NCBI RefSeq assembly: GCF_000309385.1
Contig: NZ_JH976538.1
Span: forward strand, 699,181 to 763,180
Direction: 5' to 3'
Length of the DNA: 64,000 nucleotides
Source: Nodosilinea nodulosa PCC 7104
GTDB taxonomy: Bacteria > Cyanobacteriota > Cyanobacteriia > Phormidesmidales > Phormidesmidaceae
The translations under genes and the position numbers were made by a program. Below the pieces are notes generated by a model. The model worked only from the letters and a program-made list of their open reading frames with translations. It had not been told where the DNA came from and did no database searches. Position 1 is the stretch's first letter; each line of letters starts with the position of its first letter. This document shows positions 1 through 64,000 of the stretch, in pieces.

Positions 1-24
1 AGCGGTCGTGGCTTTTTTAGGCAT
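1..24 (-). CDS. Partial gene, N-terminal 8 codons only
   Basis: An ATG at 22-24 overlaps the stop codon of the preceding gene in the same translationally coupled style used throughout this cluster. Only eight codons (MPKKATTA) lie in the window, so the product cannot be recognised. The support is the overlap pattern alone. Confidence 0.4.
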
Positions 25-388
25 TACCAAATAATCCTTTAGCTGATTGCAAAAATTCGATAATCGCTTTTGCTTGGGCAGGTTTAATAGAAAGTGTTTC
101 AGAGAAAGCCTTGATTCTCTCCTTGCGTAGATCCTTTTCTACAACAGGAGTAAGTTGTAGGGTTAGCTCACTCCTGATTTGATCCTTCTTATTTTTGATG
201 TATATTTCATGAAGCTTTTCAAGCTCAGGCAAGGATTCGGATTCCAGAAGTATATCCGTCAGGAGTAAAGGCTTTTGGTCGCAAAGTGTCAAGAATGCGT
301 TGCGAAATGATTGTTGCTGAGAAAGTTCTTTGAGCTGGTCTAAAACTTCCCATTCACTTAAGGCAAAGCGATCGAGTTGAGTAGTCAT
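17..388 (-). CDS. Hypothetical protein, 123 aa
   Basis: Not recognised. The product is a mostly helical, charged protein of 123 residues, with a Lys/Glu-rich middle and a hydrophobic C-terminal helix. Its ATG (388) overlaps the TGA of the preceding 59-residue gene (ATGA overlap), and its own stop overlaps the next ATG, so it sits inside a coupled chain of small leftward genes. No signal peptide or membrane segment is evident. Confidence 0.7.
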   Translation of the reverse strand: MTTQLDRFALSEWEVLDQLKELSQQQSFRNAFLTLCDQKPLLLTDILLESESLPELEKLHEIYIKNKKDQIRSELTLQLTPVVEKDLRKERIKAFSETLSIKPAQAKAIIEFLQSAKGLFGNA

Positions 389-564
389 GGCGCTAAAGTT
401 CGAGTCACAAGAAACGCATTGATACGATGATCTTTAGGAAAGGCTGGAAGAAAACCTTGCTTTTGATTCCATTCTTTAATGGCATCAAGATGCTCGTCAA
501 CGGCCTCTCTATCATTGCGGGCCATTGCTTCTAGCAAGTCATGAATGGTAACAAGTGGGTCCAT
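385..564 (-). CDS. Small hypothetical protein, 59 aa
   Basis: A short open frame from ATG (562-564) to TGA (385-387) that shares ATGA with the start of the next gene. The predicted protein begins MDPLVTIHDLLEAMARNDRE and is acidic in its first half, then basic. It fills the only gap between two plausible genes and follows the overlap pattern of the chain. Function unknown. Confidence 0.65.
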   Translation of the reverse strand: MDPLVTIHDLLEAMARNDREAVDEHLDAIKEWNQKQGFLPAFPKDHRINAFLVTRTLAP

Positions 565-566
565 AG

Positions 567-788
567 TTAAACTTGAAGTAATTGAATTTGGCTGAGTCGA
601 TCATTGAGCTTTGCAGAAATGCGAGGGGCCATGTGCAGAAGATCGGGGGGCACAGGCTCACCCGAGCAGTGCAGCTCAATGGCCCGAGTAAGGGCCGCAG
701 AGTAAGCCAACTGAAGTTGGTACATTTCGTAGTAACGCCTTGCTTCAGGATTGGCAGATAGATCGTTCAATTGGCTCAAGGCATCCAT
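567..788 (-). CDS. Small hypothetical protein, 73 aa
   Basis: Not recognised. The product is short, helical and soluble. The ATG lies directly downstream of a hairpin terminator (811-836), so this gene probably starts a new transcript or depends on read-through from 843-1460. Its stop is 2 nt from the start of the next 59-residue gene, consistent with co-translation. Confidence 0.65.
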   Translation of the reverse strand: MDALSQLNDLSANPEARRYYEMYQLQLAYSAALTRAIELHCSGEPVPPDLLHMAPRISAKLNDRLSQIQLLQV

Positions 789-810
789 AGATAAACTCCG
801 TGGTAGAAGA

Positions 811-836
811 TGACAAACCTGCCCCGGAGGGGCAGG
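811..836 (-). terminator. GC hairpin terminator, cassette family
   Basis: On the - strand a stem CCTGCCCC / GGGGCAGG closes a TCC(G) loop and is followed by a short T-rich stretch, just after the stop of 843-1460. It belongs to the repeated hairpin family that is frequent at 14.9-27.2 kb. Confidence 0.6.
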
Positions 837-842
837 GATGAA

Positions 843-1460
843 CTAATCAATTAATGCAAGCTGGCCGGGGGCTGTGGGGATGATCGACGGATTTTGCCGT
901 TCGGGCAGGGGCGGCAACCAAGCAAGACAGACCGGCCCCTTGGGAGTCATTCGCCAGTAGTTCATGCTTTGTTCAAGGTATTCACCACCGGAGAGATGGT
1001 GCATAAGAATTGGGCAAGAATCCCCGGTTTCGTGAAAGCTATCTCTGGCGCATTTAGCGCACCAATGCCCCTGGAAAATTTCGCCTTCAGTACCATTGGA
1101 AGGGCAATAGTCTTCGTCTTTGGAGGGGATATAGGCAAGATAGTTGATAGCTCTGGTCCTGGCTGCCGCCTCTTGTTCTTCGGTCGGCTTGATTCTGATC
1201 TGCCTACCAATGACAGTATTAATAATTATCTGATCGGCCTCTCCAATGTACTCACCTTTGAGGTAGACAGAATTACCGATCTTTTCATAGGGCAATCCAT
1301 AATCTCGCTGGTTTAATTCTCGGCATTTCTCAGAGGCGCGATCGCCATAGTTGATGCCTTTGAGTCGAACAGGGCCAATCCGCCTAGGGTTTCCCCGTTT
1401 CGTTTGCTGCTTCAAATCACGAATATGCCAAATGTTATTGACGGTGTAAGTTTCCCACAT
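843..1460 (-). CDS. Phage hypothetical protein with Cys cluster, 205 aa
   Basis: The N-terminal half is basic. The C-terminal half holds a Cys/His cluster: DYCPSNGTEG, then HWCAKCARD and DSCPIL, followed by a Trp/Pro-rich tail. The GTEG...C-x2-C...CPIL arrangement resembles a small protein common in phages and prophages, presumably zinc-binding (inference). It heads the short unit that ends at the terminator at 811-836 and is preceded by the 91-residue gene 3 nt away. Role unknown. Confidence 0.75.
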   Translation of the reverse strand: MWETYTVNNIWHIRDLKQQTKRGNPRRIGPVRLKGINYGDRASEKCRELNQRDYGLPYEKIGNSVYLKGEYIGEADQIIINTVIGRQIRIKPTEEQEAAARTRAINYLAYIPSKDEDYCPSNGTEGEIFQGHWCAKCARDSFHETGDSCPILMHHLSGGEYLEQSMNYWRMTPKGPVCLAWLPPLPERQNPSIIPTAPGQLALID

Positions 1461-1463
1461 GGC

Positions 1464-1739
1464 TTAAATAGAAGAAGGATTTTCGGTTGTAAAAACGCAA
1501 GTTGCATTGATCTTGTGAATTAAGTCGGCAGCTTTTTCTAGATATTGCTGTCGATCTTGAGCATCCTTAGATGCGTAGGCAGCCATAGTTAGAGCGCTTA
1601 AATATCCAAACGCTGCTGTGTAGTCAGGTTGAATAACAGAAAAGCTGGATGAATCAGGTACGACCTGGCCAGTAATGGCGGCATTCTTTCTAACTGACTG
1701 AGCACCTTGGTAATAGGAATAGCGATCGGCTTCATTCAT
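1464..1739 (-). CDS. Small hypothetical protein, 91 aa
   Basis: I chose the start at 1739 (MNEADRYSYYQ) because its ATG overlaps the stop codon of the preceding gene; an in-frame start at 1805 would overlap that gene by 74 nt. The protein is helical with no membrane segment. It carries a YxxALTMAAYAS stretch that could form an amphipathic helix. Function not recognised. Confidence 0.65.
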   Translation of the reverse strand: MNEADRYSYYQGAQSVRKNAAITGQVVPDSSSFSVIQPDYTAAFGYLSALTMAAYASKDAQDRQQYLEKAADLIHKINATCVFTTENPSSI

Positions 1740-2022
1740 GGTTATCACCGGGGGTAGAGTTGTCGGGGTGGTTAAGTCGATAAGACTCTTCAGCCTCATC
1801 GACAATTTGATTGAGCAGCTGTTGGCTCAGCTCGGGCATGATGTCCTGCATCTGAACGGCATAGGCATTGAGGGCCAGCCGACTTTGGTGGCCATGCTCT
1901 GCATGTGCGTCATAGCGAAGAACAAAATATCTGGCCCGTGGGTCCAGGGGAGTTCCATCAGCTTTGCTCAGCAGGTATTTGCCGTAGAGTCCAACAAGGC
2001 TTGGTGCTTCTTCAGGCGACAT
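1732..2022 (-). CDS. Phage hypothetical protein with DGTPLDPRARYFVLR motif, 96 aa
   Basis: The first 45 residues contain KYLLSKADGTPLDPRARYF followed by VLR-D and a His-rich stretch, then a helical C-terminus. The DGxPxDPxARYFVLR core is a pattern I associate with a small accessory protein found in many phages and prophages, of unknown role. The gene is coupled to neighbours on both sides (2 nt gap upstream, 8 nt overlap downstream). Confidence 0.7.
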   Translation of the reverse strand: MSPEEAPSLVGLYGKYLLSKADGTPLDPRARYFVLRYDAHAEHGHQSRLALNAYAVQMQDIMPELSQQLLNQIVDEAEESYRLNHPDNSTPGDNHE

Positions 2023-2024
2023 AG

Positions 2025-2318
2025 CTAGTCCTGCGCGTTAAAGGATTCGTTCATGGAGTAGTTGAGTTCGGATGCAATCTGGTCAGTTTGCTGGGTCAGG
2101 TCACGGGTGACAAACCCAGGCATGTTGAAAGCGGCCAGTGACGCATAGCGGGCATCCCGGTGATTAGCTGCGCGGATCATCTCATCGAGCCAGGGAGTGC
2201 CACTGGCCGGAACCCGGAGATGAATGGCCGCATACTCCTGGGCCGTTAGGCCAGGGGCGTAATCACGCTGACCGTCGGGAACAACAAAAGCAGGATCGTG
2301 AGGCAGAGATTTAGTCAT
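2025..2318 (-). CDS. Hypothetical protein, 97 aa
   Basis: Start set at 2318 (MTKSLPHDPAF); an upstream in-frame ATG at 2390 would add a low-quality 24-residue extension. The body contains GLTAQEYAAIHLRVPASGTP, a pattern like the GLTxxEYxA small protein that occurs next to the preceding family in phages. The C-terminus is acidic. A TATAGAACTAGA 12-mer lies 3 nt upstream of the chosen ATG, which favours an independent start of transcription or regulation here (inference). Confidence 0.6.
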   Translation of the reverse strand: MTKSLPHDPAFVVPDGQRDYAPGLTAQEYAAIHLRVPASGTPWLDEMIRAANHRDARYASLAAFNMPGFVTRDLTQQTDQIASELNYSMNESFNAQD

Positions 2319-2321
2319 GGG

Positions 2322-2333
2322 TCTAGTTCTATA
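2322..2333 (-). promoter_or_regulatory. Repeated 12-mer TATAGAACTAGA
   Basis: Exact 12-mer shared with 12861-12872, 14915-14926 and 61701-61712. Three of the four copies lie upstream of genes. Role unknown; possibly part of a promoter or regulator site. Confidence 0.4.
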
Positions 2334-2393
2334 GAGTTGGCAAAGGTAGGCAAGGTAGGCGCGAGGTAGCGTAGCAGGGCACAGAGCCATGGC

Positions 2394-2903
2394 TTACGCA
2401 GTCGATAGCCGGGGAGGGAGCACCCTGGCCCAGGCCAAAACATTGACAGGCCCAGGCCGCATCTGAAAGCCCCTCTGAGGGCAGTACGTTCCCTCGACTA
2501 GGGATTCATCATGATCGGGCCAATCAACCCATAGGATGAGCCTGTCGTTTGTCCTGGGCAGCTTCTCGCTGGGGTATTCCCAGATAGCTGCAATCTGGGC
2601 CACAGGGTTCCGGGGCATGGCCGCATGGATACTGGCCCAGGCCAAAACTTCAAAGCCCCTGTAGGGGCCAAAGGAATGGGCTGGGGCAACGGGCTTATAG
2701 ATCTCCCACTGGTTAATTTCGTGGTCGTAGCTAGAAACGTAAAAGCCTTTGCTGCCGTCGTCCCATCTGAGCCAGATCAGAACGTCATGGGAGTACATCG
2801 CCTGCCCCCCATAAAATGCCCTCGGCAACGGGAGGCAGTCGCTCGACTGCCAGTAGCCAGCTATCCGGCCCAAATTGTTTCTTCGAGCTTCAGCAAGTTC
2901 CAT
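2394..2903 (-). CDS. DUF551-like hypothetical protein, 169 aa
   Basis: Trp/Pro-rich protein with two similar segments, one around YRGFEVLAWASIHAAMP and one around GPVNVLAWARVLPP, each ending near a Pro-rich stretch. The V-L-x-W-A...P-x-P pattern is reminiscent of DUF551-type phage proteins, but the match is loose. At DNA level the two segments share a 17-nt direct repeat (near 2428 and 2634), suggesting internal duplication. It is the first gene of its leftward unit, with a palindromic operator-like site 20 nt upstream. Confidence 0.7.
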   Translation of the reverse strand: MELAEARRNNLGRIAGYWQSSDCLPLPRAFYGGQAMYSHDVLIWLRWDDGSKGFYVSSYDHEINQWEIYKPVAPAHSFGPYRGFEVLAWASIHAAMPRNPVAQIAAIWEYPSEKLPRTNDRLILWVDWPDHDESLVEGTYCPQRGFQMRPGPVNVLAWARVLPPRLSTA

Positions 2904-2922
2904 ATTCCTAGTCTACATCTTT

Positions 2923-2932
2923 AGTTGTAACT
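2923..2932. promoter_or_regulatory. Operator-like palindrome AGTTGTAACT
   Basis: Member of the ARTT-NN-AACT family. It lies 20 nt upstream of the start of 2394-2903 and at the edge of the iteron region. Confidence 0.5.
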
Positions 2933-2944
2933 GGGCTAGAGGCT

Positions 2945-3365
2945 GGTGCAACCGTTTGGGTTGCACGGCTGGGTTGCACCTAAAAGCCTTGGCCTACAAG
3001 CACTTTAGGGATTTAGCGCGAGATTTCTTGAGATTGGTGCAACCCGTGCATCTGAGCAGGGTAACACCTGAAAGGCTTGCGCTGTCTGCCTTTCAGCCAT
3101 GGTGCAACCGTGCAACCACAATTCTCTCGTTTTTAACTATTAGGGGAAACGTTAGATCTACCCGTACACCCGTACACGTACGGTGTACGGTATGTCATTG
3201 AAAAGTCCCTATATATAATTTTGTTTTTTGGTTGCACTATATATATAGAGGGTTCAAACCTTTGCCGTACAAGGGTTTCCGGTGCAACCGATTGAAAGTT
3301 GCACAGGGTTGCACGGGTTGCACCGTTTCTGAAAGCCAGTGATATCAAGGGTTTCAGGTGCAACC
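2945..3365. repeat. GGTTGCACC iteron-like array, candidate replication origin
   Basis: A gene-free stretch (2,904-3,431) holds about thirteen copies of GGTTGCAC(C) or its complement, for example 2945-2953, 2959-2966, 2972-2980, 3036-3044, 3101-3109, 3110-3117, 3230-3237, 3281-3289, 3307-3314, 3316-3324 and 3357-3365. Between them are an AT-rich segment (3211-3248) and a GTACAC/GTACGG-rich segment (3158-3192). Clustered iterons plus AT-rich DNA directly downstream of a primase-helicase gene fit an origin bound by that protein or a partner, as with the P4 alpha protein (inference). Confidence 0.6.
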
Positions 3366-3431
3366 AAAGGGATTTCCGGGCCAAAAAAAACCGGGCTGAG
3401 TTGCCCGGTTTGTGCAAGGGGAAGGTTGGCT

Positions 3432-6266
3432 TCAATCGCTTGTATCCCTTATGGATAAAGCGTTTTGGATAGATTCAAAGGCGAGGGGCAGAACTTCTTT
3501 GGGCAGTACATAGGACTTAGTTGTACGGCTATGCTTCCGGCCCAGCAGCGTACTGATGGACGGTTCTGGCGAGTCAGATTGGACGTACTTACGCCATACA
3601 TCTTGACTCATCACGTACCGTACAGACACGTTTGTACGCCCCCCTTGTACGGCTTTGACGATCTGTTTGAACTGAGCACGGTCGAACAGGTGCCCGTTCG
3701 CTGCAACAATTTCGTCAAAGACCGTGCTGGGGATGGCCACAGAATCGGGCTGTGTCCTGGGGGTGATCATCAGATTCCAGGGGCCAGCCTTGCCCTGCCC
3801 GATTGCATGGGTAAGCCAGTCATCGAGCAGGTTGAGTGGGTCTAGATCAAGATGGCCCTCTACCTGGGTCGGTACTACCTCGTCAAAGAGATAGGCTTCC
3901 AGGGGGGCCATCTCTTCGGTTCCGAGGATATGCCTCATAACCTGTTCGGTGGCATAGGCGACGATCGCTATGCCCTTAACCGTGCGACGGTCTACGTTCA
4001 TCTCTTGGATGACTTCTCGCCAGCGGGTGATACCGGCCAGGTCAAATGGAATGTTTACGAACTCGAAGAAACTGGCCGATAGGTCATCGACCAGGGGGGC
4101 CAGATCAGACAGGTCGATCAGCTGGTCAGGCCGATCCTCTAGCCTAAAGTTAAGGTTGAGGAATCTGGCGTTGGTTGCATCGTCATCAGTGCCCAGCTTG
4201 GGGTTAGTGCAGATAGAGATAGACCGGGTAATCCGGCGATTCGTGTTCTTGGCGTTGCCTCCTTTGGCACCACCAAATGCCCTGCGGCTCAGGTCGTGAA
4301 AGTCAAACCTGAGCATCTTCTTCTCGGTCCGGTTGGAAACTGGGTCGTCAAAGAATAGGGGCAGGTTGGTGGCAATGTCCAGCAGGTCAAGCAGCTGGGC
4401 CTCTGTCTCCGGTGACTTTGGCTCATGGCCGAGCAACCGAGAGCAGATCATGGCCGCATAGCTTTTGCCGCTGCCGATGCCGCCGAACGGGTTGAGCAGC
4501 GGAAAGCTGCCGTGGACCGATAGTATTTCGTCCCGGTGTGTGGCAGCTAGGGTGAAGCCGAGCATAAAGATCAGCTGCATGAAGTAGCGATCGCTCACGG
4601 CTGGGGCCAGGGCGTCTAGAAAGTGCTTGAGTGCACCGGGCTTTTGTGCCCTGAAGCCCAGGTAGTTATCAGGCTTAACGCCCTGATAGAACCAATTGGG
4701 TGAGCAAAATTCAGGAGCCGGAGCCGGGAAGATCCAGCCTCCGTCTACCTGCTTGCCGTACCGTTTGGCAATGTTCTTGGCAGGCTGCGTCGTGAAATCT
4801 ACCCCGTCGGCTTGCTCAGCAATATGGGTGAGCAGGTCCACCCGTTCCCCGGTAAATGAGATGGGTGGTCTTGCGTCAGGGAACCGATGGATTGCAGCAA
4901 TCAGATCTTTAATGGTCGCCATGTCAGCCGGAGTAAGCATACCTTCAAAGGGCTTGCCCTTTTCAAGATGTACCCTGACCCAGTAAGGACAGCCTAAATC
5001 CTGCCTGTCTTCTGGGCCAGGAATTGCCGCCCCAACTACCTCGATCCGAAAGTTGGAAATTTTGGTTTTTCGTCGGTAGAGACAATTTCCAATCACGATC
5101 GGAGCATTCCAATTGTCAGCAGTCCAGTCTGATTCTATAGACTTAGAATCAGATGCGACGTTTTTACCTGACGATTTGGCAGATTTTTTGGTAGCTGGGG
5201 CCAGCTCTTTTTTTGAGCCGTGGCCAGGGCTGGGAAATGTAAAGCCATACTGCTTTGCAATCCATACCACTGTCCCAAAATTACAGGGCCTAGCTGGTGG
5301 ATTTTTTGCTAGGCTCTCAGCTCTTTTTTGAAGATGCCAATCTTCGGCTGGTTGAGCCAGGGGAGAACCCTGGGCAATATCAATGGCCTTCTGCACACCA
5401 AAGGTGTGGACCAGGCCAGCTAGCAGGCGTTGGCAATCCGGGTAGGTGCCACTACCCGGTTTACCCCTGGCGGGAAAGTAGGGGGCCATAAGCCTAGCCA
5501 GTTCTTCAGGACTTAGGTTTCCCTTGCCTTCAAACCGTTTTGCGGCTTCCCTTGCCCTGTTCTCTACAGCCCTGATTCGGTTGAACTCCTTTTTCTGAAA
5601 GGCTCTAAAGCCCTCAAAGAACGATTCGTCCAACCTTGAATAGGGATTGATGTAATAAGGAGTTCTACCCTCAGCACCGTAAAATACACGGTCTGAGTTT
5701 TTACAACTCGGGTCAGGGCCAGGGAATAGAGTATGGAGATATTGATAGGCAAGAGATATATTCTCAAAGCCTTCAATGGGCCGAGGCAGTACAAAGACAA
5801 TCCTAAATTTGTTATAGTCAGGCTTGCTGCTGGCACTCTCTTGAATGAGTGCCGCATGTCTTCTTATAAAGGGGTGGGCGATCGCATTCTCTAGGGTTAA
5901 CTCCCCAGAGTATTCGGTGAGATATTTGTCATTCTCATCTTTTATGCGCTTACCTTCGGAATCAAGGATGTATCGAGTGTTGTCAACATCAATGGCAAGA
6001 CAATCAAGATGATTGCAATATTCCCTTGCCTTACGCTTAGCTCCGCCGTCGAGCAACCCTGGCATCCAGGTGTAGCCCGCCTGGTGGTGTTCGGCCAGGG
6101 TGAAAATGTCGGTATACTCGGTAGACCAATTTGCAGGCTCGGCCAGTTCCTCGGGGAACTTCAAGGGCTTGCCCTTGATGACTCTCGTGGAGGACCAGCG
6201 GAAGTGAACAGTCTGGGGTGGGTCCGGTGGCATCGGGACCGGAGAGGAAACCGTACCTTCACGCAT
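3432..6266 (-). CDS. AEP-type primase fused to AAA+ helicase, replication initiator
   Basis: A 944-residue replication protein. The N-terminal third looks like an archaeo-eukaryotic primase: metal motif AIDVDN (about 91-96), a SSKPDYNKFRIVF strand (146-158) and CKNSDRVFYG (188-197). A helical PriCT-like linker follows (about 250-340) and a low-complexity Lys/Ser hinge (350-380). The C-terminal half has Walker A GGIGSGKS (595-602) and Walker B LPLFFDD (635-641), as in superfamily 3/DUF927-type helicases. Expected role: priming and unwinding at the phage origin. It is transcribed toward the iteron array just downstream and is divergent from the HTH regulator. Confidence 0.85.
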   Translation of the reverse strand: MREGTVSSPVPMPPDPPQTVHFRWSSTRVIKGKPLKFPEELAEPANWSTEYTDIFTLAEHHQAGYTWMPGLLDGGAKRKAREYCNHLDCLAIDVDNTRYILDSEGKRIKDENDKYLTEYSGELTLENAIAHPFIRRHAALIQESASSKPDYNKFRIVFVLPRPIEGFENISLAYQYLHTLFPGPDPSCKNSDRVFYGAEGRTPYYINPYSRLDESFFEGFRAFQKKEFNRIRAVENRAREAAKRFEGKGNLSPEELARLMAPYFPARGKPGSGTYPDCQRLLAGLVHTFGVQKAIDIAQGSPLAQPAEDWHLQKRAESLAKNPPARPCNFGTVVWIAKQYGFTFPSPGHGSKKELAPATKKSAKSSGKNVASDSKSIESDWTADNWNAPIVIGNCLYRRKTKISNFRIEVVGAAIPGPEDRQDLGCPYWVRVHLEKGKPFEGMLTPADMATIKDLIAAIHRFPDARPPISFTGERVDLLTHIAEQADGVDFTTQPAKNIAKRYGKQVDGGWIFPAPAPEFCSPNWFYQGVKPDNYLGFRAQKPGALKHFLDALAPAVSDRYFMQLIFMLGFTLAATHRDEILSVHGSFPLLNPFGGIGSGKSYAAMICSRLLGHEPKSPETEAQLLDLLDIATNLPLFFDDPVSNRTEKKMLRFDFHDLSRRAFGGAKGGNAKNTNRRITRSISICTNPKLGTDDDATNARFLNLNFRLEDRPDQLIDLSDLAPLVDDLSASFFEFVNIPFDLAGITRWREVIQEMNVDRRTVKGIAIVAYATEQVMRHILGTEEMAPLEAYLFDEVVPTQVEGHLDLDPLNLLDDWLTHAIGQGKAGPWNLMITPRTQPDSVAIPSTVFDEIVAANGHLFDRAQFKQIVKAVQGGRTNVSVRYVMSQDVWRKYVQSDSPEPSISTLLGRKHSRTTKSYVLPKEVLPLAFESIQNALSIRDTSD

Positions 6267-6316
6267 ATTGCGCCCCCGAGCTTACCTGTTGTAATGTGAT
6301 TCTCAAAAGTACATTT

Positions 6317-6358
6317 CCCGGTTCCCGGATTGTCGCCAAACATAGGCCGGGAGCCGGG
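6317..6358. promoter_or_regulatory. 12-bp inverted repeat upstream of primase gene
   Basis: Arms at 6317-6328 and 6347-6358 (CCCGGTTCCCGG / CCGGGAGCCGGG) pair with one mismatch around an 18-nt loop. It lies in the 278-bp divergent control region between the primase and regulator genes, and would form a hairpin in the primase leader transcript or bind a dimeric regulator. Confidence 0.5.
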
Positions 6359-6390
6359 TGCCTTTGTTGTTTCATGGTGGCACCGTTGTC

Positions 6391-6400
6391 AATTACAACT
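6391..6400. promoter_or_regulatory. Operator-like palindrome AATTACAACT
   Basis: ARTT-NN-AACT family member in the divergent region between the primase-helicase (3432-6266) and the HTH regulator (6545-7249). Confidence 0.45.
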
Positions 6401-6527
6401 GTCTTAACATCATAGGACAGATGGCTCTACGATCATAGTCTCACGCTATAGACCTAGAACCCATTAAGCCAAAATTACGATATCTGTCTATAGAAATAGT
6501 CCATAGGGGTTCATTCTGCTATTCTTT

Positions 6528-6537
6528 AGTTTTAACT
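6528..6537. promoter_or_regulatory. Operator-like palindrome AGTTTTAACT
   Basis: ARTT-NN-AACT family member 7 nt upstream of the ATG of the HTH regulator gene, preceded by a TATTCT -10-like hexamer. The position would suit autorepression of the regulator. Confidence 0.5.
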
Positions 6538-6544
6538 GAGGTAG

Positions 6545-7249
6545 ATGGTAAGTGTGGGTAGTTCCGAGATTGCGGCATTGGCTGCCAGGTTCAGGGCTGT
6601 CTCAACGTCGAAAGACGGCATCAAGACATTCGTAATCGCTTTGAAGCGGGCCATGCCCGACCCGCAAGAAATGACCCAGGAAGAATTGGCAGTAGCCATT
6701 GGCATGAGCCGGTCAACGCTTGCAGCTCTACTCGATCCAAGCCGGACCCCTAAGAAAGAATCGATCCCACTGGCCGCTTACGAAAACCTAAGACGGGCAC
6801 TGGAACCGATTATGCCGGGGGAGTCAGAACCCCTCTCCAGAGAGGGGTTGATCGATCTCATCCTAAAGGAGGATGGTGCAACCGTTGCCGCCGGGAAGCG
6901 ATCGCTGCTCGGAGTCGAGATAGAGAAGCAGCTGCACCGGAACATGGCCAGAGAAGGCGGCAGAACCTACGAGGAGGTAGAGGCCGAGCTAGTCAAGATG
7001 CTGCAAATTCTCCCCAAAGATGGGGAGAGCATGGCAAAGGGCATGTTATCCGAAGAAGAGGCCAAGGAACGTTTGCAGGAGATGCGGTGTGGTCGATACA
7101 CGCCAGAGCTTGAACTAGAAACTGCCCTCCTCGCAGCATGGTTGGAGTGCGACGAAGAGGGCAATCATGATCAGCGCTGGGTCAAATGGATATGCGGCCT
7201 AATGCCGCAAAATTATGAATGGAAGGGGGCTGGATCTAGGGGGTCATAG
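6545..7249 (+). CDS. XRE-like HTH transcriptional regulator, 234 aa
   Basis: The only rightward gene in the first 13 kb. Residues about 43-75 form a helix-turn-helix: MTQEELAVAIGMSRSTLAAL followed by LDPSRTPKKE. The rest is helical and acidic, with no LexA/CI-type Ser-Lys peptidase motif, so it is not a classical self-cleaving repressor. It is divergent from the replication gene, with two ARTT-NN-AACT palindromes between them. A role as master regulator of the phage early genes is an inference. The 3' end overlaps the antisense gene 7213-7422 by 37 nt. Confidence 0.75.
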   Translation: MVSVGSSEIAALAARFRAVSTSKDGIKTFVIALKRAMPDPQEMTQEELAVAIGMSRSTLAALLDPSRTPKKESIPLAAYENLRRALEPIMPGESEPLSREGLIDLILKEDGATVAAGKRSLLGVEIEKQLHRNMAREGGRTYEEVEAELVKMLQILPKDGESMAKGMLSEEEAKERLQEMRCGRYTPELELETALLAAWLECDEEGNHDQRWVKWICGLMPQNYEWKGAGSRGS

Positions 7250-7422
7250 GTCAATAAAAATTTACGATTGTTAGCAATAACCGTCAGGTTTGAATAATAA
7301 CCCACCTGTCTTTGCATCAATCTGAAGTAAGCCAGATGGGACGCAAGAGACTTTAACCCGTCGACATACCCAATATCGATCGAAAGTAAATCACCGGAAT
7401 AAAGTAAGTTAATATTTGTCAT
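7213..7422 (-). CDS. Small hypothetical protein, 69 aa
   Basis: Follows the hairpin terminator at 7457-7492 and converges on the HTH regulator, overlapping its 3' end by 37 nt. The sequence is balanced in composition, with Tyr/Leu-rich strands. No known domain. It could be spurious, but it fills the space and has an ordinary protein-like composition. Confidence 0.5.
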   Translation of the reverse strand: MTNINLLYSGDLLSIDIGYVDGLKSLASHLAYFRLMQRQVGYYSNLTVIANNRKFLLTYDPLDPAPFHS

Positions 7423-7456
7423 CGAGTAGTGTGAAAAATGCTCTCATAATGATGAC

Positions 7457-7492
7457 AAAAAAAGGGGATCTTGAATAAACAAGATCCCCTTT
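7457..7492 (-). terminator. Intrinsic terminator with long U tract
   Basis: Stem AAAGGGGATCTTG (7461-7473) pairs with its complement (7480-7492) around a short AT loop, and the - strand continues into a run of T. It ends transcription of 7515-7760. Confidence 0.75.
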
Positions 7493-7514
7493 GTTCTGCA
7501 AAGAATCTGTAAGG

Positions 7515-7760
7515 CTAGGCTGCCTGTCCGTGATCCTGCGGAGCCACGTTCAGGCTTACAGACTCTCTCAACCTTTCCGACATAGTGGCAAGGACAGAGG
7601 CCATAACCAGCCTGCGCTGAGGGCTTAGCTCATCGAACTCTATCCGCAGTAGGGTGCGATCGGCGTCGGCCAGTGAGATAACCAGGGCGTTGACGGACAG
7701 ATGGGCCATGTCCGAATCTTCAAGAACGATAGTCTGTAGTCGTCTTTGGGAAATATCCAT
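7515..7760 (-). CDS. Small hypothetical protein, 81 aa
   Basis: Monocistronic, bounded by terminators at 7457-7492 and 7814-7837. It is a soluble mixed alpha/beta protein with a helical, Arg-rich C-terminal half (SPQRRLVMASVLATMSERLR). Not recognised. Confidence 0.7.
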   Translation of the reverse strand: MDISQRRLQTIVLEDSDMAHLSVNALVISLADADRTLLRIEFDELSPQRRLVMASVLATMSERLRESVSLNVAPQDHGQAA

Positions 7761-7813
7761 AGTTTCACGAGTGATCTAGGGTTTACAAATTGAAAACTCT
7801 GGGTGGAAATAAC

Positions 7814-7837
7814 TACCCTGCCCCGGAGGGGCAAGGT
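7814..7837 (-). terminator. GC hairpin terminator, cassette family
   Basis: Stem around CTGCCCC-GGA-GGGGCAAG, after the stop of the nuclease gene 7867-8712. Same family as the hairpins at 14.9-27.2 kb, here with a weak U tract. Confidence 0.5.
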
Positions 7838-7866
7838 AGAAAATACTGTTGCTGTAAAAAGGAAAA

Positions 7867-8712
7867 TCAAGCAGCAGCAGGATAAAGCTGCGGGTGGTGC
7901 TGTCGAAATAGATGAACCTGCTCGACTGCCCTGACCCTGAACTTATCCATCTGAATAGGGTTGTGAGTCAGAAAGATTTGGGGGCTTTCCTGCCTCTCGC
8001 TGAGGACGATAATGCCCCACTGCTGAATGTTCAGGCTGGGGGTGCGCTCAGCAAAACCCATGTCATACAGGGCCAGCTGCTTCATGGTCTTGACGTATTT
8101 GTAGTAGCCGCTGGGGTTCTTGCCTCCAGAGCTGGGTGAACGACTAGAGTACAGACCCTCGCAAGTCTTCAGGTCAAACAGCGTCAGCCGCTTGAACATC
8201 GTGCCGAACGTGCAGATGTTGTCCGGGGTGCCTACGTACCCGTGCTCCTCATTCCAGATGTGATAGTGTTTCTCACTGGTCCCGTCGGCCAGCTCACGGT
8301 GAAATGAGAAATCCACATCGGCAGGCCAGTCAAAGCCTGCGCCGTCGATCGGCCCCTCTGACCAGATGGGCGATCGCAAGTCGGGGACGATCGTTTCGAG
8401 CCTGCGCCAGAACGGAGCAATCCAGTCATGACTGGCAATGTCGGCAACCTCGCCCTTCATGGCCGCTTCCAGGCAGGAGTGAACCTGGGTGCCCCGCCAT
8501 GCGTGGAACTTGTCGGGGTCGATTCCCTCAGCTTCGCACCGGGCAACGATGTCGGGGTTCTTTTCCCGCCACTCCTTGCGCCATTTCATGAGGCCATCGT
8601 TATTGCCTTTCGGGTTAAAGCCCAGGATTGATGTAACCCTGGGCAACCTCCGCCCGATGGCAGGCACTAGCCTTAAGTCTTCTTGGTCCAATCCGTCCTG
8701 AACAACTGCCAT
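7867..8712 (-). CDS. PD-(D/E)XK nuclease, Cas4/RecB/Exo5-like
   Basis: 281 residues with the full set of motifs of the Cas4/RecB branch of PD-(D/E)XK nucleases: RVTSIL near the N-terminus, RGTQVH (73-78, His motif I), GTPDN (161-165, acidic motif II), FDLKT (179-183, D-x-K motif III) and MKQLALY (210-216, Gln motif). Such phage enzymes act as exonucleases in recombination or host DNA degradation. It stands alone between a terminator and an operator-like palindrome with a TATAAT (8739-8744, - strand), so it is probably separately regulated. I see no Fe-S cysteine cluster of the classical Cas4 kind. Confidence 0.85.
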   Translation of the reverse strand: MAVVQDGLDQEDLRLVPAIGRRLPRVTSILGFNPKGNNDGLMKWRKEWREKNPDIVARCEAEGIDPDKFHAWRGTQVHSCLEAAMKGEVADIASHDWIAPFWRRLETIVPDLRSPIWSEGPIDGAGFDWPADVDFSFHRELADGTSEKHYHIWNEEHGYVGTPDNICTFGTMFKRLTLFDLKTCEGLYSSRSPSSGGKNPSGYYKYVKTMKQLALYDMGFAERTPSLNIQQWGIIVLSERQESPQIFLTHNPIQMDKFRVRAVEQVHLFRQHHPQLYPAAA

Positions 8713-8750
8713 TTCTATAATCTCGGTCTACTTCCAAGATTATAGCAGCC

Positions 8751-8760
8751 AGTTACAACT
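8751..8760. promoter_or_regulatory. Operator-like palindrome AGTTACAACT
   Basis: ARTT-NN-AACT family member. On the - strand it is followed after 6 nt by TATAAT (8739-8744), 39 nt upstream of the nuclease start. It could be an operator overlapping a promoter. Confidence 0.55.
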
Positions 8761-8766
8761 AGAGAA

Positions 8767-9228
8767 CTATAGGTAGTCAGGGACAGTCAGGCCGTGATGC
8801 GCAGCAATTTCCTTGAGGGCTTGAATCATCTCATCTAATTTGAGAGAGCCGGTAAAAAGAGAACAGCTTTCATCAAAAGACAGATCCCATACAGTCCTGG
8901 CATAGTTCCATTCAATTTCACTGCCAAGTGCAGAGGAACCATCTCTCAGAAATACATAAAATTCATCGTCTATATCAAGCACATCTTCGATACTTCCGAC
9001 ACAAGTATCTTCGTCGTCTGAAGTATCAGGCATAAAATAAGGCAGATATTCTGCATGAAAATCTTCAAGGGTAATTCCCTTATGCTCACAAAAATCATCC
9101 ACGCATTTATCACCGGCTAGGCAATGAGATGTGCCACAGTGAAAAGATGACTGGATGTGTGGACGCTCACCAGTCTTAAAGCGATGAAGTCTCATCGCAA
9201 TTTCATCTATAGATTGCTGAGTAACCAC
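8767..9228 (-). CDS. Acidic hypothetical protein with Cys/His cluster, 153 aa
   Basis: Starts at GTG (9226-9228), 2 nt after the TGA of the preceding gene. Residues about 28-50 carry a Cys/His-rich segment (FHCGTSHCLAGDKCVDDFC), possibly metal-binding, followed by a strongly acidic region (PDTSDDEDTCVGSIEDVLDI). It is the last gene of a five-gene coupled operon starting at 11168. The CGTxxCLAG pattern occurs in other phage hypothetical proteins of unknown role. Confidence 0.7.
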   Translation of the reverse strand: MVTQQSIDEIAMRLHRFKTGERPHIQSSFHCGTSHCLAGDKCVDDFCEHKGITLEDFHAEYLPYFMPDTSDDEDTCVGSIEDVLDIDDEFYVFLRDGSSALGSEIEWNYARTVWDLSFDESCSLFTGSLKLDEMIQALKEIAAHHGLTVPDYL

Positions 9229-9230
9229 GT

Positions 9231-9491
9231 TCAGTACCTCCGTTGTATAGGTAAACGAATTGGACTAAAGTTTGATAATGGAGACTGTAAAATGTCTCGG
9301 CAGAACCTTTCAAAATAGGTTGCAGAATCAATGCCTTTTGATACACGACATTCGTAAATTGTGGGCAATTCTCCTTCTTTTTCAATTAGCTTTTCCATCG
9401 CGTCATTGCAGGATGCAGCACTGACCACCAAGAATGATGGTCTTGTTTTTCCAGTGTGTAATTTTGCTGCGTAGATAAGAAGATACTTCAC
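9231..9491 (-). CDS. Small hypothetical protein, 86 aa
   Basis: Begins at GTG (9489-9491), sharing GTGA with the stop of 9488-10057. The product starts with a beta strand (KYLLIYAAKL) and has a compact mixed composition. Not recognised; translationally coupled in the operon. Confidence 0.65.
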   Translation of the reverse strand: MKYLLIYAAKLHTGKTRPSFLVVSAASCNDAMEKLIEKEGELPTIYECRVSKGIDSATYFERFCRDILQSPLSNFSPIRLPIQRRY

Positions 9492-10057
9492 GGTTTACTG
9501 TAACCTAATGCCTCTCTAACGTTTGCCAGTCGGGCATTAGCTTTCTGCACAGGATTAATGCCCATCAGCTTTCCGGTGGCATAGCCTTCGAGCATGACTA
9601 ACTGCTGAATGGCATTGGCCAGATGGCCTTGAATTTGATGAAGGTCCGTCTTGTTGTAGACAGCAAAACCGGGCGAAAACTGGTGGGCAGGGATTCGAGA
9701 ATTGGCAAGATGAGGGGCCAACAAAAGTAGGTCGGCCAGGTTTATCGGTTCTCCAGCAGAGATCTTTGCAAACAACTCTTGCAGCTCTGCATTAATGCCG
9801 GACAGAGCCATGTCATCGGAATAAATAAAGAAAATGTCTGCGGCCTGCTGCACCTTGATTCGGTAAGGGCCAGATGTAAATCCAGCTTCCTTTGCAATGT
9901 TGGAATTCTTGACGTATTTCCAGGCCCACTCTGCATCTGAAATGTCCTTGATGGTGGAAAAGTCCCCCCAGCGATCGGACAAATAAATTTGCAGAACAGA
10001 ATCATAAAACGGCAAGGCTTGATAACCTTCCCGCAAGATAGTTTCTTTGGTAATCAT
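9488..10057 (-). CDS. Hypothetical protein, 189 aa
   Basis: Not recognised. The N-terminal half is Tyr/Trp-rich (LSDRWGDFSTIKDISDAEWA), the C-terminal half helical with HLANAIQQLVMLEGYATGKL. Its ATG overlaps the stop of 10054-10461 by ATGA. Position between small genes downstream of 10458-11168 suggests a shared process with those proteins. Confidence 0.7.
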   Translation of the reverse strand: MITKETILREGYQALPFYDSVLQIYLSDRWGDFSTIKDISDAEWAWKYVKNSNIAKEAGFTSGPYRIKVQQAADIFFIYSDDMALSGINAELQELFAKISAGEPINLADLLLLAPHLANSRIPAHQFSPGFAVYNKTDLHQIQGHLANAIQQLVMLEGYATGKLMGINPVQKANARLANVREALGYSKP

Positions 10058-10461
10058 GCTGCTTTGACTCCTTCAAACATGGTCAAGATTTCATTTACAA
10101 ATTGACCGATGACCTGGGTGGTAATCGGTTCATCTTCTTTGGTTTTGCAACCGTCAATGATGGCGATCAGATCATCGGCAGATAGAGCCAGTTCCTTGAC
10201 CGCAGATAGAAACCGATCCTTTGGCCCCATGACGTAGGGGCCAATGTCGGCAAAATAGGTCAGGTCGTTTTTGTCGTTGAAGCCGTAGTAGCGATCGCTA
10301 TCGGCCTGGTCATAGAAAAACCTATTGCACTCAAGCAATAGGTTGTAGGCCTGACAATGGACGGCAAAGGCCTCACGGCAGGTTGGGTCTATTTCCCCCC
10401 TGGTGCCAGGAAGGTGCCGCAGGGGGGGAGCCTCCAGCACCTCACTGATAGTTAGGGTCAT
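10054..10461 (-). CDS. Hypothetical protein, 135 aa
   Basis: Not recognised. Mostly helical, acidic, with a Tyr-rich middle (RYYGFNDKNDLTYFADIGPY). Coupled on both sides by ATGA overlaps. Co-conservation with 10458-11168 would be the test of a joint role. Confidence 0.7.
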   Translation of the reverse strand: MTLTISEVLEAPPLRHLPGTRGEIDPTCREAFAVHCQAYNLLLECNRFFYDQADSDRYYGFNDKNDLTYFADIGPYVMGPKDRFLSAVKELALSADDLIAIIDGCKTKEDEPITTQVIGQFVNEILTMFEGVKAA

Positions 10462-11168
10462 GCTTCTACGGGAACCTTCGGTTTGGCCTTGCCTTCTCGT
10501 ATCAACTTGCGCTGACGCATTGGCAGTGCAGTTGAATTGAGCGGGTTGCCTCGGTTGTCGAGCAGGTCAGTTGGGTCGTAGTCGTAGTCGTCTACGTTGA
10601 CCTCGGTAGCCGAGGGAACATCAATGGCATCATTGATTTCACCTGGGCCGACTACCTTTAGGTGCCGCACAGAACCAGCCCCTAGTACTTTGAGCTTGAG
10701 CTGTGTTGCCTCTTGCTCAACAGGTTTCTTGAGACTGTTGATCGCTTCATCGATCAAGTCTTCGAGTGCTCGAACAAGGGGGTCGTTGGCCTCGGCCACT
10801 TCCCAGGGAATCTCTACGGTGCTCGACACCGACGGGTAGCCCTTCTTGACTGGGGTGTGGATCTTGCACTCGATAGATGCAAGCTCAGCCTCAGCAGACG
10901 GGTCGTTGGCGATCAGTTCCTTGCCGTACTTGGACAGGTTGGGAACGATTGAAGAAATGCGGAAATCCTTCAAGTCCCAAAAGCCCAGGTCAAATCCGGC
11001 CATCGTGACGATCGCCTCTTTGACTCGGGCAAAGGCTCCCACCATCTGAGCTGTCGGCTCAATGGCGTGTCGAGTCACTGGCCCATCTTGGCCCAGGTAC
11101 TTGATCGTGAGCTTGTTGGCCTCAGCGGCTTTAATGGCCAGGATGAAAAATTCAGGTTTCTTGCTCAT
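10458..11168 (-). CDS. Hypothetical protein, 236 aa, head of five-gene operon
   Basis: Not recognised. The first two thirds form a mixed alpha/beta domain. A very acidic linker follows (SATEVNVDDYDYDPTDLLDN), then a basic tail (MRQRKLIREGKAKPKVP). This acidic-then-basic tail could contact DNA or a partner protein (speculative). First gene of the chain ending at 8767. Confidence 0.7.
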   Translation of the reverse strand: MSKKPEFFILAIKAAEANKLTIKYLGQDGPVTRHAIEPTAQMVGAFARVKEAIVTMAGFDLGFWDLKDFRISSIVPNLSKYGKELIANDPSAEAELASIECKIHTPVKKGYPSVSSTVEIPWEVAEANDPLVRALEDLIDEAINSLKKPVEQEATQLKLKVLGAGSVRHLKVVGPGEINDAIDVPSATEVNVDDYDYDPTDLLDNRGNPLNSTALPMRQRKLIREGKAKPKVPVEA

Positions 11169-11194
11169 AGTGGAATGCAGATAAACAGCAGAAA

Positions 11195-11719
11195 TTAACC
11201 AAGCCGAAGCTCAAGAAATGAAAGGCAGCAAATCAGGCCAGAGTAACGAGCATTGCGTTTGGCATCACCAAATGACACCCACTCGTTAGAGGCAAGAGAC
11301 TCGTAATGTGTACCGTCACCTGGAGCTGTGTACTGCTCTGAGTTTGTCAAATTGACCGCAAAGCAATAACAGACTTCATCAGTTTGAGTGCCGACAATGT
11401 AGGAACCAATTGAGATCATCGTTGAGCGATCAGCCTTATATCCAGCCTCTTCCCATAGCTCAACAATGGCAATGTCTTGCTTATTAAGATCGGGATTATC
11501 AAGGCTTCCAGTAATAGGAGAAAGCTGAAGGGGAGAGCCAGGAAACTGAGGCATTGCTTGCTTGCGAACCAATACTTCGACCGCACCGCCACGGCTGCGG
11601 TTGTAGCGATAGGGAAGGACAGCAATGCTGTCTCGGCCAAGCCGCTGAGCAAAATGATAGGGATGGACTTCATCAGCATTGATAATTGAAATTCGAGGAG
11701 TCGAAAATAATATTTTCAT
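11195..11719 (-). CDS. Nudix hydrolase-like protein, 174 aa
   Basis: A Nudix-like core with LPYRYNRSRGGAVEVLVRKQ near residues 35-55, then a Gly (GSL) and a helix ending AIVELWEEAGY. The helix matches the RExxEExG part of the Nudix box, with Val in place of Arg and an extra spacing of about one residue. The two catalytic Glu of EExG are present. Substrate cannot be told; phage Nudix enzymes typically hydrolyse nucleotides or RNA caps. A terminator (11747-11776) lies between it and the upstream gene. Confidence 0.75.
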   Translation of the reverse strand: MKILFSTPRISIINADEVHPYHFAQRLGRDSIAVLPYRYNRSRGGAVEVLVRKQAMPQFPGSPLQLSPITGSLDNPDLNKQDIAIVELWEEAGYKADRSTMISIGSYIVGTQTDEVCYCFAVNLTNSEQYTAPGDGTHYESLASNEWVSFGDAKRNARYSGLICCLSFLELRLG

Positions 11720-11746
11720 GGTTCAGAGATGAAGGGTGAAGGGTAA

Positions 11747-11776
11747 GAACAAAGAAAGGGTGCCACTGGGGCACCC
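11747..11776 (-). terminator. Intrinsic terminator
   Basis: Stem GGGTGCC (11758-11764) pairs with GGCACCC (11770-11776); the - strand continues TTTCTTTG. It ends the transcript of 11798-12772. Confidence 0.65.
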
Positions 11777-11797
11777 TCATATGCGGCAGGTAAATCG

Positions 11798-12772
11798 TTA
11801 GGCGGCGGTGGCCTGGACCTCTATCGTGCCGTCATCGTCTACGGGGATGACCGGAGCAATGGGGGCAACGTCGATAGGGCCAATAAGCTGCTGAGCCATG
11901 GCCTCAATGTCAGAGGCAGGCAAAGCGCTAAACTCGCTGGCCGCAGAGAACTGTAGTTGACGGATATCTACAGCCTCTTCCCATTCGGTGCCTGCAATGA
12001 GCTGGTGGACCAGCATGGTGCCCATGAACCGAGGCATTTCCTCTCGGGAAACAAGGAACTGTTCCACGGACTCGTAGGCAATGCAGCTTGCCAGGGTGCG
12101 AGGCCGGGGAATGTCTGCATCCCCATGGGCCTCGATCGTGTCTGCCACCCGCTTGAGAAAGTCTTTCTCAGCTTTGGTTTCGGGCAGTCGGTAGTCAAAG
12201 AAGACACCCGCTAGTTCATCGCCGCCAGGGCCTTTGTGGCTTGCGTCGATACCAATCCGGGTAATCACTTCCCACGGAGCAAGGCCTGCCGTTTGCAAGT
12301 CAATCAAGAACTTGGCAAAGCCACCGTTGGCACGGGTCAGAGAGACGTTGTGAAAATTGGTCGTGGTCAACATGCTGGGGCTGATCGCCGCCTTGCCCTC
12401 TTCGGTCAAAGCCTCATAGGTCCAGGGGGTAACAAACCCGTAGATGATTCCACGGTTCTTGTAAGCGGTGTCCACCAGGACTTGAATGAACTGTTGCTCA
12501 CTGGCCTTGGCCTCGATCTGCTTCTGGATGAAGGCATACTTCAATGGCCCCTGCGGGTCGCGTAGCTTATCCAGGGAGATTGGAGGAATAGGCCCGTGAA
12601 CCAGCTCATTGGCAACCATGACCATTTCAATAGGCTCACGGGTCAAGGAAATAGCCCCGGTGGGACCGTCTGCAAAGAATCGATCCTTGCAGTTGATTCT
12701 GAAACTTTGCTCATAGCCGACCATCGTTAGGCCGGTCTTGGAAGGCTGAGGCTTTGCAGAAAGTTTAACCAT
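11798..12772 (-). CDS. Hypothetical protein, 324 aa, possibly replication/recombination
   Basis: Not recognised. A long globular protein with an acidic Pro/Ile/Val-rich tail (about 280-324). It is monocistronic, with a terminator after it and a long 125-nt leader that holds an operator-like palindrome (12894-12903) and the 12-mer TATAGAACTAGA (12861-12872). Neighbours are an SSB, a Gp157-like protein and an exonuclease-like protein, so an ssDNA-annealing or recombination role is conceivable, but I see no RecT/Erf/Rad52 motif. Confidence 0.7.
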   Translation of the reverse strand: MVKLSAKPQPSKTGLTMVGYEQSFRINCKDRFFADGPTGAISLTREPIEMVMVANELVHGPIPPISLDKLRDPQGPLKYAFIQKQIEAKASEQQFIQVLVDTAYKNRGIIYGFVTPWTYEALTEEGKAAISPSMLTTTNFHNVSLTRANGGFAKFLIDLQTAGLAPWEVITRIGIDASHKGPGGDELAGVFFDYRLPETKAEKDFLKRVADTIEAHGDADIPRPRTLASCIAYESVEQFLVSREEMPRFMGTMLVHQLIAGTEWEEAVDIRQLQFSAASEFSALPASDIEAMAQQLIGPIDVAPIAPVIPVDDDGTIEVQATAA

Positions 12773-12860
12773 GATTAACTTCTCGATTGCAGATTACGGA
12801 TTACAGACTTGGCTCTAGGTAGAGGGGTTGTCTAGCTCTATATCACTAGAACAAATCCCC

Positions 12861-12872
12861 TCTAGTTCTATA
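12861..12872 (-). promoter_or_regulatory. Repeated 12-mer TATAGAACTAGA
   Basis: Second copy, 89 nt upstream of the 11798-12772 start, beside a TAGAAT hexamer (12873-12878 region on the - strand). Confidence 0.4.
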
Positions 12873-12893
12873 ATTCTAGCAGAGGTAGGCTAT

Positions 12894-12903
12894 AGTTACA
12901 ACT
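12894..12903. promoter_or_regulatory. Operator-like palindrome AGTTACAACT
   Basis: ARTT-NN-AACT family member at the 3' edge of 12902-13573, 122 nt upstream of 11798-12772. On the - strand TTGTAA and a TAGAAT hexamer are 17 nt apart, so it could overlap a -35 element. Confidence 0.5.
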
Positions 12904-13573
12904 ATTTAGCCTTTGTTTTTCGGGGCTTAGACAGGGATAGGGTAGTGCTTTTCTTAATAGCAAAGCCTCTGTATTCGCCATCTTTGAGTATCTTTTTCAG
13001 GGATACCTTGTCGGGTTTTACAGACACCTTGATGCAAGAAATACCATAGGCAGAAATGTCTTTGAACTCATCCAGAAAAGCTTCGGGATCTACAGGGACA
13101 GCTGAATAAACGCAGTTCTCAAGAAGGTCTTGAAGTCTTCTTTGAAAGACTCCGATACGGTCTTGAGTCTCGGGCAGAACCTCGACCGATTCAGATGACT
13201 TCAGAAAAAATTTCCCTTCGTCAGTCTGAACACCTTTCGGAAAGTGGGTTGAGACAAACCAGTGCATCAGCCCATTGATCCATGCGGCCTTAGCCTTTCG
13301 GGCCTCGGCCTGGGCCTTGATACGTTCAGCTTTCTCAAGTAGTACAGCAGCCTGAGCATCGAGTGCTTCAGCCGTATCGTTGGCCTGGATCAAAAAGTCT
13401 TCAGCGCTATCGGCCAAAATGGCAAGATGGGTTTGGATTCCTGCCAGTTCATCTTCATAAAGAGTGGGGTCTTCGGCAGTTTCTAGCGCCTCTTGAATTT
13501 CAAGATAGCGGTTGTAAGCATTGTCTAAGCTTGTGCTGAGAGAGATAGCTTGAGGGAATGGGTTTGGATTCAT
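12902..13573 (-). CDS. Siphovirus Gp157-like protein, 223 aa
   Basis: A long coiled-coil runs through about residues 20-100 (AEALDAQAAVLLEKAERIKA then QAEARKAKAAWINGL), followed by a beta region (GKFFLKSSESVEVLPE) and a C-terminal KVSLKKILKDGEYRGFAIKK. This order of coiled coil, then a short strand pair, then a Lys-rich K-x-LK segment is that of the Gp157 family found beside phage recombination and SSB genes. The palindrome AGTTACAATT stands 1 nt before its ATG; it is divergent from 13606-13893. Confidence 0.75.
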   Translation of the reverse strand: MNPNPFPQAISLSTSLDNAYNRYLEIQEALETAEDPTLYEDELAGIQTHLAILADSAEDFLIQANDTAEALDAQAAVLLEKAERIKAQAEARKAKAAWINGLMHWFVSTHFPKGVQTDEGKFFLKSSESVEVLPETQDRIGVFQRRLQDLLENCVYSAVPVDPEAFLDEFKDISAYGISCIKVSVKPDKVSLKKILKDGEYRGFAIKKSTTLSLSKPRKTKAK

Positions 13574-13574
13574 G

Positions 13575-13584
13575 AGTTACAATT
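13575..13584. promoter_or_regulatory. Operator-like palindrome AGTTACAATT
   Basis: ARTT-NN-AAYT variant between the divergent genes 12902-13573 (-) and 13606-13893 (+). On the - strand it is fused to a TAAAAT -10-like hexamer. Confidence 0.5.
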
Positions 13585-13605
13585 TTAGAGTCTTTAGGTG
13601 GAACA

Positions 13606-13893
13606 ATGAGACGGAAACACACAATCACTGTGAAAGGGCAGACTGTTTCGATTAAGCGAAGTAGTCAATCTGTCCTGTCAATTTCAATGCCAGAAGATCC
13701 GTTCAAAGCGATTCAAGAAAAATACGGCTCCCCCCAGGTTCGGGAATGGGCAAGAGCCGTATTGATCCGCGAGGCAATCAAGGTCGGCCTAATCGACAGA
13801 CCGACCGGCAGGGCGCTTATCCGACTGGGCATGACTGAAATCATCCCGGCTGACCCGGTAGAAAGTATGGGCAGCCCCGATGAGGTTGCCTAA
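13606..13893 (+). CDS. Small basic hypothetical protein, 95 aa
   Basis: A small basic protein with a beta N-terminus (KHTITVKGQTVSIKRS) and a helical rest. It is one of the few rightward genes on the left arm, divergent from the Gp157-like gene across an operator-like palindrome. It might be a small regulator; no known HTH is recognised. Its 3' part overlaps antisense gene 13789-14010 by 105 nt. Confidence 0.6.
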   Translation: MRRKHTITVKGQTVSIKRSSQSVLSISMPEDPFKAIQEKYGSPQVREWARAVLIREAIKVGLIDRPTGRALIRLGMTEIIPADPVESMGSPDEVA

Positions 13894-14010
13894 TTCCTCC
13901 TTGGTCGGCTTTGTGACATTGTGGTAAATCCGGCTGTTACTGGATTCCAGATAAGCGGTAGCAGCGGCATAGCCAGCGGATAGAGCAGCGCCAATAAGGG
14001 GTAGGAACAT
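13789..14010 (-). CDS. Small protein with hydrophobic N-terminus, 73 aa
   Basis: Starts MFLPLIGAALSAGYAAATAY, a hydrophobic segment that could be a membrane or signal anchor, then a polar tail. It has an AGTTTCAACT palindrome directly abutting the ATG, like other operon heads here, which supports expression. The 3' half overlaps 13606-13893 on the opposite strand, so the two transcripts would be antisense to each other. Confidence 0.5.
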   Translation of the reverse strand: MFLPLIGAALSAGYAAATAYLESSNSRIYHNVTKPTKEELGNLIGAAHTFYRVSRDDFSHAQSDKRPAGRSVD

Positions 14011-14020
14011 AGTTTCAACT
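14011..14020. promoter_or_regulatory. Operator-like palindrome AGTTTCAACT
   Basis: ARTT-NN-AACT family member immediately upstream of the ATG of 13789-14010 and downstream of the SSB gene stop. Confidence 0.45.
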
Positions 14021-14058
14021 TAGATAGATGGACTTGAAATCAACCTGGAGACTAGGCC

Positions 14059-14853
14059 CTAAAAGGGAATGTCGTTCAGGTTAGGCTGAGAGTTGGGGTC
14101 AGGGCTAATAGCAGCAGTAGGACTGGCACCACCAGAGGCCGGTGGGGCCGGTGGGGCCGGTGGGGCAACAGGAGCCGGGACATACTTGGCACCGGAATCT
14201 GAAGATTGATCGTCACGCTTCGATCCCAGAAGTTCCAAGTTCTGCACGGTAATGGTCGGCTCAATGCGAAGCTGTTGGTTTTTGGTCGTGTAGGCGTTGA
14301 ACTTGAGAGTCCCAGTAACACCAAACTTGGTGCCCTTGGGCAGGTAGCGATCGGCTACGTCGGCCAACTTGTCCCAAAAATCAGCCTTGAACCAACTGGT
14401 ATGATTGCGATCTCGATTCCCAGCAACCGCCATGCTGCGGTTACAGACAGGCTTTCCGTTTGGTGCAGTCCGTACGTGGTCACGATCGCTCACGCTGCCG
14501 ACGTTGCCTACGGCAGTCGAGTAAGCAATAGGAGACAGGGTGATGGCGTTGGCCATCGGGTGATTCTCCCAGTTGGGCAGCTGTGGAATGTGCTGAATCA
14601 CACTGGCCTGCATCTCCAAACGGTCGTGTCCTTCTGCGGAACGAACAACCTGGAGTTCCCCAATAACAAAGATCAGGCCCAGCTGGGTCTGGGCCAGGTT
14701 AAGCGGGGGCATACCCGTGTAGCTGGTGACCAGAACATCAAGGCTCTGATCCTCATCGTAGGTAAAAATTCGGCAGGCGATCTCCACCATGTTTCGAGTC
14801 GGGTCGGGAGCATTATAGGAGAGGATTTGCAGGGTTAAAGCAGTATTGTTCAT
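14059..14853 (-). CDS. ssb: Single-stranded DNA-binding protein, 264 aa
   Basis: Residues about 110-210 form a classical SSB OB fold (VGNVGSVSDRDHVRTAPNGK, SWFKADFWDKLADVADRYLP, KGTKFGVTGTLKFNAYTTKN). A Pro/Ala/Gly-rich linker follows and the tail ends NLNDIPF, matching the acidic SSB tip that recruits partner proteins. The first 100 residues look like an additional OB-like domain, making it longer than the usual 110-180 residues. It would coat ssDNA during phage replication. An AGTTGTAATT palindrome and TAGAAT hexamer lie 22-45 nt upstream. Confidence 0.9.
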   Translation of the reverse strand: MNNTALTLQILSYNAPDPTRNMVEIACRIFTYDEDQSLDVLVTSYTGMPPLNLAQTQLGLIFVIGELQVVRSAEGHDRLEMQASVIQHIPQLPNWENHPMANAITLSPIAYSTAVGNVGSVSDRDHVRTAPNGKPVCNRSMAVAGNRDRNHTSWFKADFWDKLADVADRYLPKGTKFGVTGTLKFNAYTTKNQQLRIEPTITVQNLELLGSKRDDQSSDSGAKYVPAPVAPPAPPAPPASGGASPTAAISPDPNSQPNLNDIPF

Positions 14854-14874
14854 AGGTTTGCTCGGGTAGGGTTC

Positions 14875-14884
14875 AGTTGTAATT
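14875..14884. promoter_or_regulatory. Operator-like palindrome AGTTGTAATT
   Basis: ARTT-NN-AACT family member 22 nt upstream of ssb. On the - strand a TAGAAT hexamer precedes it, placing the palindrome near a presumed transcription start. Confidence 0.5.
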
Positions 14885-14914
14885 TTACAGGATTCTAGCT
14901 CTAGGGTCTTAGAC

Positions 14915-14926
14915 TATAGAACTAGA
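14915..14926 (+). promoter_or_regulatory. Repeated 12-mer TATAGAACTAGA
   Basis: Third copy of the 12-mer, upstream of ssb, in the opposite orientation to the copies at 2322 and 12861. Confidence 0.35.
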
Positions 14927-14936
14927 GACTGATCGC

Positions 14937-14972
14937 AAAAAAAACCCCAAGCCCCGGAGGGGCAAGGGGTTC
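14937..14972 (-). terminator. GC hairpin terminator with U tract, cassette family
   Basis: Stem AACCCC..GCCCC / GGGGC..GGGGTT around a TCC loop, followed on the - strand by eight T. It follows the stop of 15000-15806. Confidence 0.75.
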
Positions 14973-14999
14973 GAGGTTTTAGGCAACGATGCGTGGATT

Positions 15000-15806
15000 C
15001 TAGGATCTAGACCCACTCCGAGATTCTAGTATGGATTCTTTGAAATAAGTGACCGCAACCTCAACGGGCCGGTCAGGCAGTCTGCCATCTTCTTGCAACA
15101 TGAAGGTGGAACCGTAGGTTGCATCAGGTTCACCAAAGGAGAATCGACCATTGGGCACTGGCCGGGACTCAGGCAGCTCGATGTTTGCACGGTAAACTAC
15201 CTGGGTCCACCAGGCTCTAGGCCTGTGCCAGGTGTCCCGTGTAATGCTCACGTTGGCATCATACGGTCCCTCTGGCATCTGAATCTGCACATCTTCATTA
15301 ATCAGCTCAACAGAACCGTAGGTTGGATAGCCAAGGATGAAGTCAGGGAGGCAAAAGTGTCCCTTCATCCACCACGGATCAGTGGAACTCCACTCGTGCT
15401 CTTTGGCCCAAACGGACCAATAAAACGACCAATCGTGAAATGAAAGGCTAAACTCCCTGCCCCGTGGCATCCAGAATGGCTGAGACGGGTCACGAGCAAA
15501 TTCGCTGGTCGTTAGGTAGTGGGTCCAGCTTTGGGGAATTGGCAGCCGATTGAATGCGATCGCAAGGTAGAAGAATCCAAGACCTAGGTGAAAAGATAGG
15601 TCATCTTCTCCGCAGCCAATGCCAAAACGGGCCACACAAAGGCCAGGATATAGGGACAATTCAAGTTTGAACTTTGAATTGCCATAATTTTTGTGATCAA
15701 GGTAAATCCGACGGTTCCAATAACTAGCGCTCTTGTCGGTAAAAGACATCCAACGCCAGGTTGGTTCAGCTTCGAGCTGACGTTTTTTGTAATCGTCAAG
15801 GGTCAT
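15000..15806 (-). CDS. Phage hypothetical protein, Trp-rich, 268 aa
   Basis: Strongly aromatic protein with RGREFSLSFHDWSFYWSVW and EHEWSSTDPWWMKGHF in the middle, and IQMPEGPYDANVSITRDTW near the C-terminus. The REF-S...DPWW...MPEG-Y order resembles a widely distributed phage protein of unknown function. It is last in a chain starting at about 18753 and is closed by a U-rich terminator. No signal peptide. Confidence 0.75.
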   Translation of the reverse strand: MTLDDYKKRQLEAEPTWRWMSFTDKSASYWNRRIYLDHKNYGNSKFKLELSLYPGLCVARFGIGCGEDDLSFHLGLGFFYLAIAFNRLPIPQSWTHYLTTSEFARDPSQPFWMPRGREFSLSFHDWSFYWSVWAKEHEWSSTDPWWMKGHFCLPDFILGYPTYGSVELINEDVQIQMPEGPYDANVSITRDTWHRPRAWWTQVVYRANIELPESRPVPNGRFSFGEPDATYGSTFMLQEDGRLPDRPVEVAVTYFKESILESRSGSRS

Positions 15807-16032
15807 TTGTCAAAGACCAAGTGTAGTTGCAGGACGGGCAATAGCCCAGGGATAGACCGGGCACCCTGGGCCTTGGGGCAGAGCCGTAATAACTGTCGGC
15901 ATTGAGTCGGACAAACTTGGTCTGCGGGTGACGCTTTCCAATAATGTCCTCTTCGAGACTGCGTTGGTTCACCATGAGTTGGTAAACCGCAACGCTGTTG
16001 CAATTTTCTTGTGGGCAGGTAATTGGGTCCAT
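15796..16032 (-). CDS. Small zinc-ribbon-like protein, 78 aa
   Basis: I set the start at 16032 (MDPITCPQENCNS); an in-frame start at 16074 would overlap the upstream gene. One Cys pair lies at the N-terminus (CPQENC) and one near the C-terminus (YCPSCNYTW), the layout of a small zinc ribbon. It overlaps the next gene start by 11 nt. Role unknown. Confidence 0.65.
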   Translation of the reverse strand: MDPITCPQENCNSVAVYQLMVNQRSLEEDIIGKRHPQTKFVRLNADSYYGSAPRPRVPGLSLGYCPSCNYTWSLTNDP

Positions 16033-16049
16033 GCCCACAATGATAATTG

Positions 16050-16976
16050 CTAAGGCCAGCCTCCGTCCTGCCAAGGGGCATCATGGAAAAAGGCACTTCG
16101 AAAGTCAGGATCATTAAACAAGTCGTCGTCCGGGTCAGGGGGCAGATTGTATTGAGTGCCAAAACAATTTGCCCAGTCTTCCCAGGATGGGTCATCAAGG
16201 GGTTTTAGGTAATCATAGGGATTGGTCCTGATAATCTGCTGGGTTCTAGATAAATGGAAGGACAAATGTGAAATGTTTGAAACAGTTCGGCCTTGGACAG
16301 GAGAGTTTGTTAGGGCCTCTTCTGGATAGAGATAGTCCAGCAGAAAGTAGGCTAACTGCTGATTGACCTTCTCAGCGGCTAGTGGATGACGGCGAAGTGT
16401 GGTGATCGTGCTCAGCAACTCGCCGTCGATAAGGGCTTGTGCGTCAGCACCGCCCACGAGATGTGACTTATTGAATGTCACATTGAGATTGACGGATTTA
16501 CCAGGCTGATGAATAGCACCAAAGGATTGAGCTATCAGGGCCAGGTCATCATAAAGAGCCTTGTGCTGAAAGCTGCCGGTCAGAGACTTGATGCCGGTCA
16601 AATAACCAGCTGTGGTGATTTTCCCACGACGGGCGGTTGCTTCGGCCATTGCAAATGCGATCGCCAGCAGGTAGGGATCGTCTTTGCATAGCTTCAGAAT
16701 GCGGGCCAAAATTCCTTCTCTTTGAAGGAAACGGCCAGCAATAGAATCACGAGTACAGGCCTCGGGGTAAAACGTGTAATAGAAGGAGTAAATCACTGAT
16801 TTACCCAAGGTCTTAAAATCAAAATCATTTGACCTGGCATTAATACCAAGTCGGCGTTGATAGAAAGCCATTCGATTGACCTGAGAGACAAAGCTTTCAA
16901 CTTTGCTCTGGTCAATAACTCTGGTTAATGCCTGCCATAGGTCAGTGTTATTTTTTTGGTGATAGGTTAAAGACAT
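16050..16976 (-). CDS. Hypothetical protein, 308 aa
   Basis: Not recognised. A largely helical protein with a very acidic C-terminal tail (LPPDPDDDLFNDPDFRSAFF). A Tyr/Phe-rich segment (SVIYSFYYTFYPE) lies near residue 65. It lies in a leftward chain with 16983-17438 upstream and the zinc-ribbon-like gene downstream. Confidence 0.7.
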   Translation of the reverse strand: MSLTYHQKNNTDLWQALTRVIDQSKVESFVSQVNRMAFYQRRLGINARSNDFDFKTLGKSVIYSFYYTFYPEACTRDSIAGRFLQREGILARILKLCKDDPYLLAIAFAMAEATARRGKITTAGYLTGIKSLTGSFQHKALYDDLALIAQSFGAIHQPGKSVNLNVTFNKSHLVGGADAQALIDGELLSTITTLRRHPLAAEKVNQQLAYFLLDYLYPEEALTNSPVQGRTVSNISHLSFHLSRTQQIIRTNPYDYLKPLDDPSWEDWANCFGTQYNLPPDPDDDLFNDPDFRSAFFHDAPWQDGGWP

Positions 16977-16982
16977 GATGGG

Positions 16983-17438
16983 TTAGGAGATAGGAAATAC
17001 TTCTAGAGATTGGGCTTGTTTGCAAATGTTTTGTAGTTGACCTCTGTTGAGATACAGGGCATCCCAGCGGCCAGGTGTGCCAGCGCAGGCACAAGCATCG
17101 GATGTCTTTTCATAGACACCACCCTCTATAAGAGTGTGAAGATACCAGCCTTCTGAGCCAGTTGATCCGCCTTTAGTAATGCGGATAACCCAATCGGTTT
17201 CAGACCAAAATATCTCCCATTCACAAACAACTGTTTGTTTGGGGAAACGGTCAACAGAAAAGTTGTAGTGAAGATCTGAACTCTTGATTTTGAAGCCTTT
17301 GATTGTTCCGGTCAGGACAGGTGGGAGTTTGGCTGGGCAATAGCCTTGTTCATCCCAACGCTTTTCGTTTTCTTCCCTTGTTTTCTGGATAAGACGTTGC
17401 CAGAAAGTATTCCAATCGTCAGAAGTTAGGAGAGGCAT
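16983..17438 (-). CDS. Hypothetical protein, 151 aa
   Basis: Not recognised. It has a helical charged N-terminus and a beta-rich centre with many Trp/Tyr. A small Cys cluster (DACACAGTPGRWD) lies near residue 120. It is spaced 6 nt from each neighbour, as expected in an operon. Confidence 0.65.
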   Translation of the reverse strand: MPLLTSDDWNTFWQRLIQKTREENEKRWDEQGYCPAKLPPVLTGTIKGFKIKSSDLHYNFSVDRFPKQTVVCEWEIFWSETDWVIRITKGGSTGSEGWYLHTLIEGGVYEKTSDACACAGTPGRWDALYLNRGQLQNICKQAQSLEVFPIS

Positions 17439-17444
17439 AGTGTG

Positions 17445-17672
17445 TTAGGTAGAGTAGTCTTGAGAATAGGTTTTGAGAATTACAAGTTGAAGGCCATGCC
17501 AAGAATATTTGTCCTTAGTAGCAAAGAACTTTTCTATCTCGGCCTGGGCTTCTTCTTCAGAGTCAAACCCAGATGGAAAGGGCCTAACTCTGGTGTAATA
17601 GGGATTGTCTTCAGGGACTTCGATAAGTCGCCCTTCATCGGTCAGATGCCTGACCAAAAATTGAATCTTCAT
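17445..17672 (-). CDS. Small hypothetical protein, 75 aa
   Basis: Not recognised. A beta-alpha-beta pattern is likely: a strand (MKIQFLVRHLT), a helix (SEEEAQAEIEKFFA) and a strand (LQLVILKTYS). It lies 5 nt downstream of 17678-18403 and so is probably co-transcribed with it. Confidence 0.65.
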   Translation of the reverse strand: MKIQFLVRHLTDEGRLIEVPEDNPYYTRVRPFPSGFDSEEEAQAEIEKFFATKDKYSWHGLQLVILKTYSQDYST

Positions 17673-17677
17673 GATTG

Positions 17678-18403
17678 CTATCGGTAACGTCGTTCTCGTG
17701 CAGCATCAGCAGCAAGATCAGATAGATAATAGAAAGCGTCGGTTAATTCGCCGCTTTCATCCATCCATCCTCTTTGCTTGAAGTCTTTAGCTTGCTGAGC
17801 CTCAGCAGCTTTTTGATACTCTTCAGACTGAAGGTATTCTTGATAGGCTTTTTCGGCTTCAACCTCGATGGCATAGGCCAATGCCTCTTGCTCGGCCTGG
17901 GCCTTGAAGTAGGCTTTCCAGTCGAAAAACTGGTAGCTTGGGCATCGCCAAGCATCATAAAATTCGCCTTCGTTGTTCATGTCTGACTGAGGATGTTCAG
18001 CCTGCATGTTTGGCCAGGCTGCTTTGCAGAAAATGTCTGCATCTGGGCCAGTTTCGTAATCGTAGGTAGTCTCAACAACATAGTTTTTGCAGTTTTCGCA
18101 GGACCGTTGGCCAACGGAACGAAATGCAAAAGCAACTTTGCCAAGCCTGACAAAGGTTGTCCAGCTCTGTGCTGATAGACCAATTCTATAATCTGAGAAT
18201 ATTGCAATAGCAAAAAGACCAAAAATAATCTTGAACTCAAGTAGTTGAATGCCAAGATATTTCATGTCTTGCCAGACCACGGGACCGTGATCAATGGGCT
18301 TTGTATAGATGCCGTATTTTGTCACCCAGTCCATGTGTTCAGGCCTGGGCCATGGAGTGTAAAGGTTGTCAATTCGGGGAAGTTTTTGGAATAGTTTAAT
18401 CAT
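17678..18403 (-). CDS. Hypothetical protein with Cys pair and coiled coil, 241 aa
   Basis: A hydrophobic segment (IIFGLFAIAIF) near residue 60 may be a membrane-associated helix. A Cys pair follows (CENCKNY), then a long Glu/Ala/Lys-rich coiled coil (about 165-215). The ATG overlaps the stop of the lipoprotein gene 18400-18753 by ATGA, so the two may act together at the membrane (inference). Confidence 0.65.
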   Translation of the reverse strand: MIKLFQKLPRIDNLYTPWPRPEHMDWVTKYGIYTKPIDHGPVVWQDMKYLGIQLLEFKIIFGLFAIAIFSDYRIGLSAQSWTTFVRLGKVAFAFRSVGQRSCENCKNYVVETTYDYETGPDADIFCKAAWPNMQAEHPQSDMNNEGEFYDAWRCPSYQFFDWKAYFKAQAEQEALAYAIEVEAEKAYQEYLQSEEYQKAAEAQQAKDFKQRGWMDESGELTDAFYYLSDLAADAARERRYR

Positions 18404-18753
18404 TGATAAACCAGAAAAACAGTGGATTTGTCGGTAGTTGGCTGGGTAATCATTAGAACCTGATCTTGGCCAGCACTATTGGTCAAAGTGCAGTTGGCAA
18501 GTAGGTAAAACTCGCCTGGGTCAGGAATTGGAACATAGTCTTGTTCGGACACAAAACCCACCCCATTAATAATGGGGTAGCCTTTGGTGCCGTCTCGTAC
18601 CGTATGAGGCGTGTAGTCGGCCTTGTAGCAAGTCACATGGCCGCCGTCATAGGTCCGGTCAAGGACCAGTTCGGGGGCAGGCGCAGGCGCAGGGGCCGAC
18701 GCACAAGCCCCCAGAGAAAGGGCCAAGAATGCAGTGGGGACAGAACGTTTCAT
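18400..18753 (-). CDS. Predicted lipoprotein, 117 aa
   Basis: N-terminus MKRSVPTAFLALSLGACASA is a lipoprotein signal with a lipobox (L-G-A-C), followed by a Pro/Ala linker and a compact domain with two further Cys. It should be exported and lipid-anchored. Phage lipoproteins can be outer spanins or superinfection-exclusion factors; there is nothing here to choose between them. It heads its operon, with an AGTTGTAACT palindrome 16 nt upstream. Confidence 0.75.
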   Translation of the reverse strand: MKRSVPTAFLALSLGACASAPAPAPAPELVLDRTYDGGHVTCYKADYTPHTVRDGTKGYPIINGVGFVSEQDYVPIPDPGEFYLLANCTLTNSAGQDQVLMITQPTTDKSTVFLVYQ

Positions 18754-18768
18754 GGTCTGAAAATGTAT

Positions 18769-18778
18769 AGTTGTAACT
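18769..18778. promoter_or_regulatory. Operator-like palindrome AGTTGTAACT
   Basis: ARTT-NN-AACT family member 16 nt upstream of the lipoprotein gene. On the - strand TAGAAT directly abuts it. Confidence 0.55.
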
Positions 18779-18799
18779 ATTCTACCCCCAGGGACAGGT

Positions 18800-19075
18800 T
18801 TATAACTCCGTCGGAATTTTGGCCTGGTCCCATTGCTCAGCTGCCTGAATCATCTGGAATTGGCAGGCAGTCTTAGCGAGTTGGAGCACATCGGCCTTGA
18901 GCTGGGCCGGGGCAGCCTCAGCCAAAAGCATGAGGGTTGCGCCCATGCCCCAGCGATCGACCATGCGCCGGAGAGCCGCAGCATCAAAAGCTTTCTCTTC
19001 AAGCTCTTGATCGACTTTGCGATCGTAGGCTTCATCGACGGATTCCCAGTAGTGGTCAGAATTAAGGAGAGCCAT
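18800..19075 (-). CDS. Small hypothetical protein, 91 aa
   Basis: Not recognised. Almost entirely helical and soluble (Ala/Leu/Glu-rich). It follows the terminator at 19105-19132 and is followed by the lipoprotein operon control region, so it is likely a monocistronic cassette. Confidence 0.65.
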   Translation of the reverse strand: MALLNSDHYWESVDEAYDRKVDQELEEKAFDAAALRRMVDRWGMGATLMLLAEAAPAQLKADVLQLAKTACQFQMIQAAEQWDQAKIPTEL

Positions 19076-19104
19076 AGGTCAAGTAGGTTGGTGAAGGACA
19101 ATAA

Positions 19105-19132
19105 GAAAAAGCCCCCGGCAGATGCCAGGGGC
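19105..19132 (-). terminator. Hairpin terminator
   Basis: Stem GCCCC-GGC / GCC-GGGGC at 19111-19132, followed on the - strand by CTTTTTC. It closes 19158-19889. It is related in layout to the cassette hairpins but differs in loop sequence. Confidence 0.65.
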
Positions 19133-19157
19133 GAGAGGGAGAGGAGAGGAGGAGGGC

Positions 19158-19889
19158 TTAGGCCGCTACAGCCTCGGCGGGAACATCAATGGCCTCATAG
19201 GACTCAGGAGCCTCGGAGGTAGCAGGGGCATAGGTGGCCAGCAAGTCAGCGATCGCTGCCTCCATGTCGGCCTTTCTACCCTTGGCAGCCTTGGCCAGGG
19301 CCTCGGCCTGCTCGGTAGTGAGGCCAACGGTCGCCGGGGTGTACTCATTCATCTGGGCCTGAAGGTCGCCAGCTAGTTTGGTCAGCTGGTCGATCTCGGC
19401 CTGCTTTTCAGCAATGATGGCACTGTAGCTGTCTGCGCCAAGGATGAGCTTGTCGGCTTGAATCCAGATACGGTCAACCACTTCAGACCAGACCTGATAG
19501 GTGGTCTTGTTGTCCTCGCGGACGGAGACAATCCCAGCCTCACGATGATTGGTGCGAGCATCGTCCCGGAACGAACGGGCCAGTTCGAGATCGTCAAACT
19601 CGCCAAGGCAGCCGAGCTGCACAGAAGCACGAGTAGGCCCCTGGTAACGGCCAATGCTGCCGACCAAGGTAACGTGTTTGCCGTCGGTGAGATAAGGCAC
19701 CAGGTTTCGGCTGGTCCAGTGGTGGCATTCCATCAGGAAGGGCTTAGGCTCTTTAGAGCGCTCGAAGGGGTCAAAGACCAGTACGGTAAAGCTGATTTTG
19801 ACACGGCCATTCTCAGCGGTTTGAAGCAAAAGAGCATCGCCAACGAGTTGAGCACCGGACACGTTAGAAGTGATAGTTCCAATAGCCAT
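19158..19889 (-). CDS. SSB-like OB-fold protein with helical tail, 243 aa
   Basis: Residues 1-105 resemble an SSB core: VKISFTVLVFDPF, then HHWTSRNLVPYLTDGKHVTL and VGSIGRYQG. This is followed by a helical coiled region (about 155-215) and an acidic Ala-rich tail. It shares the LVPYLTxG core with 20377-20829, so the two are probably paralogues. It may bind ssDNA or serve a modified role beside the main SSB. Bounded by terminators on both sides. Confidence 0.65.
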   Translation of the reverse strand: MAIGTITSNVSGAQLVGDALLLQTAENGRVKISFTVLVFDPFERSKEPKPFLMECHHWTSRNLVPYLTDGKHVTLVGSIGRYQGPTRASVQLGCLGEFDDLELARSFRDDARTNHREAGIVSVREDNKTTYQVWSEVVDRIWIQADKLILGADSYSAIIAEKQAEIDQLTKLAGDLQAQMNEYTPATVGLTTEQAEALAKAAKGRKADMEAAIADLLATYAPATSEAPESYEAIDVPAEAVAA

Positions 19890-19931
19890 AGTGATTAGCC
19901 TCTAGGTAAATGAGTAAGTTGACAGTTGGTT

Positions 19932-19964
19932 AAAAACCCCCTGGTCCCCGGAGGGGCCAGAGGG
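19932..19964 (-). terminator. GC hairpin terminator, cassette family
   Basis: Core CCTGGTCCCCGGAGGGGCCAG on the + strand; on the - strand it is a stem with a UCCG-type loop followed by TTTTTA. It closes 19998-20258. Confidence 0.8.
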
Positions 19965-19997
19965 ATACAATTGAGGTTGGCAGGAGTAAAATCTGGC

Positions 19998-20258
19998 CTA
20001 GGTAGATGCACCTTCAGCCGGGGTTTCAACAATCTCAAGATCAAAGTCGTGAGAGTAGTTGAAGCCTCGGTTTTCTAAGTTTTGAGCAAAGACGGCGCAG
20101 AAAAAGGCATCTTCAAAATATGAAGATGTCCAGCTACCAGAGCCAGCTGCCGTTTCGTGGTAAACCACGTAGGGTAGATCTGCGGTGGGTTCGGTATAGG
20201 CCTGGTAATCTTCTTCGGCAGTTAATAGATAGTCGGCAATTTGGCAAGAAGCAGGCAT
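19998..20258 (-). CDS. Small acidic hypothetical protein, 86 aa
   Basis: Not recognised. Acidic, Tyr/Phe-rich, with a single Cys near each end of the body. Bounded by family hairpins on both sides, so it is a typical one-gene cassette of the 14.9-27.2 kb region. Confidence 0.65.
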   Translation of the reverse strand: MPASCQIADYLLTAEEDYQAYTEPTADLPYVVYHETAAGSGSWTSSYFEDAFFCAVFAQNLENRGFNYSHDFDLEIVETPAEGAST

Positions 20259-20325
20259 GGGTCATACTCCTTCAGAGAAAGTGGACTCAGCAGTTTTTTT
20301 GCTGGACTTACTTAGGTCCAGGTAC

Positions 20326-20360
20326 TAAAAAACCCCCTGGTCCCCGGAGGGGCCAGAGGG
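20326..20360 (-). terminator. GC hairpin terminator, cassette family
   Basis: Identical core to 19932-19964, with six T on the - strand after the stem. It closes 20377-20829. Confidence 0.8.
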
Positions 20361-20376
20361 TCTGTCGATGCGATCG

Positions 20377-20829
20377 CTAAGCAACCTGCTGGGCAGATTG
20401 CTCGTAGTGTTGTTCAAGGGTGGTGGCCCACCATTCTTCAACGGCTTGCACTACCTCTTGGTCGTACCCCTCGGGGAGGGTGTAGCCGAGGTGGCGCAGC
20501 AGGGACGGGATGTACTCAGGCATGATGCGACGGTTGCGCTCAGCCGGGTCATAGCCCAGCCGCAGGTCACGGACAGAGAACCGGACGATGCCATTCTTGT
20601 CGGCGCTAGCCTGGGCGGTGATGATCACTTGTCGGCCTACGGTCAGGTAGGGAACTAGACCTACCGGATAGTTCCAATAGCTGAAATTGAAATACTCGGT
20701 TTTGGCCTCGCCTGCCTGGTTGATGCGATCGCAAGCGACTCGCAGGACCAGCAGCGGAATGATAGAACCACGGACGACACGAGAGGTTTGAGTAGGTTCA
20801 ACTACAACGTTTCCAACGAAAGTATCCAT
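20377..20829 (-). CDS. SSB-like OB-fold protein, 150 aa
   Basis: Residues about 1-100 look like an OB fold (IIPLLVLRVACDR, then SYWNYPVGLVPYLTVGRQVI and GIVRFSVRDLRLGY). The C-terminal 45 residues are acidic and helical. It is similar to 19158-19889, and is the third SSB-like protein in 7 kb. Bounded by family terminators. Confidence 0.65.
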   Translation of the reverse strand: MDTFVGNVVVEPTQTSRVVRGSIIPLLVLRVACDRINQAGEAKTEYFNFSYWNYPVGLVPYLTVGRQVIITAQASADKNGIVRFSVRDLRLGYDPAERNRRIMPEYIPSLLRHLGYTLPEGYDQEVVQAVEEWWATTLEQHYEQSAQQVA

Positions 20830-20855
20830 AGGAATGCCTCAGAAGGTTCGATCGC

Positions 20856-20890
20856 CAAAAAACCCCCCTGTCCCCGGAGGGGCAGAGGGG
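20856..20890 (-). terminator. GC hairpin terminator, cassette family
   Basis: Stem CCCCTGTCCCC / GGGGCAGAGGGG, six T after it on the - strand, then a GATCGC half-HIP1. It closes 20914-21429. Confidence 0.8.
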
Positions 20891-20913
20891 CAAGGTTTGC
20901 GGTGGAGAGATGG

Positions 20914-21429
20914 TTACTTAGGTTGCCAAATTCCTATCATCCAGCGATCGTTAGCAACAGCTATTGATCGGTGAAGATGTTTGCAATCAAACTGAATAAG
21001 TTCGCCACCAGTCAGTATGAGTTGATCATAAAGAGCTGGCGGTGAATCTGAGTTTCGTTTGACAGCAATCTGGAATGTAGCAGAGCCTAAGTTGAGGATA
21101 TGAGCTGTTTTGTGGGCGTAACTAGCGTCACGATGCCAGTTAATTCCTGTGCCTTTAGCGACAAGAGCGCATGAAGCACTAGGAACTAGCTGCTTAATGA
21201 AAGGCCAGAGTCGTTCATCATGGATAGCTGGCCGGTATTGGACAGGTGAACCGTTGCGTCCACTTCTTAGGTCAGGTTCTTGATGAAGCCAATAGCGCAG
21301 TCTGCCTGGGGCGTAGTTGGAAATGTCTTCTTTAAGATGATCAGATTGGGTTTCAAGATGATGAATGATTTCAAGAATCTTTGGAGTTGGGAATGTGTAA
21401 AGTATTTCAGCGATCATGGAATATTCCAT
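20914..21429 (-). CDS. 2OG-Fe(II) oxygenase-like protein, 171 aa
   Basis: The start at 21429 (MEYSMIAEILYTF) lies 2 nt after the stop of the upstream small gene; an in-frame start at 21495 is possible. The C-terminal half has the jelly-roll signature: NWHRDASY (iron-binding H-x-D), then a strand, LTGGELIQFD, the distal HLHRS histidine and an Arg before MIGIW (2OG anchor). This resembles AlkB/prolyl-hydroxylase-like enzymes. Possible roles are nucleic-acid repair, base modification or protein hydroxylation; the sequence does not decide. Confidence 0.8.
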   Translation of the reverse strand: MEYSMIAEILYTFPTPKILEIIHHLETQSDHLKEDISNYAPGRLRYWLHQEPDLRSGRNGSPVQYRPAIHDERLWPFIKQLVPSASCALVAKGTGINWHRDASYAHKTAHILNLGSATFQIAVKRNSDSPPALYDQLILTGGELIQFDCKHLHRSIAVANDRWMIGIWQPK

Positions 21430-21430
21430 A

Positions 21431-21619
21431 TCAATAAAGATTGCAAGCAATTCCGTAGAGAGGGTCTGTCTTCCATTTTTGAAGGAGACGATCAAAGTTT
21501 TCGGAGCTGACTATACGACAGTCAACACCACCGGATTTGAAATGCCAAAAGAGAGAATAACGGGGTGGCACATCAAACCCGATGCAGGCAAATACATTTG
21601 AGTCGTCAATACTTCGCAT
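21431..21619 (-). CDS. Small hypothetical protein, 62 aa
   Basis: ATG at 21617-21619 and stop 2 nt before the chosen oxygenase start. The product (MRSIDDSNVFACIGFDVPPR...) has a protein-like composition with two central Cys. It follows the hairpin at 21628-21657. Probably co-transcribed with the oxygenase gene. Confidence 0.5.
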   Translation of the reverse strand: MRSIDDSNVFACIGFDVPPRYSLFWHFKSGGVDCRIVSSENFDRLLQKWKTDPLYGIACNLY

Positions 21620-21627
21620 GGATAACA

Positions 21628-21657
21628 ACCCTCTCGACCGGAGGGAGAAAAGAGGGT
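21628..21657 (-). terminator. Hairpin terminator, divergent cassette-family member
   Basis: Arms ACCCTCTC / GAGGGAG-AGAGGGT around a CCGG centre; the U tract is weak (GGTTGTTATC). It closes 21677-21886. Confidence 0.5.
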
Positions 21658-21676
21658 AAAACTGTGCGATCGAAAG

Positions 21677-21886
21677 TTAGTCTTCTTCTTCTTCAATAGG
21701 ATTGTAGTCTTCGCAGTCAGAAGTTTGAGCATCACAAAGAACTCGGTAAAGAACTAAGTCCATAGGCCTTGTTTTGGGAGCACCAAAGATGCCCCAGTCT
21801 TTTGCGCATTGAGCAACTTCGTCAAAGGTGATGCCACCACCTGTTGAATCAGATTCCCAGCGGCTCTTAAACTCTTCTTTGGTCAT
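21677..21886 (-). CDS. Small acidic hypothetical protein, 69 aa
   Basis: Not recognised. It ends in an acidic tail (NPIEEEED). Spaced 2 nt after the stop of 21889-22116, so the two form an operon. Confidence 0.65.
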   Translation of the reverse strand: MTKEEFKSRWESDSTGGGITFDEVAQCAKDWGIFGAPKTRPMDLVLYRVLCDAQTSDCEDYNPIEEEED

Positions 21887-21888
21887 AG

Positions 21889-22116
21889 TTAGCCTACAAG
21901 TTTTGGTTGTTCGATGTATTCTTTCTCGCCAGCGGGAAAGTATTGAGAGCTAAATTGTGCCTGAGAATAGACCATTGAATAATCATTAGGCCAATTTTGC
22001 TCAGCCCATTTCTGGGCAAAGTCTACATCATCGGTATTCAATCGAATCCAATGATTTCGCCATTCGCTACGCTGGCGAAAAGTAATGTAAGTTCCGGGTA
22101 AAACGGGGCTAGACAT
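21889..22116 (-). CDS. Small hypothetical protein, 75 aa
   Basis: Not recognised. Aromatic-rich (NDYSMVYSQAQFSSQYFPAG) and soluble. First gene of the pair ending at 21677. Confidence 0.65.
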   Translation of the reverse strand: MSSPVLPGTYITFRQRSEWRNHWIRLNTDDVDFAQKWAEQNWPNDYSMVYSQAQFSSQYFPAGEKEYIEQPKLVG

Positions 22117-22187
22117 CAGTGAATCTTTCCTTTTGGGGTAAGTTGGATGGGTTGAATTTCGCCGCTATAACCAATTATCCCATAGAG

Positions 22188-22574
22188 TTAATGTGTAGCC
22201 AAGTCGGCAAACTTGACGGAGTGAAAAGGGTATTTCTCGCCTGGGCGATCGTCAAAGTTCCAGCATTCACAGTAGGTATCAGCGTGGGCCGATAGGTAGC
22301 CCTCAATGAATGGCTGCTTGAAAACGTGCTCACTTATAGAAATGGCTGGGCCAGTCAAAAAATGTTGATAGCCTAACCGCCAACCAATACACTCAGAGGT
22401 TCCTTGAGTGTAAGGATTTCTGGTCTGTTCGCAGTCAAGGTAGATGTGAGTGCAAGCATGATGCCATGCCTCGCCCCAGGTGGCTTCTGCACCATAGGCA
22501 CACAGAAGCTCGCCACGTTCTGAATGCCACTTGTAAGAGCCATCAGAGAGTTTTTCGATAGAGATTTCTAGCAT
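22188..22574 (-). CDS. Hypothetical protein, 128 aa
   Basis: Not recognised. It is Trp/His/Cys-rich, with HHACTHIYLDCEQT and DTYCECWNFDD segments that could bind a metal. It follows the family hairpin at 22609-22631; no strong terminator is seen after it. Confidence 0.65.
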   Translation of the reverse strand: MLEISIEKLSDGSYKWHSERGELLCAYGAEATWGEAWHHACTHIYLDCEQTRNPYTQGTSECIGWRLGYQHFLTGPAISISEHVFKQPFIEGYLSAHADTYCECWNFDDRPGEKYPFHSVKFADLATH

Positions 22575-22608
22575 GAGTAATAAAGGTAAACATGGTTATC
22601 AGAAAATC

Positions 22609-22631
22609 TCCTGCCCCCGGAGGGGCAGGGA
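22609..22631 (-). terminator. GC hairpin terminator, cassette family
   Basis: Stem TCCTGCCCC / GGGGCAGGGA, with AGATTTTC downstream on the - strand. It closes 22638-23054. Confidence 0.65.
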
Positions 22632-22637
22632 GGAGTA

Positions 22638-23054
22638 TTAACGAGCAGCAGCTAGTTCACGCTCAAGCTGGTCCCAGTTGACAGGGCCTAGCTCGAAATC
22701 AGATTCATCGGCAAAAGCTGGGGGTAGCTCGGCGGGGATATACTGCTTGCGCTTTGTGTAGTTATCCCAGGCTATGTAGGCACCGAGGCCAAAGGCTCCG
22801 ACCAAGCAGACACCCAGGGTGATCGGATTGGTGACAACTTCCATGATGGTTGCTCCAGTCTCAGCTAAGAGCGAACCAGCCTCAGCCGTAAGCGAAGTGC
22901 CTTCAGCAATATCGGCAGTCGTAGAAACAGCATCGACGGTAGTAGAAACAGCGTCGGCAGCAGTAGCAGTAGCCTCCATTGCATCGGCGGCGATCGCAGT
23001 AGCTTCAGCGGCCTCAGCAGCAGTCATTACGTCAGCATAGTGAGATGCAATCAT
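22638..23054 (-). CDS. Ala/Thr-rich membrane protein, 138 aa
   Basis: Start at 23054 (MIASHYADVMTAAEAAEATA), which fits the ATTGCCATGA leader shared by other cassettes. Residues 1-75 are an Ala/Thr/Glu/Asp repeat helix with a periodicity of about 7-8 residues, then a membrane segment (ITLGVCLVGAFGLGAYIAW), then a charged tail. The ORF could extend to 23084. It probably places the helical repeat on one side of a membrane (cytoplasmic or thylakoid). Function unknown. Confidence 0.7.
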   Translation of the reverse strand: MIASHYADVMTAAEAAEATAIAADAMEATATAADAVSTTVDAVSTTADIAEGTSLTAEAGSLLAETGATIMEVVTNPITLGVCLVGAFGLGAYIAWDNYTKRKQYIPAELPPAFADESDFELGPVNWDQLERELAAAR

Positions 23055-23082
23055 GGCAATAAATAGGTAGAAGAACAGGCAC

Positions 23083-23115
23083 AAAAAACCCCCTCCCTAC
23101 GGAGTAGGGAAGGGG
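23083..23115 (-). terminator. GC hairpin terminator, cassette family
   Basis: Stem CCCCTCCCTAC / GTAGGGAAGGGG, followed by six T on the - strand. Loop sequence differs from the majority but the arms obey the same plan. It closes 23151-23450. Confidence 0.8.
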
Positions 23116-23150
23116 CGTTTAGCATTGAATTGGTGATATGGCCCATCTTA

Positions 23151-23450
23151 TCAGATAGGCATTTCACCTAGCCATTGATACACCTGGGCATCACAAAAGC
23201 CGCAGGGTATCCAGATGGGAGGATCAAGAGGTTTGATAAGACCGTCTTCGAGCAAAGCCCGGTCGAGGGCCTGGTTTTCGGACCAGTTCTTGATTAGAAC
23301 GCAGCCACTTGGAAGTAGCTGCTTGGTATTGACCGTGGCGACGGCATAAGGCTCAAAGCCTAACAGAAGATGGATGCAAATATTTCGAGGATTTGCATAC
23401 CACAGTGGTTTGATAGCCAATTGTTTGCCGTGCCAAAGGATAGTTGTCAT
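23151..23450 (-). CDS. Small hypothetical protein, 99 aa
   Basis: Not recognised. The N-terminus is beta-rich and aromatic (ILWHGKQLAIKPLWYA). The C-terminus has two Cys (IPCGFCDAQVYQWL). Single-gene cassette with terminators on both sides. Confidence 0.65.
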   Translation of the reverse strand: MTTILWHGKQLAIKPLWYANPRNICIHLLLGFEPYAVATVNTKQLLPSGCVLIKNWSENQALDRALLEDGLIKPLDPPIWIPCGFCDAQVYQWLGEMPI

Positions 23451-23485
23451 AAGCGTTCACAGATAATAGGTCAGTCTTAAACCGG

Positions 23486-23527
23486 GAAAAAGAGTATCCA
23501 ATCCCCGGCTTTTCGCTAGGGATTGGG
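23486..23527 (-). terminator. Intrinsic terminator
   Basis: Stem CCAATCCC (23499-23506) pairs with GGGATTGG (23519-23526); the - strand continues to TTTTTCCC. It closes 23544-24065. Confidence 0.7.
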
Positions 23528-23543
23528 TGAGTAGTGGTCTATG

Positions 23544-24065
23544 TCAATTTGAGGGAGTTGCGAGATTGGATAGAGCTTCGTATAGCTCGGCCTTGGACAT
23601 GCGGCTATAGCGGGGTAGCTCGATGCGCTTTGCGATCGCCCGCAGTTGGTTGCGGGACATTTGAGCAGTGACCATAGGAACAGGCTCAGCCTCGGCCTCG
23701 GCCCGGTCAGGTTCGGCCTCTACCACGGCGGTTGAAGCAACCTCGATGGTGGTAACAGAAGCCTCAGCAGGGGCCTCGGTAGCAGGCATGAGCAGAGCAA
23801 TAGGACTAGCAGCAGGCATGAGCTGGGCCGGGGGCTTGGCGACGGCAGGCAGTGCAGAGACAACCTGCAAGTCAATCCAGAGCTTGACCAGGATAAAGAC
23901 GGTCGCCACGATGGCGTAAACCACGGCGAAGGAGAACCGGGCCAGCCATGCAATCAACTGGGCGGCGGCGATCGCCTTCGGAGAGGCCCAGCGATATGCA
24001 GCGTAGAGAGTCGAAGCGATTTGAAGGGTGTTGTCGGTAGAGTTGATCAGGGTAGCGTAAGTCAT
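23544..24065 (-). CDS. Membrane protein with Rho_N/SAP-like C-terminal domain, 173 aa
   Basis: Start at 24065 (MTYATLINSTDN); an in-frame extension to 24182 would run through the upstream terminator. A transmembrane helix (FAVVYAIVATVFILVKLWI, about 42-60) is followed by an Ala/Pro/Glu-rich flexible region (about 70-135). The C-terminal 35 residues (MSRNQLRAIAKRIELPRYSR then MSKAELYEAL) match the helix-extended-loop-helix pattern of Rho_N/SAP domains, which bind nucleic acid. It may tether DNA or RNA to a membrane (inference). Confidence 0.7.
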   Translation of the reverse strand: MTYATLINSTDNTLQIASTLYAAYRWASPKAIAAAQLIAWLARFSFAVVYAIVATVFILVKLWIDLQVVSALPAVAKPPAQLMPAASPIALLMPATEAPAEASVTTIEVASTAVVEAEPDRAEAEAEPVPMVTAQMSRNQLRAIAKRIELPRYSRMSKAELYEALSNLATPSN

Positions 24066-24150
24066 TTGAAGTTTCCTTTGCCCGTGTAGAGAGTGGGCAC
24101 TAATGGTGAATAGATGCCGTGAAGAGATTGGCATCTTGATCCACAGAATA

Positions 24151-24179
24151 ACCCCCAAGCCTCGGAGAGGCAAGGGGGT
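24151..24179 (-). terminator. GC hairpin terminator, cassette family
   Basis: Stem ACCCCCAAGCCTC / GAGGCAAGGGGGT, on the - strand followed by TATTCTG. It closes 24203-24649; weak U tract. Confidence 0.6.
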
Positions 24180-24202
24180 CAATTTTGGATTTTAGAAATA
24201 GC

Positions 24203-24649
24203 CTATGGATAGTTGAGCAGGTTGTTTGCAGTAGCGTAATACCACGAACTGGCAACAACCTCACCATGGCAATTGAACGGATAGTCAGCTTCGTCAAGAA
24301 TACCGTGGACGCAGAAATTTTCCTTGTAGCAAAAACAGCCTAATTGGCTGTCTGTGTCCAGCGATCGAAGCTCATCAAGCACAGCTTGACGAGTCGGAAA
24401 GTGAAAGTTTGCAACGGTAGAAGCGTTGAGTTCAGCCTTCAGGTATTCGGCGGCAGCTTGGGGCTGCATCCGGTCCTTCAAAACAAGTTTTATGTAGGCC
24501 CTGAACAGCTTCACGCATTGTTTGCGGTCGGCAACAGTTCTGCCAACCGGGAATGGATTGGCCAGGGCTGATTGGGCCTTGCCCTTGCCGCCGCGCCCAA
24601 TGTAATGGGCCAGTGGAGTTGAGCCAATGGTAGTAATAATCATGGGCAT
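24203..24649 (-). CDS. DUF4326 domain protein, 148 aa
   Basis: Shows the DUF4326 plan: YIGRGGKGKAQSALANPFPV (G-R...NPF-G), then DRKQC...YI, a LK-EL helix and the metal-site-like GCFCYKENFCVHGI. The family is widespread in phages and bacteria; its Cys/His end suggests metal binding and function is not settled. A second start at 24643 is possible. Single-gene cassette. Confidence 0.8.
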   Translation of the reverse strand: MPMIITTIGSTPLAHYIGRGGKGKAQSALANPFPVGRTVADRKQCVKLFRAYIKLVLKDRMQPQAAAEYLKAELNASTVANFHFPTRQAVLDELRSLDTDSQLGCFCYKENFCVHGILDEADYPFNCHGEVVASSWYYATANNLLNYP

Positions 24650-24673
24650 TAGAGATGAATTGCGATCGCAGAT

Positions 24674-24706
24674 AGAACCCTCATCCCCTCGGAGAGGGGA
24701 GAGGGT
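24674..24706 (-). terminator. Hairpin terminator, cassette family (TCGGAGA type)
   Basis: Stem ACCCTC..CCCCTC / GAGGGG..GAGGGT, followed on the - strand by TCTATC and a HIP1 site. It closes 24720-24914. Confidence 0.65.
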
Positions 24707-24719
24707 AGTTAGTCAAAGT

Positions 24720-24914
24720 TTAGAACCAGATGGTGCTAAATTCTCCTGCGTAATAAGTGCCAAGATAACGACGGCGGGGACCAGTCAAGATGTTGATAAG
24801 ATCGTCTTTGTCAGGCTCAAGCCAGATGTCTCGATAGCCACGCTGAAGCAGTTGATCGATCACCTGGGAGATTGAGCCTTGTATGTCAAAGTCATGGGTA
24901 AAGTCAGGTTTCAT
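24720..24914 (-). CDS. Small hypothetical protein, 64 aa
   Basis: Not recognised. An amphipathic helix (ISQVIDQLLQRGYRDIWL) is followed by an acidic loop and beta segments. Single-gene cassette; preceded by a HIP1-terminator unit and followed by another. Confidence 0.6.
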   Translation of the reverse strand: MKPDFTHDFDIQGSISQVIDQLLQRGYRDIWLEPDKDDLINILTGPRRRYLGTYYAGEFSTIWF

Positions 24915-24943
24915 AGGTGATAGAAATGAGATGAGCGATCGCT

Positions 24944-24977
24944 AAAAAACCCCCTGGACCCCGGAGGGGCCAGAGGG
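24944..24977 (-). terminator. GC hairpin terminator with HIP1 tail, cassette family
   Basis: Majority-type stem, followed by six T and then AGCGATCGC on the - strand. It closes 24986-25414. Confidence 0.8.
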
Positions 24978-24985
24978 TAAATGGA

Positions 24986-25414
24986 TTAAGCGGCGTTGCG
25001 AATGATGGCGGACAGTTGAGATCTGATGTCTTTTTCAGGGGTGATATGAATAACGCCCCAGAGGTCCAGGCCAAGCCGTTTATAGGCAGTCGCAAGCTGA
25101 GCTTGCTTCCTGGCCTTGGCGGCTAAAGCTCGGTCGTTAAGAGTAATGTCAAGGCCGATTACATGGCCTAGATAGAGGATCACTGCATCTAGCCCAAAGA
25201 CTAGATCCAAATATTCTGTTGGCGGAATTTCTAGCTCACCAAAGATTTGATTGAGGTGAAATTCAGCCGCTTCAATGCGGGCAGAAGGAATGCAGTCGGC
25301 AGCGACATTTTGTAAGATGGCCAGGTCAAAGTAGATTGGCTTAGCTCTAAGAGCCTTGAGTTCAGACATAGTGTTTTGCTCTGCGGTCAGAGCAGCAAGA
25401 GAGCCGTAGGTCAT
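24986..25414 (-). CDS. Hypothetical protein, 142 aa
   Basis: Not recognised. Mostly helical, with a hydrophobic centre (EYLDLVFGLDAVILYLGHVI) that may be buried or membrane-associated. Starts are possible at 25414 or at the internal Met 16. Single-gene cassette flanked by HIP1-terminator units. Confidence 0.65.
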   Translation of the reverse strand: MTYGSLAALTAEQNTMSELKALRAKPIYFDLAILQNVAADCIPSARIEAAEFHLNQIFGELEIPPTEYLDLVFGLDAVILYLGHVIGLDITLNDRALAAKARKQAQLATAYKRLGLDLWGVIHITPEKDIRSQLSAIIRNAA

Positions 25415-25451
25415 AGTAGGTTATGGCGATTGCTTGAAATGAGCGATCGCC

Positions 25452-25486
25452 AAAAGAACCCCCCTAGCCCCGGAGGGGTAGGAGGG
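25452..25486 (-). terminator. GC hairpin terminator with HIP1 tail, cassette family
   Basis: Stem CCCCTAGCCCC / GGGGTAGGAGGG, followed by TTCTTTTGGCGATCGC on the - strand. It closes 25502-26002. Confidence 0.75.
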
Positions 25487-25501
25487 TCATTGGTTTAGGG
25501 A

Positions 25502-26002
25502 TTAGACAATTTGCCCACGGATACCAGCGGCCTTAGCGGCCTGGACCCGACCGGCAGCAATAGAAACGCTAGCCTTCAGGTCAAACTGGGCAGGAGCAAC
25601 TGAGATAGTTGCAGAAAGTTCGTGGTCAAAGATAACTTGCAAAAGACGAACAGCCGCACCCTCTACATCAGTAGTAGGGCAGACCACAACAATCTCGTCG
25701 CCGGAATACCAGCGAAACAAGGAGTTTGAGCCACGAGAAGAACGAAAGCAGGCAAGGGCAGAACGAATGCGATCGTCTACAGCTTCGTAGCCCAACTCGT
25801 CGTTGAGCTGGTGGATGTGGTCAAGGTCAAAAAAGATGACGGAGTAGCGACCGTGACGCAACCTGGCCCAGAGTAATTCAAGCCTCTGGCGAGTGCCGAC
25901 CCCATAGGCCGGGCAGGTGGTCAGGACATCTACTACCTTACGGTGGTAGATGTAGAAGGAGATAAAGCCAGCAATATAAGCAATGATGGCAACAAGAATC
26001 AT
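25502..26002 (-). CDS. Membrane-anchored GGDEF-domain protein, 166 aa
   Basis: Start at 26002 (MILVAIIAYIAGFISFYIYH), fitting the ATTGCCATGA cassette leader; the first 20 residues are a transmembrane anchor. A single GGDEF-type domain follows: DVLTTCPAYGVGTRQ (25-39), VIFFDLDHIHQLND (55-68, metal site), RWYSGDEIVVV (97-107, active-site loop with SGDEI in place of GGDEF) and QAAKAAGIRGQI at the end. The catalytic acids D-E of the loop and the FFDLD aspartates are kept, so cyclase or cyclic oligonucleotide synthesis is possible but unproven; there is no upstream I-site RxxD evident. Candidate host-signalling effector. Confidence 0.8.
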   Translation of the reverse strand: MILVAIIAYIAGFISFYIYHRKVVDVLTTCPAYGVGTRQRLELLWARLRHGRYSVIFFDLDHIHQLNDELGYEAVDDRIRSALACFRSSRGSNSLFRWYSGDEIVVVCPTTDVEGAAVRLLQVIFDHELSATISVAPAQFDLKASVSIAAGRVQAAKAAGIRGQIV

Positions 26003-26033
26003 GGCAATTAAGTAGGCAGTGCGATCGCCAAAA

Positions 26034-26059
26034 AGCCCCCACCCCATAGGGGCAGGGGC
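26034..26059 (-). terminator. GC hairpin terminator with HIP1 tail
   Basis: Stem GCCCC-CACCCC / GGGGCAGGGGC, followed by TTTTTGGCGATCGC on the - strand. It closes 26084-26404. Loop differs from the majority. Confidence 0.7.
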
Positions 26060-26083
26060 AGACTCAAGGAGAGGGATTAGGCG

Positions 26084-26404
26084 TTAGTTGTCCAATGCAC
26101 ACTTGGACTGTTCAGCCCAGTTCTTAGCTTTGGCAATGCATGTTTCGTAGTCAGTGGCCTTGAGGTAGCTGTGGTCGATGGTCGTATCAGCGCCAGGGTC
26201 AACGGGGTTGACAATAGGCTGGTCAACCGCATTGTTGTCCAATGCACACTTGGACTGTTCAGCCCAGGTCTTGGCATTGGCGATGCAGGTTTCGTAGGGA
26301 GTAGCAGCAACAACGGGATGGACGGGAGCCGCAACAGCCACGACAGCAGCAACGATAGGAGCGGCAGCAGTGATGATTTGAACAGCGATGGAGATGGATT
26401 TCAT
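26084..26404 (-). CDS. Exported protein with duplicated Cys motif, 106 aa
   Basis: Start at 26404. Residues 1-33 form a signal peptide or anchor ending in PVVAATP. The mature part contains two copies of YETCIANAKTWAEQSKCALD (second copy IAKAKN), separated by an acidic Asp/Pro linker. Each copy has two Cys, probably a disulfide in the periplasm. The DNA repeat is near-identical (26087-26120 and 26233-26266), so the duplication is recent. Function unknown; single-gene cassette. Confidence 0.75.
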   Translation of the reverse strand: MKSISIAVQIITAAAPIVAAVVAVAAPVHPVVAATPYETCIANAKTWAEQSKCALDNNAVDQPIVNPVDPGADTTIDHSYLKATDYETCIAKAKNWAEQSKCALDN

Positions 26405-26464
26405 AGTTGATAAGTCCTTGTAGGTTAGGTGTGTTATTCGCAACAAGTGAAGGTTGCGATCGCC

Positions 26465-26500
26465 AAAAGAACCCCCTGGTCCCCGGAGGGGCCAGAGGGT
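26465..26500 (-). terminator. GC hairpin terminator with HIP1 tail, cassette family
   Basis: Majority-type stem followed by TTCTTTTGGCGATCGC on the - strand. It closes 26521-26739. Confidence 0.8.
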
Positions 26501-26520
26501 AAAGGTCTAGTCGGAGTCAG

Positions 26521-26739
26521 TTAGTTCGAGTAGGCGGCGCAAACCTCGGCAGCCAGCGCTAATAGCTCGGCTACCTCGGGGTCAGCCTCATGGCCAGGGT
26601 TGATGACCGTGGCTTCTCCGCAGAGAACAACCGCTTCGCTATAACCAGGCAGGGCAACGATGCCCTTGCCGGAAGCATGAGAGGCAGCGGCGCACAGGAA
26701 GATAAACAGAGGGACAATAAAGGCGATAATGAGTTTCAT
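26521..26739 (-). CDS. Small exported protein, 72 aa
   Basis: MKLIIAFIVPLFIFLCAAAS is a signal peptide with likely cleavage after SHA-S. The mature peptide is about 50 residues, acidic, with two Cys. Leader has the ATTGCCATGA form seen in other cassettes. Function unknown. Confidence 0.7.
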   Translation of the reverse strand: MKLIIAFIVPLFIFLCAAASHASGKGIVALPGYSEAVVLCGEATVINPGHEADPEVAELLALAAEVCAAYSN

Positions 26740-26768
26740 GGCAATTGCAAGTAGAGATTGCGATCGCC

Positions 26769-26805
26769 AAAAGAACCCTCACCGTCCCCGGAGGGGCGGG
26801 AGGGT
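26769..26805 (-). terminator. GC hairpin terminator with HIP1 tail, cassette family
   Basis: Stem ACCCTC.CCGTCCCC / GGGGCGGGAGGGT, followed by TTCTTTTGGCGATCGC on the - strand. It closes 26814-26903. Confidence 0.8.
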
Positions 26806-26813
26806 CATAGGGC

Positions 26814-26903
26814 TTAGTCGGTAGTGAATCGGTAAACGATGCCGAGCATGGCACCGCCGACAGTCAGGGAATAGAGAACAGCCAGTAGGCACTGAGTAAT
26901 CAT
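26814..26903 (-). CDS. 29-residue membrane micropeptide
   Basis: ATG at 26901-26903 within the standard ATTGCCATGA leader; stop at 26814-26816 just before the next hairpin. The product is MITQCLLAVLYSLTVGGAML then GIVYRFTTD, a single hydrophobic helix with a short polar end. It occupies the whole interval between two family terminators, which argues for a real gene. Possibly a membrane-active peptide. Confidence 0.6.
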   Translation of the reverse strand: MITQCLLAVLYSLTVGGAMLGIVYRFTTD

Positions 26904-26933
26904 GGCAATGAGAGATATAGATTGCGATCGCCA

Positions 26934-26968
26934 AAAGAACCCTCATCCCCTCGGAGAGGGGAGAGGGT
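26934..26968 (-). terminator. Hairpin terminator with HIP1 tail (TCGGAGA type)
   Basis: Stem ACCCTC.CCCCTC / GAGGGG.GAGGGT, followed by TTCTTTTGGCGATCGC on the - strand. It closes 26980-27153. Confidence 0.8.
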
Positions 26969-26979
26969 AAGGCGAGTCG

Positions 26980-27153
26980 CTAGAAGGCGATAAGGTCATA
27001 GTCGGATGGAACAGGCCGAACGATAGGCTGGCGCATAGAGACTTGAACCTCGGCACCATCGGCCATAGCGGCCAGTGCAACCTGACGGTTGGTGGTGCAG
27101 TAGGTTTCAAAGCAACCAGTCGATTCGGCGTGGATAACGTGATAGTCGAACAT
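26980..27153 (-). CDS. Small hypothetical protein, 57 aa
   Basis: Start at 27153 (MFDYHVIHAESTG), because the longer frame to 27258 runs through the upstream hairpin. Not recognised; one short Cys pair (CFETYC). First coding cassette after the structured leader. Confidence 0.6.
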   Translation of the reverse strand: MFDYHVIHAESTGCFETYCTTNRQVALAAMADGAEVQVSMRQPIVRPVPSDYDLIAF

Positions 27154-27181
27154 GATAGATAGAGGATGACAACACCCAGTG

Positions 27182-27215
27182 AAGAACCCTCGTCGTCCCC
27201 GGAGGGGCGAGAGGG
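27182..27215 (-). terminator. GC hairpin, cassette family, upstream of first cassette
   Basis: Stem ACCCTCG.CGTCCCC / GGGGCGAGAGGGA, followed by TTCTTC on the - strand. No gene ends just upstream, so it would act as an attenuator in the leader or terminate a non-coding transcript. Confidence 0.55.
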
Positions 27216-27289
27216 ATAGGGATAGTGCGATCGGCAGTGGGCCAGCGTAGCCAGCCATGCGATCGTATAGCGTCCCCAGAGGGGAATCG

Positions 27290-27493
27290 CTAGGGGTCAG
27301 CCCCGGCCCCCAGTCTTGGGGTCAGGTCAACCCCCAGCCCCTACCAGGGGAGAGACTACCCCCACCCCTAGCAAGGGGCCTCGCACCCTAGCCCTGGTCC
27401 CAGGGAACTGGTCAGCCCCAGCCCCACTCATGGGACTCCACCCCCCCGGCCCCCTCAAGGGGAGCCACTACCCCTAGCCCCTAGCAAGGGGAA
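27290..27493. repeat. Tandem array of ~28-nt mini-hairpin units
   Basis: About seven degenerate units of 27-29 nt, each ending in a C3-5 / G3-5 mini-hairpin such as CCCCTAGCAAGGGG, CCCCTACCAGGGG or CCCTGGTCCCAGGG. The unit period is regular but the sequence varies. On the - strand this gives about fourteen G-runs, so quadruplex formation is possible. It lies in the gene-free leader upstream of the cassette array. Flanking DNA carries four CATGCG(GC)GATCG sites. Confidence 0.6.
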
Positions 27494-27666
27494 CGGTACT
27501 CTGCTGTGGGTCTACCATGCGATCGGAACGCTCACACCGCAGCCCGGTCGGCCTGCGTCAGACAGAGGTTAGCGGCCTGGTCCATGCGGCGATCGCCACC
27601 TGGCCAGCGATGACCCGTCGCAGTCTCCCTATGCTCGACATGCGATCGCTAACCCGTGGGCATCGG

Positions 27667-27744
27667 GGATCATAAAAAAATACCCCTTTTTGCCCACGGC
27701 AAGAGATATCGAGATCCCTTCTCTCCTCTCACCCCCAAATTGCC
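27667..27744 (-). repeat. 78-bp inverted repeat, left copy (faces left)
   Basis: Perfect reverse complement of 32243-32320; identity stops abruptly at both ends. Read on the - strand it leads into the cassette array. It may be a duplicated promoter/leader element or a recombination site. It contains a TGCC-GTG-GGCA mini-hairpin and a T-rich stretch, but no canonical -35/-10 pair is evident. Confidence 0.85.
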
Positions 27745-27757
27745 ATTTCGTTTTGAC

Positions 27758-27767
27758 AGTTTTAACT
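27758..27767. promoter_or_regulatory. Operator-like palindrome AGTTTTAACT
   Basis: ARTT-NN-AACT family member 13 nt from the left 78-bp copy, on its upstream side with respect to leftward transcription. Confidence 0.45.
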
Positions 27768-27847
27768 AGAAAACCGAAAAGAGGGAATAGGTGAAGAGGA
27801 GAATGGGAAAAGATTGTAATCTACTGAAAAAATTAGATTAACAAACA

Positions 27848-27890
27848 GAAATGCCGCCGACCTACAGGGAGAAAGATCGACGGCATTCTG
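27848..27890 (-). terminator. Long-stem terminator after the 1161-residue gene
   Basis: Arms at 27848-27862 and 27875-27890 (CAGAAATGCCGCCGA / TCGACGGCATTCTG) pair with few mismatches; the - strand continues TGTTTGTT. A second nested hairpin lies at 27903-27939. Probably ends the transcript of 28003-31488. Confidence 0.6.
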
Positions 27891-28002
27891 TGAGTTGAGG
27901 GCCGGAGTTGCCTTTCCAAAGGCATTGTCTCTCCGGTTGAGACGATTATAACTTCAAGATGGGAAAAGCATCAACAGGTTTCAGGAATTTTTCAGGACAT
28001 TG

Positions 28003-31000
28003 TTAGGAGTAAAACTGAATTTCCTCGTTGACTTTCTTTCCACGCCTTGCAATTTCTTGAAGTGCAGCATTGTCTCCAACAGCTTGCGCCTGACGATAAG
28101 CATTTCTGAGGCCTTCGAGCTGGCCTTGGAGTCGGCCAACATGTTCAGAACGAAACTGTGGATTATGGTTTAGCTCTCGGCTTTTAAGAGTTGTGCCCTG
28201 ATTGAGCATGATGGCTCGTTGTCTAGGGTCTTGAGGCAGCTGTTTAACTCCGGGCGGCAAGTAGGAGACGGAATAGACACCGTTACCAGTGGCTTCAGGG
28301 AACGGATTAGCAGGCTGGGCCTGGGTACGCTGAACGACCGGGCCGGACGGACCACCCTGCGGGATGATCATAGAGCCAACCTGCCGTCTGGCCTGGGCCA
28401 CTTCATCAGCGATCGCCTGGTTTCGGACGATCTGAGCATTAGAGTCCTGCGCCCATTGCCGCTGAGCGGGGCTGAGGGCCGACCCAGAGGCCGGAGTAAC
28501 GACCCTGGGGACCGGAATATTAGCCGTAGGCACCCCGGCCATGTTGGTCGCCTGAGCATTGAGGTTTGCAATCAGGCTTTGCCCGCCCATTCCGCGGACT
28601 CCCCCTACAATTTCCTCTCTAGGAACTGGAGCTTGCCGAAAAACGGTAGGTGACTGGAGCACCTGAGAGGCGAGGGCCTGGATTTGGCCAGCCTGGGCAG
28701 AGCTTGCAGGGGCAACCTGGCGAGATGCCGCCATGTCACGGGCCATCTGGGCACGAACCTCTTGCAGTGTGATGCTGGGCTGCCCCAGCCAGTCGGCTTC
28801 TGCCTGAGATAAAGAGTCGAGCTGCCCGGTTTGGCGGTTAAACTGACGTCGAGCAGTGGGCAGACCACCCATCGCGTTTACTTCGGTCAGGTTCAGGGCA
28901 TGTAGACCCCGCTGCCGCCGCTGAGCATTGAGCTGACCCAGCTCATCAAGAGGAACTTGGACAGCTGCATAGTCAGGAGAGGTGTTGACGTTCCAACCTT
29001 CGGCCCTGGCCTGCTCGATTTCGGCACGGGCTGCGGCAAGTTTGTCTTCTGCGTTGGTGTGACGCAGTTCTCTGTACCGAGACGGGGCAGAGCCAGAGCC
29101 GACGCTGACAAAATCGTAGGGCTGGGCAGTCATGGCACCGCCACCAGCACCCTGCACAACCGTACCGGGGTTGATGATCTGCACATTGCCTCGGCTATCG
29201 GTCAGGTATTGAACCCCGGTCCTGACCTGATTGTGCTTAACGGTGGGGTCGACCTGGTGCAATGCCCTGAAGACTGGCTCAGTGCTGCGCCAAGCTGGAC
29301 TATCGGGGGGGGCAGACAGTACGCCAGCATCTTCATCCATGTGCTTTGTGATGATGCTGGAGCTATCAGGAGAGCCATAGAGGCGATAGCCTTGCTTCTG
29401 CAACGCTTCGATCGGTACATCCTGGCCATTAACCCGGACGGACCGGGCCGACGGGGCAGACTGGGGCAGGGACAATACCTGACGTACAGGATTCTGTTGG
29501 TTCCGTCGTAAGACCTCTTCGAGCGGCAGATCCTCGGTGACGACATTGGACCCCTGACGAGTCTTGGTCGTTAGGAAGTCGGGCATCTCACCCATTTCGT
29601 CAAAGGCTCTTTGAATGTTGCCCTGCAATGCCTGCTGGCTATTCATGAGCGAAATGACCCGCTCTTGGCCAACACGGGCCTGAATCTTCTTGGACATCAA
29701 ATCGTCCAACTGGCCTTGCAGGTAGTCAACAGGTAGACCTTGCTGCTGCCGTTGCAGTGCAAGATTGCTGATCGCCTCATAGGCCGCATCGCCACCAGCT
29801 GCATCATATTGATCCAGTGCTCGGGTAACGTTGCCTTCTTCAAAGGCTAGTTTTTTGCGAATCAGGGCCGGGGCATCATAGAGGGCATCGCCGGGGAAGG
29901 TTGGATCGTCTGCGAAGTAGCGGGGGTTCTCCGAGCTGAACGGAGTCGGCAGCCGAGTAGGCTGGTCAGGCGAAGGCGCATCGATCGACATCCAAGCGGG
30001 CTTAGGCTCTAGCGAAGTAAATGGGCTGTAAATGTCTGAGCGAGTCGCAACATAAGCGTTCTGGTTCAGACCGTACTGGCCGGGACCACGAACGGCAGGC
30101 CTAACGCTGCCTCCGCTACGCTGACCGTTGTCGAGAAAGCCAAGGCCGGGGATGACTCGGTTGCTTTCGTCAGTGGCAGTAAGGCTGTAGTTAGGTTGCC
30201 TTGAGCCGGAGATAAACCCATACTCGGCCTCTCGGGCCTCGGGCACCACATAGGTCGTGTTCAGATTTAGGTCAGTGGTCACAGGCTGAGAGCTGGCAGC
30301 AATCCGAGCACGGGCAGCAGCGTCATTGCTGGCCAGCGCATCATCCCTGATGCTCCGTTGTAGGTGCATGTTGGCCAGGGATTCGGCCTGGGCCTGCTGG
30401 CCTCGGGCGGCGAGGAATGGGGTAGTCTCTGCCCCTCGGGTAAATGCAGCGTCGTAAGCGTTCCCGGTCAAAGAAAGGACCGGATTGCCGCTGGTCGGAG
30501 CCGGATAGCTGCGGCTGTCTAGATCGTCGCTGGTCTTGCCTGGTTGCCAGCCTGATACCCTATCTCGGGTATCGATCGCTTCTGAGTAGGTGCGAGGGAC
30601 CAAGGTACGAGTCGCGGCGGAATGAATACCCTCATCCATGCCGACCAAGCGAGGAACTTCAGACGCATCTACGAGAGTTGACCCACCGGCACCCGTAAAC
30701 ACGTTGCCGTCCGGGTCGGTCCCCTGGTACATAAATCGGTTCGGCACATCCTGCACGGTTCCCGGATTTGTCCAGGCATAGGGGGAAGATGTGGGAAAGA
30801 CCGGGTATTGTCTGCCGCTGGCAATGTTGCCGTAGACATCAGTAAGCGTTTGACTAACATCGACACCGGGGCTATAGCCGCCAGCGATCGCCTGCGGCCC
30901 GCCCATCTTGTCGATGAGGCCGGGGGCACCGGAGGCACCACCTAGATAGTCAGCAGCAGCACGACCAGCCAAACCTCCCTGGGTAAAGTCAACATTGGTC

Positions 31001-31488
31001 CGTGCCCCAGTTACCGAGTCAACGCCCAGGTTATAGGGCATGTTGTATTTGGCAGAGGTTGCAGCGCCTGGGTTGGCCCCAACAATGCGATCGTAGAGGC
31101 CTGGAAACTCTTTCTGAAAGCCGCCCGCTACAGGAGAACCATCGGGTGCAGTACTGCCCAGCGACCCCCAGGGCATCTCTGGACGGTAGACCGTTTCATC
31201 CGAGCCGGGAACGCTTAGCCGAGATGGATAAAGCTCTGTGGCATAGGAACCTTGACTCGGGTAGCTGGCCCTTGCCGCAGGGGCGGGGGAGCCGGTCGGC
31301 CCGTCATAGTCAGCCTGCAAGGAATTTAGAAAAGCATTCTCCTGGCTGGTGCGCTGCCTATAGGGCTTTGCTTCGATTCGCTGGACCCGTCCAACTCGGG
31401 CATCGCCAGCAGCAGCCAGTTTTTGAGCCAGTGACCCCGATTGACCGTCTAGAAAAGCGGTCAGGTTAGTAATTTTTTGAAGCGCCAT
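28003..31488 (-). CDS. Large virion-like protein, 1161 aa
   Basis: Start at 31488 (MALQKITNLTAFLDGQSGS). It is Ala/Gly/Pro/Gln/Arg-rich with little hydrophobic character, no Cys clusters, and a C-terminal helical region (about 1120-1160, coiled-coil-like with QLEGLRNAYRQAQAVGDNAA). The composition matches the rightward virion genes, not the early genes, suggesting an internal or tail-associated structural protein. It is the only large structural-type gene on the - strand and lies inside the segment bracketed by 78-bp inverted repeats. No enzyme motif recognised. Confidence 0.75.
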   Translation of the reverse strand: MALQKITNLTAFLDGQSGSLAQKLAAAGDARVGRVQRIEAKPYRQRTSQENAFLNSLQADYDGPTGSPAPAARASYPSQGSYATELYPSRLSVPGSDETVYRPEMPWGSLGSTAPDGSPVAGGFQKEFPGLYDRIVGANPGAATSAKYNMPYNLGVDSVTGARTNVDFTQGGLAGRAAADYLGGASGAPGLIDKMGGPQAIAGGYSPGVDVSQTLTDVYGNIASGRQYPVFPTSSPYAWTNPGTVQDVPNRFMYQGTDPDGNVFTGAGGSTLVDASEVPRLVGMDEGIHSAATRTLVPRTYSEAIDTRDRVSGWQPGKTSDDLDSRSYPAPTSGNPVLSLTGNAYDAAFTRGAETTPFLAARGQQAQAESLANMHLQRSIRDDALASNDAAARARIAASSQPVTTDLNLNTTYVVPEAREAEYGFISGSRQPNYSLTATDESNRVIPGLGFLDNGQRSGGSVRPAVRGPGQYGLNQNAYVATRSDIYSPFTSLEPKPAWMSIDAPSPDQPTRLPTPFSSENPRYFADDPTFPGDALYDAPALIRKKLAFEEGNVTRALDQYDAAGGDAAYEAISNLALQRQQQGLPVDYLQGQLDDLMSKKIQARVGQERVISLMNSQQALQGNIQRAFDEMGEMPDFLTTKTRQGSNVVTEDLPLEEVLRRNQQNPVRQVLSLPQSAPSARSVRVNGQDVPIEALQKQGYRLYGSPDSSSIITKHMDEDAGVLSAPPDSPAWRSTEPVFRALHQVDPTVKHNQVRTGVQYLTDSRGNVQIINPGTVVQGAGGGAMTAQPYDFVSVGSGSAPSRYRELRHTNAEDKLAAARAEIEQARAEGWNVNTSPDYAAVQVPLDELGQLNAQRRQRGLHALNLTEVNAMGGLPTARRQFNRQTGQLDSLSQAEADWLGQPSITLQEVRAQMARDMAASRQVAPASSAQAGQIQALASQVLQSPTVFRQAPVPREEIVGGVRGMGGQSLIANLNAQATNMAGVPTANIPVPRVVTPASGSALSPAQRQWAQDSNAQIVRNQAIADEVAQARRQVGSMIIPQGGPSGPVVQRTQAQPANPFPEATGNGVYSVSYLPPGVKQLPQDPRQRAIMLNQGTTLKSRELNHNPQFRSEHVGRLQGQLEGLRNAYRQAQAVGDNAALQEIARRGKKVNEEIQFYS

Positions 31489-31555
31489 GTTACCCAAGAA
31501 GTAGAGTTCGGGGAGCCTCCACTAGGCATATTGTACGGCAGACTTAGAGGAAAGC

Positions 31556-32197
31556 CTAAGTCTTAAAAAGAATGACCAGGGCAAAGGCCGCTAGGAGAAA
31601 GAGAAGGAATATCAGCAACCTTACAATGGTCGTGTCTTGAAAAAAGTCAACCAAAACATGGATGAGATGGACATACCAAATCTCTGAGGTTGCAGCGGGT
31701 GCAGGGGCCGAAGCTACCTGGACAACAGCTTGCTGTTCTTCCTGCGACTCTTTTGGCCGTGAAGGTTCGATCAATGGAACCGTGTCTAACTGATCGTCTT
31801 CAGAAGGGTGAAGGGTTATGTCAATTTGATAGGTAAAGATGATTTGAGTTTTTTCGTCTCTTCTACCGAAATAAGCGATCGAGTCTTCAATGATGGGATA
31901 CCAAGAGCCAGGCTTCAATATTTTTTTGTTGAAGGCTGTTTTTGATTGTCGTCCCATGTGTTTGATTTCCCAAACTAAATCCTCTTCGTTGTAACGAAGG
32001 AGGGCGTGTAGCTTGGAGACGTAGGGATCTCGAATCTGGATGTGAGTCTGTCGTTTGTCCAAATCAGTAGGCAGCGCCCTGCCTATGGTCCAGACGCGAT
32101 CAACAGGATAATTGCGTGAGTCCAAAATTCGTTCTGCGTAAGCAGCACCGATACGGATCAAAATCCGTTCGTTATATTCGTTAGATTGGTTTTCCAC
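31556..32197 (-). CDS. FHA-domain membrane protein, 213 aa
   Basis: N-terminal forkhead-associated domain with the core VWTIGRALPTD (about 35-45), then YVSKLHALLRY (59-69; S-x-x-H as in FHA loops) and a later HMGRQSKTAFN. A Pro/Ser/Glu/Ala-rich linker follows, and a C-terminal transmembrane helix (LLIFLLFLLAAFALVILF, about 194-211). FHA domains bind phosphothreonine peptides, so it may bind host phosphoproteins at the membrane. It is the first gene of the segment inside the inverted repeats. Confidence 0.8.
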   Translation of the reverse strand: MENQSNEYNERILIRIGAAYAERILDSRNYPVDRVWTIGRALPTDLDKRQTHIQIRDPYVSKLHALLRYNEEDLVWEIKHMGRQSKTAFNKKILKPGSWYPIIEDSIAYFGRRDEKTQIIFTYQIDITLHPSEDDQLDTVPLIEPSRPKESQEEQQAVVQVASAPAPAATSEIWYVHLIHVLVDFFQDTTIVRLLIFLLFLLAAFALVILFKT

Positions 32198-32242
32198 TGG
32201 GACAACAAATAAAAGAATTTTACCTATAGATTCGAGGGTTGA

Positions 32243-32320
32243 GGCAATTTGGGGGTGAGAGGAGAGAAGGGATCTCGATATCTCTTGCCGTGGGCAAAAA
32301 GGGGTATTTTTTTATGATCC
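32243..32320 (+). repeat. 78-bp inverted repeat, right copy (faces right)
   Basis: Perfect reverse complement of 27667-27744. Read on the + strand it leads into the late virion genes. Both copies thus have the same orientation relative to the transcription unit they face. Contains TTGCCG (32285-32290) and TATGAT (32313-32318), spaced 22 nt, longer than a sigma-70 spacer. Confidence 0.85.
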
Positions 32321-32361
32321 GTTGGATAAACTAGGTTGTAGAAGTTTTGTAGGGTATCAGC

Positions 32362-32439
32362 ATGGAGAAACGCTACGCTGGAATGAAGCTTCTAGAGCTG
32401 ATGAAGCGCCTAGAGCTAGCAAAAATTCTTAACCTATGA
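32362..32439 (+). CDS. 25-residue leader peptide
   Basis: ATG at 32362-32364 and TGA at 32437-32439, sharing ATGA with the start of the 466-residue gene. Product MEKRYAGMKLLELMKRLELA then KILNL would be a basic amphipathic helix. It could be a translational coupling leader for the late operon. Confidence 0.4.
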   Translation: MEKRYAGMKLLELMKRLELAKILNL

Positions 32440-33836
32440 TCAACGGTTTAGGGGGTGGGGCATCCGATCTTTGGGGTAAAGCTCAGAAGGTAGGGGCCGA
32501 TGTATGGAACGTAGCGCAACAGAACTTTGGTAGGTCTGTTGTGCAAGAAGCTCTTGACCAATCAAGGCGACCAGTTATAACAGATCCGCTCAAAATTAAG
32601 CGTGAGGAAGCGGCAAAGTTACAACGGTATGCAGATGGGTTAAAGGGGACTCCGGGACATGCAGAGGCCTTAGAGAGAGCCAGCAGAGCAAGCCAGGAAT
32701 TTCAGGCGGAACGGGCCAAAAACATTGCTGGCAAAACACTGGCTGATTACCTGTCAGATGCAAGTCGGTCCAAGTGGTGGTTGCTGAATGCGGCCCAGGC
32801 TGTCTCCGGCCTGGCTGGCCAGAAGATTATGAAGTCGGAAGGGTACGGCATGGGTGGGGCTTTGCTCGGCGGTGCTGCGCTGACCGGCCTCATGGAGGTG
32901 GCCACCGGGAACATTGACTTTACCAACTTGGATGAAGCGGGCAGACCCAAGGGGTACTCAACGCTATTTCCAAAGGAAATCGAGCAGGTTAACCCTGCCA
33001 CCGGAGAAACGGAAATTTACGTTGACCGGACCAAAAGCGCTAACCCAGTTGCAGAGCTGGCGGCTCGATACTTCCTGAACCGAACCGGGAACGTGCTGCC
33101 AGAGGATCAGTTCCTCCAGGAACGACCGGACGTAACCCCGGAGGAATATGCTCGATTCAAGGCCGCAAAGCGAGACAGACAATTTTTTGGGGTTGAGGAT
33201 TTACCGATCAGCGTCAGTGCTCCCATCGGTGCAATTGCGGGTGGGCTGATCGATGGCAAGCTGACCAAGCCTAGCCTGCGGGGGATGGTGGCAGGGGCGG
33301 TGCTCGGGCCGATTGCAAAACAAATAGCGATTGACGTTCCAACCGAGCTGGGGGTAATCCACGGGACCACAGAGACTCCTAACGACCCAATAGGCGAGGT
33401 TGAGTTTTTGGGGTATCGGGTTCCACTTAAAGCTGTTGTCGCTACTGCTGTTGGGGCAGCTGGCCTGAAGTATGGCGGGCGATACCTGAAAAACCAGGGA
33501 GCCAAGGTAGGTCAGATCAACCTGAATCTTGATGATGCTGTAGGGGGAGTAAAGCCGGGGCATAGATACTCTGTCGATGAAGTGATCGCCCAGGGTGGAG
33601 GAACTTACCGGGAACCGCCGCCCAGCTCTGGCTATCAAAATCAGGTCGATAATTCAGCAGTTCAGTACGGCTTAGACCTAGATGGCACAGGCCGAACACC
33701 TGAAGAATTTGTCCGGTTTGCTTCTGGCATTCCTCCAGAAAAAAGCGGTGCACTAAACTATGAAAACTTCCGCATTGAACAAGAGCGCAAAGAAATAGAG
33801 CGGATAAATTCAGTAATCGAAAGACTTTACGGATGA
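32436..33836 (+). CDS. Putative internal virion / ejection protein, 466 aa
   Basis: First long gene of the rightward virion block. It is a mixed helical protein with several Gly/Ala-rich hydrophobic stretches (GMGGALLGGAALTGLMEVAT; GAIAGGLIDG; VVATAVGAAGLKYGG) that could insert in or cross a membrane, embedded in charged helices. This resembles ejection or membrane-penetrating virion proteins in layout, but no family is recognised. Its ATG overlaps the stop of the 25-residue leader ORF. Confidence 0.7.
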   Translation: MINGLGGGASDLWGKAQKVGADVWNVAQQNFGRSVVQEALDQSRRPVITDPLKIKREEAAKLQRYADGLKGTPGHAEALERASRASQEFQAERAKNIAGKTLADYLSDASRSKWWLLNAAQAVSGLAGQKIMKSEGYGMGGALLGGAALTGLMEVATGNIDFTNLDEAGRPKGYSTLFPKEIEQVNPATGETEIYVDRTKSANPVAELAARYFLNRTGNVLPEDQFLQERPDVTPEEYARFKAAKRDRQFFGVEDLPISVSAPIGAIAGGLIDGKLTKPSLRGMVAGAVLGPIAKQIAIDVPTELGVIHGTTETPNDPIGEVEFLGYRVPLKAVVATAVGAAGLKYGGRYLKNQGAKVGQINLNLDDAVGGVKPGHRYSVDEVIAQGGGTYREPPPSSGYQNQVDNSAVQYGLDLDGTGRTPEEFVRFASGIPPEKSGALNYENFRIEQERKEIERINSVIERLYG

Positions 33837-33843
33837 GGGCAAA

Positions 33844-34755
33844 ATGCAGCTAATTGATCCTATAACCGGAGAGGTTAGGCCTGCCGGAAGTTTTTCTAGT
33901 TCAGAATGGCAAAACCTGGTCAGGGAAAATCCAGATGCCGCTACCTTGATTCTTCAGCTTAGGAGAAAGGAAAAAGATGCGGAAGAGGCTAGGCGGGAAA
34001 GCCTCAGAGCTAATGCAACCAGCGTCGGAGCATTGGCCGCTGGGGCGTCCTTCCCTGCCATTAATGCCGCCATGCCAAACCTAGGTAATGCGTTTGCCAA
34101 GGAGTGGATTGTTAGGGGCCATGCTGTCCCAGGCAGTGTGATTTACGAGGGGCCTAGGGTTGGCATCTCCGTGAGCGATCGCCCAGAAAACTACGGGCAA
34201 ACTGTTTTTACGGTCGATGGTTCTACCGAACGACCATATAATCCCAGATTTTCGGAAGATGCGTTTATTGGTGCCGACGGAAAGCCGTTGACCGGGGGGG
34301 CCGTTGATGCCAGAAGAAATAAGTTAATTCGAGATGGAAACTTTGACAAAGACTATCTTCCACCAGAGAGGCCAAGGGAAATTGTTGATGATATAGGAGC
34401 TGCTAGAACTAACTGGACCGGCTACCAGATGTCTCCAGAGGGGGCACGATTGTATATGGCAACGCCGGAAGCGGCAGGCGTTTTTGGTGGCAGCAAGGGG
34501 GTCGAAAGGTTGGCCGAGCTTGGATTTAGTCCAAGCACTTTAGCAGGCAACTCAATCTATACGATGGATGCTCGACCAGGCGCTAGGTTTCTGGGGAGCG
34601 GCTATCATTTGGTAGATGATCTGGTCATGAAAGCGGCTCAGGGTCAATCCTTAAAACCTGTCAGGTTTGCGGGTGCTTTGATCGGTGCTTTAGGCCTGGG
34701 CGGGGCAATTGCTCAAGGAATCAACATTTTAGGAGACAGGACAAATGCTGCCTAA
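33844..34755 (+). CDS. Putative virion protein, 303 aa
   Basis: Not recognised. A helical N-terminus (EKDAEEARRESLRANATSVG) passes into a Gly/Ala hydrophobic stretch; the middle is beta-rich with YTMDARPGARF; the C-terminus is hydrophobic (ALIGALGLGGAIAQGINILG). It overlaps the next gene by 11 nt. Together with 32436-33836 it may form an ejection or membrane-interacting part of the virion (inference). Confidence 0.65.
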   Translation: MQLIDPITGEVRPAGSFSSSEWQNLVRENPDAATLILQLRRKEKDAEEARRESLRANATSVGALAAGASFPAINAAMPNLGNAFAKEWIVRGHAVPGSVIYEGPRVGISVSDRPENYGQTVFTVDGSTERPYNPRFSEDAFIGADGKPLTGGAVDARRNKLIRDGNFDKDYLPPERPREIVDDIGAARTNWTGYQMSPEGARLYMATPEAAGVFGGSKGVERLAELGFSPSTLAGNSIYTMDARPGARFLGSGYHLVDDLVMKAAQGQSLKPVRFAGALIGALGLGGAIAQGINILGDRTNAA

Positions 34756-35467
34756 CTATCAGGATTACAGCAACTCGGTAAGAGAAAATTTTCACCCAAT
34801 GTCGCTGATGAATCCTTTCTCTGCTGCGAACAATTTGTGGCAGATTCAGGCTGGTGCCAACCAGAATCATCAAGACCGGATGAATAATGCCTATAACTCT
34901 CAGAACGCAACTAAAGGGATGCAAAGTCAACTTGACAGCATCCTAAAAGGTGTGTCCGAGGGAACGGCTAACTTATCCCAGGCCGAGCAGCTGTTGAATA
35001 ATGCGGACCAGCTGGGGGTGAGCTTAGATACCCGTGGGGCAAAAATCGGCGGCAATAGTCGGCAGGCCCAGGCCAATCAATTGCTCAATGCCCATGCCGG
35101 TCTGGACACCAACGACTATATGGGGAACGTTAACAGCCTGGTAAATCAACAGGCTGGTCAATCCTCAGCTCTGAGTGATTCTGCACTGCAAGACATGGGC
35201 CTACGAAACGAAGGAATGGACCCAGGCCTAGCACGGCAGATGGGCCTAACGGCTCAATTGTCGATGCAGAACTCTAAGTTTGAATCTGACCTGGCCTATC
35301 AAAATGCTATCCGTAGCAGGCCGATTAGTCGGGACATTGCTCATCAACAAAACGATGCGCAACTGGCCATGACCCGAGAAAATAATCGGGCAAGCATGGC
35401 CAACACCTTGCTTAACTCAATGGCTCAGCAAGGTGCAAACTGGGCGAATTTCTACAAGATGGGGTAG
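34745..35467 (+). CDS. Asn/Gln-rich putative virion protein, 240 aa
   Basis: Strongly Asn/Gln/Ala/Met-rich, predicted as long amphipathic helices with few aromatic residues (MLPNYQDYSNSVRENFHPMS start). Composition matches the next two genes, and the three may be a family of internal virion proteins. No known motif. Confidence 0.65.
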   Translation: MLPNYQDYSNSVRENFHPMSLMNPFSAANNLWQIQAGANQNHQDRMNNAYNSQNATKGMQSQLDSILKGVSEGTANLSQAEQLLNNADQLGVSLDTRGAKIGGNSRQAQANQLLNAHAGLDTNDYMGNVNSLVNQQAGQSSALSDSALQDMGLRNEGMDPGLARQMGLTAQLSMQNSKFESDLAYQNAIRSRPISRDIAHQQNDAQLAMTRENNRASMANTLLNSMAQQGANWANFYKMG

Positions 35468-35471
35468 GTAA

Positions 35472-36089
35472 ATGGCTACGTCGACTAGAAGCGTATTTCA
35501 GGGTGGGGTAGAGGTAAGCCGTACCGTCAATGGTGGGCGATCGGCTAATGCTGGCATCTATGGCCAGCGATCAAGCTCTGGCATAGACAATGAGTACAAC
35601 CTGCGAAACGAGGTTGACCATTGGGCTGACCAGCGTATGAACCAAGCCCGGTTAGACAACCGGGCCGACCAGGCCACCATGCGCCGAGACGCCATGAACA
35701 ATCAGGCGATGGACCGCAACGATGCGCGTAGGGCTGCCTATAACGACTACACCATGGGTGTGCAAAGCTTCAACGAAGGAGTACGGCAGAGCCGTGCACA
35801 AGAGCGGCAGACGGACTATCAAAACCAAACCCAGAGGTTTGCCAATCAGCTCGACTACAACGCCCGAATGAATACTGCTGGAATGCAAAGCTTTGACAAT
35901 ATGCGTGGGCTGATGGCTCAGCTTGCGATCGCCAAGGGAGAGCAGGGCAATCAAGAGCGGTCTATCTTCGCTGACCTGACCAAGGCCAAGTGGAGCAATG
36001 ACACTCAGCGTCGAGGCGATTTGCTAGGTGCCTACAGTAACCTTTCGTCTAGCTACACCAACCCTACGCAGTACAAATACTGGAGCTAA
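35472..36089 (+). CDS. Asn/Gln/Arg-rich putative virion protein, 205 aa
   Basis: Very rich in Asn, Gln, Arg, Asp and Met (QARLDNRADQATMRRDAMNN), consistent with an extended helical rod. It has no hydrophobic core comparable to a globular enzyme. It lies 4 nt after the previous gene. Candidate internal or DNA-packaging-associated virion protein. Confidence 0.65.
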   Translation: MATSTRSVFQGGVEVSRTVNGGRSANAGIYGQRSSSGIDNEYNLRNEVDHWADQRMNQARLDNRADQATMRRDAMNNQAMDRNDARRAAYNDYTMGVQSFNEGVRQSRAQERQTDYQNQTQRFANQLDYNARMNTAGMQSFDNMRGLMAQLAIAKGEQGNQERSIFADLTKAKWSNDTQRRGDLLGAYSNLSSSYTNPTQYKYWS

Positions 36090-36095
36090 CCTGAC

Positions 36096-36566
36096 ATGAG
36101 CAGCAGCTTGATTCAAACTTTCACCCCCAATACCGGGGGTATGGAAGATCTTTACAAAAAGATGCTTGAGCAGTTTGGCTCGGGTGGCACCTCAAGTTAC
36201 GAGTCGATGATCAAGGCAACGAATGAAGGCAACCTGGCCATGCAGCAGGCTGCTAATGCAGGCGACATGGACTACATGAACCAGCAGTTTGCCAACATGC
36301 GGCAGATGGCTAAAGAGCAGGCCGCAGACTGGCTGAACATCAACAGTGATTTGATGGGCAAATCGTCCATGTATCGTTCGCAAGAGTCAGCCCAACAATT
36401 TGGCCAGGATCGCCAGCTTCAGGGCGACCAAATTGCTAAAGAAAAGGAGATGCAGCAAGAGCAATTCGGCCAAGAAAAAAGAATGTTTTTAGAGGATGAA
36501 CGGGCTAAGATAGACGAACAAAACCGCAACTCAAGCCGAGCAGTTAACGCCTACAAAAACTTCTAA
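36096..36566 (+). CDS. Gln/Met-rich putative virion protein, 156 aa
   Basis: Third in the Asn/Gln-rich run. The C-terminal 80 residues form a long Gln/Glu/Lys helix (QLQGDQIAKEKEMQQEQFGQ). The ATG of the next gene shares the last base of its stop codon. Not recognised. Confidence 0.65.
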   Translation: MSSSLIQTFTPNTGGMEDLYKKMLEQFGSGGTSSYESMIKATNEGNLAMQQAANAGDMDYMNQQFANMRQMAKEQAADWLNINSDLMGKSSMYRSQESAQQFGQDRQLQGDQIAKEKEMQQEQFGQEKRMFLEDERAKIDEQNRNSSRAVNAYKNF

Positions 36567-37222
36567 TGGCAGGAACGCACAAAAGAACTAACGACAACAG
36601 GAAGCGTACCGAAAGGTTGCGCAAGCTTGACGTTGACAAGATTCTTGAGTTACTGCCAGAAGATGTTGAGGCCGAGTTCAAAAGGTATGCTCGATTTAAT
36701 CAGCATTCCAGGGATTTACAGGGCTGGCTGAAGGAAGCACAAGACCAATACGCCAGCCATTTCCCTGAAACATGGAAGCCGTTTGTACCTTCAATTGCAA
36801 GTGTCACAAACTGGGTAAGAAAAAACTATCCAACAGGTGAACAAGCCGTAGTGCTCAATGAGCTTACGTCGGCCTACGTTGGTCTTGATTATGACCAGGT
36901 AATTGAATCTTCTCTGGCCCAATCGGTTACACTTTGCATGACCCTGGTTGAACGACTTCGGCTTGAAGGGGTCAACGAAATTGACCCAGCTGTTGTTTTA
37001 CAGCAAGTCGCTTCTTTCCAGAAAACTATCTCAATTCTCTACAAAGACTTGAATAAAGCAAAGCGCATGTCGTCTATGCGTGATGCAGAAATGTCTGGAG
37101 CGCAACGGGTCATCGATCTTCTCCTAAATCAGTTCAAAGATCAGGCTGGAGAATCTGCTATTAAAGAGGCCTGCATTGGGGCCTTGGAGCAAATTGAATC
37201 CGAAATATATGGGGCCGTTTAA
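36566..37222 (+). CDS. Small terminase subunit candidate, 218 aa
   Basis: A basic N-terminus (KRTNDNRKRTERLRKLDVDK) is followed by a helical body with WVRKNYPTGEQAVVLNELTS, which could hold an HTH. It lies one gene upstream of TerL and is of typical TerS size. The assignment rests on position and general shape, not on a recognised motif. Confidence 0.5.
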   Translation: MAGTHKRTNDNRKRTERLRKLDVDKILELLPEDVEAEFKRYARFNQHSRDLQGWLKEAQDQYASHFPETWKPFVPSIASVTNWVRKNYPTGEQAVVLNELTSAYVGLDYDQVIESSLAQSVTLCMTLVERLRLEGVNEIDPAVVLQQVASFQKTISILYKDLNKAKRMSSMRDAEMSGAQRVIDLLLNQFKDQAGESAIKEACIGALEQIESEIYGAV

Positions 37223-37529
37223 GTGGCCCTACAAGAGGAAAATTATCTTGAACGACAGAATTAGAGCACTCATAAATGCCGGGAATTGGTACTTTGCAAT
37301 AGTCTTCGAAAGAGCCGTTATTGGCGCAGTTCAGCTAGAAAATGGATGGATCTTTTGCTCTGTAAGGTATTGCGCTGACCCAAAAATGTTTGACTTGGAA
37401 ACAGGAAAAATGTTGGTTCGTGACGATATAATTGACCAAATTATTAGTTACGAAGCTTACAAAAGTGGGGATGTATCCGCACCCAAGGAAGCTTGGTATA
37501 AACTACCTGTTGTTGAAATGAAAGACTAA
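37176..37529 (+). CDS. Hypothetical protein, 117 aa
   Basis: Not recognised. The start overlaps the 3' end of the preceding gene by 47 nt; later starts in frame are possible. Beta-rich in its centre (WYFAIVFERAVIGAVQLENG). It ends on the first base of the TerL ATG. Confidence 0.55.
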   Translation: MGPWSKLNPKYMGPFKWPYKRKIILNDRIRALINAGNWYFAIVFERAVIGAVQLENGWIFCSVRYCADPKMFDLETGKMLVRDDIIDQIISYEAYKSGDVSAPKEAWYKLPVVEMKD

Positions 37530-39118
37530 TGCCCGTTCGCAGTTGGCGAGTTCATAATTTCAAGGCTCGTCACTATGCTGAACGATCGAAAGGGCTATTT
37601 ACAAGTCAAGAAGCGCTCGACGCAAGAGAAGATCTAGACAAATTCATTGAGTATGTGAGCGGGCACAAGGTCGCTCATTGCCACATGAAACGGTGGTCAG
37701 AGGCCTGGGCCACTGGCCGAGATAATGTGTTGCTCAAGAAAATTGCTGGGCCAAATGAATCGATCCTTGCTCCGCGAGGATCGGCCAAGTCTACTCGGGT
37801 AGCGTACTTTTTGGCCTGGACCATTGGACACAATCCGGCAATTCCGATCATCTACTTGTCCTACAAGTCAGACATTGCCTGTTCCCGCTCAAGGGTTATT
37901 CAGCGAATCATTGAAAGCCCCAAGTATCAAGAGGTTTTCCCGTGGATACGACCCAACAAAAAGCGATGGAATCAGTCAGAGTGGGAAATTGATAAAGCCT
38001 TTGCTGGGGTATCAAATCTTGAACAAGACTATACCCTGTATGCGGTTGGGATCGACGGGGGTATTGTCTCCAAACGATCGTGGCTCATCGTCGTAGATGA
38101 TCCGATCAAAAACCGTGAGTCAATCGAAAATCCAGACATTCGGGAGAAAATTTCTAATAACTGGCGAGATGCAGCCAAACCTACCTTGGTCCCTGGTGGT
38201 CGAATGCTGTCAATCGGAACCAGATTCAGGCCGGATGATATTCATGCCACCGACTTTAACAAGGAAAACGGTTGGAATATCATCGAGCAGCAGGCCATTA
38301 TTACCGACGAAGACGGGCAGGAGTCAAGCTACTGGGAAGAACGGTTTCCCTATCGGTCCCAGATCGTTAATGAATTCGGAGACGAAATCGAGGGTCTTTA
38401 CGAGATGCGGGAGAAGGACCCGGTTTCGTTCTCCTTCCAGTATCAGAACGTGGTCGTTCACTTGTCGAACATTGCCATCAATCCAGATTGGATCGTCTAC
38501 ACCTCGGTCATTCCCAAAGACCCGTTCAAGTATGGCCTTGGCCTGGACCTGTCCGGTGCAGCCCGTGAGCGAAACGACTTCACCGCCATGGTCCTCGGCA
38601 GCCTAGAGCGCACCATGGAAGAACGCAGGCGGAAAGTGAGGGATAGGCTAACCATCCTCGAAGCGGTGCGCGGCAGATGGCCAGGAAACCTCGACAAGAT
38701 CGATAAAATTCTTGAGCTGTGCGTTGAATGGGGAATCATCTTCGAGACAGATAGCGAAGAGTATCCCTATCAGCCAAATGAAAACAAAGGCCTAACTGTC
38801 TTTGCTGAAGCTGTTCAGTACCAGGTCAGCTTTCAATATGACTGGAAGCGAATCATTGAAGGAAAGTACAAGTTGTGGAATTTGAGTTGTAAGGGAGTCA
38901 AGGTAAAGGGTGACAAAGATCTACGATTGAAATCAGTTACGGGTGTTTTTCAGGATGGTCTTATAAAATTTAATGAGTATCGAGACATGAGCCGGTTGGT
39001 CACTGAACTAACAAATCACGGTGCTACCGACAACGATGATTTAGAAGATGCCTTTGTGCATCTGGTCAGAGGAATGGTTAAGTACAGGCCTATCACTACT
39101 GGAGAACAAGAGGAATGA
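37529..39118 (+). CDS. terL: Terminase large subunit
   Basis: 529 residues. ATPase: Walker A APRGSAKST (81-89), Walker B LIVVDDP (186-192) and coupling motif SIGTR (228-232). C-terminal RNase H-like nuclease: GLGLDLSGAARERNDF (first acidic residue at about 340) and DNDDLEDAF (about 501-509). It cuts and pumps DNA into the prohead with the small subunit and portal. The next ATG overlaps the stop. Confidence 0.9.
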   Translation: MPVRSWRVHNFKARHYAERSKGLFTSQEALDAREDLDKFIEYVSGHKVAHCHMKRWSEAWATGRDNVLLKKIAGPNESILAPRGSAKSTRVAYFLAWTIGHNPAIPIIYLSYKSDIACSRSRVIQRIIESPKYQEVFPWIRPNKKRWNQSEWEIDKAFAGVSNLEQDYTLYAVGIDGGIVSKRSWLIVVDDPIKNRESIENPDIREKISNNWRDAAKPTLVPGGRMLSIGTRFRPDDIHATDFNKENGWNIIEQQAIITDEDGQESSYWEERFPYRSQIVNEFGDEIEGLYEMREKDPVSFSFQYQNVVVHLSNIAINPDWIVYTSVIPKDPFKYGLGLDLSGAARERNDFTAMVLGSLERTMEERRRKVRDRLTILEAVRGRWPGNLDKIDKILELCVEWGIIFETDSEEYPYQPNENKGLTVFAEAVQYQVSFQYDWKRIIEGKYKLWNLSCKGVKVKGDKDLRLKSVTGVFQDGLIKFNEYRDMSRLVTELTNHGATDNDDLEDAFVHLVRGMVKYRPITTGEQEE

Positions 39119-39480
39119 TCGGCGGAAAAAGAATGCTCGATGGTTTGTATTCGATCGCTAGCAAGGCCCCACCAGAAGGCATGAGAGGGTTAGGAGGGAC
39201 AGCACTTGCTGATAAAACACTGCTGGCCATGATGGCAGAAGGGCATGTCAAACCAGCCTTTGCTGGCCCAGCACTTGGCAGTGCAGCAAACTTTGCAGGC
39301 AGTGCGCTGATGTCTACTCCTGGCGGGATGGCCATGGGCATAGGGGCCACCCTGGGCGCACAGTCGATTTTGGACGAACTTGCAAAATCTAAGGCTCGTC
39401 AGCAAATGGAGGCTACGGCTCAGCTGAACCCGGCCAACATGGGAGCCACTGGAATGCCCCCTGAGATGATGTTCATGTGA
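39115..39480 (+). CDS. Small hydrophobic virion-module protein, 121 aa
   Basis: Ala/Gly/Met-rich with two hydrophobic stretches (GSAANFAGSALMSTPGGMAM; GIGATLGAQSIL). It may be membrane-associated or an internal virion protein. Coupled to TerL (ATGA) and to the Dps-like gene (TGATG). Function unknown. Confidence 0.65.
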   Translation: MIGGKRMLDGLYSIASKAPPEGMRGLGGTALADKTLLAMMAEGHVKPAFAGPALGSAANFAGSALMSTPGGMAMGIGATLGAQSILDELAKSKARQQMEATAQLNPANMGATGMPPEMMFM

Positions 39481-39986
39481 TGGTCTACGACATTGCGGAT
39501 TGCCTGAGACAGGTTTTTGCTGATCTGTGGAAGATGGAATTTTTGGCCTACTCGATTCACTGGAATCTGAAAGATTGCCCGTTCCTGGCCGTTCACCAGT
39601 GGACTCAGGGCATCTACGAATCCCTTGCCGAATTGAAAGATGAAACGGCTGAAAGGATTCGGCAGCTCGACAGCTATCCACTGGGTAGCTTGAGCGAAAT
39701 TGCTCAGTGGTCATCGGTCATCGACATTCCTCTTCCGTGCGAGAAGGACATAGCGATTCCATTGTTCATCAATAACCTGGAAAAGGTGATTGATATCTGC
39801 AATACCTGCGCAAAAATCTGCCAGGACCAAAACGATTTTGTGTCGTTGGACCTGTTGACCAGGTTGCTCAAGGTCTATCAGAAAAATCGGTGGATGGCAA
39901 AAAGTCAAATGAGTCAGGAGGCTCCGATCAGTGGAACAGCAGGCAGAGATTATCGCCTACAAAGTGACGGACCCGCTACGGTATAA
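39480..39986 (+). CDS. Dps-like ferritin in the virion gene block, 168 aa
   Basis: Start at ATG 39480 (overlapping the previous TGA). The segment YSIHWNLKDCPFLAVHQW continuing to LKDETAERIRQL has the exact Dps spacing of ferroxidase ligands: H27, H39, D54 and E58 (H-x11-H-x14-D-x3-E). A helical four-helix-bundle profile and 168 residues fit Dps. The Lys-rich DNA-binding tail of E. coli Dps is absent; the C-terminus is a Ser/Gly-rich extension that overlaps the next gene by 56 nt. It could protect packaged DNA or be a virion part (inference). Confidence 0.8.
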   Translation: MVYDIADCLRQVFADLWKMEFLAYSIHWNLKDCPFLAVHQWTQGIYESLAELKDETAERIRQLDSYPLGSLSEIAQWSSVIDIPLPCEKDIAIPLFINNLEKVIDICNTCAKICQDQNDFVSLDLLTRLLKVYQKNRWMAKSQMSQEAPISGTAGRDYRLQSDGPATV

Positions 39987-40329
39987 CGAGGCCTGGTATC
40001 AGTTCGAGTGGAAGGGGCCAATAACAAAGCCAGCTATCATGGATCGCATGTTCTATGAGGCTGTTCAGCATCAACTACCTTGGCCTGTTGAGGCGATCCC
40101 AATTGGTGAATATCCTTTGGACCTGCGAGTTAAAATCATTCGGCTCGACACGGGCCTTAATGGTTATGCCTGGAATCGGCTTTTGAACGACGCAGAAAGG
40201 CTTAGGCTATTTTCAGAACGACTCATAGCAAGGTTCGTGCTGATGGCTCAGGTGTGGGGCCTCGCCTATGTACCTCCATACGAGATGCCAAGAATCTTTC
40301 ATCTAGGGAAAAAGCGAAATGAATCCTGA
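39931..40329 (+). CDS. Hypothetical protein of virion module, 132 aa
   Basis: Starts at GTG (39931) with AGGAGG about 10 nt before it. A balanced alpha/beta protein, Trp/Tyr-rich, no recognised motif. It overlaps the Dps-like gene and is overlapped by 40319. Possibly a minor head component. Confidence 0.65.
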   Translation: MEQQAEIIAYKVTDPLRYNEAWYQFEWKGPITKPAIMDRMFYEAVQHQLPWPVEAIPIGEYPLDLRVKIIRLDTGLNGYAWNRLLNDAERLRLFSERLIARFVLMAQVWGLAYVPPYEMPRIFHLGKKRNES

Positions 40330-40696
40330 TTTTCTGAAACGTACCGCAATCGGTTCCCTGATCGCTGGGACAGACTCAGGCTATGACATTTTGATGTATG
40401 GCAGAGATGCCGATCCTGAGACACAGGCCCAGATCAAAAATACAGCCATCCTTGGCGGCATTGGCGGCCTGGGCGGCAACTTTGCTGGGCAAGGCCTGTC
40501 CAGCGTTTTTGGCCTTACAGGTAGTGGGAAGGCCGGGGCAGTTGGCGATATTTTGTCGGCTGGGATGGGCCTCGGCGGATCTATTTTGGGTGGCTTGGTT
40601 GGAGGGAAGGTAACTAAAAAGCAGGCACAAGATCTGGAAAGCCAATTACAATTGATTCCATATCAGCCTGAATTTGACTATGCCCAAATCAATTAA
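40319..40696 (+). CDS. Small Gly-rich hydrophobic protein, 125 aa
   Basis: A Gly-rich hydrophobic centre (ILGGIGGLGGNFAGQGLSSV; GMGLGGSILGGLVGG) alternates with polar ends. Similar in style to 39115-39480 and to hydrophobic parts of 32436-33836. Overlaps the portal start by 17 nt. Possibly membrane-active virion peptide. Confidence 0.6.
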   Translation: MNPDFLKRTAIGSLIAGTDSGYDILMYGRDADPETQAQIKNTAILGGIGGLGGNFAGQGLSSVFGLTGSGKAGAVGDILSAGMGLGGSILGGLVGGKVTKKQAQDLESQLQLIPYQPEFDYAQIN

Positions 40697-43019
40697 AGAA
40701 ATCGTTGAAGCCGCCTTAACAAAAGACGGTGGTAATACCTCTGAAACGATGATCGTCTCAAACCATCTGGCCCAGATGGTCCTTTTTGGTATTAGAAAAG
40801 GGGTTGAGTTTTACCCTCAAATCGACGTAGACGATGAACGGCAGAACTTTATCAATGGCCTGATCAAGCGGAATCGGATCGATCTATACCTGCAATCAAT
40901 CTGGGAATTGTTTGTAGGGACAGGGGCGATCCTCTTTTATTTAAGGCCCCAGGGCAATACCTACGATATTCACTGGTATAAAAAAGATCAGTTCTTTCCG
41001 TACTACAAAGAAGGTGGCCGAGAATTAGAAAAAGTTGTAATTACTTATTCCTACAAGGTTCAGTCAAATCTGACCAACCTTGAGCAAGAGAAGTGGGTCA
41101 GGCTGACTATAACAACCGATGAAATTAGGCAAAGCGAGTTTGAAAATAATCCCGGTCTACTTGATATTCACGGTGTTGTAGGGAATGAAAACGTTTGCAA
41201 AAATACGCTGGGCATCATTCCGTGCGTGATCATAGACAATAACCCAACGGCCCTAGGCCAGCGTGGGACAAATGACTTTGACTGGCTGGGGGGCCAGATT
41301 GAGGCCCATGACAAAATGGCAGGGGCCATCAACAAGAACATTGAGTTTTTCGGTAATCCAAGCCTGGTGACAACCCGTAGCCACCAAGAGGTAACCGAGT
41401 CGGTCATGGACAATAGAGTGCCACGCACTGTATCAAGTGGCGCTGCTTTCACAAACCAGCACGTTGCCTCAACCTACAAATATGATCCCAGTTCCTTAGA
41501 GGCCTCTGGCAGCAAGATCCGTAAGGTAATAGGCAACGTCGAGGCTGATGAACGGTTTGGCTTTATTCAGCCAAATGCCATTTCTGGGGACCAGAACCGC
41601 TGGGCCATGCAGTTCTCGGAAATGATCCGTACTGCAATGGGCGGGGTGGATGAGCTGGGCATCAGCTCGGGGGCAACGGCCTTTGAGATCAAGAGTCTCT
41701 ATGGACGGGCCGCATCTACAGCCGACCGAAAAAGCATTGCGCTTTACGACTATGGCCTGTGTGAGCTATTCAAGCTAGCGATCGCCGCCGAGGAGTTTTT
41801 GTATGAACGCAGTTTTGAGGCAGCGATTGGCTGGGATGTTGAAAAGAATGGGCCAATAAGTGGTCAGTTCATCAACTTCTATCTGGACGGAGGGCAAGAC
41901 CCGAAGGGCAAAGAAATAAAGCCAAACCCTGAACCACCAGGCCTGGTCGGTTTGCGGCCTCGCGGAGACAGGGCCGTGCTCTGGAGGTATAAGGGGCCAG
42001 TCTTTGAAGATGGCCCAATCGACCTTCAGCAAAAATCGATCCTGGCCAGAAATCTGGCTGAGGAAGGTTTTGATACCATCTCGCAAATGCAAATCCTTTT
42101 CCCGGATAAAACCGAAAAAGAGATTGACAAAATGTTGGGTGGTGTGCCTTTCCGGCGCATATCTAATACACTTGGAATAGTTCAAAGTTCGATTGGTTTA
42201 ATTGGACAGTTATCACAAACACCGGACCCACTAAATCCAGCAATGCCACTGGTCGCCAGATACGGGCAATTCGTGGATCAGATGGTTTTTATTCTCTTTC
42301 AGAAAATGTTGACGGAACTAAGTAGAGGCCAGACTAATGACCGAATCGTATACGATCCCGAGCCAAGTCCCTTCGGCGCAACCAGTGGCATCCCCTCCGA
42401 TTCAGGCGCAGGGACAGGGGCCGGTTGGCTATCCCCAGGGCCAGCAGGGCAATTACCCTATGCAGTACCCTACGCAGGGTGGGGCAGCATTAATGCCCCA
42501 GCCCTCCCTCCAGGGGCACCAATGGCAGGCCCAGCCGACCAGCAACGTAGTCCAAATGTTCCCACAGGGGCCGCAGGCGTCGCCCCAGGTTCCCCAGGCT
42601 ATGCCTCCGGGTTACTCGACCCAACCCTCTATGGGCCAGCCGGGTTCCCCAATGCCGTTCCAGCAAATGGGCAACTACAATCAGCAGCCCCAGGTGCAGC
42701 CCCAGGGCCAGGGCAACGATGGGAACTTTTTGGCGCAGGCTCTCAACAAAACGTTGGACCTGCTGGCCAGCCCGGTACGGCTCCCCTTCCAGAGTTCGTC
42801 CGGCCAATCCCAAGCCCAGGGGCAACCGTACAGTCAGAGTCAGCAAGGCTTGCCGCAATTCAGCAGCAGCAGCCTTGGAGTGCCAATCAGCAGCCCGTCT
42901 ATGGGGAATCAGACCTGGCAAGGCAGCCAGGGTTACTCGCCCAACTCTTCCCAACCTTCGCAGCAGCAGCCGGGGCAATCAAGCCTGCCTCTAAGCGGGG
43001 TGCAAAGAACAAGCGCTGA
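40680..43019 (+). CDS. Portal protein with P/G/Q-rich C-terminal extension, 779 aa
   Basis: ATG at 40680 (a TTG at 40674 is also in frame). The first about 560 residues form a portal-like fold: VEFYPQIDVDD, WELFVGTGAILFYLRP, NPGLLDIHGVV, INKNIEFFGNPSLVTTRS and DELGISSGATAFEIKSLYGR, which resembles SPP1-gp6-type portals. Position between TerL and the capsid supports it. The last 228 codons (from about 42337) are Pro/Gly/Ala/Gln-rich and overlap the next gene in another frame. The portal would form the DNA entry ring of the capsid. Confidence 0.8.
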   Translation: MPKSIKEIVEAALTKDGGNTSETMIVSNHLAQMVLFGIRKGVEFYPQIDVDDERQNFINGLIKRNRIDLYLQSIWELFVGTGAILFYLRPQGNTYDIHWYKKDQFFPYYKEGGRELEKVVITYSYKVQSNLTNLEQEKWVRLTITTDEIRQSEFENNPGLLDIHGVVGNENVCKNTLGIIPCVIIDNNPTALGQRGTNDFDWLGGQIEAHDKMAGAINKNIEFFGNPSLVTTRSHQEVTESVMDNRVPRTVSSGAAFTNQHVASTYKYDPSSLEASGSKIRKVIGNVEADERFGFIQPNAISGDQNRWAMQFSEMIRTAMGGVDELGISSGATAFEIKSLYGRAASTADRKSIALYDYGLCELFKLAIAAEEFLYERSFEAAIGWDVEKNGPISGQFINFYLDGGQDPKGKEIKPNPEPPGLVGLRPRGDRAVLWRYKGPVFEDGPIDLQQKSILARNLAEEGFDTISQMQILFPDKTEKEIDKMLGGVPFRRISNTLGIVQSSIGLIGQLSQTPDPLNPAMPLVARYGQFVDQMVFILFQKMLTELSRGQTNDRIVYDPEPSPFGATSGIPSDSGAGTGAGWLSPGPAGQLPYAVPYAGWGSINAPALPPGAPMAGPADQQRSPNVPTGAAGVAPGSPGYASGLLDPTLYGPAGFPNAVPANGQLQSAAPGAAPGPGQRWELFGAGSQQNVGPAGQPGTAPLPEFVRPIPSPGATVQSESARLAAIQQQQPWSANQQPVYGESDLARQPGLLAQLFPTFAAAAGAIKPASKRGAKNKR

Positions 43020-43581
43020 TTACCCCTCGGCAGCCGAGCTACAGGCAGCTGGCTACACCATTGATGGAGTAAACCAGTTTGCCGTTGAAGTGGAACACGC
43101 CCTAGTCAAAACAGCTGTTGCCCTCGACCAGGCCAACAATGAAATCACGGCTATTCGAGGCCTGATGACAAACCCTGACCGACTCTCTCAGTACACGCTA
43201 GAGTTCTTCGGTCCTAATGGCCCCTATCCGATCGAAGAGGCACGAGCAGCACGGGCACAACGGGACCAGATGGCTCAGCAGGCCCAGTACCAGCAGCAGA
43301 TGCAGATGCAACAGCAGCAGCCGCAGATGCCTGGGTTTATGGACCCCCGAGTTCGGCCCGACGGTTCCGGCCTCGATAGCTCCTATGCTCGGCAGGTAGA
43401 TCCGATCGGTGTTGCAAGGCCAAACTTCCCGGCTCCCCCGGTGGGCCAAACTGCGACCCCCCGAGACCTGCAAGTCCTGGGCCAGGTGTTTAGCCAGAAC
43501 CCTCAAAACGCCTATGAGATCATCGACCAATTGGAACGGTCGGGAGCATTTCGCGGAGCCGTTTTGGCAGTAGACAGCTAG
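42337..43581 (+). CDS. P/Q-rich scaffold-like protein overlapping portal, 414 aa
   Basis: ATG at 42337 with AGAGG 9 nt upstream. The first 228 codons are Pro/Gln/Ser-rich and lie wholly inside the portal gene in the +1 frame. The C-terminal half, outside the overlap, is well-ordered: SAAELQAAGYTIDGVNQFAV, a helical ALVKTAVALDQANNEITAIR, Gln-rich MQQQQ stretch, and ENAYEIIDQLERSGAF-like end. Position directly before the capsid gene region and the disordered/helical layout suggest a scaffolding protein. Followed by an intrinsic terminator. Confidence 0.75.
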   Translation: MTESYTIPSQVPSAQPVASPPIQAQGQGPVGYPQGQQGNYPMQYPTQGGAALMPQPSLQGHQWQAQPTSNVVQMFPQGPQASPQVPQAMPPGYSTQPSMGQPGSPMPFQQMGNYNQQPQVQPQGQGNDGNFLAQALNKTLDLLASPVRLPFQSSSGQSQAQGQPYSQSQQGLPQFSSSSLGVPISSPSMGNQTWQGSQGYSPNSSQPSQQQPGQSSLPLSGVQRTSADYPSAAELQAAGYTIDGVNQFAVEVEHALVKTAVALDQANNEITAIRGLMTNPDRLSQYTLEFFGPNGPYPIEEARAARAQRDQMAQQAQYQQQMQMQQQQPQMPGFMDPRVRPDGSGLDSSYARQVDPIGVARPNFPAPPVGQTATPRDLQVLGQVFSQNPQNAYEIIDQLERSGAFRGAVLAVDS

Positions 43582-43607
43582 TACAATATAATTAGTGAGA
43601 AGGAAAT

Positions 43608-43634
43608 CCAGGGCCTTTTATAGGCCCTTTTTTG
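43608..43634 (+). terminator. Intrinsic terminator of the portal/scaffold unit
   Basis: Stem AGGGCC / GGCCCT around TTTTATA, followed by TTTTTT. It lies 27 nt after the scaffold-like gene stop. Confidence 0.8.
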
Positions 43635-43635
43635 T

Positions 43636-43935
43636 ATGCATATATCAGTTGATGTTGATGAACTATTGCTTACATTTTCGGCAGCTCATGCCACTGAGAC
43701 TAATTACGGTGGCATATACCCAAAAGCAACAGGTCAAGTGATAGACGGAAAAGATTGTGTTTGCTACATGATTGAGCACGGAGAAAACTTGCTTTGGACA
43801 ATAGACAAAGCAGAAGAAGTGGAAAGACGGACCAAAAGCTATCAGGAAATGACAGGCCTGAAACCGTCTGAGGCGGCTTTAATAGTGTCAAAAGATGGCT
43901 TTGATTTTATGCCAAAAGCTGACCTGCAAATTTGA
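43636..43935 (+). CDS. Small hypothetical protein, 99 aa
   Basis: Not recognised. Compact alpha/beta protein with two Cys (DCVCYMIEHGEN). Begins just after the terminator, so needs read-through or its own promoter. Its 3' end overlaps the convergent zincin gene by 29 nt. Confidence 0.6.
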   Translation: MHISVDVDELLLTFSAAHATETNYGGIYPKATGQVIDGKDCVCYMIEHGENLLWTIDKAEEVERRTKSYQEMTGLKPSEAALIVSKDGFDFMPKADLQI

Positions 43936-44971
43936 CAGTATTCCTGATTTGATTTTGCAAATCAGGTGAATTAAAGTACTCAATGACATTGCCAGTTGGT
44001 CCGTAGCTTCCACTGTAACTATTGGGGACATTGCCCCCTAGGAAGTTCAAAGACCTGAGATAGTGAACCTTTTTGGCCATTTCAGAATCAGGCAAAACCT
44101 GGCGAAGCAAACCGTAGCCAATTGGCTCTGCATGGATTTCAGCGATTCGATCTGAGGTTGAATTGACGATACCTTGCTTGCCAAACGTTCCTGCAACGGT
44201 GTGAGCTGGCATACTAAGTGCATGGCCAAGTTCATGAGCCAGAGTGCCAGCAAATTTCAGCGTGGGAGTATCTGGCTTATTCTGAATATAGATGCCACGG
44301 GTTCGACCGCTGGGGGCAGTTATAGATGCAAATCCGTTGACATACTTTGCCCTTTCTAGGTCAATTTGCTTTGCTGATTCTCGATTGTAAGCATTTAGAA
44401 ATTCTTCAGGATCTAAGCGCTTAACTGGAATGCCTTGTTGTTCAGCAAAGTTTTGAAGCCGAGAGAATGCGTAATTTCCCTGAGCATTATACTCTGGTGA
44501 GTTGATCGAAGAGTCGTAGGCAAGTCGTTCCCATTCGCCATTAAACGGATCTTCTAAGTGCTGGGGTAGACGTAACCCTAATTTGGTTAGATAGTCAGGA
44601 GGGGCCGCATCAAATTTAAGCTGATTGAGAGTGTCATAGGCAACTGGGGAAAGCTCAGTCGCATCTTTTCCTCGATAACGATAAAGGACTTCTTCGACGT
44701 TCGGCCTCCCCAGAAGATGATCTATGAGGCCTGTATTTGTTGAATTATCCTGAAACGTGATCGCCTGGACGGGGGTTCGTTGTTCAACCCTGTCATTTAT
44801 CGCAGGGTCAAACCTCATCCGGCTTTCGATGGTCGGCTTGGATTGTAAAACTTGAGCGTTCTGCGACTGAATCCACTCTTCCGCCTGGGCTGCTTTGTCG
44901 ATGGGAACTCTAACCGTTGCCAGGTCAGACAAAGCTGGGTAGGCGTATCTACTAAGAGTGAAATTATCCAT
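43907..44971 (-). CDS. Zinc metallopeptidase-like protein (HExxH), 354 aa
   Basis: The active-site helix TLAHELGHALSM (about 242-253) carries HExxH, and a downstream E/D-rich segment (SDRIAEIHAEPIGYGLL) supplies a candidate third ligand. This is like M78/ImmA-type or phage-virion zincins. The N-terminal 230 residues are of unknown fold. It is leftward inside the rightward virion block, with no shared operon partner other than the coiled-coil gene upstream, so it may be a separately acquired gene. Possible roles: prohead processing, cleavage of a regulator, or toxin. Confidence 0.75.
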   Translation of the reverse strand: MDNFTLSRYAYPALSDLATVRVPIDKAAQAEEWIQSQNAQVLQSKPTIESRMRFDPAINDRVEQRTPVQAITFQDNSTNTGLIDHLLGRPNVEEVLYRYRGKDATELSPVAYDTLNQLKFDAAPPDYLTKLGLRLPQHLEDPFNGEWERLAYDSSINSPEYNAQGNYAFSRLQNFAEQQGIPVKRLDPEEFLNAYNRESAKQIDLERAKYVNGFASITAPSGRTRGIYIQNKPDTPTLKFAGTLAHELGHALSMPAHTVAGTFGKQGIVNSTSDRIAEIHAEPIGYGLLRQVLPDSEMAKKVHYLRSLNFLGGNVPNSYSGSYGPTGNVIEYFNSPDLQNQIRNTVKFAGQLLA

Positions 44972-45052
44972 AGCCCCAAAAATTAGAGTCCCCCTTTTCC
45001 GCCGAAGCTTCCAAGGGGGTAGTAGGCTCCCATCCAGAATTATAGAGACATT

Positions 45053-45412
45053 CTAGGATTTTGGAACAACAGAGCAAGCAGATATTCTCCTGACCTTTGC
45101 AGCTGGAACCCGCGAGGCAAGAATACGGCTGTTCGAAGAAATGGTTCCAGCAGAGTTGGGCTTTTTGATGGTATAAAAAACGTCGCCATTTGGCTGTAGG
45201 TGGACATTACCTATCAGGCCTTCTACGTAGACCTGTGCTCCGGCCTTCATTACGGTAGCCTCGACCGGATCTTGATATGCAAGAAAATCGGCCAAATAGC
45301 TTTGCTTGAGATCCGCGATTTGCTCATTGATTCGAGAAATGGCGGCATTTAGCCTTGCAAGCTCAGCAGCAAACACACTGGACTTTGATTTTTCCAAAAT
45401 TGATTCTGGCAT
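45053..45412 (-). CDS. Coiled-coil hypothetical protein, 119 aa
   Basis: N-terminal coiled coil (LARLNAAISRINEQIADLKQ) followed by a beta-rich half (EATVMKAGAQVYVEGLIGNV). It lies upstream of the zincin gene in the same orientation, 81 nt away. An AATTACAATT motif stands 15 nt before the ATG. Not recognised. Confidence 0.65.
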   Translation of the reverse strand: MPESILEKSKSSVFAAELARLNAAISRINEQIADLKQSYLADFLAYQDPVEATVMKAGAQVYVEGLIGNVHLQPNGDVFYTIKKPNSAGTISSNSRILASRVPAAKVRRISACSVVPKS

Positions 45413-45427
45413 TGGGTTGAAGCAAAT

Positions 45428-45437
45428 AATTACAATT
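45428..45437. promoter_or_regulatory. Weak operator-like palindrome AATTACAATT
   Basis: Degenerate member of the ARTT-NN-AACT family, between the divergent coiled-coil gene (-) and capsid gene (+). Confidence 0.3.
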
Positions 45438-45454
45438 TTATCAAACCAATAGAT

Positions 45455-45485
45455 TTGATAGCAATTAATAGTTTTTGGCTATACT
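45455..45485 (+). promoter_or_regulatory. Candidate promoter of capsid gene
   Basis: TTGATA (45455-45460) and TATACT (45480-45485) spaced by 19 nt, about 70 nt before the capsid ATG. The spacer is slightly long for sigma-70. An independent promoter is needed because the preceding genes run leftward. Confidence 0.4.
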
Positions 45486-45557
45486 TTGGCCAGTAGGTTC
45501 ATATCTCCCAATAGTAGCGACTCCCAATCGTTTTAACTTTTGGAGACATGACAAGGT

Positions 45558-46634
45558 ATGTTTATTGATGCAGCCTTTCCTCAGCTCTTGGGGGCAGAGC
45601 TTTATCGGCCACATCCAAGTTACATCGCAGAGATGTGCTTTTCACCCTTAGTGGTGTGGGACTTTAGTAAAGCACCTGGCGAAACAATTCAGCTCGATCG
45701 CTACGCTTTTTGGGGTGAGCCGGGAACAAAAGAACAACGTGAGCGTGAAGCTGCCGAAACGATTGGTACGGCAAATGCTCGGGCAATTACAAAGAAAATT
45801 GTCCAGGTCACTCTGAAGGAATATTCAGGTCCAGCAGACCCGAATGATCCGAGTGCTCCCAGTACGTTCAAAATTCCCAAACTCACCATCCTCCGTGCCC
45901 AACGTATGTTGTGGGACATGGGGGTAGCAGGCTTCCACCAGTCCATCGGTTCGCTCAACTTGCTTGATGACTATCGGCGTTGGAGGGACCGGGTTTGGAT
46001 CAATGAAGCTCTGAAAAGCACCAACACCTATAACCCCGGTGGGCAGGCTGACAGCACCGGCTACGGTAGCAATACCACCGCTGAAGTGCAAGGCAAGTTC
46101 GACATCAAGCGGGACTTGCTAACCCTGGTTGAGCGTCTGCGCACCCGAAACGTGCCGACCTTTGAAGACGGTAACTATCGGTGCCTAGCCGATCCTCGGT
46201 TTATGAAACACCTGCGGCAAGATCCTGATTTCCGCGAGGTGGCCCGGTATCCTGGCTTCCCTGGGATGCAGCCCAACCTGGCAATTTACGGGGGTGGTCA
46301 GTACCAGCAGTACAACACTCCCCAGGGCCAGCCGGTCATGCCGTCCGGTTTCGTGTTTGAGGGTGTTCGGTTCTTCGAAAGCACCAATATGCCTACTGCG
46401 ATCGTGCCAATCAACTTTGGCAGCGGTTATGCAGCTCAGACCAATGAAGCTCACCTTGGTATCTTCTTCGGTCCCCAGGCCCTAGGCATGGGGGTAGGTG
46501 GCCCCAACGCTCAGGTACTACTCAATAACAATGACGACTTTAGCCGTTTTGTTATTGCCATTTGGCAGCTATACGCTGGTTTCGAGCCGCTAAACCTCGA
46601 CTTTGTTGAAGTAGCACGAACCTTCGCAAGCTAG
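45558..46634 (+). CDS. Major capsid protein candidate
   Basis: 358 residues, soluble, beta-rich, with no signal peptide. Features expected of an HK97-fold coat protein: a long N-terminal region with helix (TKEQREREAAETIGTANARA), a helix LLTLVERLRTRNVPTF, then RCLADPRFMKHLRQDPDFRE and a beta C-terminus (VRFFESTNMPTAIVPINFGS). Its size, location after portal and scaffold-like genes, its own strong leader and a likely decoration/head protein next to it support the call. The family is not certain. Confidence 0.75.
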   Translation: MFIDAAFPQLLGAELYRPHPSYIAEMCFSPLVVWDFSKAPGETIQLDRYAFWGEPGTKEQREREAAETIGTANARAITKKIVQVTLKEYSGPADPNDPSAPSTFKIPKLTILRAQRMLWDMGVAGFHQSIGSLNLLDDYRRWRDRVWINEALKSTNTYNPGGQADSTGYGSNTTAEVQGKFDIKRDLLTLVERLRTRNVPTFEDGNYRCLADPRFMKHLRQDPDFREVARYPGFPGMQPNLAIYGGGQYQQYNTPQGQPVMPSGFVFEGVRFFESTNMPTAIVPINFGSGYAAQTNEAHLGIFFGPQALGMGVGGPNAQVLLNNNDDFSRFVIAIWQLYAGFEPLNLDFVEVARTFAS

Positions 46635-46684
46635 ATTAGTAGGCTCCCCAAAATCTTAAACACCACAGAAGGATCGATCGATTC

Positions 46685-47260
46685 ATGGCTAGAAAAATTT
46701 TCCCCGGCAACTACGTCAACAACCAGGATTCTTATGATCCTGTTGCCCTTGCAATTCCACCTTTCCTCCGGTATCGGATTTGCGGGTATTTTGAAATCAA
46801 AAACGGCAATACTGATACCACGTTCTCGCTCATCATTCCGAGTGTGAATAACACGGACCCGAACAAAACGTTTCCTTCGGGCTGGACAATTCCTGTCGGC
46901 TCCTATGTGATGCGCTATGCGTACCGGCTCCCCTCGACTAACACGGACGGAGAGGCCGTTACGGTCGGTGGGACTAACTCTCACGAGTTGATTTTAGGCC
47001 CTGACCTGGACGACACCAAGGGTGGAACGATCGTAGCGGCCAGCTCTACGTTTGCAGCGGGCACCGCTAAGCTCGACGTATTCAGCCCAACCAAAACGAC
47101 TGGTGCACTGGCCATTAAACTGCGGGTTGCTGATGGGTCAGGGGCCGCTGGTGCGGCTCCATCTGTCTCGAAGGGAACTGTCCGCATTCCCGCCGAAATT
47201 GTCTATGCAGTTTCGGATGATGTCATCACGCTAGAAGAAATCCCGAACGGCTATAAGTAG
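46685..47260 (+). CDS. Putative head decoration or structural protein, 191 aa
   Basis: Beta-rich, Thr/Asn/Ser/Gly-rich, no signal peptide (LPSTNTDGEAVTVGGTNSHE). It follows the capsid gene by 50 nt with AGAAGGA before the ATG. Ordered strands without enzyme motifs fit a capsid decoration or stabilising protein (inference from position). Confidence 0.65.
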   Translation: MARKIFPGNYVNNQDSYDPVALAIPPFLRYRICGYFEIKNGNTDTTFSLIIPSVNNTDPNKTFPSGWTIPVGSYVMRYAYRLPSTNTDGEAVTVGGTNSHELILGPDLDDTKGGTIVAASSTFAAGTAKLDVFSPTKTTGALAIKLRVADGSGAAGAAPSVSKGTVRIPAEIVYAVSDDVITLEEIPNGYK

Positions 47261-47271
47261 GTAGGTAGTTT

Positions 47272-47733
47272 ATGGCAACTTGTACCCATCTTCCTACCCA
47301 AGCGAAATGTGAAATCATTGGTGGATTTTCTGATGGTAAGAGAAGATATTACACCCTGAAAGAAATTGTTCAGGGTGATGGTTACGCCAGAACGTTTACA
47401 GCTGATGAGGAGGAAATCAAAAAAGATGAGCTGGCCCAGGTTTTGCCGTTTGCAAAGCCGGTCAGGGAGGAAGTCCAGGCCCAGCCTGAACCCGTCAACG
47501 AACCTGTAGTAGTTGAGGAAAAGAAAGACCCAGCCAAGGTCTATATCAACGACAAAAGCTTGACCAAAGAAGCCCTGGCCAATTCGGTCATTCAGGGAAT
47601 TGGGCCTATAACAGCAGGCCGAATTCTTACTTTGCGAGACAGCTTGCCAGATGGCAAGTTTACTGCTCTCGATCAAATTAAGACGATCAAAGGCATTAAC
47701 TGGGATGCCTATGCTGAGTCGATCGTGTTTTAG
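47272..47733 (+). CDS. Helix-hairpin-helix protein, 153 aa
   Basis: The C-terminal 60 residues have two helix-hairpin-helix-like turns (VIQGIGPITAGRILTLRDSL and TALDQIKTIKGINWDAYAES), a non-specific DNA-binding fold. The N-terminus is a small beta domain and the middle is a Glu/Val/Pro-rich acidic linker. In a head-gene context it could touch packaged DNA or act as a head-completion factor. Confidence 0.7.
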   Translation: MATCTHLPTQAKCEIIGGFSDGKRRYYTLKEIVQGDGYARTFTADEEEIKKDELAQVLPFAKPVREEVQAQPEPVNEPVVVEEKKDPAKVYINDKSLTKEALANSVIQGIGPITAGRILTLRDSLPDGKFTALDQIKTIKGINWDAYAESIVF

Positions 47734-47738
47734 GAATA

Positions 47739-47981
47739 GTGGCGATGGATAAGACAGTTTCCGGCAATTTCAATTTGAACTCGATGCCGAAAAGTATGTT
47801 GCTCTATCGCCACTACTACCAAGGCAATCCGATTCCGACCGTCTCCAATTACTTCAGATACGCTGGTGCATTTTCTGACTACGTGAAGTCTATTCCCTAT
47901 GCTCAGACAAAACGATTCTTCATCAAGGGAATGAAGGGGCCAAACTTACTAACCGCAGAAGAAGGAAAAATCCCGCTATGA
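47739..47981 (+). CDS. Small hypothetical protein, 80 aa
   Basis: Not recognised. Basic, Tyr/Phe/Lys-rich (MLLYRHYYQGNPIPTVSNYF). The start of the next gene overlaps its stop (ATGA). Probably a minor virion protein. Confidence 0.6.
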   Translation: MAMDKTVSGNFNLNSMPKSMLLYRHYYQGNPIPTVSNYFRYAGAFSDYVKSIPYAQTKRFFIKGMKGPNLLTAEEGKIPL

Positions 47982-48652
47982 TGCAGGCCGAACCAAAATA
48001 CTCTGGAATGCAGTATGCGGCCTGGAGGATGCTAACCCCGGCAGGTTTTGCCGATGCTGGCCAGGAGATGATCGACGGAGCCAAAGCCTATGCGGCCCGT
48101 GCAGGCAGCCAGCAGCTACCAGAGAGCTTCTACGAGGGAGCCAGGGCAGGAATTAACCTGCCGGGTTCCCAGCGGTTTCTAGGGGAGGCCAAGACCATCC
48201 CCGGAACACAGTTCGCCGGGTCAAAACTGGCCGATGCAGCTGAAGCCTCTACAGCCCTTCGTAGGGCAATCAATGTTATTCCCGGCCTAAACCTGCTCGG
48301 TGATGTTGCCGATGTTGGGGCAGCGATCGTCGGGGTGGCCAGGAAAGATAAGGTCAGGCAGGGGCAGGCCCGTGAGCTGGCCCAGGAAATGGCCCAGTCG
48401 GGGGTCAGCCTTGACCAGGCCATGCAGTACATCAATAGTGGACAAGGTGGCAGCCAACTGCAAAACCTGGCCGGGGACCAAACAGCAGGCGACTTTGGCA
48501 AGACGTTGGCCTACGGTGCATTCACCGGCTTGCCGTCGCTCAACCCGATCGCTGCCGTGGCTGGCCTGGTCGAGGCTGGTGATCTCCAGTGGGAGAAGCA
48601 TCGTCGGAATCAGATCTTCAAAGACGAGTTCATGAAAGCGCAGGGCCTATGA
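47978..48652 (+). CDS. Putative minor virion protein, 224 aa
   Basis: Helical, Ala/Gln/Gly-rich with two hydrophobic parts (INVIPGLNLLGDVADVGAAI; GAFTGLPSLNPIAAVAGLV). Ends with a basic segment. It shares ATGA with the next gene. Similar style to the ejection-like proteins at 32-35 kb. Confidence 0.65.
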   Translation: MMQAEPKYSGMQYAAWRMLTPAGFADAGQEMIDGAKAYAARAGSQQLPESFYEGARAGINLPGSQRFLGEAKTIPGTQFAGSKLADAAEASTALRRAINVIPGLNLLGDVADVGAAIVGVARKDKVRQGQARELAQEMAQSGVSLDQAMQYINSGQGGSQLQNLAGDQTAGDFGKTLAYGAFTGLPSLNPIAAVAGLVEAGDLQWEKHRRNQIFKDEFMKAQGL

Positions 48653-49020
48653 GTAAGATTGTGCAGGTTGGGACCAATCTACTTGTTGCAGGGGCAATTC
48701 TGGGGATGCTTCGAGGCCAGCGCAAAGAACTGGCAGAAGCGAAACGGCAGGGCTTGCAACTGGCCAAGAGTGGGTATTTCTCCACCCTGGACGATGCTCT
48801 TGCCTACTCTGAAGCAAATGGCGGCGATCTTCATCGTAAGTATGCCGGTCAGAGCTTGCTTGATTCTCTACAAAGTGGGGTTGGGGTTGGTGGTGTCGCA
48901 CTAACCAAAAACCCTATCGCTACGATTGCGATCGCAGGCCATCTAATCGACAGAGGCCGAGAAAAGAATGAACGGGCCGAAACATTCCGGCAGGCATTTG
49001 AAAGTAATTTACCGGGGTAG
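48649..49020 (+). CDS. Putative minor virion protein with membrane segment, 123 aa
   Basis: Start at 48649 (MSKIVQVGTNLLVAGAILGM) because the ATG overlaps the TGA of the previous gene; an in-frame start at 48589 would overlap more. An N-terminal hydrophobic segment and a second one (GVGGVALTKNPIATIAIAG) surround a helical charged part. Resembles the preceding protein in layout. Confidence 0.6.
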   Translation: MSKIVQVGTNLLVAGAILGMLRGQRKELAEAKRQGLQLAKSGYFSTLDDALAYSEANGGDLHRKYAGQSLLDSLQSGVGVGGVALTKNPIATIAIAGHLIDRGREKNERAETFRQAFESNLPG

Positions 49021-49023
49021 ATC

Positions 49024-49167
49024 ATGCTGAGATTCGCAGGCCAAGCCATCAAAAACAATCCGCTTAACATGATTGAACCTCAAGGCTCCTATCGTTATTT
49101 GTACGATGGCTCTGGCCTTGTACAAGGGTCGCCCTGGGCAAATGGTTATTCAACCTACGGGTATTAA
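49024..49167 (+). CDS. Small hypothetical protein, 47 aa
   Basis: ATG at 49024 just after the previous stop, TAA at 49165-49167 one base before the next ATG. The peptide (MLRFAGQAIKNNPLNMIEPQ, Tyr/Gly-rich tail) fills an otherwise empty gap in an operon with no other spaces. Not recognised. Confidence 0.6.
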   Translation: MLRFAGQAIKNNPLNMIEPQGSYRYLYDGSGLVQGSPWANGYSTYGY

Positions 49168-49168
49168 G

Positions 49169-49651
49169 ATGGTCGCTCTTTCTCAACACGATACAGACAG
49201 AGCCAAGTTCCATACTGGCATCGTCAATATTGTGACTATTTCGGCCCAGGATGTTTCTCGGCTGCTTGAGGCCTGCGCAAATATCGAAGGTAACTACGCT
49301 AAAGATCGAGTCATTGATCAGCTCGATCGATGCGATGCAATCTGGAAAAATACGGACATGACTCAGGAGCCAGCCAATGAAAAACGGCTGTACTCTGGGG
49401 ACGTAAACCGGACCGAAGTTTACTTTGCCCTGGGTGAGGCAATGCGTCTATGGAATGACGCCTATCTGAGAGAAACTGATCGTCTTTGTAAGCTGCTTGC
49501 CGTCCCGAACTATCACCGGGTTGACTTTGATCGATACCAATTTGAACGGTCTGGAGCGTCGTTCATCGAGGCTATTCCAGGCCCTAAAGATACGGCTGTC
49601 TACTCCTCAATCGGAGAGACAGCCTATCTTGGTGGGGCCTTTGGATTTTAG
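49169..49651 (+). CDS. Virion protein, paralogue of 52407-52889, 160 aa
   Basis: Start at MVALSQHD. It aligns over its length with the 160-residue product of 52407-52889: TQEPANEKRLYSGDVNR versus TEEPAGEKTLFVGDINR, then a W-x-YxL region and the shared RFER/QFER-x-GA-x5-IPGP-x-DT end. Both are helical, likely head-tail or tail components. The two copies bracket the leftward fibre group, so they represent a duplication or a rearrangement. Confidence 0.75.
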   Translation: MVALSQHDTDRAKFHTGIVNIVTISAQDVSRLLEACANIEGNYAKDRVIDQLDRCDAIWKNTDMTQEPANEKRLYSGDVNRTEVYFALGEAMRLWNDAYLRETDRLCKLLAVPNYHRVDFDRYQFERSGASFIEAIPGPKDTAVYSSIGETAYLGGAFGF

Positions 49652-49854
49652 GCCTCTTCAGTAAATGACTGGTGAGGTTCTTGAAGATGAGTCCCACCAC
49701 CCTGACGGCGATTAGGAAATGTGTCGCGTTTACTTGCAACTTCTTCGATTGCATTTGAAAGGCGATTTGCCGTCATGATCATAAAAATGGTCATCAGTCC
49801 CATCGGGACGGAAAAAATCAGTAAGACCAGGATAAGAGGGATAGCTTGCTGCAT
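49648..49854 (-). CDS. Small membrane protein, 68 aa
   Basis: MQQAIPLILVLLIFSVPMGL then MTIFMIMTANRL is one long or two short transmembrane segments, followed by a polar tail with Gly/His. Start at 49854 is 2 nt past the stop of the upstream gene. Size and layout are compatible with a holin or a spanin-like partner, not proven. Confidence 0.6.
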   Translation of the reverse strand: MQQAIPLILVLLIFSVPMGLMTIFMIMTANRLSNAIEEVASKRDTFPNRRQGGGTHLQEPHQSFTEEA

Positions 49855-49856
49855 AA

Positions 49857-50513
49857 TTAAAACCAAGGTTGCTCGGGGTTTGTGCGACTCACCCCCTCAG
49901 CAAGTCCTTGACTGTTTTCGATTCGCCAGTGGGGTTCGTAGACACAGAATAACCCTTCGTTCACTTCCGTTGATAGCTTCACTCGAAGGTGTTGATTATT
50001 CTCTACAAACCACTGAAATTTTTCTACCCAAAGAACGGTTCCTTTTGGGATTGGGACAAAAAGACCGTCAACTGGTTTAGTCTTCAATTTTGTTGTTTCT
50101 AGGGCAACAAAGCGATAGTTTCCCTTGAATTGAGCTATGTCTAAATCCAATTGCCCATTGGCATATTCAGCGCTAGGCAAGGCTTTAATCTGTTCAATGG
50201 ATGGCTCAGAAGATGCACTTGCTGTTGGCACTGATGCAGGGGCAACAGGAAATGTAGCAAGGGCAAGGTGGGGCATGTCTGGTGGGTCAGGAGGTAAGCC
50301 GGAAGTAGGTAGCTTTCCGATTGGCTCAATGTTGGGATTAAGCCGCCCCTTGTAGGCCGCAAACAGGCCTACTACCAGGCCGAACCATGATGCACCCTGG
50401 GCCTGTTGTGCAACACTTGCAGGCAAATATGGTGCCGAAGATTGAAGCAAGGCTGCGGCAGCGGTTGTAATAATTCCTTGAATGGTGGTAGAGCGAAGCT
50501 GAGATTTAGCCAT
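49857..50513 (-). CDS. Membrane-anchored protein, 218 aa, possible lysis role
   Basis: Two N-terminal hydrophobic helices (TIQGIITTAAAALLQSSAPY and ASWFGLVVGLFAAYKG) then a short GRLNPN turn, a Pro/Ser-rich linker (about 75-115) and a beta-rich C-terminal domain (NYRFVALETTKLKTKP to RIENSQG) with SH3-like pattern. It may be holin-like with an added wall- or protein-binding domain; the assignment is speculative. Leftward, last-but-one in the fibre group. Confidence 0.6.
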   Translation of the reverse strand: MAKSQLRSTTIQGIITTAAAALLQSSAPYLPASVAQQAQGASWFGLVVGLFAAYKGRLNPNIEPIGKLPTSGLPPDPPDMPHLALATFPVAPASVPTASASSEPSIEQIKALPSAEYANGQLDLDIAQFKGNYRFVALETTKLKTKPVDGLFVPIPKGTVLWVEKFQWFVENNQHLRVKLSTEVNEGLFCVYEPHWRIENSQGLAEGVSRTNPEQPWF

Positions 50514-50893
50514 TAAAGTTCCTCGGGCGAAGGGAAGTCAGTAGATGGTTTTAAGGTAATAGGAAGAAACACCAGGATAGAGGCAATTGCATAGTAGTTG
50601 TCGGTACTTTCCATGCAATCTGTCAACAAGTCAGCACTTAGCCACAGCTCTCCATTGATATCTGTGATAGGAGCAATATTCATTGGTCCTGATAGCAATG
50701 CTCTCATTTGTGCTACTTGATCTTCGGACACTGGCAGCCAGTGATTGCGTAGCAGCTCTTGCTGCTCAGATGTGAACGGGCCATCAGGCCGAAGGGTTTC
50801 GCGCAATAGCGATTGCTGGTCGGCAGTCAGACTGACCCAGGCAATCGGATTGGCATCAAGTAGTTGCTTTAGCTCTAGCTGTTCAGGGGTCAT
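50513..50893 (-). CDS. Hypothetical protein, 126 aa
   Basis: Gln/Leu/Glu-rich helical N-terminus with repeated (T)P-E/DQ-x-L-L patterns (LTADQQSLLRETL; TSEQQELLRNHW), then a hydrophobic segment (YYAIASILVFLPITL). Coupled by ATGA to the upstream fibre-like gene. Could be a fibre chaperone or assembly factor; not recognised. Confidence 0.6.
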   Translation of the reverse strand: MTPEQLELKQLLDANPIAWVSLTADQQSLLRETLRPDGPFTSEQQELLRNHWLPVSEDQVAQMRALLSGPMNIAPITDINGELWLSADLLTDCMESTDNYYAIASILVFLPITLKPSTDFPSPEEL

Positions 50894-51738
50894 AGCGTAG
50901 CCAGGTCTGCGGCGAGAGTATTGAGGGACGATCGCATGTTGGCAAGATTAACGGCTTCACCAACCGAATAAAAGAGAATGCGATTGGTTCCAAATAAAAC
51001 TGGATCACCATCGCCAGCATCAGCGTTATTGCGGCCTAGCAAAAACGTCCGACGACTTGCAGCAGTAGTGGAATTTAAGGCAGCCGTAACAACAGAACCC
51101 GTTGCTTCCAGGTAATCAAGCTGAGTCCCATTACTTCGGCTATGTCCATAAAAACCAACCCCAGGGCCGGTGCCTCCTACTGTTGAACCCGTGCTACGAC
51201 TTCTGAATTGAGATACACCGGAAAAAACTAAGTTATGGCTGGTAGGGTTGGCCCATCCTGCACAAATTACACTTCTTTCGCCACCTGTTCCAGTTGCAGC
51301 AAGCTGCGATATGTACGCAACTTGATGGTAGCTATTTTGAGGGTCAGCGTCACTTTGACGATTTAGTTCAACGTATTTACTGATGCCATTTCCCTTTAAG
51401 CCACCTGAGCGACTGCGATCACCTGAAACAAATCCAAAGTTTGTAGGTGACGGCATAGCAACTGTCATTGGCACTAGGGAACCTGCCAATGTTCGCGCAC
51501 CAGCTAAAATGCAGGCTGACTTCAGAGCTAAAAAATTACTGTATGCCTTCAGGGAAATGAAGAACTTATCATAAGCCTGCCTAACTATGTTCTCAAGATT
51601 TTGTCCGTCAGCAGCTTCAACACGAGCAATATAGCTAGCGGCATCAACATCTATTGGAATATAAAGAGTCGGCTTCTGTGATATTACAGAAATTGGTATA
51701 TGTCCTAGGCTTAGTCCGACCACACTTAAATGCTCCAT
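50890..51738 (-). CDS. Putative tail fibre / receptor-binding protein, 282 aa
   Basis: A short N-terminal beta region, helix (ENIVRQAYDKFFISLKAYSN), then a Gly/Ser-rich beta sandwich with GFVSGDRSRSGGLKGNGISK, YVELNRQSDADPQNSYHQVA and VGFYGHSRSNGTQLDYLEAT. The GLKGxGxxKYVxxNR and later lectin-like strands are typical of phage fibre tips. It overlaps the next upstream gene by 13 nt. Confidence 0.7.
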   Translation of the reverse strand: MEHLSVVGLSLGHIPISVISQKPTLYIPIDVDAASYIARVEAADGQNLENIVRQAYDKFFISLKAYSNFLALKSACILAGARTLAGSLVPMTVAMPSPTNFGFVSGDRSRSGGLKGNGISKYVELNRQSDADPQNSYHQVAYISQLAATGTGGERSVICAGWANPTSHNLVFSGVSQFRSRSTGSTVGGTGPGVGFYGHSRSNGTQLDYLEATGSVVTAALNSTTAASRRTFLLGRNNADAGDGDPVLFGTNRILFYSVGEAVNLANMRSSLNTLAADLATL

Positions 51739-52241
51739 TCAATAGCAGTGCCATTGACCGTAAAACTGTCACTGGTACTAATATTTGCGGGATCACGAAA
51801 TCTGATAATTTGCCCAGCCTTTAGAAATAAAGGTGGTAGCGGGACCAGAAGATAATCGCTGTTAACGCCACCAAAAGCAGACTCATAGGGAGCACCAGCT
51901 GCAAAGGCATACTCACGGGTCTGAGAAGCCGCTTGACTAACGCCTGAGCGTTGACTGCAAAGAACGACACCGCTACTGGTTTCGTAAGTAAGTCTCAGCC
52001 CACGATTCCCAGCAGTGGCACTACTTACATAGCTCAGGCGAAAAGCTTGCACTTGCCAGATCTTGTTGGCAGGGACCGTAAAGGTGCGGTTATTGTTTGC
52101 CCCTCCAGTGTTGGCATTAAGCAGCTCAACAGGAGTGCCAATAAAAGGAGTTGAGCTACTGGGTTGCTGAAAAGCACCATTAGCATCAACTCTTACGCCA
52201 GTCCAAGTCCCATCAGGCAGTTGCCCGTAAAGTCTGCCCAT
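51726..52241 (-). CDS. Putative tail structural/fibre protein, 171 aa
   Basis: N-terminus MGRLYGQLPDGTWTGVRVDA has a turn-rich beta pattern. A beta-sandwich follows (TFTVPANKIWQVQAFRLSYV to FLKAGQIIRFRDPANI), as in carbohydrate-binding or baseplate-attached domains. First gene of the leftward fibre group, with the operator-like AGTTAGAACT 40 nt upstream. Confidence 0.65.
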   Translation of the reverse strand: MGRLYGQLPDGTWTGVRVDANGAFQQPSSSTPFIGTPVELLNANTGGANNNRTFTVPANKIWQVQAFRLSYVSSATAGNRGLRLTYETSSGVVLCSQRSGVSQAASQTREYAFAAGAPYESAFGGVNSDYLLVPLPPLFLKAGQIIRFRDPANISTSDSFTVNGTAIEWSI

Positions 52242-52280
52242 ATTGAGCCTCGCAGTTTATTCGATTCTACCGATCTTCTC

Positions 52281-52290
52281 AGTTAGAACT
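52281..52290. promoter_or_regulatory. Operator-like palindrome AGTTAGAACT
   Basis: ARTT-NN-AACT family member between divergent fibre (-) and virion (+) genes. Confidence 0.45.
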
Positions 52291-52318
52291 ACAATTAATC
52301 AATTCAATGTGTCGGATC

Positions 52319-52444
52319 ATGAAAAAACGACCTAGTATTATTCGTAAGCGAAAGCCTCTGCCGCTAAAGGCTAAAATTGCAATTGCAATAATTAAAGAGT
52401 TGCAGGGTGACTCAACTAAGCGAAATCGAGAAAAGCAAAATTAG
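52319..52444 (+). CDS. Small very basic protein, 41 aa
   Basis: ATG at 52319-52321, TAG at 52442-52444. The product MKKRPSIIRKRKPLPLKAKI then AIAIIKELQG is strongly basic. It overlaps the GTG start of the next gene by 38 nt in another frame. Could be a coupling leader or a real small virion protein. Confidence 0.4.
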   Translation: MKKRPSIIRKRKPLPLKAKIAIAIIKELQGDSTKRNREKQN

Positions 52445-52889
52445 GTTTCACCTGGGCTATGCCTCCTATTCCGGCATTCCGGCCCAGGATGTTGGTCAGC
52501 TCGAAGAGGCTCTTAATGAGGTTTGGAGCAAGACCATCTACGGGTATATCCTGCAACAGATTGAAATTTGTGAGTCGGCCTGGGCCAAAACAAATCAGAC
52601 CGAAGAACCAGCCGGTGAAAAGACGTTGTTTGTTGGTGATATCAACCGCTCTAACCTCAAGTGGGACTTAGCCAAAGGTACTCGGCAGTGGAACCAATAC
52701 TATCTGGATAAGTGCGATGACCTGGCCCTGACACTCCACGTTTTCAACTACCGGAACCAAGAGGTTAGAAGTCAGCGGTTTGAACGCTGGGGGGCAGTCT
52801 ATTTGCAATCAATTCCCGGCCCTGCCGATACGTCGATCGCTGATCATGTTGTGATCGGCAATCTATTGTCTTCATCATTTGGATGGTAA
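52407..52889 (+). CDS. Virion protein, paralogue of 49169-49651, 160 aa
   Basis: Starts at GTG (52407). Shares length and several motifs with 49169-49651 (EPAGEKTLFVGDINR, RFERWGAVYLQSIPGPADTS). Its N-terminus differs. Followed by 52892-53362 in the same operon, so the pair is probably part of a head-tail connector or tail (inference). Confidence 0.7.
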   Translation: MTQLSEIEKSKIRFHLGYASYSGIPAQDVGQLEEALNEVWSKTIYGYILQQIEICESAWAKTNQTEEPAGEKTLFVGDINRSNLKWDLAKGTRQWNQYYLDKCDDLALTLHVFNYRNQEVRSQRFERWGAVYLQSIPGPADTSIADHVVIGNLLSSSFGW

Positions 52890-52891
52890 TC

Positions 52892-53362
52892 ATGAGCCAA
52901 AATACGCAGCCGATCTATACCAAGACTCCACTGACAGGGATGGTTCTGCTGACAAACCAGACAGCTGGCCGAGATCCTGGGTCCGCAAACCTGCCCCTCT
53001 TGGTAGAGGGCAGTGCGTCAGGTGCCCTTATTGAGTGCATTCGGGTTGTCTTCTTGGGCAACGAAGCAGACCCCTTCGAGGTTCGGTTGTATCGGAAGAA
53101 GGCTGATCAAACCTCGGCCCAGTTATTTGCGGTGCTGCCGATCAACACGGTCGTTGACCTGGGCGACAAAACCAGTGGAGAAGTGACCTGGGCAAACCTG
53201 GCCACCGCAAAATTCAGCGCTGATTTTGAACTGCCGCCGATCTTAATGGGAACCGACAAAACAGCTCTGCGGCTCGAACCCTACGAGAATCTGTATCTGG
53301 GCGTCAGCTCAGCGCTGACCAATGGGGTGAACGTCTTTGCCATAGGTGGGCAGTACGAATAA
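52892..53362 (+). CDS. Putative tail/virion protein, 156 aa
   Basis: Start at 52892 (MSQNTQPIYTKTPL) or 52883 in frame. Beta-rich (MVLLTNQTAGRDPGSANLPL; PFEVRLYRKKADQTSAQLFA), no signal peptide, no enzyme motif. Ends on the first base of the next ATG. Typical of a small baseplate/tail-tip or fibre-attachment protein. Confidence 0.65.
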   Translation: MSQNTQPIYTKTPLTGMVLLTNQTAGRDPGSANLPLLVEGSASGALIECIRVVFLGNEADPFEVRLYRKKADQTSAQLFAVLPINTVVDLGDKTSGEVTWANLATAKFSADFELPPILMGTDKTALRLEPYENLYLGVSSALTNGVNVFAIGGQYE

Positions 53363-54990
53363 TGGTCCGGCGCAAAAGTCGAAAGGGTGGTTTTGGCTGG
53401 AAAGAGGAAAAGTCGTGGAACCAGTCAAAGCCGCATTCCGACAAAACAGAATCATCGGCCTACTCCCCAAAGGTGCCGGGGGCGAGGCCTCGATCGCCTA
53501 AAGTTTGGTGCTCACCAGATGGTGTAGACGACCTGAAGCCTGGGCGCAGGCGGGGCAGGCCCTATGGGTCTAAACCCATCTACGACGAGACGGACACCTA
53601 CAACTATCAGTCAGAGTATGCACGGTACGAGAAGGCCTTGCAGCTCAAGCCAGAGCTAAAGATTGGTGGCCTGTTTTTCTACAAGGCCAGTCGGGATTGC
53701 AACTTCCATGTGGTCATCTCACCAGATGTCACCTACGAGGAATTGCGGGATAACTGGAACCAGATCCCGCCCGAGTTTTCGATCATCGCACCACCGGAGT
53801 TCTGGGCCAATTTTCCAAGGCCCCAGTCTCCAACGCCTGGTGAGCCACTGTTCCCGAGCAGGCCAGTCTTCACAAATTCAGGTGACGATGAGCCAATGCC
53901 GGTCTACGGCTGCACGGACCCAGAGGCAGAGAACTACAATCCGGAGGCAGAAATAGACGACGGCAGCTGCATCCTGCCCAATGCCGGTTGCACCGATCCC
54001 ACCGCTGAAAATTACGACCCTACAGCAACCTATGACGATGGCTCCTGTGTCTATCCCGAGGATGATGAGGACCAACCGGAAGATCCAACAGAGCCAGCAA
54101 ATTGCTACCTTGCGCCAAAGTACGATAGCCGCTGGGTGTCGGTCAGCCGAGAGCAGGCCGAATCTGGCCAGGGTTGCCCAATCGGCTACACCAACAATGG
54201 GTATGCTCAGATCGGCAATAACTTTCAGGTGCTCTGCACGTTCGAGCAGACAGAAGCAGAAAGCTTTCAGCGGTTCTGGTATAAACCTGCCGGTGGGGAC
54301 TGGGTGGCTGTAGATGGCAACAATACAGCCTGCTGGCACGAAGATAGCGAGGAGCTACGAATTACCGGGGACGTTACCCTAACGGTGCCTGGGCCTCGGC
54401 CTGATGTGGCATCAGCCTGCGGCAAGCCTGACGCTGGCCAGCCTGCCCCGCTTTGCCCTGCTGCTACGCCTGGGTGGTTTTGCTCGGATGGGGTTTGTGA
54501 ATACTCCGAGACAGATGGCGTCTACGCCACACAGGAGGAATGTGAGGCGGCCAGGGTGCCGGTCTATGGTCCCCCTCCATTTACCGGGGGCCAGTGCCCA
54601 CCCCCGGCTCAATATGCAGTGAGCTATGAGATCAGGTCCAGAACGTCATTTTCAATCAACTGTGGAGGTTGGGGAGACTGGCGGCCTCAATCGGGAGTTA
54701 TCCCTTCCCAGATTTTGTATGGTCCGATCGGCTATCCGGTTCAACAAACATTCCCGTTCCCTGGAAGTTTTAGCGATATGGGTGTTCAGTATGTGTTGTC
54801 TGCCCATGATTCGGCTGGCAACCCAATTTCGGTTGCCTTGAATTTAGATGGGGCCGGGGGACGAACTTACTGGTCAGGCTGTGGAGTGTCCTATGAGTTC
54901 AGGAACTTCCAGGTGACTAGAATTGATGGTATGGGGCCAGATGACTGCGGTGATCCACAAGGCCCACTCGAAGGTTATGAATGCCCATGA
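53362..54990 (+). CDS. Adhesin-like tail fibre protein with TSP3-type repeats, 542 aa
   Basis: Basic N-terminus, then at about 180-240 two copies of the Ca-binding pattern YGCTDPEAENYNPEAEIDDG-SC and GCTDPTAENYDPTATYDDG-SC (GCTDPxAxNYxPxAxxDDGSC), followed by an acidic linker. The rest is Cys/Pro/Gly-rich (CPPPAQYAVSYEIRSRTSFS) with many disulfide-type Cys. This repeat is common in extracellular adhesins and in fibre proteins of aquatic phages. Likely host-contact protein at the tail. Confidence 0.75.
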   Translation: MVRRKSRKGGFGWKEEKSWNQSKPHSDKTESSAYSPKVPGARPRSPKVWCSPDGVDDLKPGRRRGRPYGSKPIYDETDTYNYQSEYARYEKALQLKPELKIGGLFFYKASRDCNFHVVISPDVTYEELRDNWNQIPPEFSIIAPPEFWANFPRPQSPTPGEPLFPSRPVFTNSGDDEPMPVYGCTDPEAENYNPEAEIDDGSCILPNAGCTDPTAENYDPTATYDDGSCVYPEDDEDQPEDPTEPANCYLAPKYDSRWVSVSREQAESGQGCPIGYTNNGYAQIGNNFQVLCTFEQTEAESFQRFWYKPAGGDWVAVDGNNTACWHEDSEELRITGDVTLTVPGPRPDVASACGKPDAGQPAPLCPAATPGWFCSDGVCEYSETDGVYATQEECEAARVPVYGPPPFTGGQCPPPAQYAVSYEIRSRTSFSINCGGWGDWRPQSGVIPSQILYGPIGYPVQQTFPFPGSFSDMGVQYVLSAHDSAGNPISVALNLDGAGGRTYWSGCGVSYEFRNFQVTRIDGMGPDDCGDPQGPLEGYECP

Positions 54991-55283
54991 GCACTCCTAG
55001 ACGCTGGCTATGTTCCTGCCCAGACCATTCAGAACGGTTGCATAAGTTGAGCAACCTAAGCAAGACATGGGCTAATCCTGTGCGCGATTGGTCGGCCTCG
55101 AAGGCCGGAGCAAAGAACGACTGCAAGCACATCATGAGCTCAAAGATATCGACTGGAATAACGCTGCCGTCGTTTTCGGATCAGCCGGTCGATCGTAAAA
55201 AAGTCTTGGCCCCTGGGGAGGCTAGAGCCAGGAGCCAAGGCCAGTCTTTTACGTTCAAGTCATTCCGTGGGTTTAGCAAATAG
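54987..55283 (+). CDS. Small SWIM-like Cys/His protein, 98 aa
   Basis: ATG overlaps the TGA of the adhesin gene (ATGA). The sequence WLCSCPDHSERLH, then AKNDCKHIM, gives a C-x-C...C-x-H pattern as in SWIM zinc fingers; similar CxC...CKH proteins follow phage fibre genes. The last about 25 codons read through the terminator hairpin at 55204-55238. Confidence 0.6.
   Translation: MSTPRRWLCSCPDHSERLHKLSNLSKTWANPVRDWSASKAGAKNDCKHIMSSKISTGITLPSFSDQPVDRKKVLAPGEARARSQGQSFTFKSFRGFSK
55195..55245. terminator. Bidirectional terminator between convergent blocks
   Basis: Stem CTTGGCCCCTGG (55204-55215) pairs with CCAGGAGCCAAG (55227-55238) with one mismatch. T runs lie on both sides: TTTTTTA on the - strand side and CTTTTA on the + side. 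It ends the leftward Dam-DUF1643 transcript and the rightward adhesin unit. Confidence 0.7.
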
Positions 55284-56316
55284 CCTGGGCAACGGTGGCC
55301 GATTGCCAGGGGACACGTTCTGTAGATGCGCTGAGGTAGAGCGGGTGTTTGGGGTGTCCGGCCTTGGTTGTGCCCAGGCAATAAACGTTAGGCTTCAGCA
55401 GTTCATAGACTTCAGCTTCTCGATTAAAACTGCAATGAGCACCCCAGGCGGCGATCACCATTTCCGATCGCTCAGCAAAGTAGGCCAGCCACTTGTCATT
55501 GTCTGGCCCTACCGGGTCCGCCGCTGCCTTCATATCCTTCGGCAGGGTGGCCCTGAACCCGTAGGCATTGAGCATGAACATTCCGCCAAAGCCCCAAGAT
55601 TTAGCAAAATTGATGCAACGTCGAACCGTCGGATCATTATTCTCCTCATCGGCTGTCGATGGGTTAAGGCCACAAAAAGCAACCATCGGCAGCGACTCAT
55701 CCCAGATGCGCCATAGGCCATAACGCCAGGTTCGGCACTCAGAAAATAAAGCACCGCTAGGGGGCTGAATTAGATCAGAGCTATGAGAGCCTGACGAAAC
55801 CCTTGAAAAGACAGCCCCTACCTTTTCATCCATGACCTTAGCCCAATAGTCACGGTTAGGGCCTTTGTAAAAAACAATGCAGGTAAAATCGGGTGCGTCG
55901 TCGCACCCGTCAAACGAAATGCGTTTGCGAGGATGGCAGGCCAGATCAAAATAGTCTAAAGCCATTCTCGCCCACCTGGTAGACAAGTCGCACCGAGCTA
56001 GAACAGTGATCTGTTCAATGTCAGCGTCAAAGTCGATAATTCTTTGCATCCATGGGCGAGGGTTTGAAAATGGCCAGTTGCAGTACATATTGCCGTAGAA
56101 CGGTTGTTCAAGGCCATCATCCTGAATTGTATAAATCTTGTCGGCCCTGACGTTTTGATTGCCAATTACGTCGGAGCACGGGTCAAGATCAAAGCGATCG
56201 CACTGGTGGGCCTCGCGTACTGCATCCATAAACCAAAGAGGAGAATATCGCTTGTCGGTATCTTCAAAGACGCCAACAATTTCAACCTCTCCGGTAATTG
56301 TTAGCTGATAGATCAT
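55273..56316 (-). CDS. Dam-like N6-adenine methyltransferase fused to DUF1643, 347 aa
   Basis: N-terminal domain (about 20-150) like phage N6A methyltransferases: YSPLWFMDAVREAHQCDRFD, LDPCSDVIGNQNVRADKI, and a catalytic-loop-like YCNWPFSNPRPWMQRI, in which the expected N-P-P-Y/F is N-W-P-F. The C-terminal half is a DUF1643 domain: WRYGLWRIWDESLP, FCGLNPSTADEENNDPTVRR, FMLNAYGFRATLP, AWGAHCSFNRE and KAGHPKHPLYL. The two domains are usually separate proteins, so the fusion links DUF1643 to DNA methylation or base processing (inference). Confidence 0.8.
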   Translation of the reverse strand: MIYQLTITGEVEIVGVFEDTDKRYSPLWFMDAVREAHQCDRFDLDPCSDVIGNQNVRADKIYTIQDDGLEQPFYGNMYCNWPFSNPRPWMQRIIDFDADIEQITVLARCDLSTRWARMALDYFDLACHPRKRISFDGCDDAPDFTCIVFYKGPNRDYWAKVMDEKVGAVFSRVSSGSHSSDLIQPPSGALFSECRTWRYGLWRIWDESLPMVAFCGLNPSTADEENNDPTVRRCINFAKSWGFGGMFMLNAYGFRATLPKDMKAAADPVGPDNDKWLAYFAERSEMVIAAWGAHCSFNREAEVYELLKPNVYCLGTTKAGHPKHPLYLSASTERVPWQSATVAQAIC

Positions 56317-56702
56317 AGCGGCAGCCTTGAGCGAATTTCCAACGGATCAGGTACGGCATCAAGGCCAAGAAAAACAGGGATTCCTTTTAGATCGGCATAG
56401 GCTTGTTCTCGATCGGCTCCTGAGCTTGAATACTCGGAGTCTAGCCGCACCAGAGCATCGCAACGGTCTAGCCAAGCTAAACACCAACTCATCCATTCTT
56501 CGTAAGGTCTCCCTCTGATTTCATCGGAAAAATGAGAAAGTAGTGGGACAAAGGGAATATACCCCATGTCCATTAAATGATGCTGGGCCTTAATTTGAAG
56601 GATGACATTTTGAAGTGAATCGCCTTGAGTGTAGGGTGAGCTAACAAATATTGTTTTCTGTCGGCTTAGGTAGGGAGAACTAACAAGGGGCATATTTTTC
56701 AT
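56313..56702 (-). CDS. Nucleoside 2-deoxyribosyltransferase-like protein, 129 aa
   Basis: IFVSSPYTQGDSLQNVILQI, then MGYIPFVPLLSHFSDE, WMSWCLAWLDRCDALVRLD and SSGADREQAYADLKGIPVF follow the fold of the NDT-like/DUF4406 family (Rossmann-like, with SSPY, W-D-CDALVRL and GADxE). These act on or recognise nucleosides. It shares 4 nt (ATGA) with the Dam-DUF1643 gene, so a common nucleotide-modification task is plausible. Confidence 0.75.
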   Translation of the reverse strand: MKNMPLVSSPYLSRQKTIFVSSPYTQGDSLQNVILQIKAQHHLMDMGYIPFVPLLSHFSDEIRGRPYEEWMSWCLAWLDRCDALVRLDSEYSSSGADREQAYADLKGIPVFLGLDAVPDPLEIRSRLPL

Positions 56703-56743
56703 GATGGCAAGAAAGCAATAATAAAAATCTAGAGTGCAGTTTG

Positions 56744-57103
56744 TTATTCGGTTTTTTCGTCTATTTTTTGAGAGGTTAAAATAGAAGAGACGCGAGGAGC
56801 AAAATAATGTGGTTGCAGAACCCTACCATTTTTGCCTGTCCTCTCGACTCGGATAATAAGCCGAGGGTTGCTAGATCCTCCAGTTTTTCCGTACCCGAAA
56901 AAACATTGAGATGCTTTTGCATCTAGTACCTCTTGACACTGAGTTGGTTTAATAAACGGTCTGAGGTAATAAATAGCAATGCCTTCTCGAATGCTGGTAA
57001 AACTACCGTCAGCTATTCGCCTAGATAATGGAGTTTTCCAGGTCACTTTTTCACCGATATAGCTTTGCGGTGTTCGGTGAGATTTTGGCAATTGTTTTTT
57101 CAT
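56744..57103 (-). CDS. Hypothetical protein, 119 aa
   Basis: Not recognised. Basic, beta-rich (GIAIYYLRPFIKPTQCQEVL). The ATG overlaps the stop of 57100-57453 by ATGA. 41 nt separate it from the next gene downstream. Confidence 0.65.
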   Translation of the reverse strand: MKKQLPKSHRTPQSYIGEKVTWKTPLSRRIADGSFTSIREGIAIYYLRPFIKPTQCQEVLDAKASQCFFGYGKTGGSSNPRLIIRVERTGKNGRVLQPHYFAPRVSSILTSQKIDEKTE

Positions 57104-57453
57104 TTGATGTTTCGATCGGATAAACGACTGTTCTGGTGAGCGTTGAATCTGTTGATAGTCGTCTGTCGAGCTTTACGCTTGCCGTCGGCTTTTCTTCGTA
57201 AGGCTTTTGCAAAGCTCAGGGTAGATGCAATGGCATCATTTCTATCAAGCCGGTCAAACGTTTCTTTGGCATAGCCAAACAGTTTGACCACATCAATCAA
57301 ACTAGGGGAAGTGGTCAGCCATTCAAGAAAAGCCAAGAAGTCATCAGAGGCAGAAAGATCAGTTTCTTGGGGCAGGTACTCTACAGGCTGGCTAGAGCTG
57401 GACAGGGGCGGCGGTGGCGGCGGCGGTGGCGGTGGCGGCGGAATAGAAGTCAT
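57100..57453 (-). CDS. Polyproline-headed hypothetical protein, 117 aa
   Basis: Starts MTSI followed by twelve Pro, then a Ser/Pro segment and a helical body ending in a Lys/Arg-rich tail (RKADGKRKARQTTINRF). The poly-Pro head would be extended and interaction-prone; the basic tail may bind nucleic acid. The DNA shows a pure GGCGGT repeat at 57404-57440. Function unknown. Confidence 0.65.
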   Translation of the reverse strand: MTSIPPPPPPPPPPPPLSSSSQPVEYLPQETDLSASDDFLAFLEWLTTSPSLIDVVKLFGYAKETFDRLDRNDAIASTLSFAKALRRKADGKRKARQTTINRFNAHQNSRLSDRNIK

Positions 57454-57490
57454 CTGCTAGAACCGTGGACTGGTAACACGATTCTAGCAG

Positions 57491-57500
57491 AATTACAACT
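57491..57500. promoter_or_regulatory. Operator-like palindrome AATTACAACT
   Basis: ARTT-NN-AACT family member 38 nt upstream of 57100-57453; on the - strand followed by TAGAAT. Confidence 0.45.
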
Positions 57501-57522
57501 CAAGACCTATTCTATGGAATTG

Positions 57523-57747
57523 TCAAACATGCAAACAAACTGTTGTTGGGGTAATGGTTCCGTTGTTCAGGGCTTCTTCTCTTGATCGCTGGCAGTCGTC
57601 CAATGTTTCGTAGCGAAAAGTATAACTTTCGCCAGTTTGATTGAGAACTCCGGTGTAATACCATTTCCGGGTATCTTCTGCATGGCCAGTGCAGGTAGTC
57701 AATAAAATGAGAAGCAGCGAGAAAGTGGCACGAAGAATAAATTTCAT
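57523..57747 (-). CDS. Small exported protein, 74 aa
   Basis: Start at 57747. MKFILRATFSLLLILLTTCT plus GHAED is a signal peptide with a likely cleavage near GHA. The mature part is about 50 residues with two Cys. An in-frame longer start at 57852 is less likely because it would abolish the signal peptide. Divergent from 57765-58085. Confidence 0.65.
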   Translation of the reverse strand: MKFILRATFSLLLILLTTCTGHAEDTRKWYYTGVLNQTGESYTFRYETLDDCQRSREEALNNGTITPTTVCLHV

Positions 57748-57764
57748 GGCAGGAAGGTAAATAG

Positions 57765-58085
57765 ATGGACAGAATAAAAGTTGCAAATCAGTTGGCTGAG
57801 AAGCACCTTGCTCAACACGTTTTGGCTGGAAAGCAATCGCTACACCAGGCATCGAATAACAGAGGAGTGAACCAAACCCGTGAGGTTTATCGCCCTACAG
57901 GGATTGGCAAAAATGCGATCGATACCGAAATGGTCAAGCAGAGCAGGCCATTTACTCAAGGTGGACGTAAATACGGCTGGGCTGGCCAGGGAACTGTGGA
58001 GGCATGGCGATCGCAGACAGGTCTTGAGCTAGACAATCTGCGTAGGCCTGCCTTCTTTCCGGCAAAGCCAGACCCATCGGCTTGA
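57765..58085 (+). CDS. Small rightward hypothetical protein, 106 aa
   Basis: Basic, Gln/Arg/Lys-rich and helical at the N-terminus. It is the only rightward frame in this leftward region and overlaps the 3' end of 57956-58564 by 130 nt antisense. One of the two overlapping ends may be mis-called. Confidence 0.45.
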   Translation: MDRIKVANQLAEKHLAQHVLAGKQSLHQASNNRGVNQTREVYRPTGIGKNAIDTEMVKQSRPFTQGGRKYGWAGQGTVEAWRSQTGLELDNLRRPAFFPAKPDPSA

Positions 58086-58564
58086 GGGAATAGCAGTAGG
58101 TTCCCCTGCACGGGTGCCGGTGTGTCGGCCCAGGCGTCTTTTGGATGCAGCAAGGCATCTGAACTGAGGTAGGGCATATTGCCTCTAACCTCAAGCCACC
58201 GTGCTCGGTAGATGACCTGGCCCTGGGCATCGTCTACGTGGAACTCTTTAGACTGAAAGACGTTGTAGTAGAGCCGCAGGGTGCTGGTGGTGCGCTGGCC
58301 TGGGACCAAGATGCCTTGCCCCCAGGCATGGACATTCCGGGTCTGCTGCCGGATGGCCCGGTCGGCTCCTTTTTGGGATACGAAAAAAACCACATCTTTC
58401 AATGTGGCCTCGGTCACATGGCCAATGACTCGCCAGCCTTTCTTAGTTGAATCGTAGCTCTGAATTGACATTCGCTTATTCAGTAGGTTGCGGTATATCC
58501 TCACAGGCTGGTGTTCCCAGCCCGGTTCGAGCGGTTTGACTCTGGGCATAAGGATCGGGTTCAA
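57956..58564 (-). CDS. Phage hypothetical protein with KNVHAW-like motif, 202 aa
   Basis: Core VRIYRNLLNKRMSIQ, GWRVIGHVTEATLKDVVFFV, and TRNVHAWGQG in the middle follow a family of phage/prophage proteins (VRVYRNL...VIAH...KNVHA...G), of unknown role. A start at 58549 (MPRVKPLEPGW) would fit the family better. The last about 40 residues are rich in Arg/Ser/Pro and lie where the rightward ORF overlaps, so the true C-terminus is uncertain. Confidence 0.65.
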   Translation of the reverse strand: MNPILMPRVKPLEPGWEHQPVRIYRNLLNKRMSIQSYDSTKKGWRVIGHVTEATLKDVVFFVSQKGADRAIRQQTRNVHAWGQGILVPGQRTTSTLRLYYNVFQSKEFHVDDAQGQVIYRARWLEVRGNMPYLSSDALLHPKDAWADTPAPVQGNLLLFPQADGSGFAGKKAGLRRLSSSRPVCDRHASTVPWPAQPYLRPP

Positions 58565-58766
58565 ATATAAATTGGTAGCCTCGTTTTTCTTGGGCTTTAA
58601 TAAAATCGCTAAGCTGGCCTAGGCTTTGTCCCTGTGAAATTCCATGAGAATGGAAACCAAACTCATCACTGTAAAATTCACCAGAGGAATACTTGACATT
58701 GCCAATCACTATTTCATCTTTTCTGATTTCGTAAATAACAGGGTCATAATCTGGAATTATTGTCAT
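58476..58766 (-). CDS. Small hypothetical protein, 96 aa
   Basis: Start at 58766, 2 nt after the previous stop. Beta-rich N-terminus (YEIRKDEIVIGNVKYSSGEF) and polar tail. It overlaps the next gene start by 89 nt, or less if that gene starts at 58549. Not recognised. Confidence 0.6.
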   Translation of the reverse strand: MTIIPDYDPVIYEIRKDEIVIGNVKYSSGEFYSDEFGFHSHGISQGQSLGQLSDFIKAQEKRGYQFIFEPDPYAQSQTARTGLGTPACEDIPQPTE

Positions 58767-58768
58767 AA

Positions 58769-58948
58769 CTAGCTCTCCTGCTCTTTCCAGTTTTTGCAAG
58801 GGCGAATGCTGACGTAATACTCACCTTCGGTGAGATGTTTGTTAGCCTCTCTGGCTTCTTTGACTGCTTTACTGCGCAGAGTACCCGGCTCATATTCATG
58901 GGTAGTTTCTCGGGTATTTCCGTAGCGGTAATTTAGATAAAGAGTCAT
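58769..58948 (-). CDS. Small basic hypothetical protein, 59 aa
   Basis: Start at 58948 (MTLYLNYRYGNTRETTHEYE), just after the stop of the upstream gene. Charged helical body (SKAVKEAREANKHLTEGEYY). Not recognised; coupled in operon. Confidence 0.55.
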   Translation of the reverse strand: MTLYLNYRYGNTRETTHEYEPGTLRSKAVKEAREANKHLTEGEYYVSIRPCKNWKEQES

Positions 58949-58952
58949 TGAA

Positions 58953-59444
58953 TTAATCCTTGATAAATAAACGCCATTCCTTGTGATGTGAAATTTCACA
59001 ATTTATGAGCTTCGTGAGCGATGTTCTGGTCAGCTTGTACTTTTTACAAAACCTGGCTACCTTGCCGTTGTATAGGTTCTTCTTGCCATGTTGAGGATGA
59101 ATAAGCACAGCAATAAGTCTGTCTTGCCTAGCCTTCTTGACAAGGTACTCAGGACACCTTTCGTCGGGCCTTGTAATTACCCAATAAAGAGTGTATTGAG
59201 TAACATGGTCGGGATAATAGAAAATCTCGTAGAAGATCAATCCCTTTTGTTTCAGCTCTCTCAATCTGACAGAGTTTCGTTTAACGTTTAGGCCAAGTGT
59301 TTCTGATAGGTCGGACATGGAAAATGTTGTGCCGACAAATTCACGTAAGGCTAGAACCCAGTGGATATGGCCTGACTCAATGCCGCATGGATACTTATTT
59401 GCCAGCCATCGCATCAGCTCATATTCTTGTTCGTCTAGTGCCAT
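58953..59444 (-). CDS. Winged-HTH protein with NUMOD-like C-terminus, 163 aa
   Basis: A winged helix candidate spans FSMSDLSETLGLNVKRNSVR to LRELKQKGLIFYEIF. The C-terminal 45 residues (GKVARFCKKYKLTRTSLTKL then NCEISHHKEWRLF) resemble the small DNA-binding module found at the ends of homing endonucleases (NUMOD1-type: C-KK-L-xx-S-L-xx-hh). No GIY-YIG or HNH nuclease motif is present. Likely a DNA-binding regulator or a degenerate homing endonuclease remnant. Confidence 0.6.
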   Translation of the reverse strand: MALDEQEYELMRWLANKYPCGIESGHIHWVLALREFVGTTFSMSDLSETLGLNVKRNSVRLRELKQKGLIFYEIFYYPDHVTQYTLYWVITRPDERCPEYLVKKARQDRLIAVLIHPQHGKKNLYNGKVARFCKKYKLTRTSLTKLINCEISHHKEWRLFIKD

Positions 59445-59450
59445 AGTCAA

Positions 59451-59963
59451 TTAGAGAGGCGTTGGTTTTTTGTAGCCGAGAAGACGCTTTTCAGATGGCA
59501 TCATTGCGCCCAATCTACGAGGCAGCATAATGCGATAATTGGCCTCTGAATACTGAAAAGAAACATCCTTGTTGAACTCAACATCTCGAAAGTTAACGGT
59601 GAAGCCGGAAGATCTGTTGACGTAAGTAAAAGGCCTAGACTTCCAACCTTTAGGCTCATCAACCCAATTAACTGGATCGCAGGCGTTGGCTGAAATGCAG
59701 GCACCACTTGATTCAACGAGGTCTAATCGTCGTGTTTCTTGATTGCACTCCAAGGCCCGAGTCTTTTTCCCGTTTACTGTTTTGTCTACCCAATTGCAAT
59801 CGGTATATCTTTCTCGTAATTCAAGCTGGGTCCACCAACTGCCACTGACCAATTTCAAGGTTGTTGGAACACCTGACATTCGATCAAGTATGAATGTAGC
59901 AACAATGCCTAGAATTACAACGCCAATCACGATGTAATGTATGTTAGAAGTATAGGATTTCAT
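59451..59963 (-). CDS. Membrane-anchored hypothetical protein, 170 aa
   Basis: An N-terminal transmembrane segment (IHYIVIGVVILGIVATFIL) is followed by an exported-like domain with four Cys (DCNW, ALECN, GACIS, ACDPV), probably disulfide-bonded. Stop 6 nt before the next ATG. Possibly acts at the inner membrane; function unknown. Confidence 0.7.
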   Translation of the reverse strand: MKSYTSNIHYIVIGVVILGIVATFILDRMSGVPTTLKLVSGSWWTQLELRERYTDCNWVDKTVNGKKTRALECNQETRRLDLVESSGACISANACDPVNWVDEPKGWKSRPFTYVNRSSGFTVNFRDVEFNKDVSFQYSEANYRIMLPRRLGAMMPSEKRLLGYKKPTPL

Positions 59964-60310
59964 TAGTTCAGGACTCCAAAAGAAATTCGTTCAAGAACTA
60001 CCCGGCCAAGCTGGGTAATGTAATAACTCGGCTCTGGAACAGTTTTGGGCGCAACTTCAAAAATCAGCCTGTATCCCATAAGTGGATCAAGGAAGAACTT
60101 TCTAAAGCCATCCTTTTCTAGTTCTTCAAGTTGATCCTGATTGAGGCAATCAATAAGACTGGATTTGGCAGGCATTCTATTGCCTTGATTTATTTGAGTC
60201 AAAACCAATTTGTGGCACGGAGAGCACCTAATAAATTCTGTGGCAATGCCTGACAAATAAACGTAAGCCTCTAGTTCGGTAAACGGGGAGGTTCTTGTAT
60301 TTGAAATCAT
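59963..60310 (-). CDS. Hypothetical protein, 115 aa
   Basis: Not recognised. Small Cys-containing patch (RCSPCHKLVL) and a helical stretch (CLNQDQLEELEKDGFRKFF), ending with ITQLGRVVLERI that could be a winged-helix wing. Its stop codon overlaps the ATG of the next gene by a base. Confidence 0.65.
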   Translation of the reverse strand: MISNTRTSPFTELEAYVYLSGIATEFIRCSPCHKLVLTQINQGNRMPAKSSLIDCLNQDQLEELEKDGFRKFFLDPLMGYRLIFEVAPKTVPEPSYYITQLGRVVLERISFGVLN

Positions 60311-60348
60311 GGTCTAGCTCCATAGAAATAGAATGCAGATGCAGGCTA

Positions 60349-60972
60349 CTAAGGGAGAAGACGATCTATCGTCGTCTTGAAAATTTCGTCCGCAACAGTG
60401 TCGAACGGACGGTTTGCGTCGATCGCCACAATGCGTTTAGGGTACAGCTCACAAAGGGCTTTATACCCGGTATATACCCGTTCATGAAACTCAATGTCAG
60501 AATTTTCGATGGAGTCCAAAGGCCGGTCAATTCGGCGCAGGCTTTCCCTGGGATTAATATCCAGAAAAATGGTCAGGTCAGGGATTAGGCCCCCGGTGGC
60601 AATATTATTTACTGCCTCTACCATACGCAGAGGCAGTCCTAAGCCATAGCCCTGATTGGCATAGGATGAGTCGATAAAGCGATCGCAGATGACCCATGCA
60701 CCTTCATCTAGTCGGGGGTAAATAAAATTGTGGCAGTGTTCAGCTCGGTCTGCCGCAAAAAGCAGCAGCTCGGCTCGTTTGGAGTTTGCAGATTTCGAGA
60801 GTAATTTATCTCTTACCCCAAGCCCAAAGTTGTTAAGGCATGGTTCTGCGGTCAGCAATACTGGCTTTTCAAAGTTAAGATGACGGAGCAATCGTTTACC
60901 CAAGTCAATTGCAAGCGTAGTCTTTCCTGCACCTTCGCAGCCTTCAAATGTAATCAGCTTAGATGTGTCCAT
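60349..60972 (-). CDS. tmk: Thymidylate kinase
   Basis: Start at 60972 (MDTSKLITFEGCEGAGKTTL): P-loop FEGCEGAGKTT, then TAEPCLNNFGLGVRDKLLS, the DRF-IDSSYANQGYG motif (D-R-F/Y...S-x-x-A-x-Q), and an Arg-rich LRRIDRP lid segment. It phosphorylates dTMP to dTDP, raising dTTP for phage DNA synthesis. An in-frame start at 61014 overlaps the preceding gene. Confidence 0.9.
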   Translation of the reverse strand: MDTSKLITFEGCEGAGKTTLAIDLGKRLLRHLNFEKPVLLTAEPCLNNFGLGVRDKLLSKSANSKRAELLLFAADRAEHCHNFIYPRLDEGAWVICDRFIDSSYANQGYGLGLPLRMVEAVNNIATGGLIPDLTIFLDINPRESLRRIDRPLDSIENSDIEFHERVYTGYKALCELYPKRIVAIDANRPFDTVADEIFKTTIDRLLP

Positions 60973-60976
60973 GGGT

Positions 60977-61192
60977 TTATGAAAGAATGCCGATAATAAC
61001 AACTGGCCCGTCAATTACCTTACCATCAAGGTTCTTGTATTTGAACGTGCCGAAGAATGCAGTTTCACTTGGCCACTCTGCGGGTATTTCGTATTCTTCC
61101 CCCCAGTCACCTACAGCAACAGGGGGGTCAATACCATCAGGCAGCTCACGCTGAATCTGTTGCAAATTTGCTATGTATTCAGAAAGCTTCAT
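60977..61192 (-). CDS. Small hypothetical protein, 71 aa
   Basis: Not recognised. Amphipathic N-terminus (LSEYIANLQQIQRELPDG), then a beta body. Stop is 4 nt before the tmk start. The ATG shares bases with the stop of 61189-61413. Confidence 0.6.
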   Translation of the reverse strand: MKLSEYIANLQQIQRELPDGIDPPVAVGDWGEEYEIPAEWPSETAFFGTFKYKNLDGKVIDGPVVIIGILS

Positions 61193-61413
61193 GAAGAATA
61201 TTTTCCCTTGATATATTCAGCAAATTCTAAAATCTCCTTCTCGGATTCTTCAGAAAGATTCATCCGAGTTACCAGAGTCATTAAGGCTTGCAAGTGAGTA
61301 GGGCCAAAATCTTCATCTATAAAATATTCAACCATTCTTGAGATAACTTGCTGCCTATAGTCTTTGGCATCGCAAGACTTATCTAGCTTTTGTTCTTCTG
61401 CATCAAGGTTCAT
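61189..61413 (-). CDS. Small acidic helical protein, 74 aa
   Basis: Start at 61413 (MNLDAEEQKLDK), 8 nt after the stop of the PP-loop gene; an in-frame TTG at 61425 overlaps that stop. All-helical, acidic, with a single Cys. Not recognised. Confidence 0.6.
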   Translation of the reverse strand: MNLDAEEQKLDKSCDAKDYRQQVISRMVEYFIDEDFGPTHLQALMTLVTRMNLSEESEKEILEFAEYIKGKYSS

Positions 61414-61421
61414 AGGAAATC

Positions 61422-62912
61422 TCAAATAAACAGCTGTAATTGTTGGCCAGCTTCGGCCTCTCCAGTAATCGCATACCAGGCCTGATTAAATTTGGCCTGG
61501 TCGGCTACCTTCTCGTTAATGCGATCGGGAGCCACCACGTAAAACTCTTCAGCCGAGGGAAAGGAAAGAATGGGCCTGGGATAACGCACTGCCCGAACAA
61601 ATGGGAAGCACTTAAAATAGTCAAGCTTTGCAAGCGGTTGGGAATAGCCCTGGTAGGGTTCTCCCCGCAGATCGATGCCTTTCCTGCCTTTAGTTATAAT
61701 TATAGAACTAGAAAGGCCAGTTATAAGTTTCCGGTTGCTACGAAATTTGCGTTTACGCAGGTCTACCGTCTCAACCTTTTCAAGTGTGAGCCGCCTTTCA
61801 TCGGCTACTTGCAAGAGAAGTAGGTCCATAGATATGCGATCGCCCTGGGCCAGCTTGACCAGCTCACGCATAGAATCAACCTGCCAGTGAGTCGGATTTT
61901 TATCAGTAGGTCTAAAGAACTCCTGATATGCCCGCCTGACCCTGAACAGTGCCCAGGTATCTATCTGGGCCAGAGAGTCGGCTACGAGGTGGTCTACCTC
62001 GGGCAGATACTTCTTGGTAAAGGTGAACGCAGAATGATGGCTGAACAGGTGCATTCGGTCATTCAGGACCAGGGTGTTAAACTCGGCCTGGACGGCATCG
62101 ACAGCCCCGTAGGGTTCGAGCTGGTAACGCTCAACAGCCGACCACTCTTCTACGAACGGGCAGCGAGTGCAGGCCGATTTCTTCCAGTCCACCCCAAAGA
62201 GACTCTTGAGGTAGTTGAAGCAATCGGCCCGGTCCCACTTGAGCACGGTGATCAGCGGGTAAAGGTACTGCTCTCCCCGGCAGCCATACTCAGATGAGCG
62301 GGACATGCGGCCAGCCTCATCGAGGTTGTAGCCGAGCACTGGCCCCCAGAGCACGGGTGCCTTGCTCTTGCCCTTAGCGGCCTTTCTGGCTTGTGCCAGG
62401 TCGGCAGCTACGATCGGCTGGTGAAGCCTCTCACCCCTGGCGTAGAACTCCAAGATGAAGATCGCAGAATCCAGGGTGAACCCTTTGTACTTCATCGCGC
62501 AGGTATGGGGCCTGCCGAGCTTAGGTGTACTGGCCGAAATATCGTGCTCGTCGCTGAGCTTCCAGATGCCCAGGCGATCAGCATCCTCTCGGGTGCAGAT
62601 GAACTCGGCGGGGCAAGTGGAATCACTGGCCACAATAATGCCGTCCTTCTGGCTGGGACCAGCTCGGCCAACTTGGATCAGGCGTATGCCATGCTGACGC
62701 AGCAGGGGCAGTATGAACGTCTCGACCAGAAACTTTGTGCTCTGGTATTCGAGGCCGGTGATCGCAAAGAGGACGATGATCTGATGCAGCTCGATCGGCC
62801 TGCCGGTGTTCGGGTCGATTGGCCTGGAGCTGGGGTCGAATATCCACTTACAAAGAAGGGCAGAGGATTCAACCCCTGCCCCGAAATTGAACAGTACAAA
62901 GTACGGTTTCAT
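61422..62912 (-). CDS. PAPS-reductase-like PP-loop protein, 496 aa
   Basis: N-terminal PP-loop: FNFGAGVESSALL (about 8-20, in place of SGGxDSxxL), then ILPLLRQHGIRLIQVG, a Cys-Ala-Met patch PKLGRPHTCAMKYKGF (about 129-144) and KSACTRCPFVEEW (about 245-257). This matches the phage and defence PAPS-reductase/DndC-like branch of ATP-pyrophosphatases with a Cys-rich insert. Such enzymes activate a substrate with ATP and add sulfur or another group, as in phosphorothioation or sulfate reduction. The C-terminal 240 residues have no recognised domain. The substrate cannot be read from sequence. Confidence 0.75.
   Translation of the reverse strand: MKPYFVLFNFGAGVESSALLCKWIFDPSSRPIDPNTGRPIELHQIIVLFAITGLEYQSTKFLVETFILPLLRQHGIRLIQVGRAGPSQKDGIIVASDSTCPAEFICTREDADRLGIWKLSDEHDISASTPKLGRPHTCAMKYKGFTLDSAIFILEFYARGERLHQPIVAADLAQARKAAKGKSKAPVLWGPVLGYNLDEAGRMSRSSEYGCRGEQYLYPLITVLKWDRADCFNYLKSLFGVDWKKSACTRCPFVEEWSAVERYQLEPYGAVDAVQAEFNTLVLNDRMHLFSHHSAFTFTKKYLPEVDHLVADSLAQIDTWALFRVRRAYQEFFRPTDKNPTHWQVDSMRELVKLAQGDRISMDLLLLQVADERRLTLEKVETVDLRKRKFRSNRKLITGLSSSIIITKGRKGIDLRGEPYQGYSQPLAKLDYFKCFPFVRAVRYPRPILSFPSAEEFYVVAPDRINEKVADQAKFNQAWYAITGEAEAGQQLQLFI
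61701..61712 (+). promoter_or_regulatory. Repeated 12-mer TATAGAACTAGA inside PP-loop gene
   Basis: Fourth copy of the 12-mer, here within coding sequence of 61422-62912. It may be chance or an internal regulatory site. Confidence 0.25.
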
Positions 62913-63100
62913 TGTCGCTGCTTAGTTTTTTTGTCGTAGATATAGCTAGCAATCAAGCTGGCGCAAGTCGTTGTAGCAAGCCCAGTAGCGATAGTGGCCG
63001 AGGATGCTGAGATATTCATGGAAAGAGCCAGGTCAGCTGCAAGGACAAGCCTTGCCGTTGTCTTAATAGCCTTACTTGTGGTAGATGGATTAAGCGACAT
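62909..63100 (-). CDS. Small membrane-associated protein, 63 aa
   Basis: Two hydrophobic stretches (TARLVLAADLALSMNI; TIATGLATTTCASLIASYIY) with a short polar loop and a charged end. The stop overlaps the next ATG (ATGA). Possible small membrane protein; function unknown. Confidence 0.6.
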   Translation of the reverse strand: MSLNPSTTSKAIKTTARLVLAADLALSMNISASSATIATGLATTTCASLIASYIYDKKTKQRQ

Positions 63101-63335
63101 TTAGATCTTCATTCTCCTGAATCTCAAATGTAACTTTGACAATTTTGCCGTCATACTTTCTGAAGTCAATTTGCTGATTTAACCAAGCCTCAAGATCGGG
63201 AAGAATATGTTTTGGAATGCCGTGGTCAATTAGCTCTAGCTTTCTGTAGTAAACATGCAAGCCACCTTCACAGCAAACACATGTTTTTTGATCGCTACGA
63301 ATACATTTGATTTTAGTGTCAATGGTTAACTGCAT
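63090..63335 (-). CDS. Small hypothetical protein with Cys cluster, 81 aa
   Basis: A Cys pattern (KCIRSDQKTCVCCEGGLHVY) in the N-terminal third could bind a metal; an amphipathic helix follows (LPDLEAWLNQQIDF). The start codon shares a base with the preceding stop and it overlaps the next gene by 11 nt. Confidence 0.6.
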   Translation of the reverse strand: MQLTIDTKIKCIRSDQKTCVCCEGGLHVYYRKLELIDHGIPKHILPDLEAWLNQQIDFRKYDGKIVKVTFEIQENEDLNVA

Positions 63336-63529
63336 TACTGATACCTGGTGCCTAGATGGTAGTCACGCAACTTTCTGCATTCGTCAGACATGGCTTTAAT
63401 TTCTTGCCATCCTTCAGAAGTTGGGGAACGCAAATAACCTTCTACCTCAAGATGAAGGTCTAACAACTTGCCGTAGAAATTCTCGGCAATTTGAATATTG
63501 GGACTTTCTAGTTCAGGAATCTTGGGCAT
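63335..63529 (-). CDS. Small helical protein, 64 aa
   Basis: Start at 63529 (MPKIPELESPNIQIAENFYG); the upstream Met at 63538 overlaps the previous stop. Helical, charged, one Cys. Not recognised. Confidence 0.55.
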   Translation of the reverse strand: MPKIPELESPNIQIAENFYGKLLDLHLEVEGYLRSPTSEGWQEIKAMSDECRKLRDYHLGTRYQ

Positions 63530-63534
63530 AATAA

Positions 63535-63744
63535 TCACCTGGGTTCTGCTGATTTAAGGTTATTGTTTCTTGAATCTAATTCAGCATGAGCTATATCAAT
63601 GAACTGATTCTTTCGCTTGCGAATATCAGTAACATTTTTATCGTAATGCAAAATCGCTTTCTCAAGGGCAAGAGAAAGCAATTTTATGTCTTCGTGCAAT
63701 GCCTGGATTTTTTCTTGCTGAATATCAACTAGATTGTTTGCCAT
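63535..63744 (-). CDS. Small coiled-coil protein, 69 aa
   Basis: Start at 63744 (MANNLVDIQQEKIQALHEDI); continuous amphipathic helix to the end, coiled-coil-like with Lys/Glu. It overlaps the upstream gene by 20 nt. Not recognised. Confidence 0.55.
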   Translation of the reverse strand: MANNLVDIQQEKIQALHEDIKLLSLALEKAILHYDKNVTDIRKRKNQFIDIAHAELDSRNNNLKSAEPR

Positions 63745-63946
63745 GATCGGGAAATATGGTTTGCCAGTATTCGGTTTGTCGGGGGTCAGCGCCAAAGGCT
63801 AAATTCATAAAGTCAGCAGCCCTTTCATTGGCGGGTATGGGATCGGCTCCTGCGTCAACTGCGACCATGGCAATGTTGCAATGCCAGGTCCACAATAGTT
63901 CAGGGTCGGCCTGTAGTTGATTGCAGAATAGCTCAAATGGAGTCAT
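63725..63946 (-). CDS. Small hypothetical protein, 73 aa
   Basis: ATG at 63946 with AAGGAAAACC before it. Helical, with a Trp-rich N-terminal part (DPELLWTWHCNIAMVAVDAG) and an ERAADFMN segment. The start overlaps the C-terminal codons of the partial upstream gene. Confidence 0.6.
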   Translation of the reverse strand: MTPFELFCNQLQADPELLWTWHCNIAMVAVDAGADPIPANERAADFMNLAFGADPRQTEYWQTIFPDHGKQSS

Positions 63947-64000
63947 GGTTTTCCTTGTCAGCAAATCGAACTTGATGTAGTTGATCGTTTAGTTCTAGTC
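63933..64000 (-). CDS. Partial gene, C-terminal end only
   Basis: An open frame without start in the window, ending ...LELNDQLHQVRFADKENHDS(I) with TGA at 63933-63935, overlapping the next gene start by 14 nt as in the rest of the chain. Product not recognised. Confidence 0.45.
   Translation of the reverse strand, partial: LELNDQLHQVRFADKENHDSI

Follow-up and report, generated by a model that had tools for sequence, protein, structure and literature searches.

A twin, outward-facing 78-bp element in a likely S-EIV1-like cyanobacterial prophage and its probable role in controlling two divergent gene groups

The repeat pair and the genes around it

The window analysed here is a 64-kb stretch (64,000 nucleotides) of the genome of the cyanobacterium Nodosilinea nodulosa PCC 7104, taken from contig NZ_JH976538.1 (positions 699,181 to 763,180). 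The first-pass annotation, made from the sequence alone, spoke of phage populations; the locus is most likely a prophage within a bacterial genome contig rather than a free phage. A 60-bp direct repeat of the end of a tRNA-Ser(CGA) gene (59/60 identical) is found at about -14388 and 69816 in window coordinates and gives the prophage an extent of 84.2 kb. The window is thus a probable part of an 84-kb prophage lying in the tRNA-Ser gene. The gene beside the tRNA has only a sub-threshold integrase match (PF00589, E=0.023). Many GCGATCGC (HIP1) sites, like the relatives of the phage, point to a cyanobacterial host.

The virion genes of the prophage read rightward. They include the terminase large subunit (37529..39118, plus strand; phrog_38, E=1.5e-65), the portal or virion structural protein (40674..43019, plus strand; phrog_20475, E=3.6e-153; 35% identical to S-EIV1) and the major head protein (45558..46634, plus strand; phrog_1357, E=2.5e-20; 56% identical to S-EIV1). 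These three have 35-56% identity to their counterparts in Synechococcus phage S-EIV1 (KJ410740), other virion proteins are homologous as well, and the phage is probably a temperate, S-EIV1-like cyanophage. Leftward lie an array of small genes (19850..27207, minus strand), a single-stranded DNA-binding protein (SSB) gene and a gene for a Gp157-like protein (just under the cut-off). The same side has genes for a DNA polymerase III beta-like protein and a probable exonuclease (phrog_298, E=3.8e-12), and one that is weakly primase-like (E=2e-4). A gene at 6545-7249 is HTH_3-like, just under the cut-off. Within the subset of prophage proteins searched, none was identified as a phage RNA polymerase, a sigma factor or an antiterminator.

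Two copies of a 78-bp element lie between these groups, the left copy at 27667..27744 (minus strand) and the right copy at 32243..32320 (plus strand). A maximal-repeat search returns them as an exact inverted pair, 78/78 identical with sharp ends, and so bears out the coordinates, length and exact reverse complementarity that the first-pass annotation had given. Its view that the copies face outward into different units also holds. The left copy reads leftward into the small-gene array and the right copy rightward into the terminase/portal/MCP operon, so that, read outward, both have the same orientation relative to the operon they face. Each contains the sequence AAAAGGGGTATTTTTTTA, at 27673..27690 (minus strand) in the left copy and 32297..32314 (plus strand) in the right. 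The pair is the sole exact inverted repeat of at least 18 bp in the window, and no copies besides these two were found in the 6.9-Mb host genome (2 contigs; E <= 1e-3). For comparison, 171 other terminase- or MCP-bearing loci (L012-L182; 1,901,523 bases) were scanned for exact inverted pairs of at least 22 bp with arms 0.8-15 kb apart. Such pairs occur in just two of them, with lengths of 24 and 29 bp, and a chance origin of the 78-bp pair is therefore ruled out in practice.

The copies bracket two genes, both on the minus strand. Next to the right copy is a gene for a 213-aa protein with a hydrophobic C-terminal segment (31556..32197), whose assignment as an FHA-domain protein is confirmed by Pfam (PF00498, E=1.2e-7). 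The second is a giant gene (28003..31497) whose product has 1164 residues counted from a TTG codon and 1161 from the first ATG, and belongs to no known family. The first-pass annotation called this protein virion-like, a label that finds no backing in Pfam, PHROGs or PADLOC, none of which gave a match. A tblastn search of 50,697 phage records was likewise negative, and the predicted structure (mean pLDDT 29.3) is not usable. Homology to the large gene that opens the late region of S-EIV1 and to a large gene in the S-EIV1-like region of another genome (G331) was considered and rejected (hhalign probabilities of 0.1% and 0.0%, respectively). Neither bracketed gene has a helix-turn-helix domain by Pfam or a tail-fibre match in PHROGs, and no repressor was recognised in the unit. 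Just inside the left copy, 3' of the giant gene, an inverted pair followed by TTTCTGTTT forms a hairpin (27850..27887, minus strand) that may mark the end of the unit.

The pair in a diverged relative

The 35-kb metagenomic contig 3300044626_000768 from IMG/VR is the only close relative among the matches listed. Its proteins are 71% (terminase), 59% (portal) and 53% (first virion gene) identical to those of the window. It too has a pair of outward-facing arms, 68 nt long, 66/68 identical and 4867 nt apart, with a 13-nt core present twice; on this locus (L198), 6206-6273 corresponds to the left copy and 1271-1338 to the right. The arms bracket a 223-aa FHA protein (PF00498; 32% identical to that of the window) and a 1266-aa giant protein (26%), and the order and orientation of their genes match those of the window. 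The orthologous virion operon lies beyond the right arm and a small-gene array beyond the left. In both phages a hairpin can be seen by eye between the end of the giant gene and the left copy, and in both it fails terminator scans.

The first-pass annotation had proposed a search for the element in relatives. The pair is present in this one diverged relative and absent from S-EIV1 and from the S-EIV1-like regions of two further genomes (G331 and G307). S-EIV1 differs from the window in having neither an FHA match nor, at spacings above 400 bp, an inverted pair of more than 17 nt. G331 and G307 have no such pair, and none of the listed FHA matches falls within the stretches of them that were read; a 1484-bp inverted pair is present elsewhere in the 80 kb of G331 covered. 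As far as sampled, the twin element belongs to a sub-branch of the S-EIV1-like lineage. The core motif occurs in 14 stretches of viral contigs. The two on the contig of the relative have the rest of the element, while no protein related to the window proteins supplied is encoded by the other 12 (E <= 1e-5). A more distant relative (L012; terminase 43%) contains a single copy of the 13-nt core with one mismatch.

Close relatives were scarce in the other searches. A query built from two terminases found solely contig 3300044626_000768. The queries P0001 and P0002 found no relatives in viral contigs, and P0001 matched just its own genome among 290. The portal query matched 3 of 388 genomes and that with the major head protein matched 5, two of them weakly, with the source genome counted in each. 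The 11 loci supplied by a scan of genome contigs all belong to MAGs or bins and were used for the inverted-pair scan only. The profile scans gave at least 600 matches each, from which 80 loci per scan were kept; the contig of the relative was missing from these, which leaves room for further close relatives.

When all four copies are aligned as far as the core extends, those of the window agree at 72/72 positions and those of the relative at 66/68, whereas copies from different phages agree at only 40-42 of 68. Identity is therefore 97-100% within a phage against 59-62% between phages, with no indel across the 68 nt. The blocks conserved between the phages keep a fixed spacing: TTGGG lies towards the inner end, CTCGATA is central, and AAAAGGGGTATTTTTTTA, which does not vary among the four copies, is at the outer end. 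This pattern indicates that the copies undergo concerted evolution. A single ancestral pair whose arms recombine and so stay alike seems a likelier history than an independent duplication at both places in each lineage. Such recombination is plausible because the phage has a probable exonuclease, an SSB and the Gp157-like protein that falls just under the cut-off. Inversion by homologous recombination at low frequency could be one route by which the copies are homogenised.

The surroundings of the two copies differ. A leader ORF of 25 aa (32362..32439, plus strand) follows the right copy, and its last bases overlap the beginning of the virion operon's first long gene (32436..33836, plus strand; 53% identical in the relative). 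Both phages have this ORF (MEKRYAGMKLLELMKRLELAKILNL in the window, MERRYAGVRLIELLKRLELARLINNGR in the relative), and it begins 47 nt after the end of the core in the window and 30 nt after it in the relative. The 23 codons that were compared comprise 3 identical, 12 synonymous and 8 non-synonymous ones. With a conserved leader ORF directly after it, the right copy sits where one would expect the virion operon to have its promoter or 5' leader. On its other side, the start codon of the FHA gene is only 45 nt away in the window and 61 nt in the relative.

The left copy can pair with its flank in a 9-bp hairpin. The 5' arm (CCGTGGGCA; 27691..27699, minus strand) is inside the repeat and abuts the core, and it pairs with a 3' arm outside the repeat (27654..27662, minus strand). 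In the relative, AAAGAGTGG/CCACTCTTT occupy the equivalent place with respect to the core. Pairing is perfect in both phages despite the change of 8 of the 9 pairs, and the loops measure 28 and 25 nt. An exact 3' partner arose in 85 (window) and 54 (relative) of 200,000 single-base shuffles of the 40 downstream nucleotides, the window arm having been found by search and the arm of the relative then falling at the same position. No second arm is present within 40 nt after the right copy in either phage. The 10-nt flank that carries the left 3' arm was also considered as a repeated site and discarded, as 7 matches with at most one mismatch were found against 4.5 expected.

Beyond the left copy, a GC-rich leader of about 500 nt (27160..27666, minus strand) runs to the first likely array gene, which starts near 27153 at a chosen ATG; the leader of the relative is about 400 nt long. 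Both leaders fold better than shuffled sequences (z = -3.75 for the window, folded with the left copy, and -5.00 for the relative), as do their opposite strands (z = -3.35 and -3.86). The left hairpin is part of the minimum-energy and the centroid folds of both leaders. When a shorter stretch is folded, the left copy of the relative favours a competing structure.

Probable transcriptional control of the two operons

The best explanation of the pair is a duplicated control element that serves both divergent units, one of the two readings offered by the first-pass annotation. It is supported by the diverged relative, which keeps the pair, its outward orientation, the genes it brackets and the core, and by the near-identity of the copies within each phage. 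The two copies are being kept alike and probably exert joint control over both gene groups. A function in transcription control, whether as promoter or in antitermination, appears likely on the comparison of the two phages. We tentatively favour the first form, in which each copy would be a control element of the promoter/operator type, regulated by the phage, for the operon it faces.

On the promoter/operator reading, one copy would head the leftward array and replication operon and the other the rightward virion operon, with the FHA and giant genes forming a third, leftward unit between them. Each copy would carry a start signal, and a single phage regulator would fire both operons. At the left copy the element would also contribute to the hairpin and the long leader, beyond which lies the array with its many terminator-like hairpins. 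Recombination from arm to arm, as gene conversion and perhaps occasional inversion, would keep the copies identical within a genome. The promoter function, the regulator, the conversion mechanism and the early and late roles of the operons are what we infer from this arrangement.

The position of the right copy at the head of the virion operon and the fixed spacing of the conserved blocks would both favour a promoter. A 5/6 match to TATAAT follows the core in all four copies, but shuffles of the same letters reach 5/6 in 24-44% of cases, and the promoter reading is weighted slightly lower because these -10 matches are no better than the shuffles. A promoter scan of the region found 4 sites, two of them the repeat itself, against 2.8 +/- 1.6 expected. 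Against a promoter stand also the single relative known to have the pair and the failure of the terminator-like hairpins inside the left copies in the scans.

Arrangements of this kind are familiar from phage lambda, in which the related control regions PL/OL and PR/OR point outward into divergent operons and flank the immunity region. The likeness is one of arrangement only: two like control regions face outward and a separate unit is bracketed. The prophage differs in that its copies match exactly over 78 bp, the unit between them consists of the FHA and giant genes with no repressor recognised, and the operon on the right is the virion operon. Lambda also has nutL and nutR, which are cis-acting antitermination sites, and the element could similarly act as RNA, being transcribed at the start of both operons and allowing polymerase to read through the terminators downstream. 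We regard this as a less likely but serious alternative. Its closest parallel is the put system of phage HK022, whose putL and putR are alike, about 70 nt long and placed after PL and PR of the divergent early operons (PMC9378689). The resemblance consists in two elements of about 70 nt at divergent operons, with terminators downstream of the left copy, and the difference in the two stem-loops of each put copy, the right copies here having no second arm and the two phages sharing no first stem.

The left side supplies most of what favours an RNA element. The left hairpin covaries and has loops of 28 and 25 nt, which is RNA-like and implies that transcription of the left copy begins upstream of the hairpin. 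That the hairpin recurs in the folds of both leaders and that several hundred nucleotides of leader follow both left copies fit this reading too, as does the distribution of terminators. Strict terminators number 7 on the minus (array) strand and 0 on the plus strand of the window array (19.9-27.4 kb), and 12 against 0 in the 18-kb array stretch of the relative; the corresponding counts per strand are 3 and 0 at 32.3-56 kb and 3 and 5 in the whole 79-kb S-EIV1 genome. The window array has 15 repeated hairpins, mostly intergenic and 10 with a T-tail, and that of the relative has 21 of unlike sequence, the patterns having been chosen by eye in both. If the tail is disregarded, the two array strands have 12 and 10 strong hairpins, against 2 and 0 in an equal length at 32.4-40 kb; their near-equal numbers on both array strands arise because they are palindromes.

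The right copy fits an RNA element less well. It lacks a second arm in both phages, the 45 or 61 nt that separate it from the FHA start codon leave little room for a promoter upstream, and the virion region at 32.3-56 kb has 3 strict terminators. In the first half of the element no stem is common to both phages, and the competing structure in the shorter fold of the relative's left copy also weighs against antitermination. A scan of Rfam at gathering thresholds gave no match here, although Rfam may not include a put family. The more specific proposal of a twin read-through RNA outside the lambdoid phages, with gene-converted copies and a covarying left hairpin that enables polymerase to traverse an operon whose small genes in many cases follow an intrinsic-terminator-like hairpin of repeated, phage-specific sequence, is doubtful on present comparisons.

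Other readings and what the pair may mean

The other reading of the first-pass annotation, that the repeats are the ends of an invertible segment whose arms recombine to flip the FHA and giant genes onto the strand of the virion genes, did not find support and is very unlikely. Phages do contain invertible segments of a few kb between inverted repeats, the G segment of Mu and the C segment of P1 being examples, and the bracketed segment resembles them in these respects. The perfect inverted arms, their near-identity within a phage, as repeated strand exchange could yield, and the recombination genes of the phage are all compatible with inversion. However, the orientation of the segment does not differ between the phages (2/2 alike), and the metagenomic contig of the relative passes through both arms. 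The window contig has no match to the resolvase/invertase family PF00239 and none to PF00589 at E <= 1e-3, the sub-threshold one (E=0.023) being beside the attachment site, so that the serine recombinase expected from Mu and P1 was not found there. The best dyad within the element was reached by 108 of 300 shuffles for the window and 31 of 300 for the relative and is thus not above chance, and the bracketed genes lack the tail-fibre match that the comparison with Mu and P1 would call for. Inversion would also make a weak switch, since both arms point outward and a flip leaves the outward signals in place.

A replication or packaging site, with the hairpin and repeats marking an origin at the operon boundary, is equally hard to credit. 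The boundary position, GC-rich repeats beside the left copy and the AT-rich loop of the hairpin would suit an origin, but GC skew is positive throughout 25-33 kb with no switch, there are two copies rather than one, and a leader ORF follows directly after the right copy. The least probable reading, that the copies are terminal inverted repeats of a mobile cassette of the FHA and giant genes inserted between the operons, draws on the position of the repeats at the segment ends and on the co-occurrence of the pair and the unit in 2/2 phages and the absence of both from S-EIV1, but neither gene has a transposase match, there is no target duplication (the flanks share 1 base at the ends), the right copy adjoins the conserved leader ORF in both phages, and the arms are near-identical while the proteins between them are only 26-32% alike. 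The phage transposon region with short inverted repeats described in PMC4909266 is unrelated to the twin element.

Among the entries listed in a literature search, there was no description of such a twin pair and no account of gene control in S-EIV1-like phages. Should the element act as RNA, it would represent a put-like system outside the lambdoid phages. On the promoter/operator reading that we favour, the identity of the copies within each phage, together with their change between phages, suggests a regulator and its site evolving together as a pair. The 78-bp element may offer a starting point from which to identify the regulator and to learn when the two operons are expressed.

The small-gene arrays

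Arrays of small genes with repeated terminator-like hairpins are found in the window (19850-27207, minus strand) and in the relative, a diverged phage contig (plus strand, 6493-13670 of L198, a locus of the relative with its own coordinates). The hairpins are similar inside one phage but differ between the window phage and the relative. GCGATCG follows the hairpin by no more than 45 nt at 8 of the 15 window array sites, the hairpin patterns having been chosen by eye.

Both arrays encode a protein with a Rho_N domain at its C-terminal end, which scores 34.2 bits in the relative (L198 9872-10303, plus strand) and 24.8 bits, just below the cut-off of 24.9, in the window (23544-24182, minus strand). 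The window array also contains a GGDEF-domain gene (25502-26047, minus strand), and the relative has two adjacent SSB-family genes (L198 11814-12281 and 12368-12757), apparently a tandem duplication.

Head and portal genes

In the window, the gene for the major head protein is uninterrupted. Its counterpart in the relative contains three gaps, at 13771-14046, 14328-14655 and 15068-15497 of locus L010, and group I introns were identified with Rfam at two of these three sites. To the left of the window gene, 47 bp (45012-45058) that are 91% identical to the relative lie mostly within the gap separating two minus-strand ORFs. In the window, the end of the portal ORF overlaps the ORF that follows it by ~680 nt, in a different frame (42337-43019); a comparable overlap of ~590 nt is present in the relative.

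Extent of the probable prophage

A single protein combining a Dam-type methylase domain with DUF1643 is encoded at 55273-56316 (minus strand). The probable prophage of 84 kb spans window coordinates -14388 to 69875, with attachment repeats in tRNA-Ser, and is probably a temperate member of the S-EIV1-like phages.
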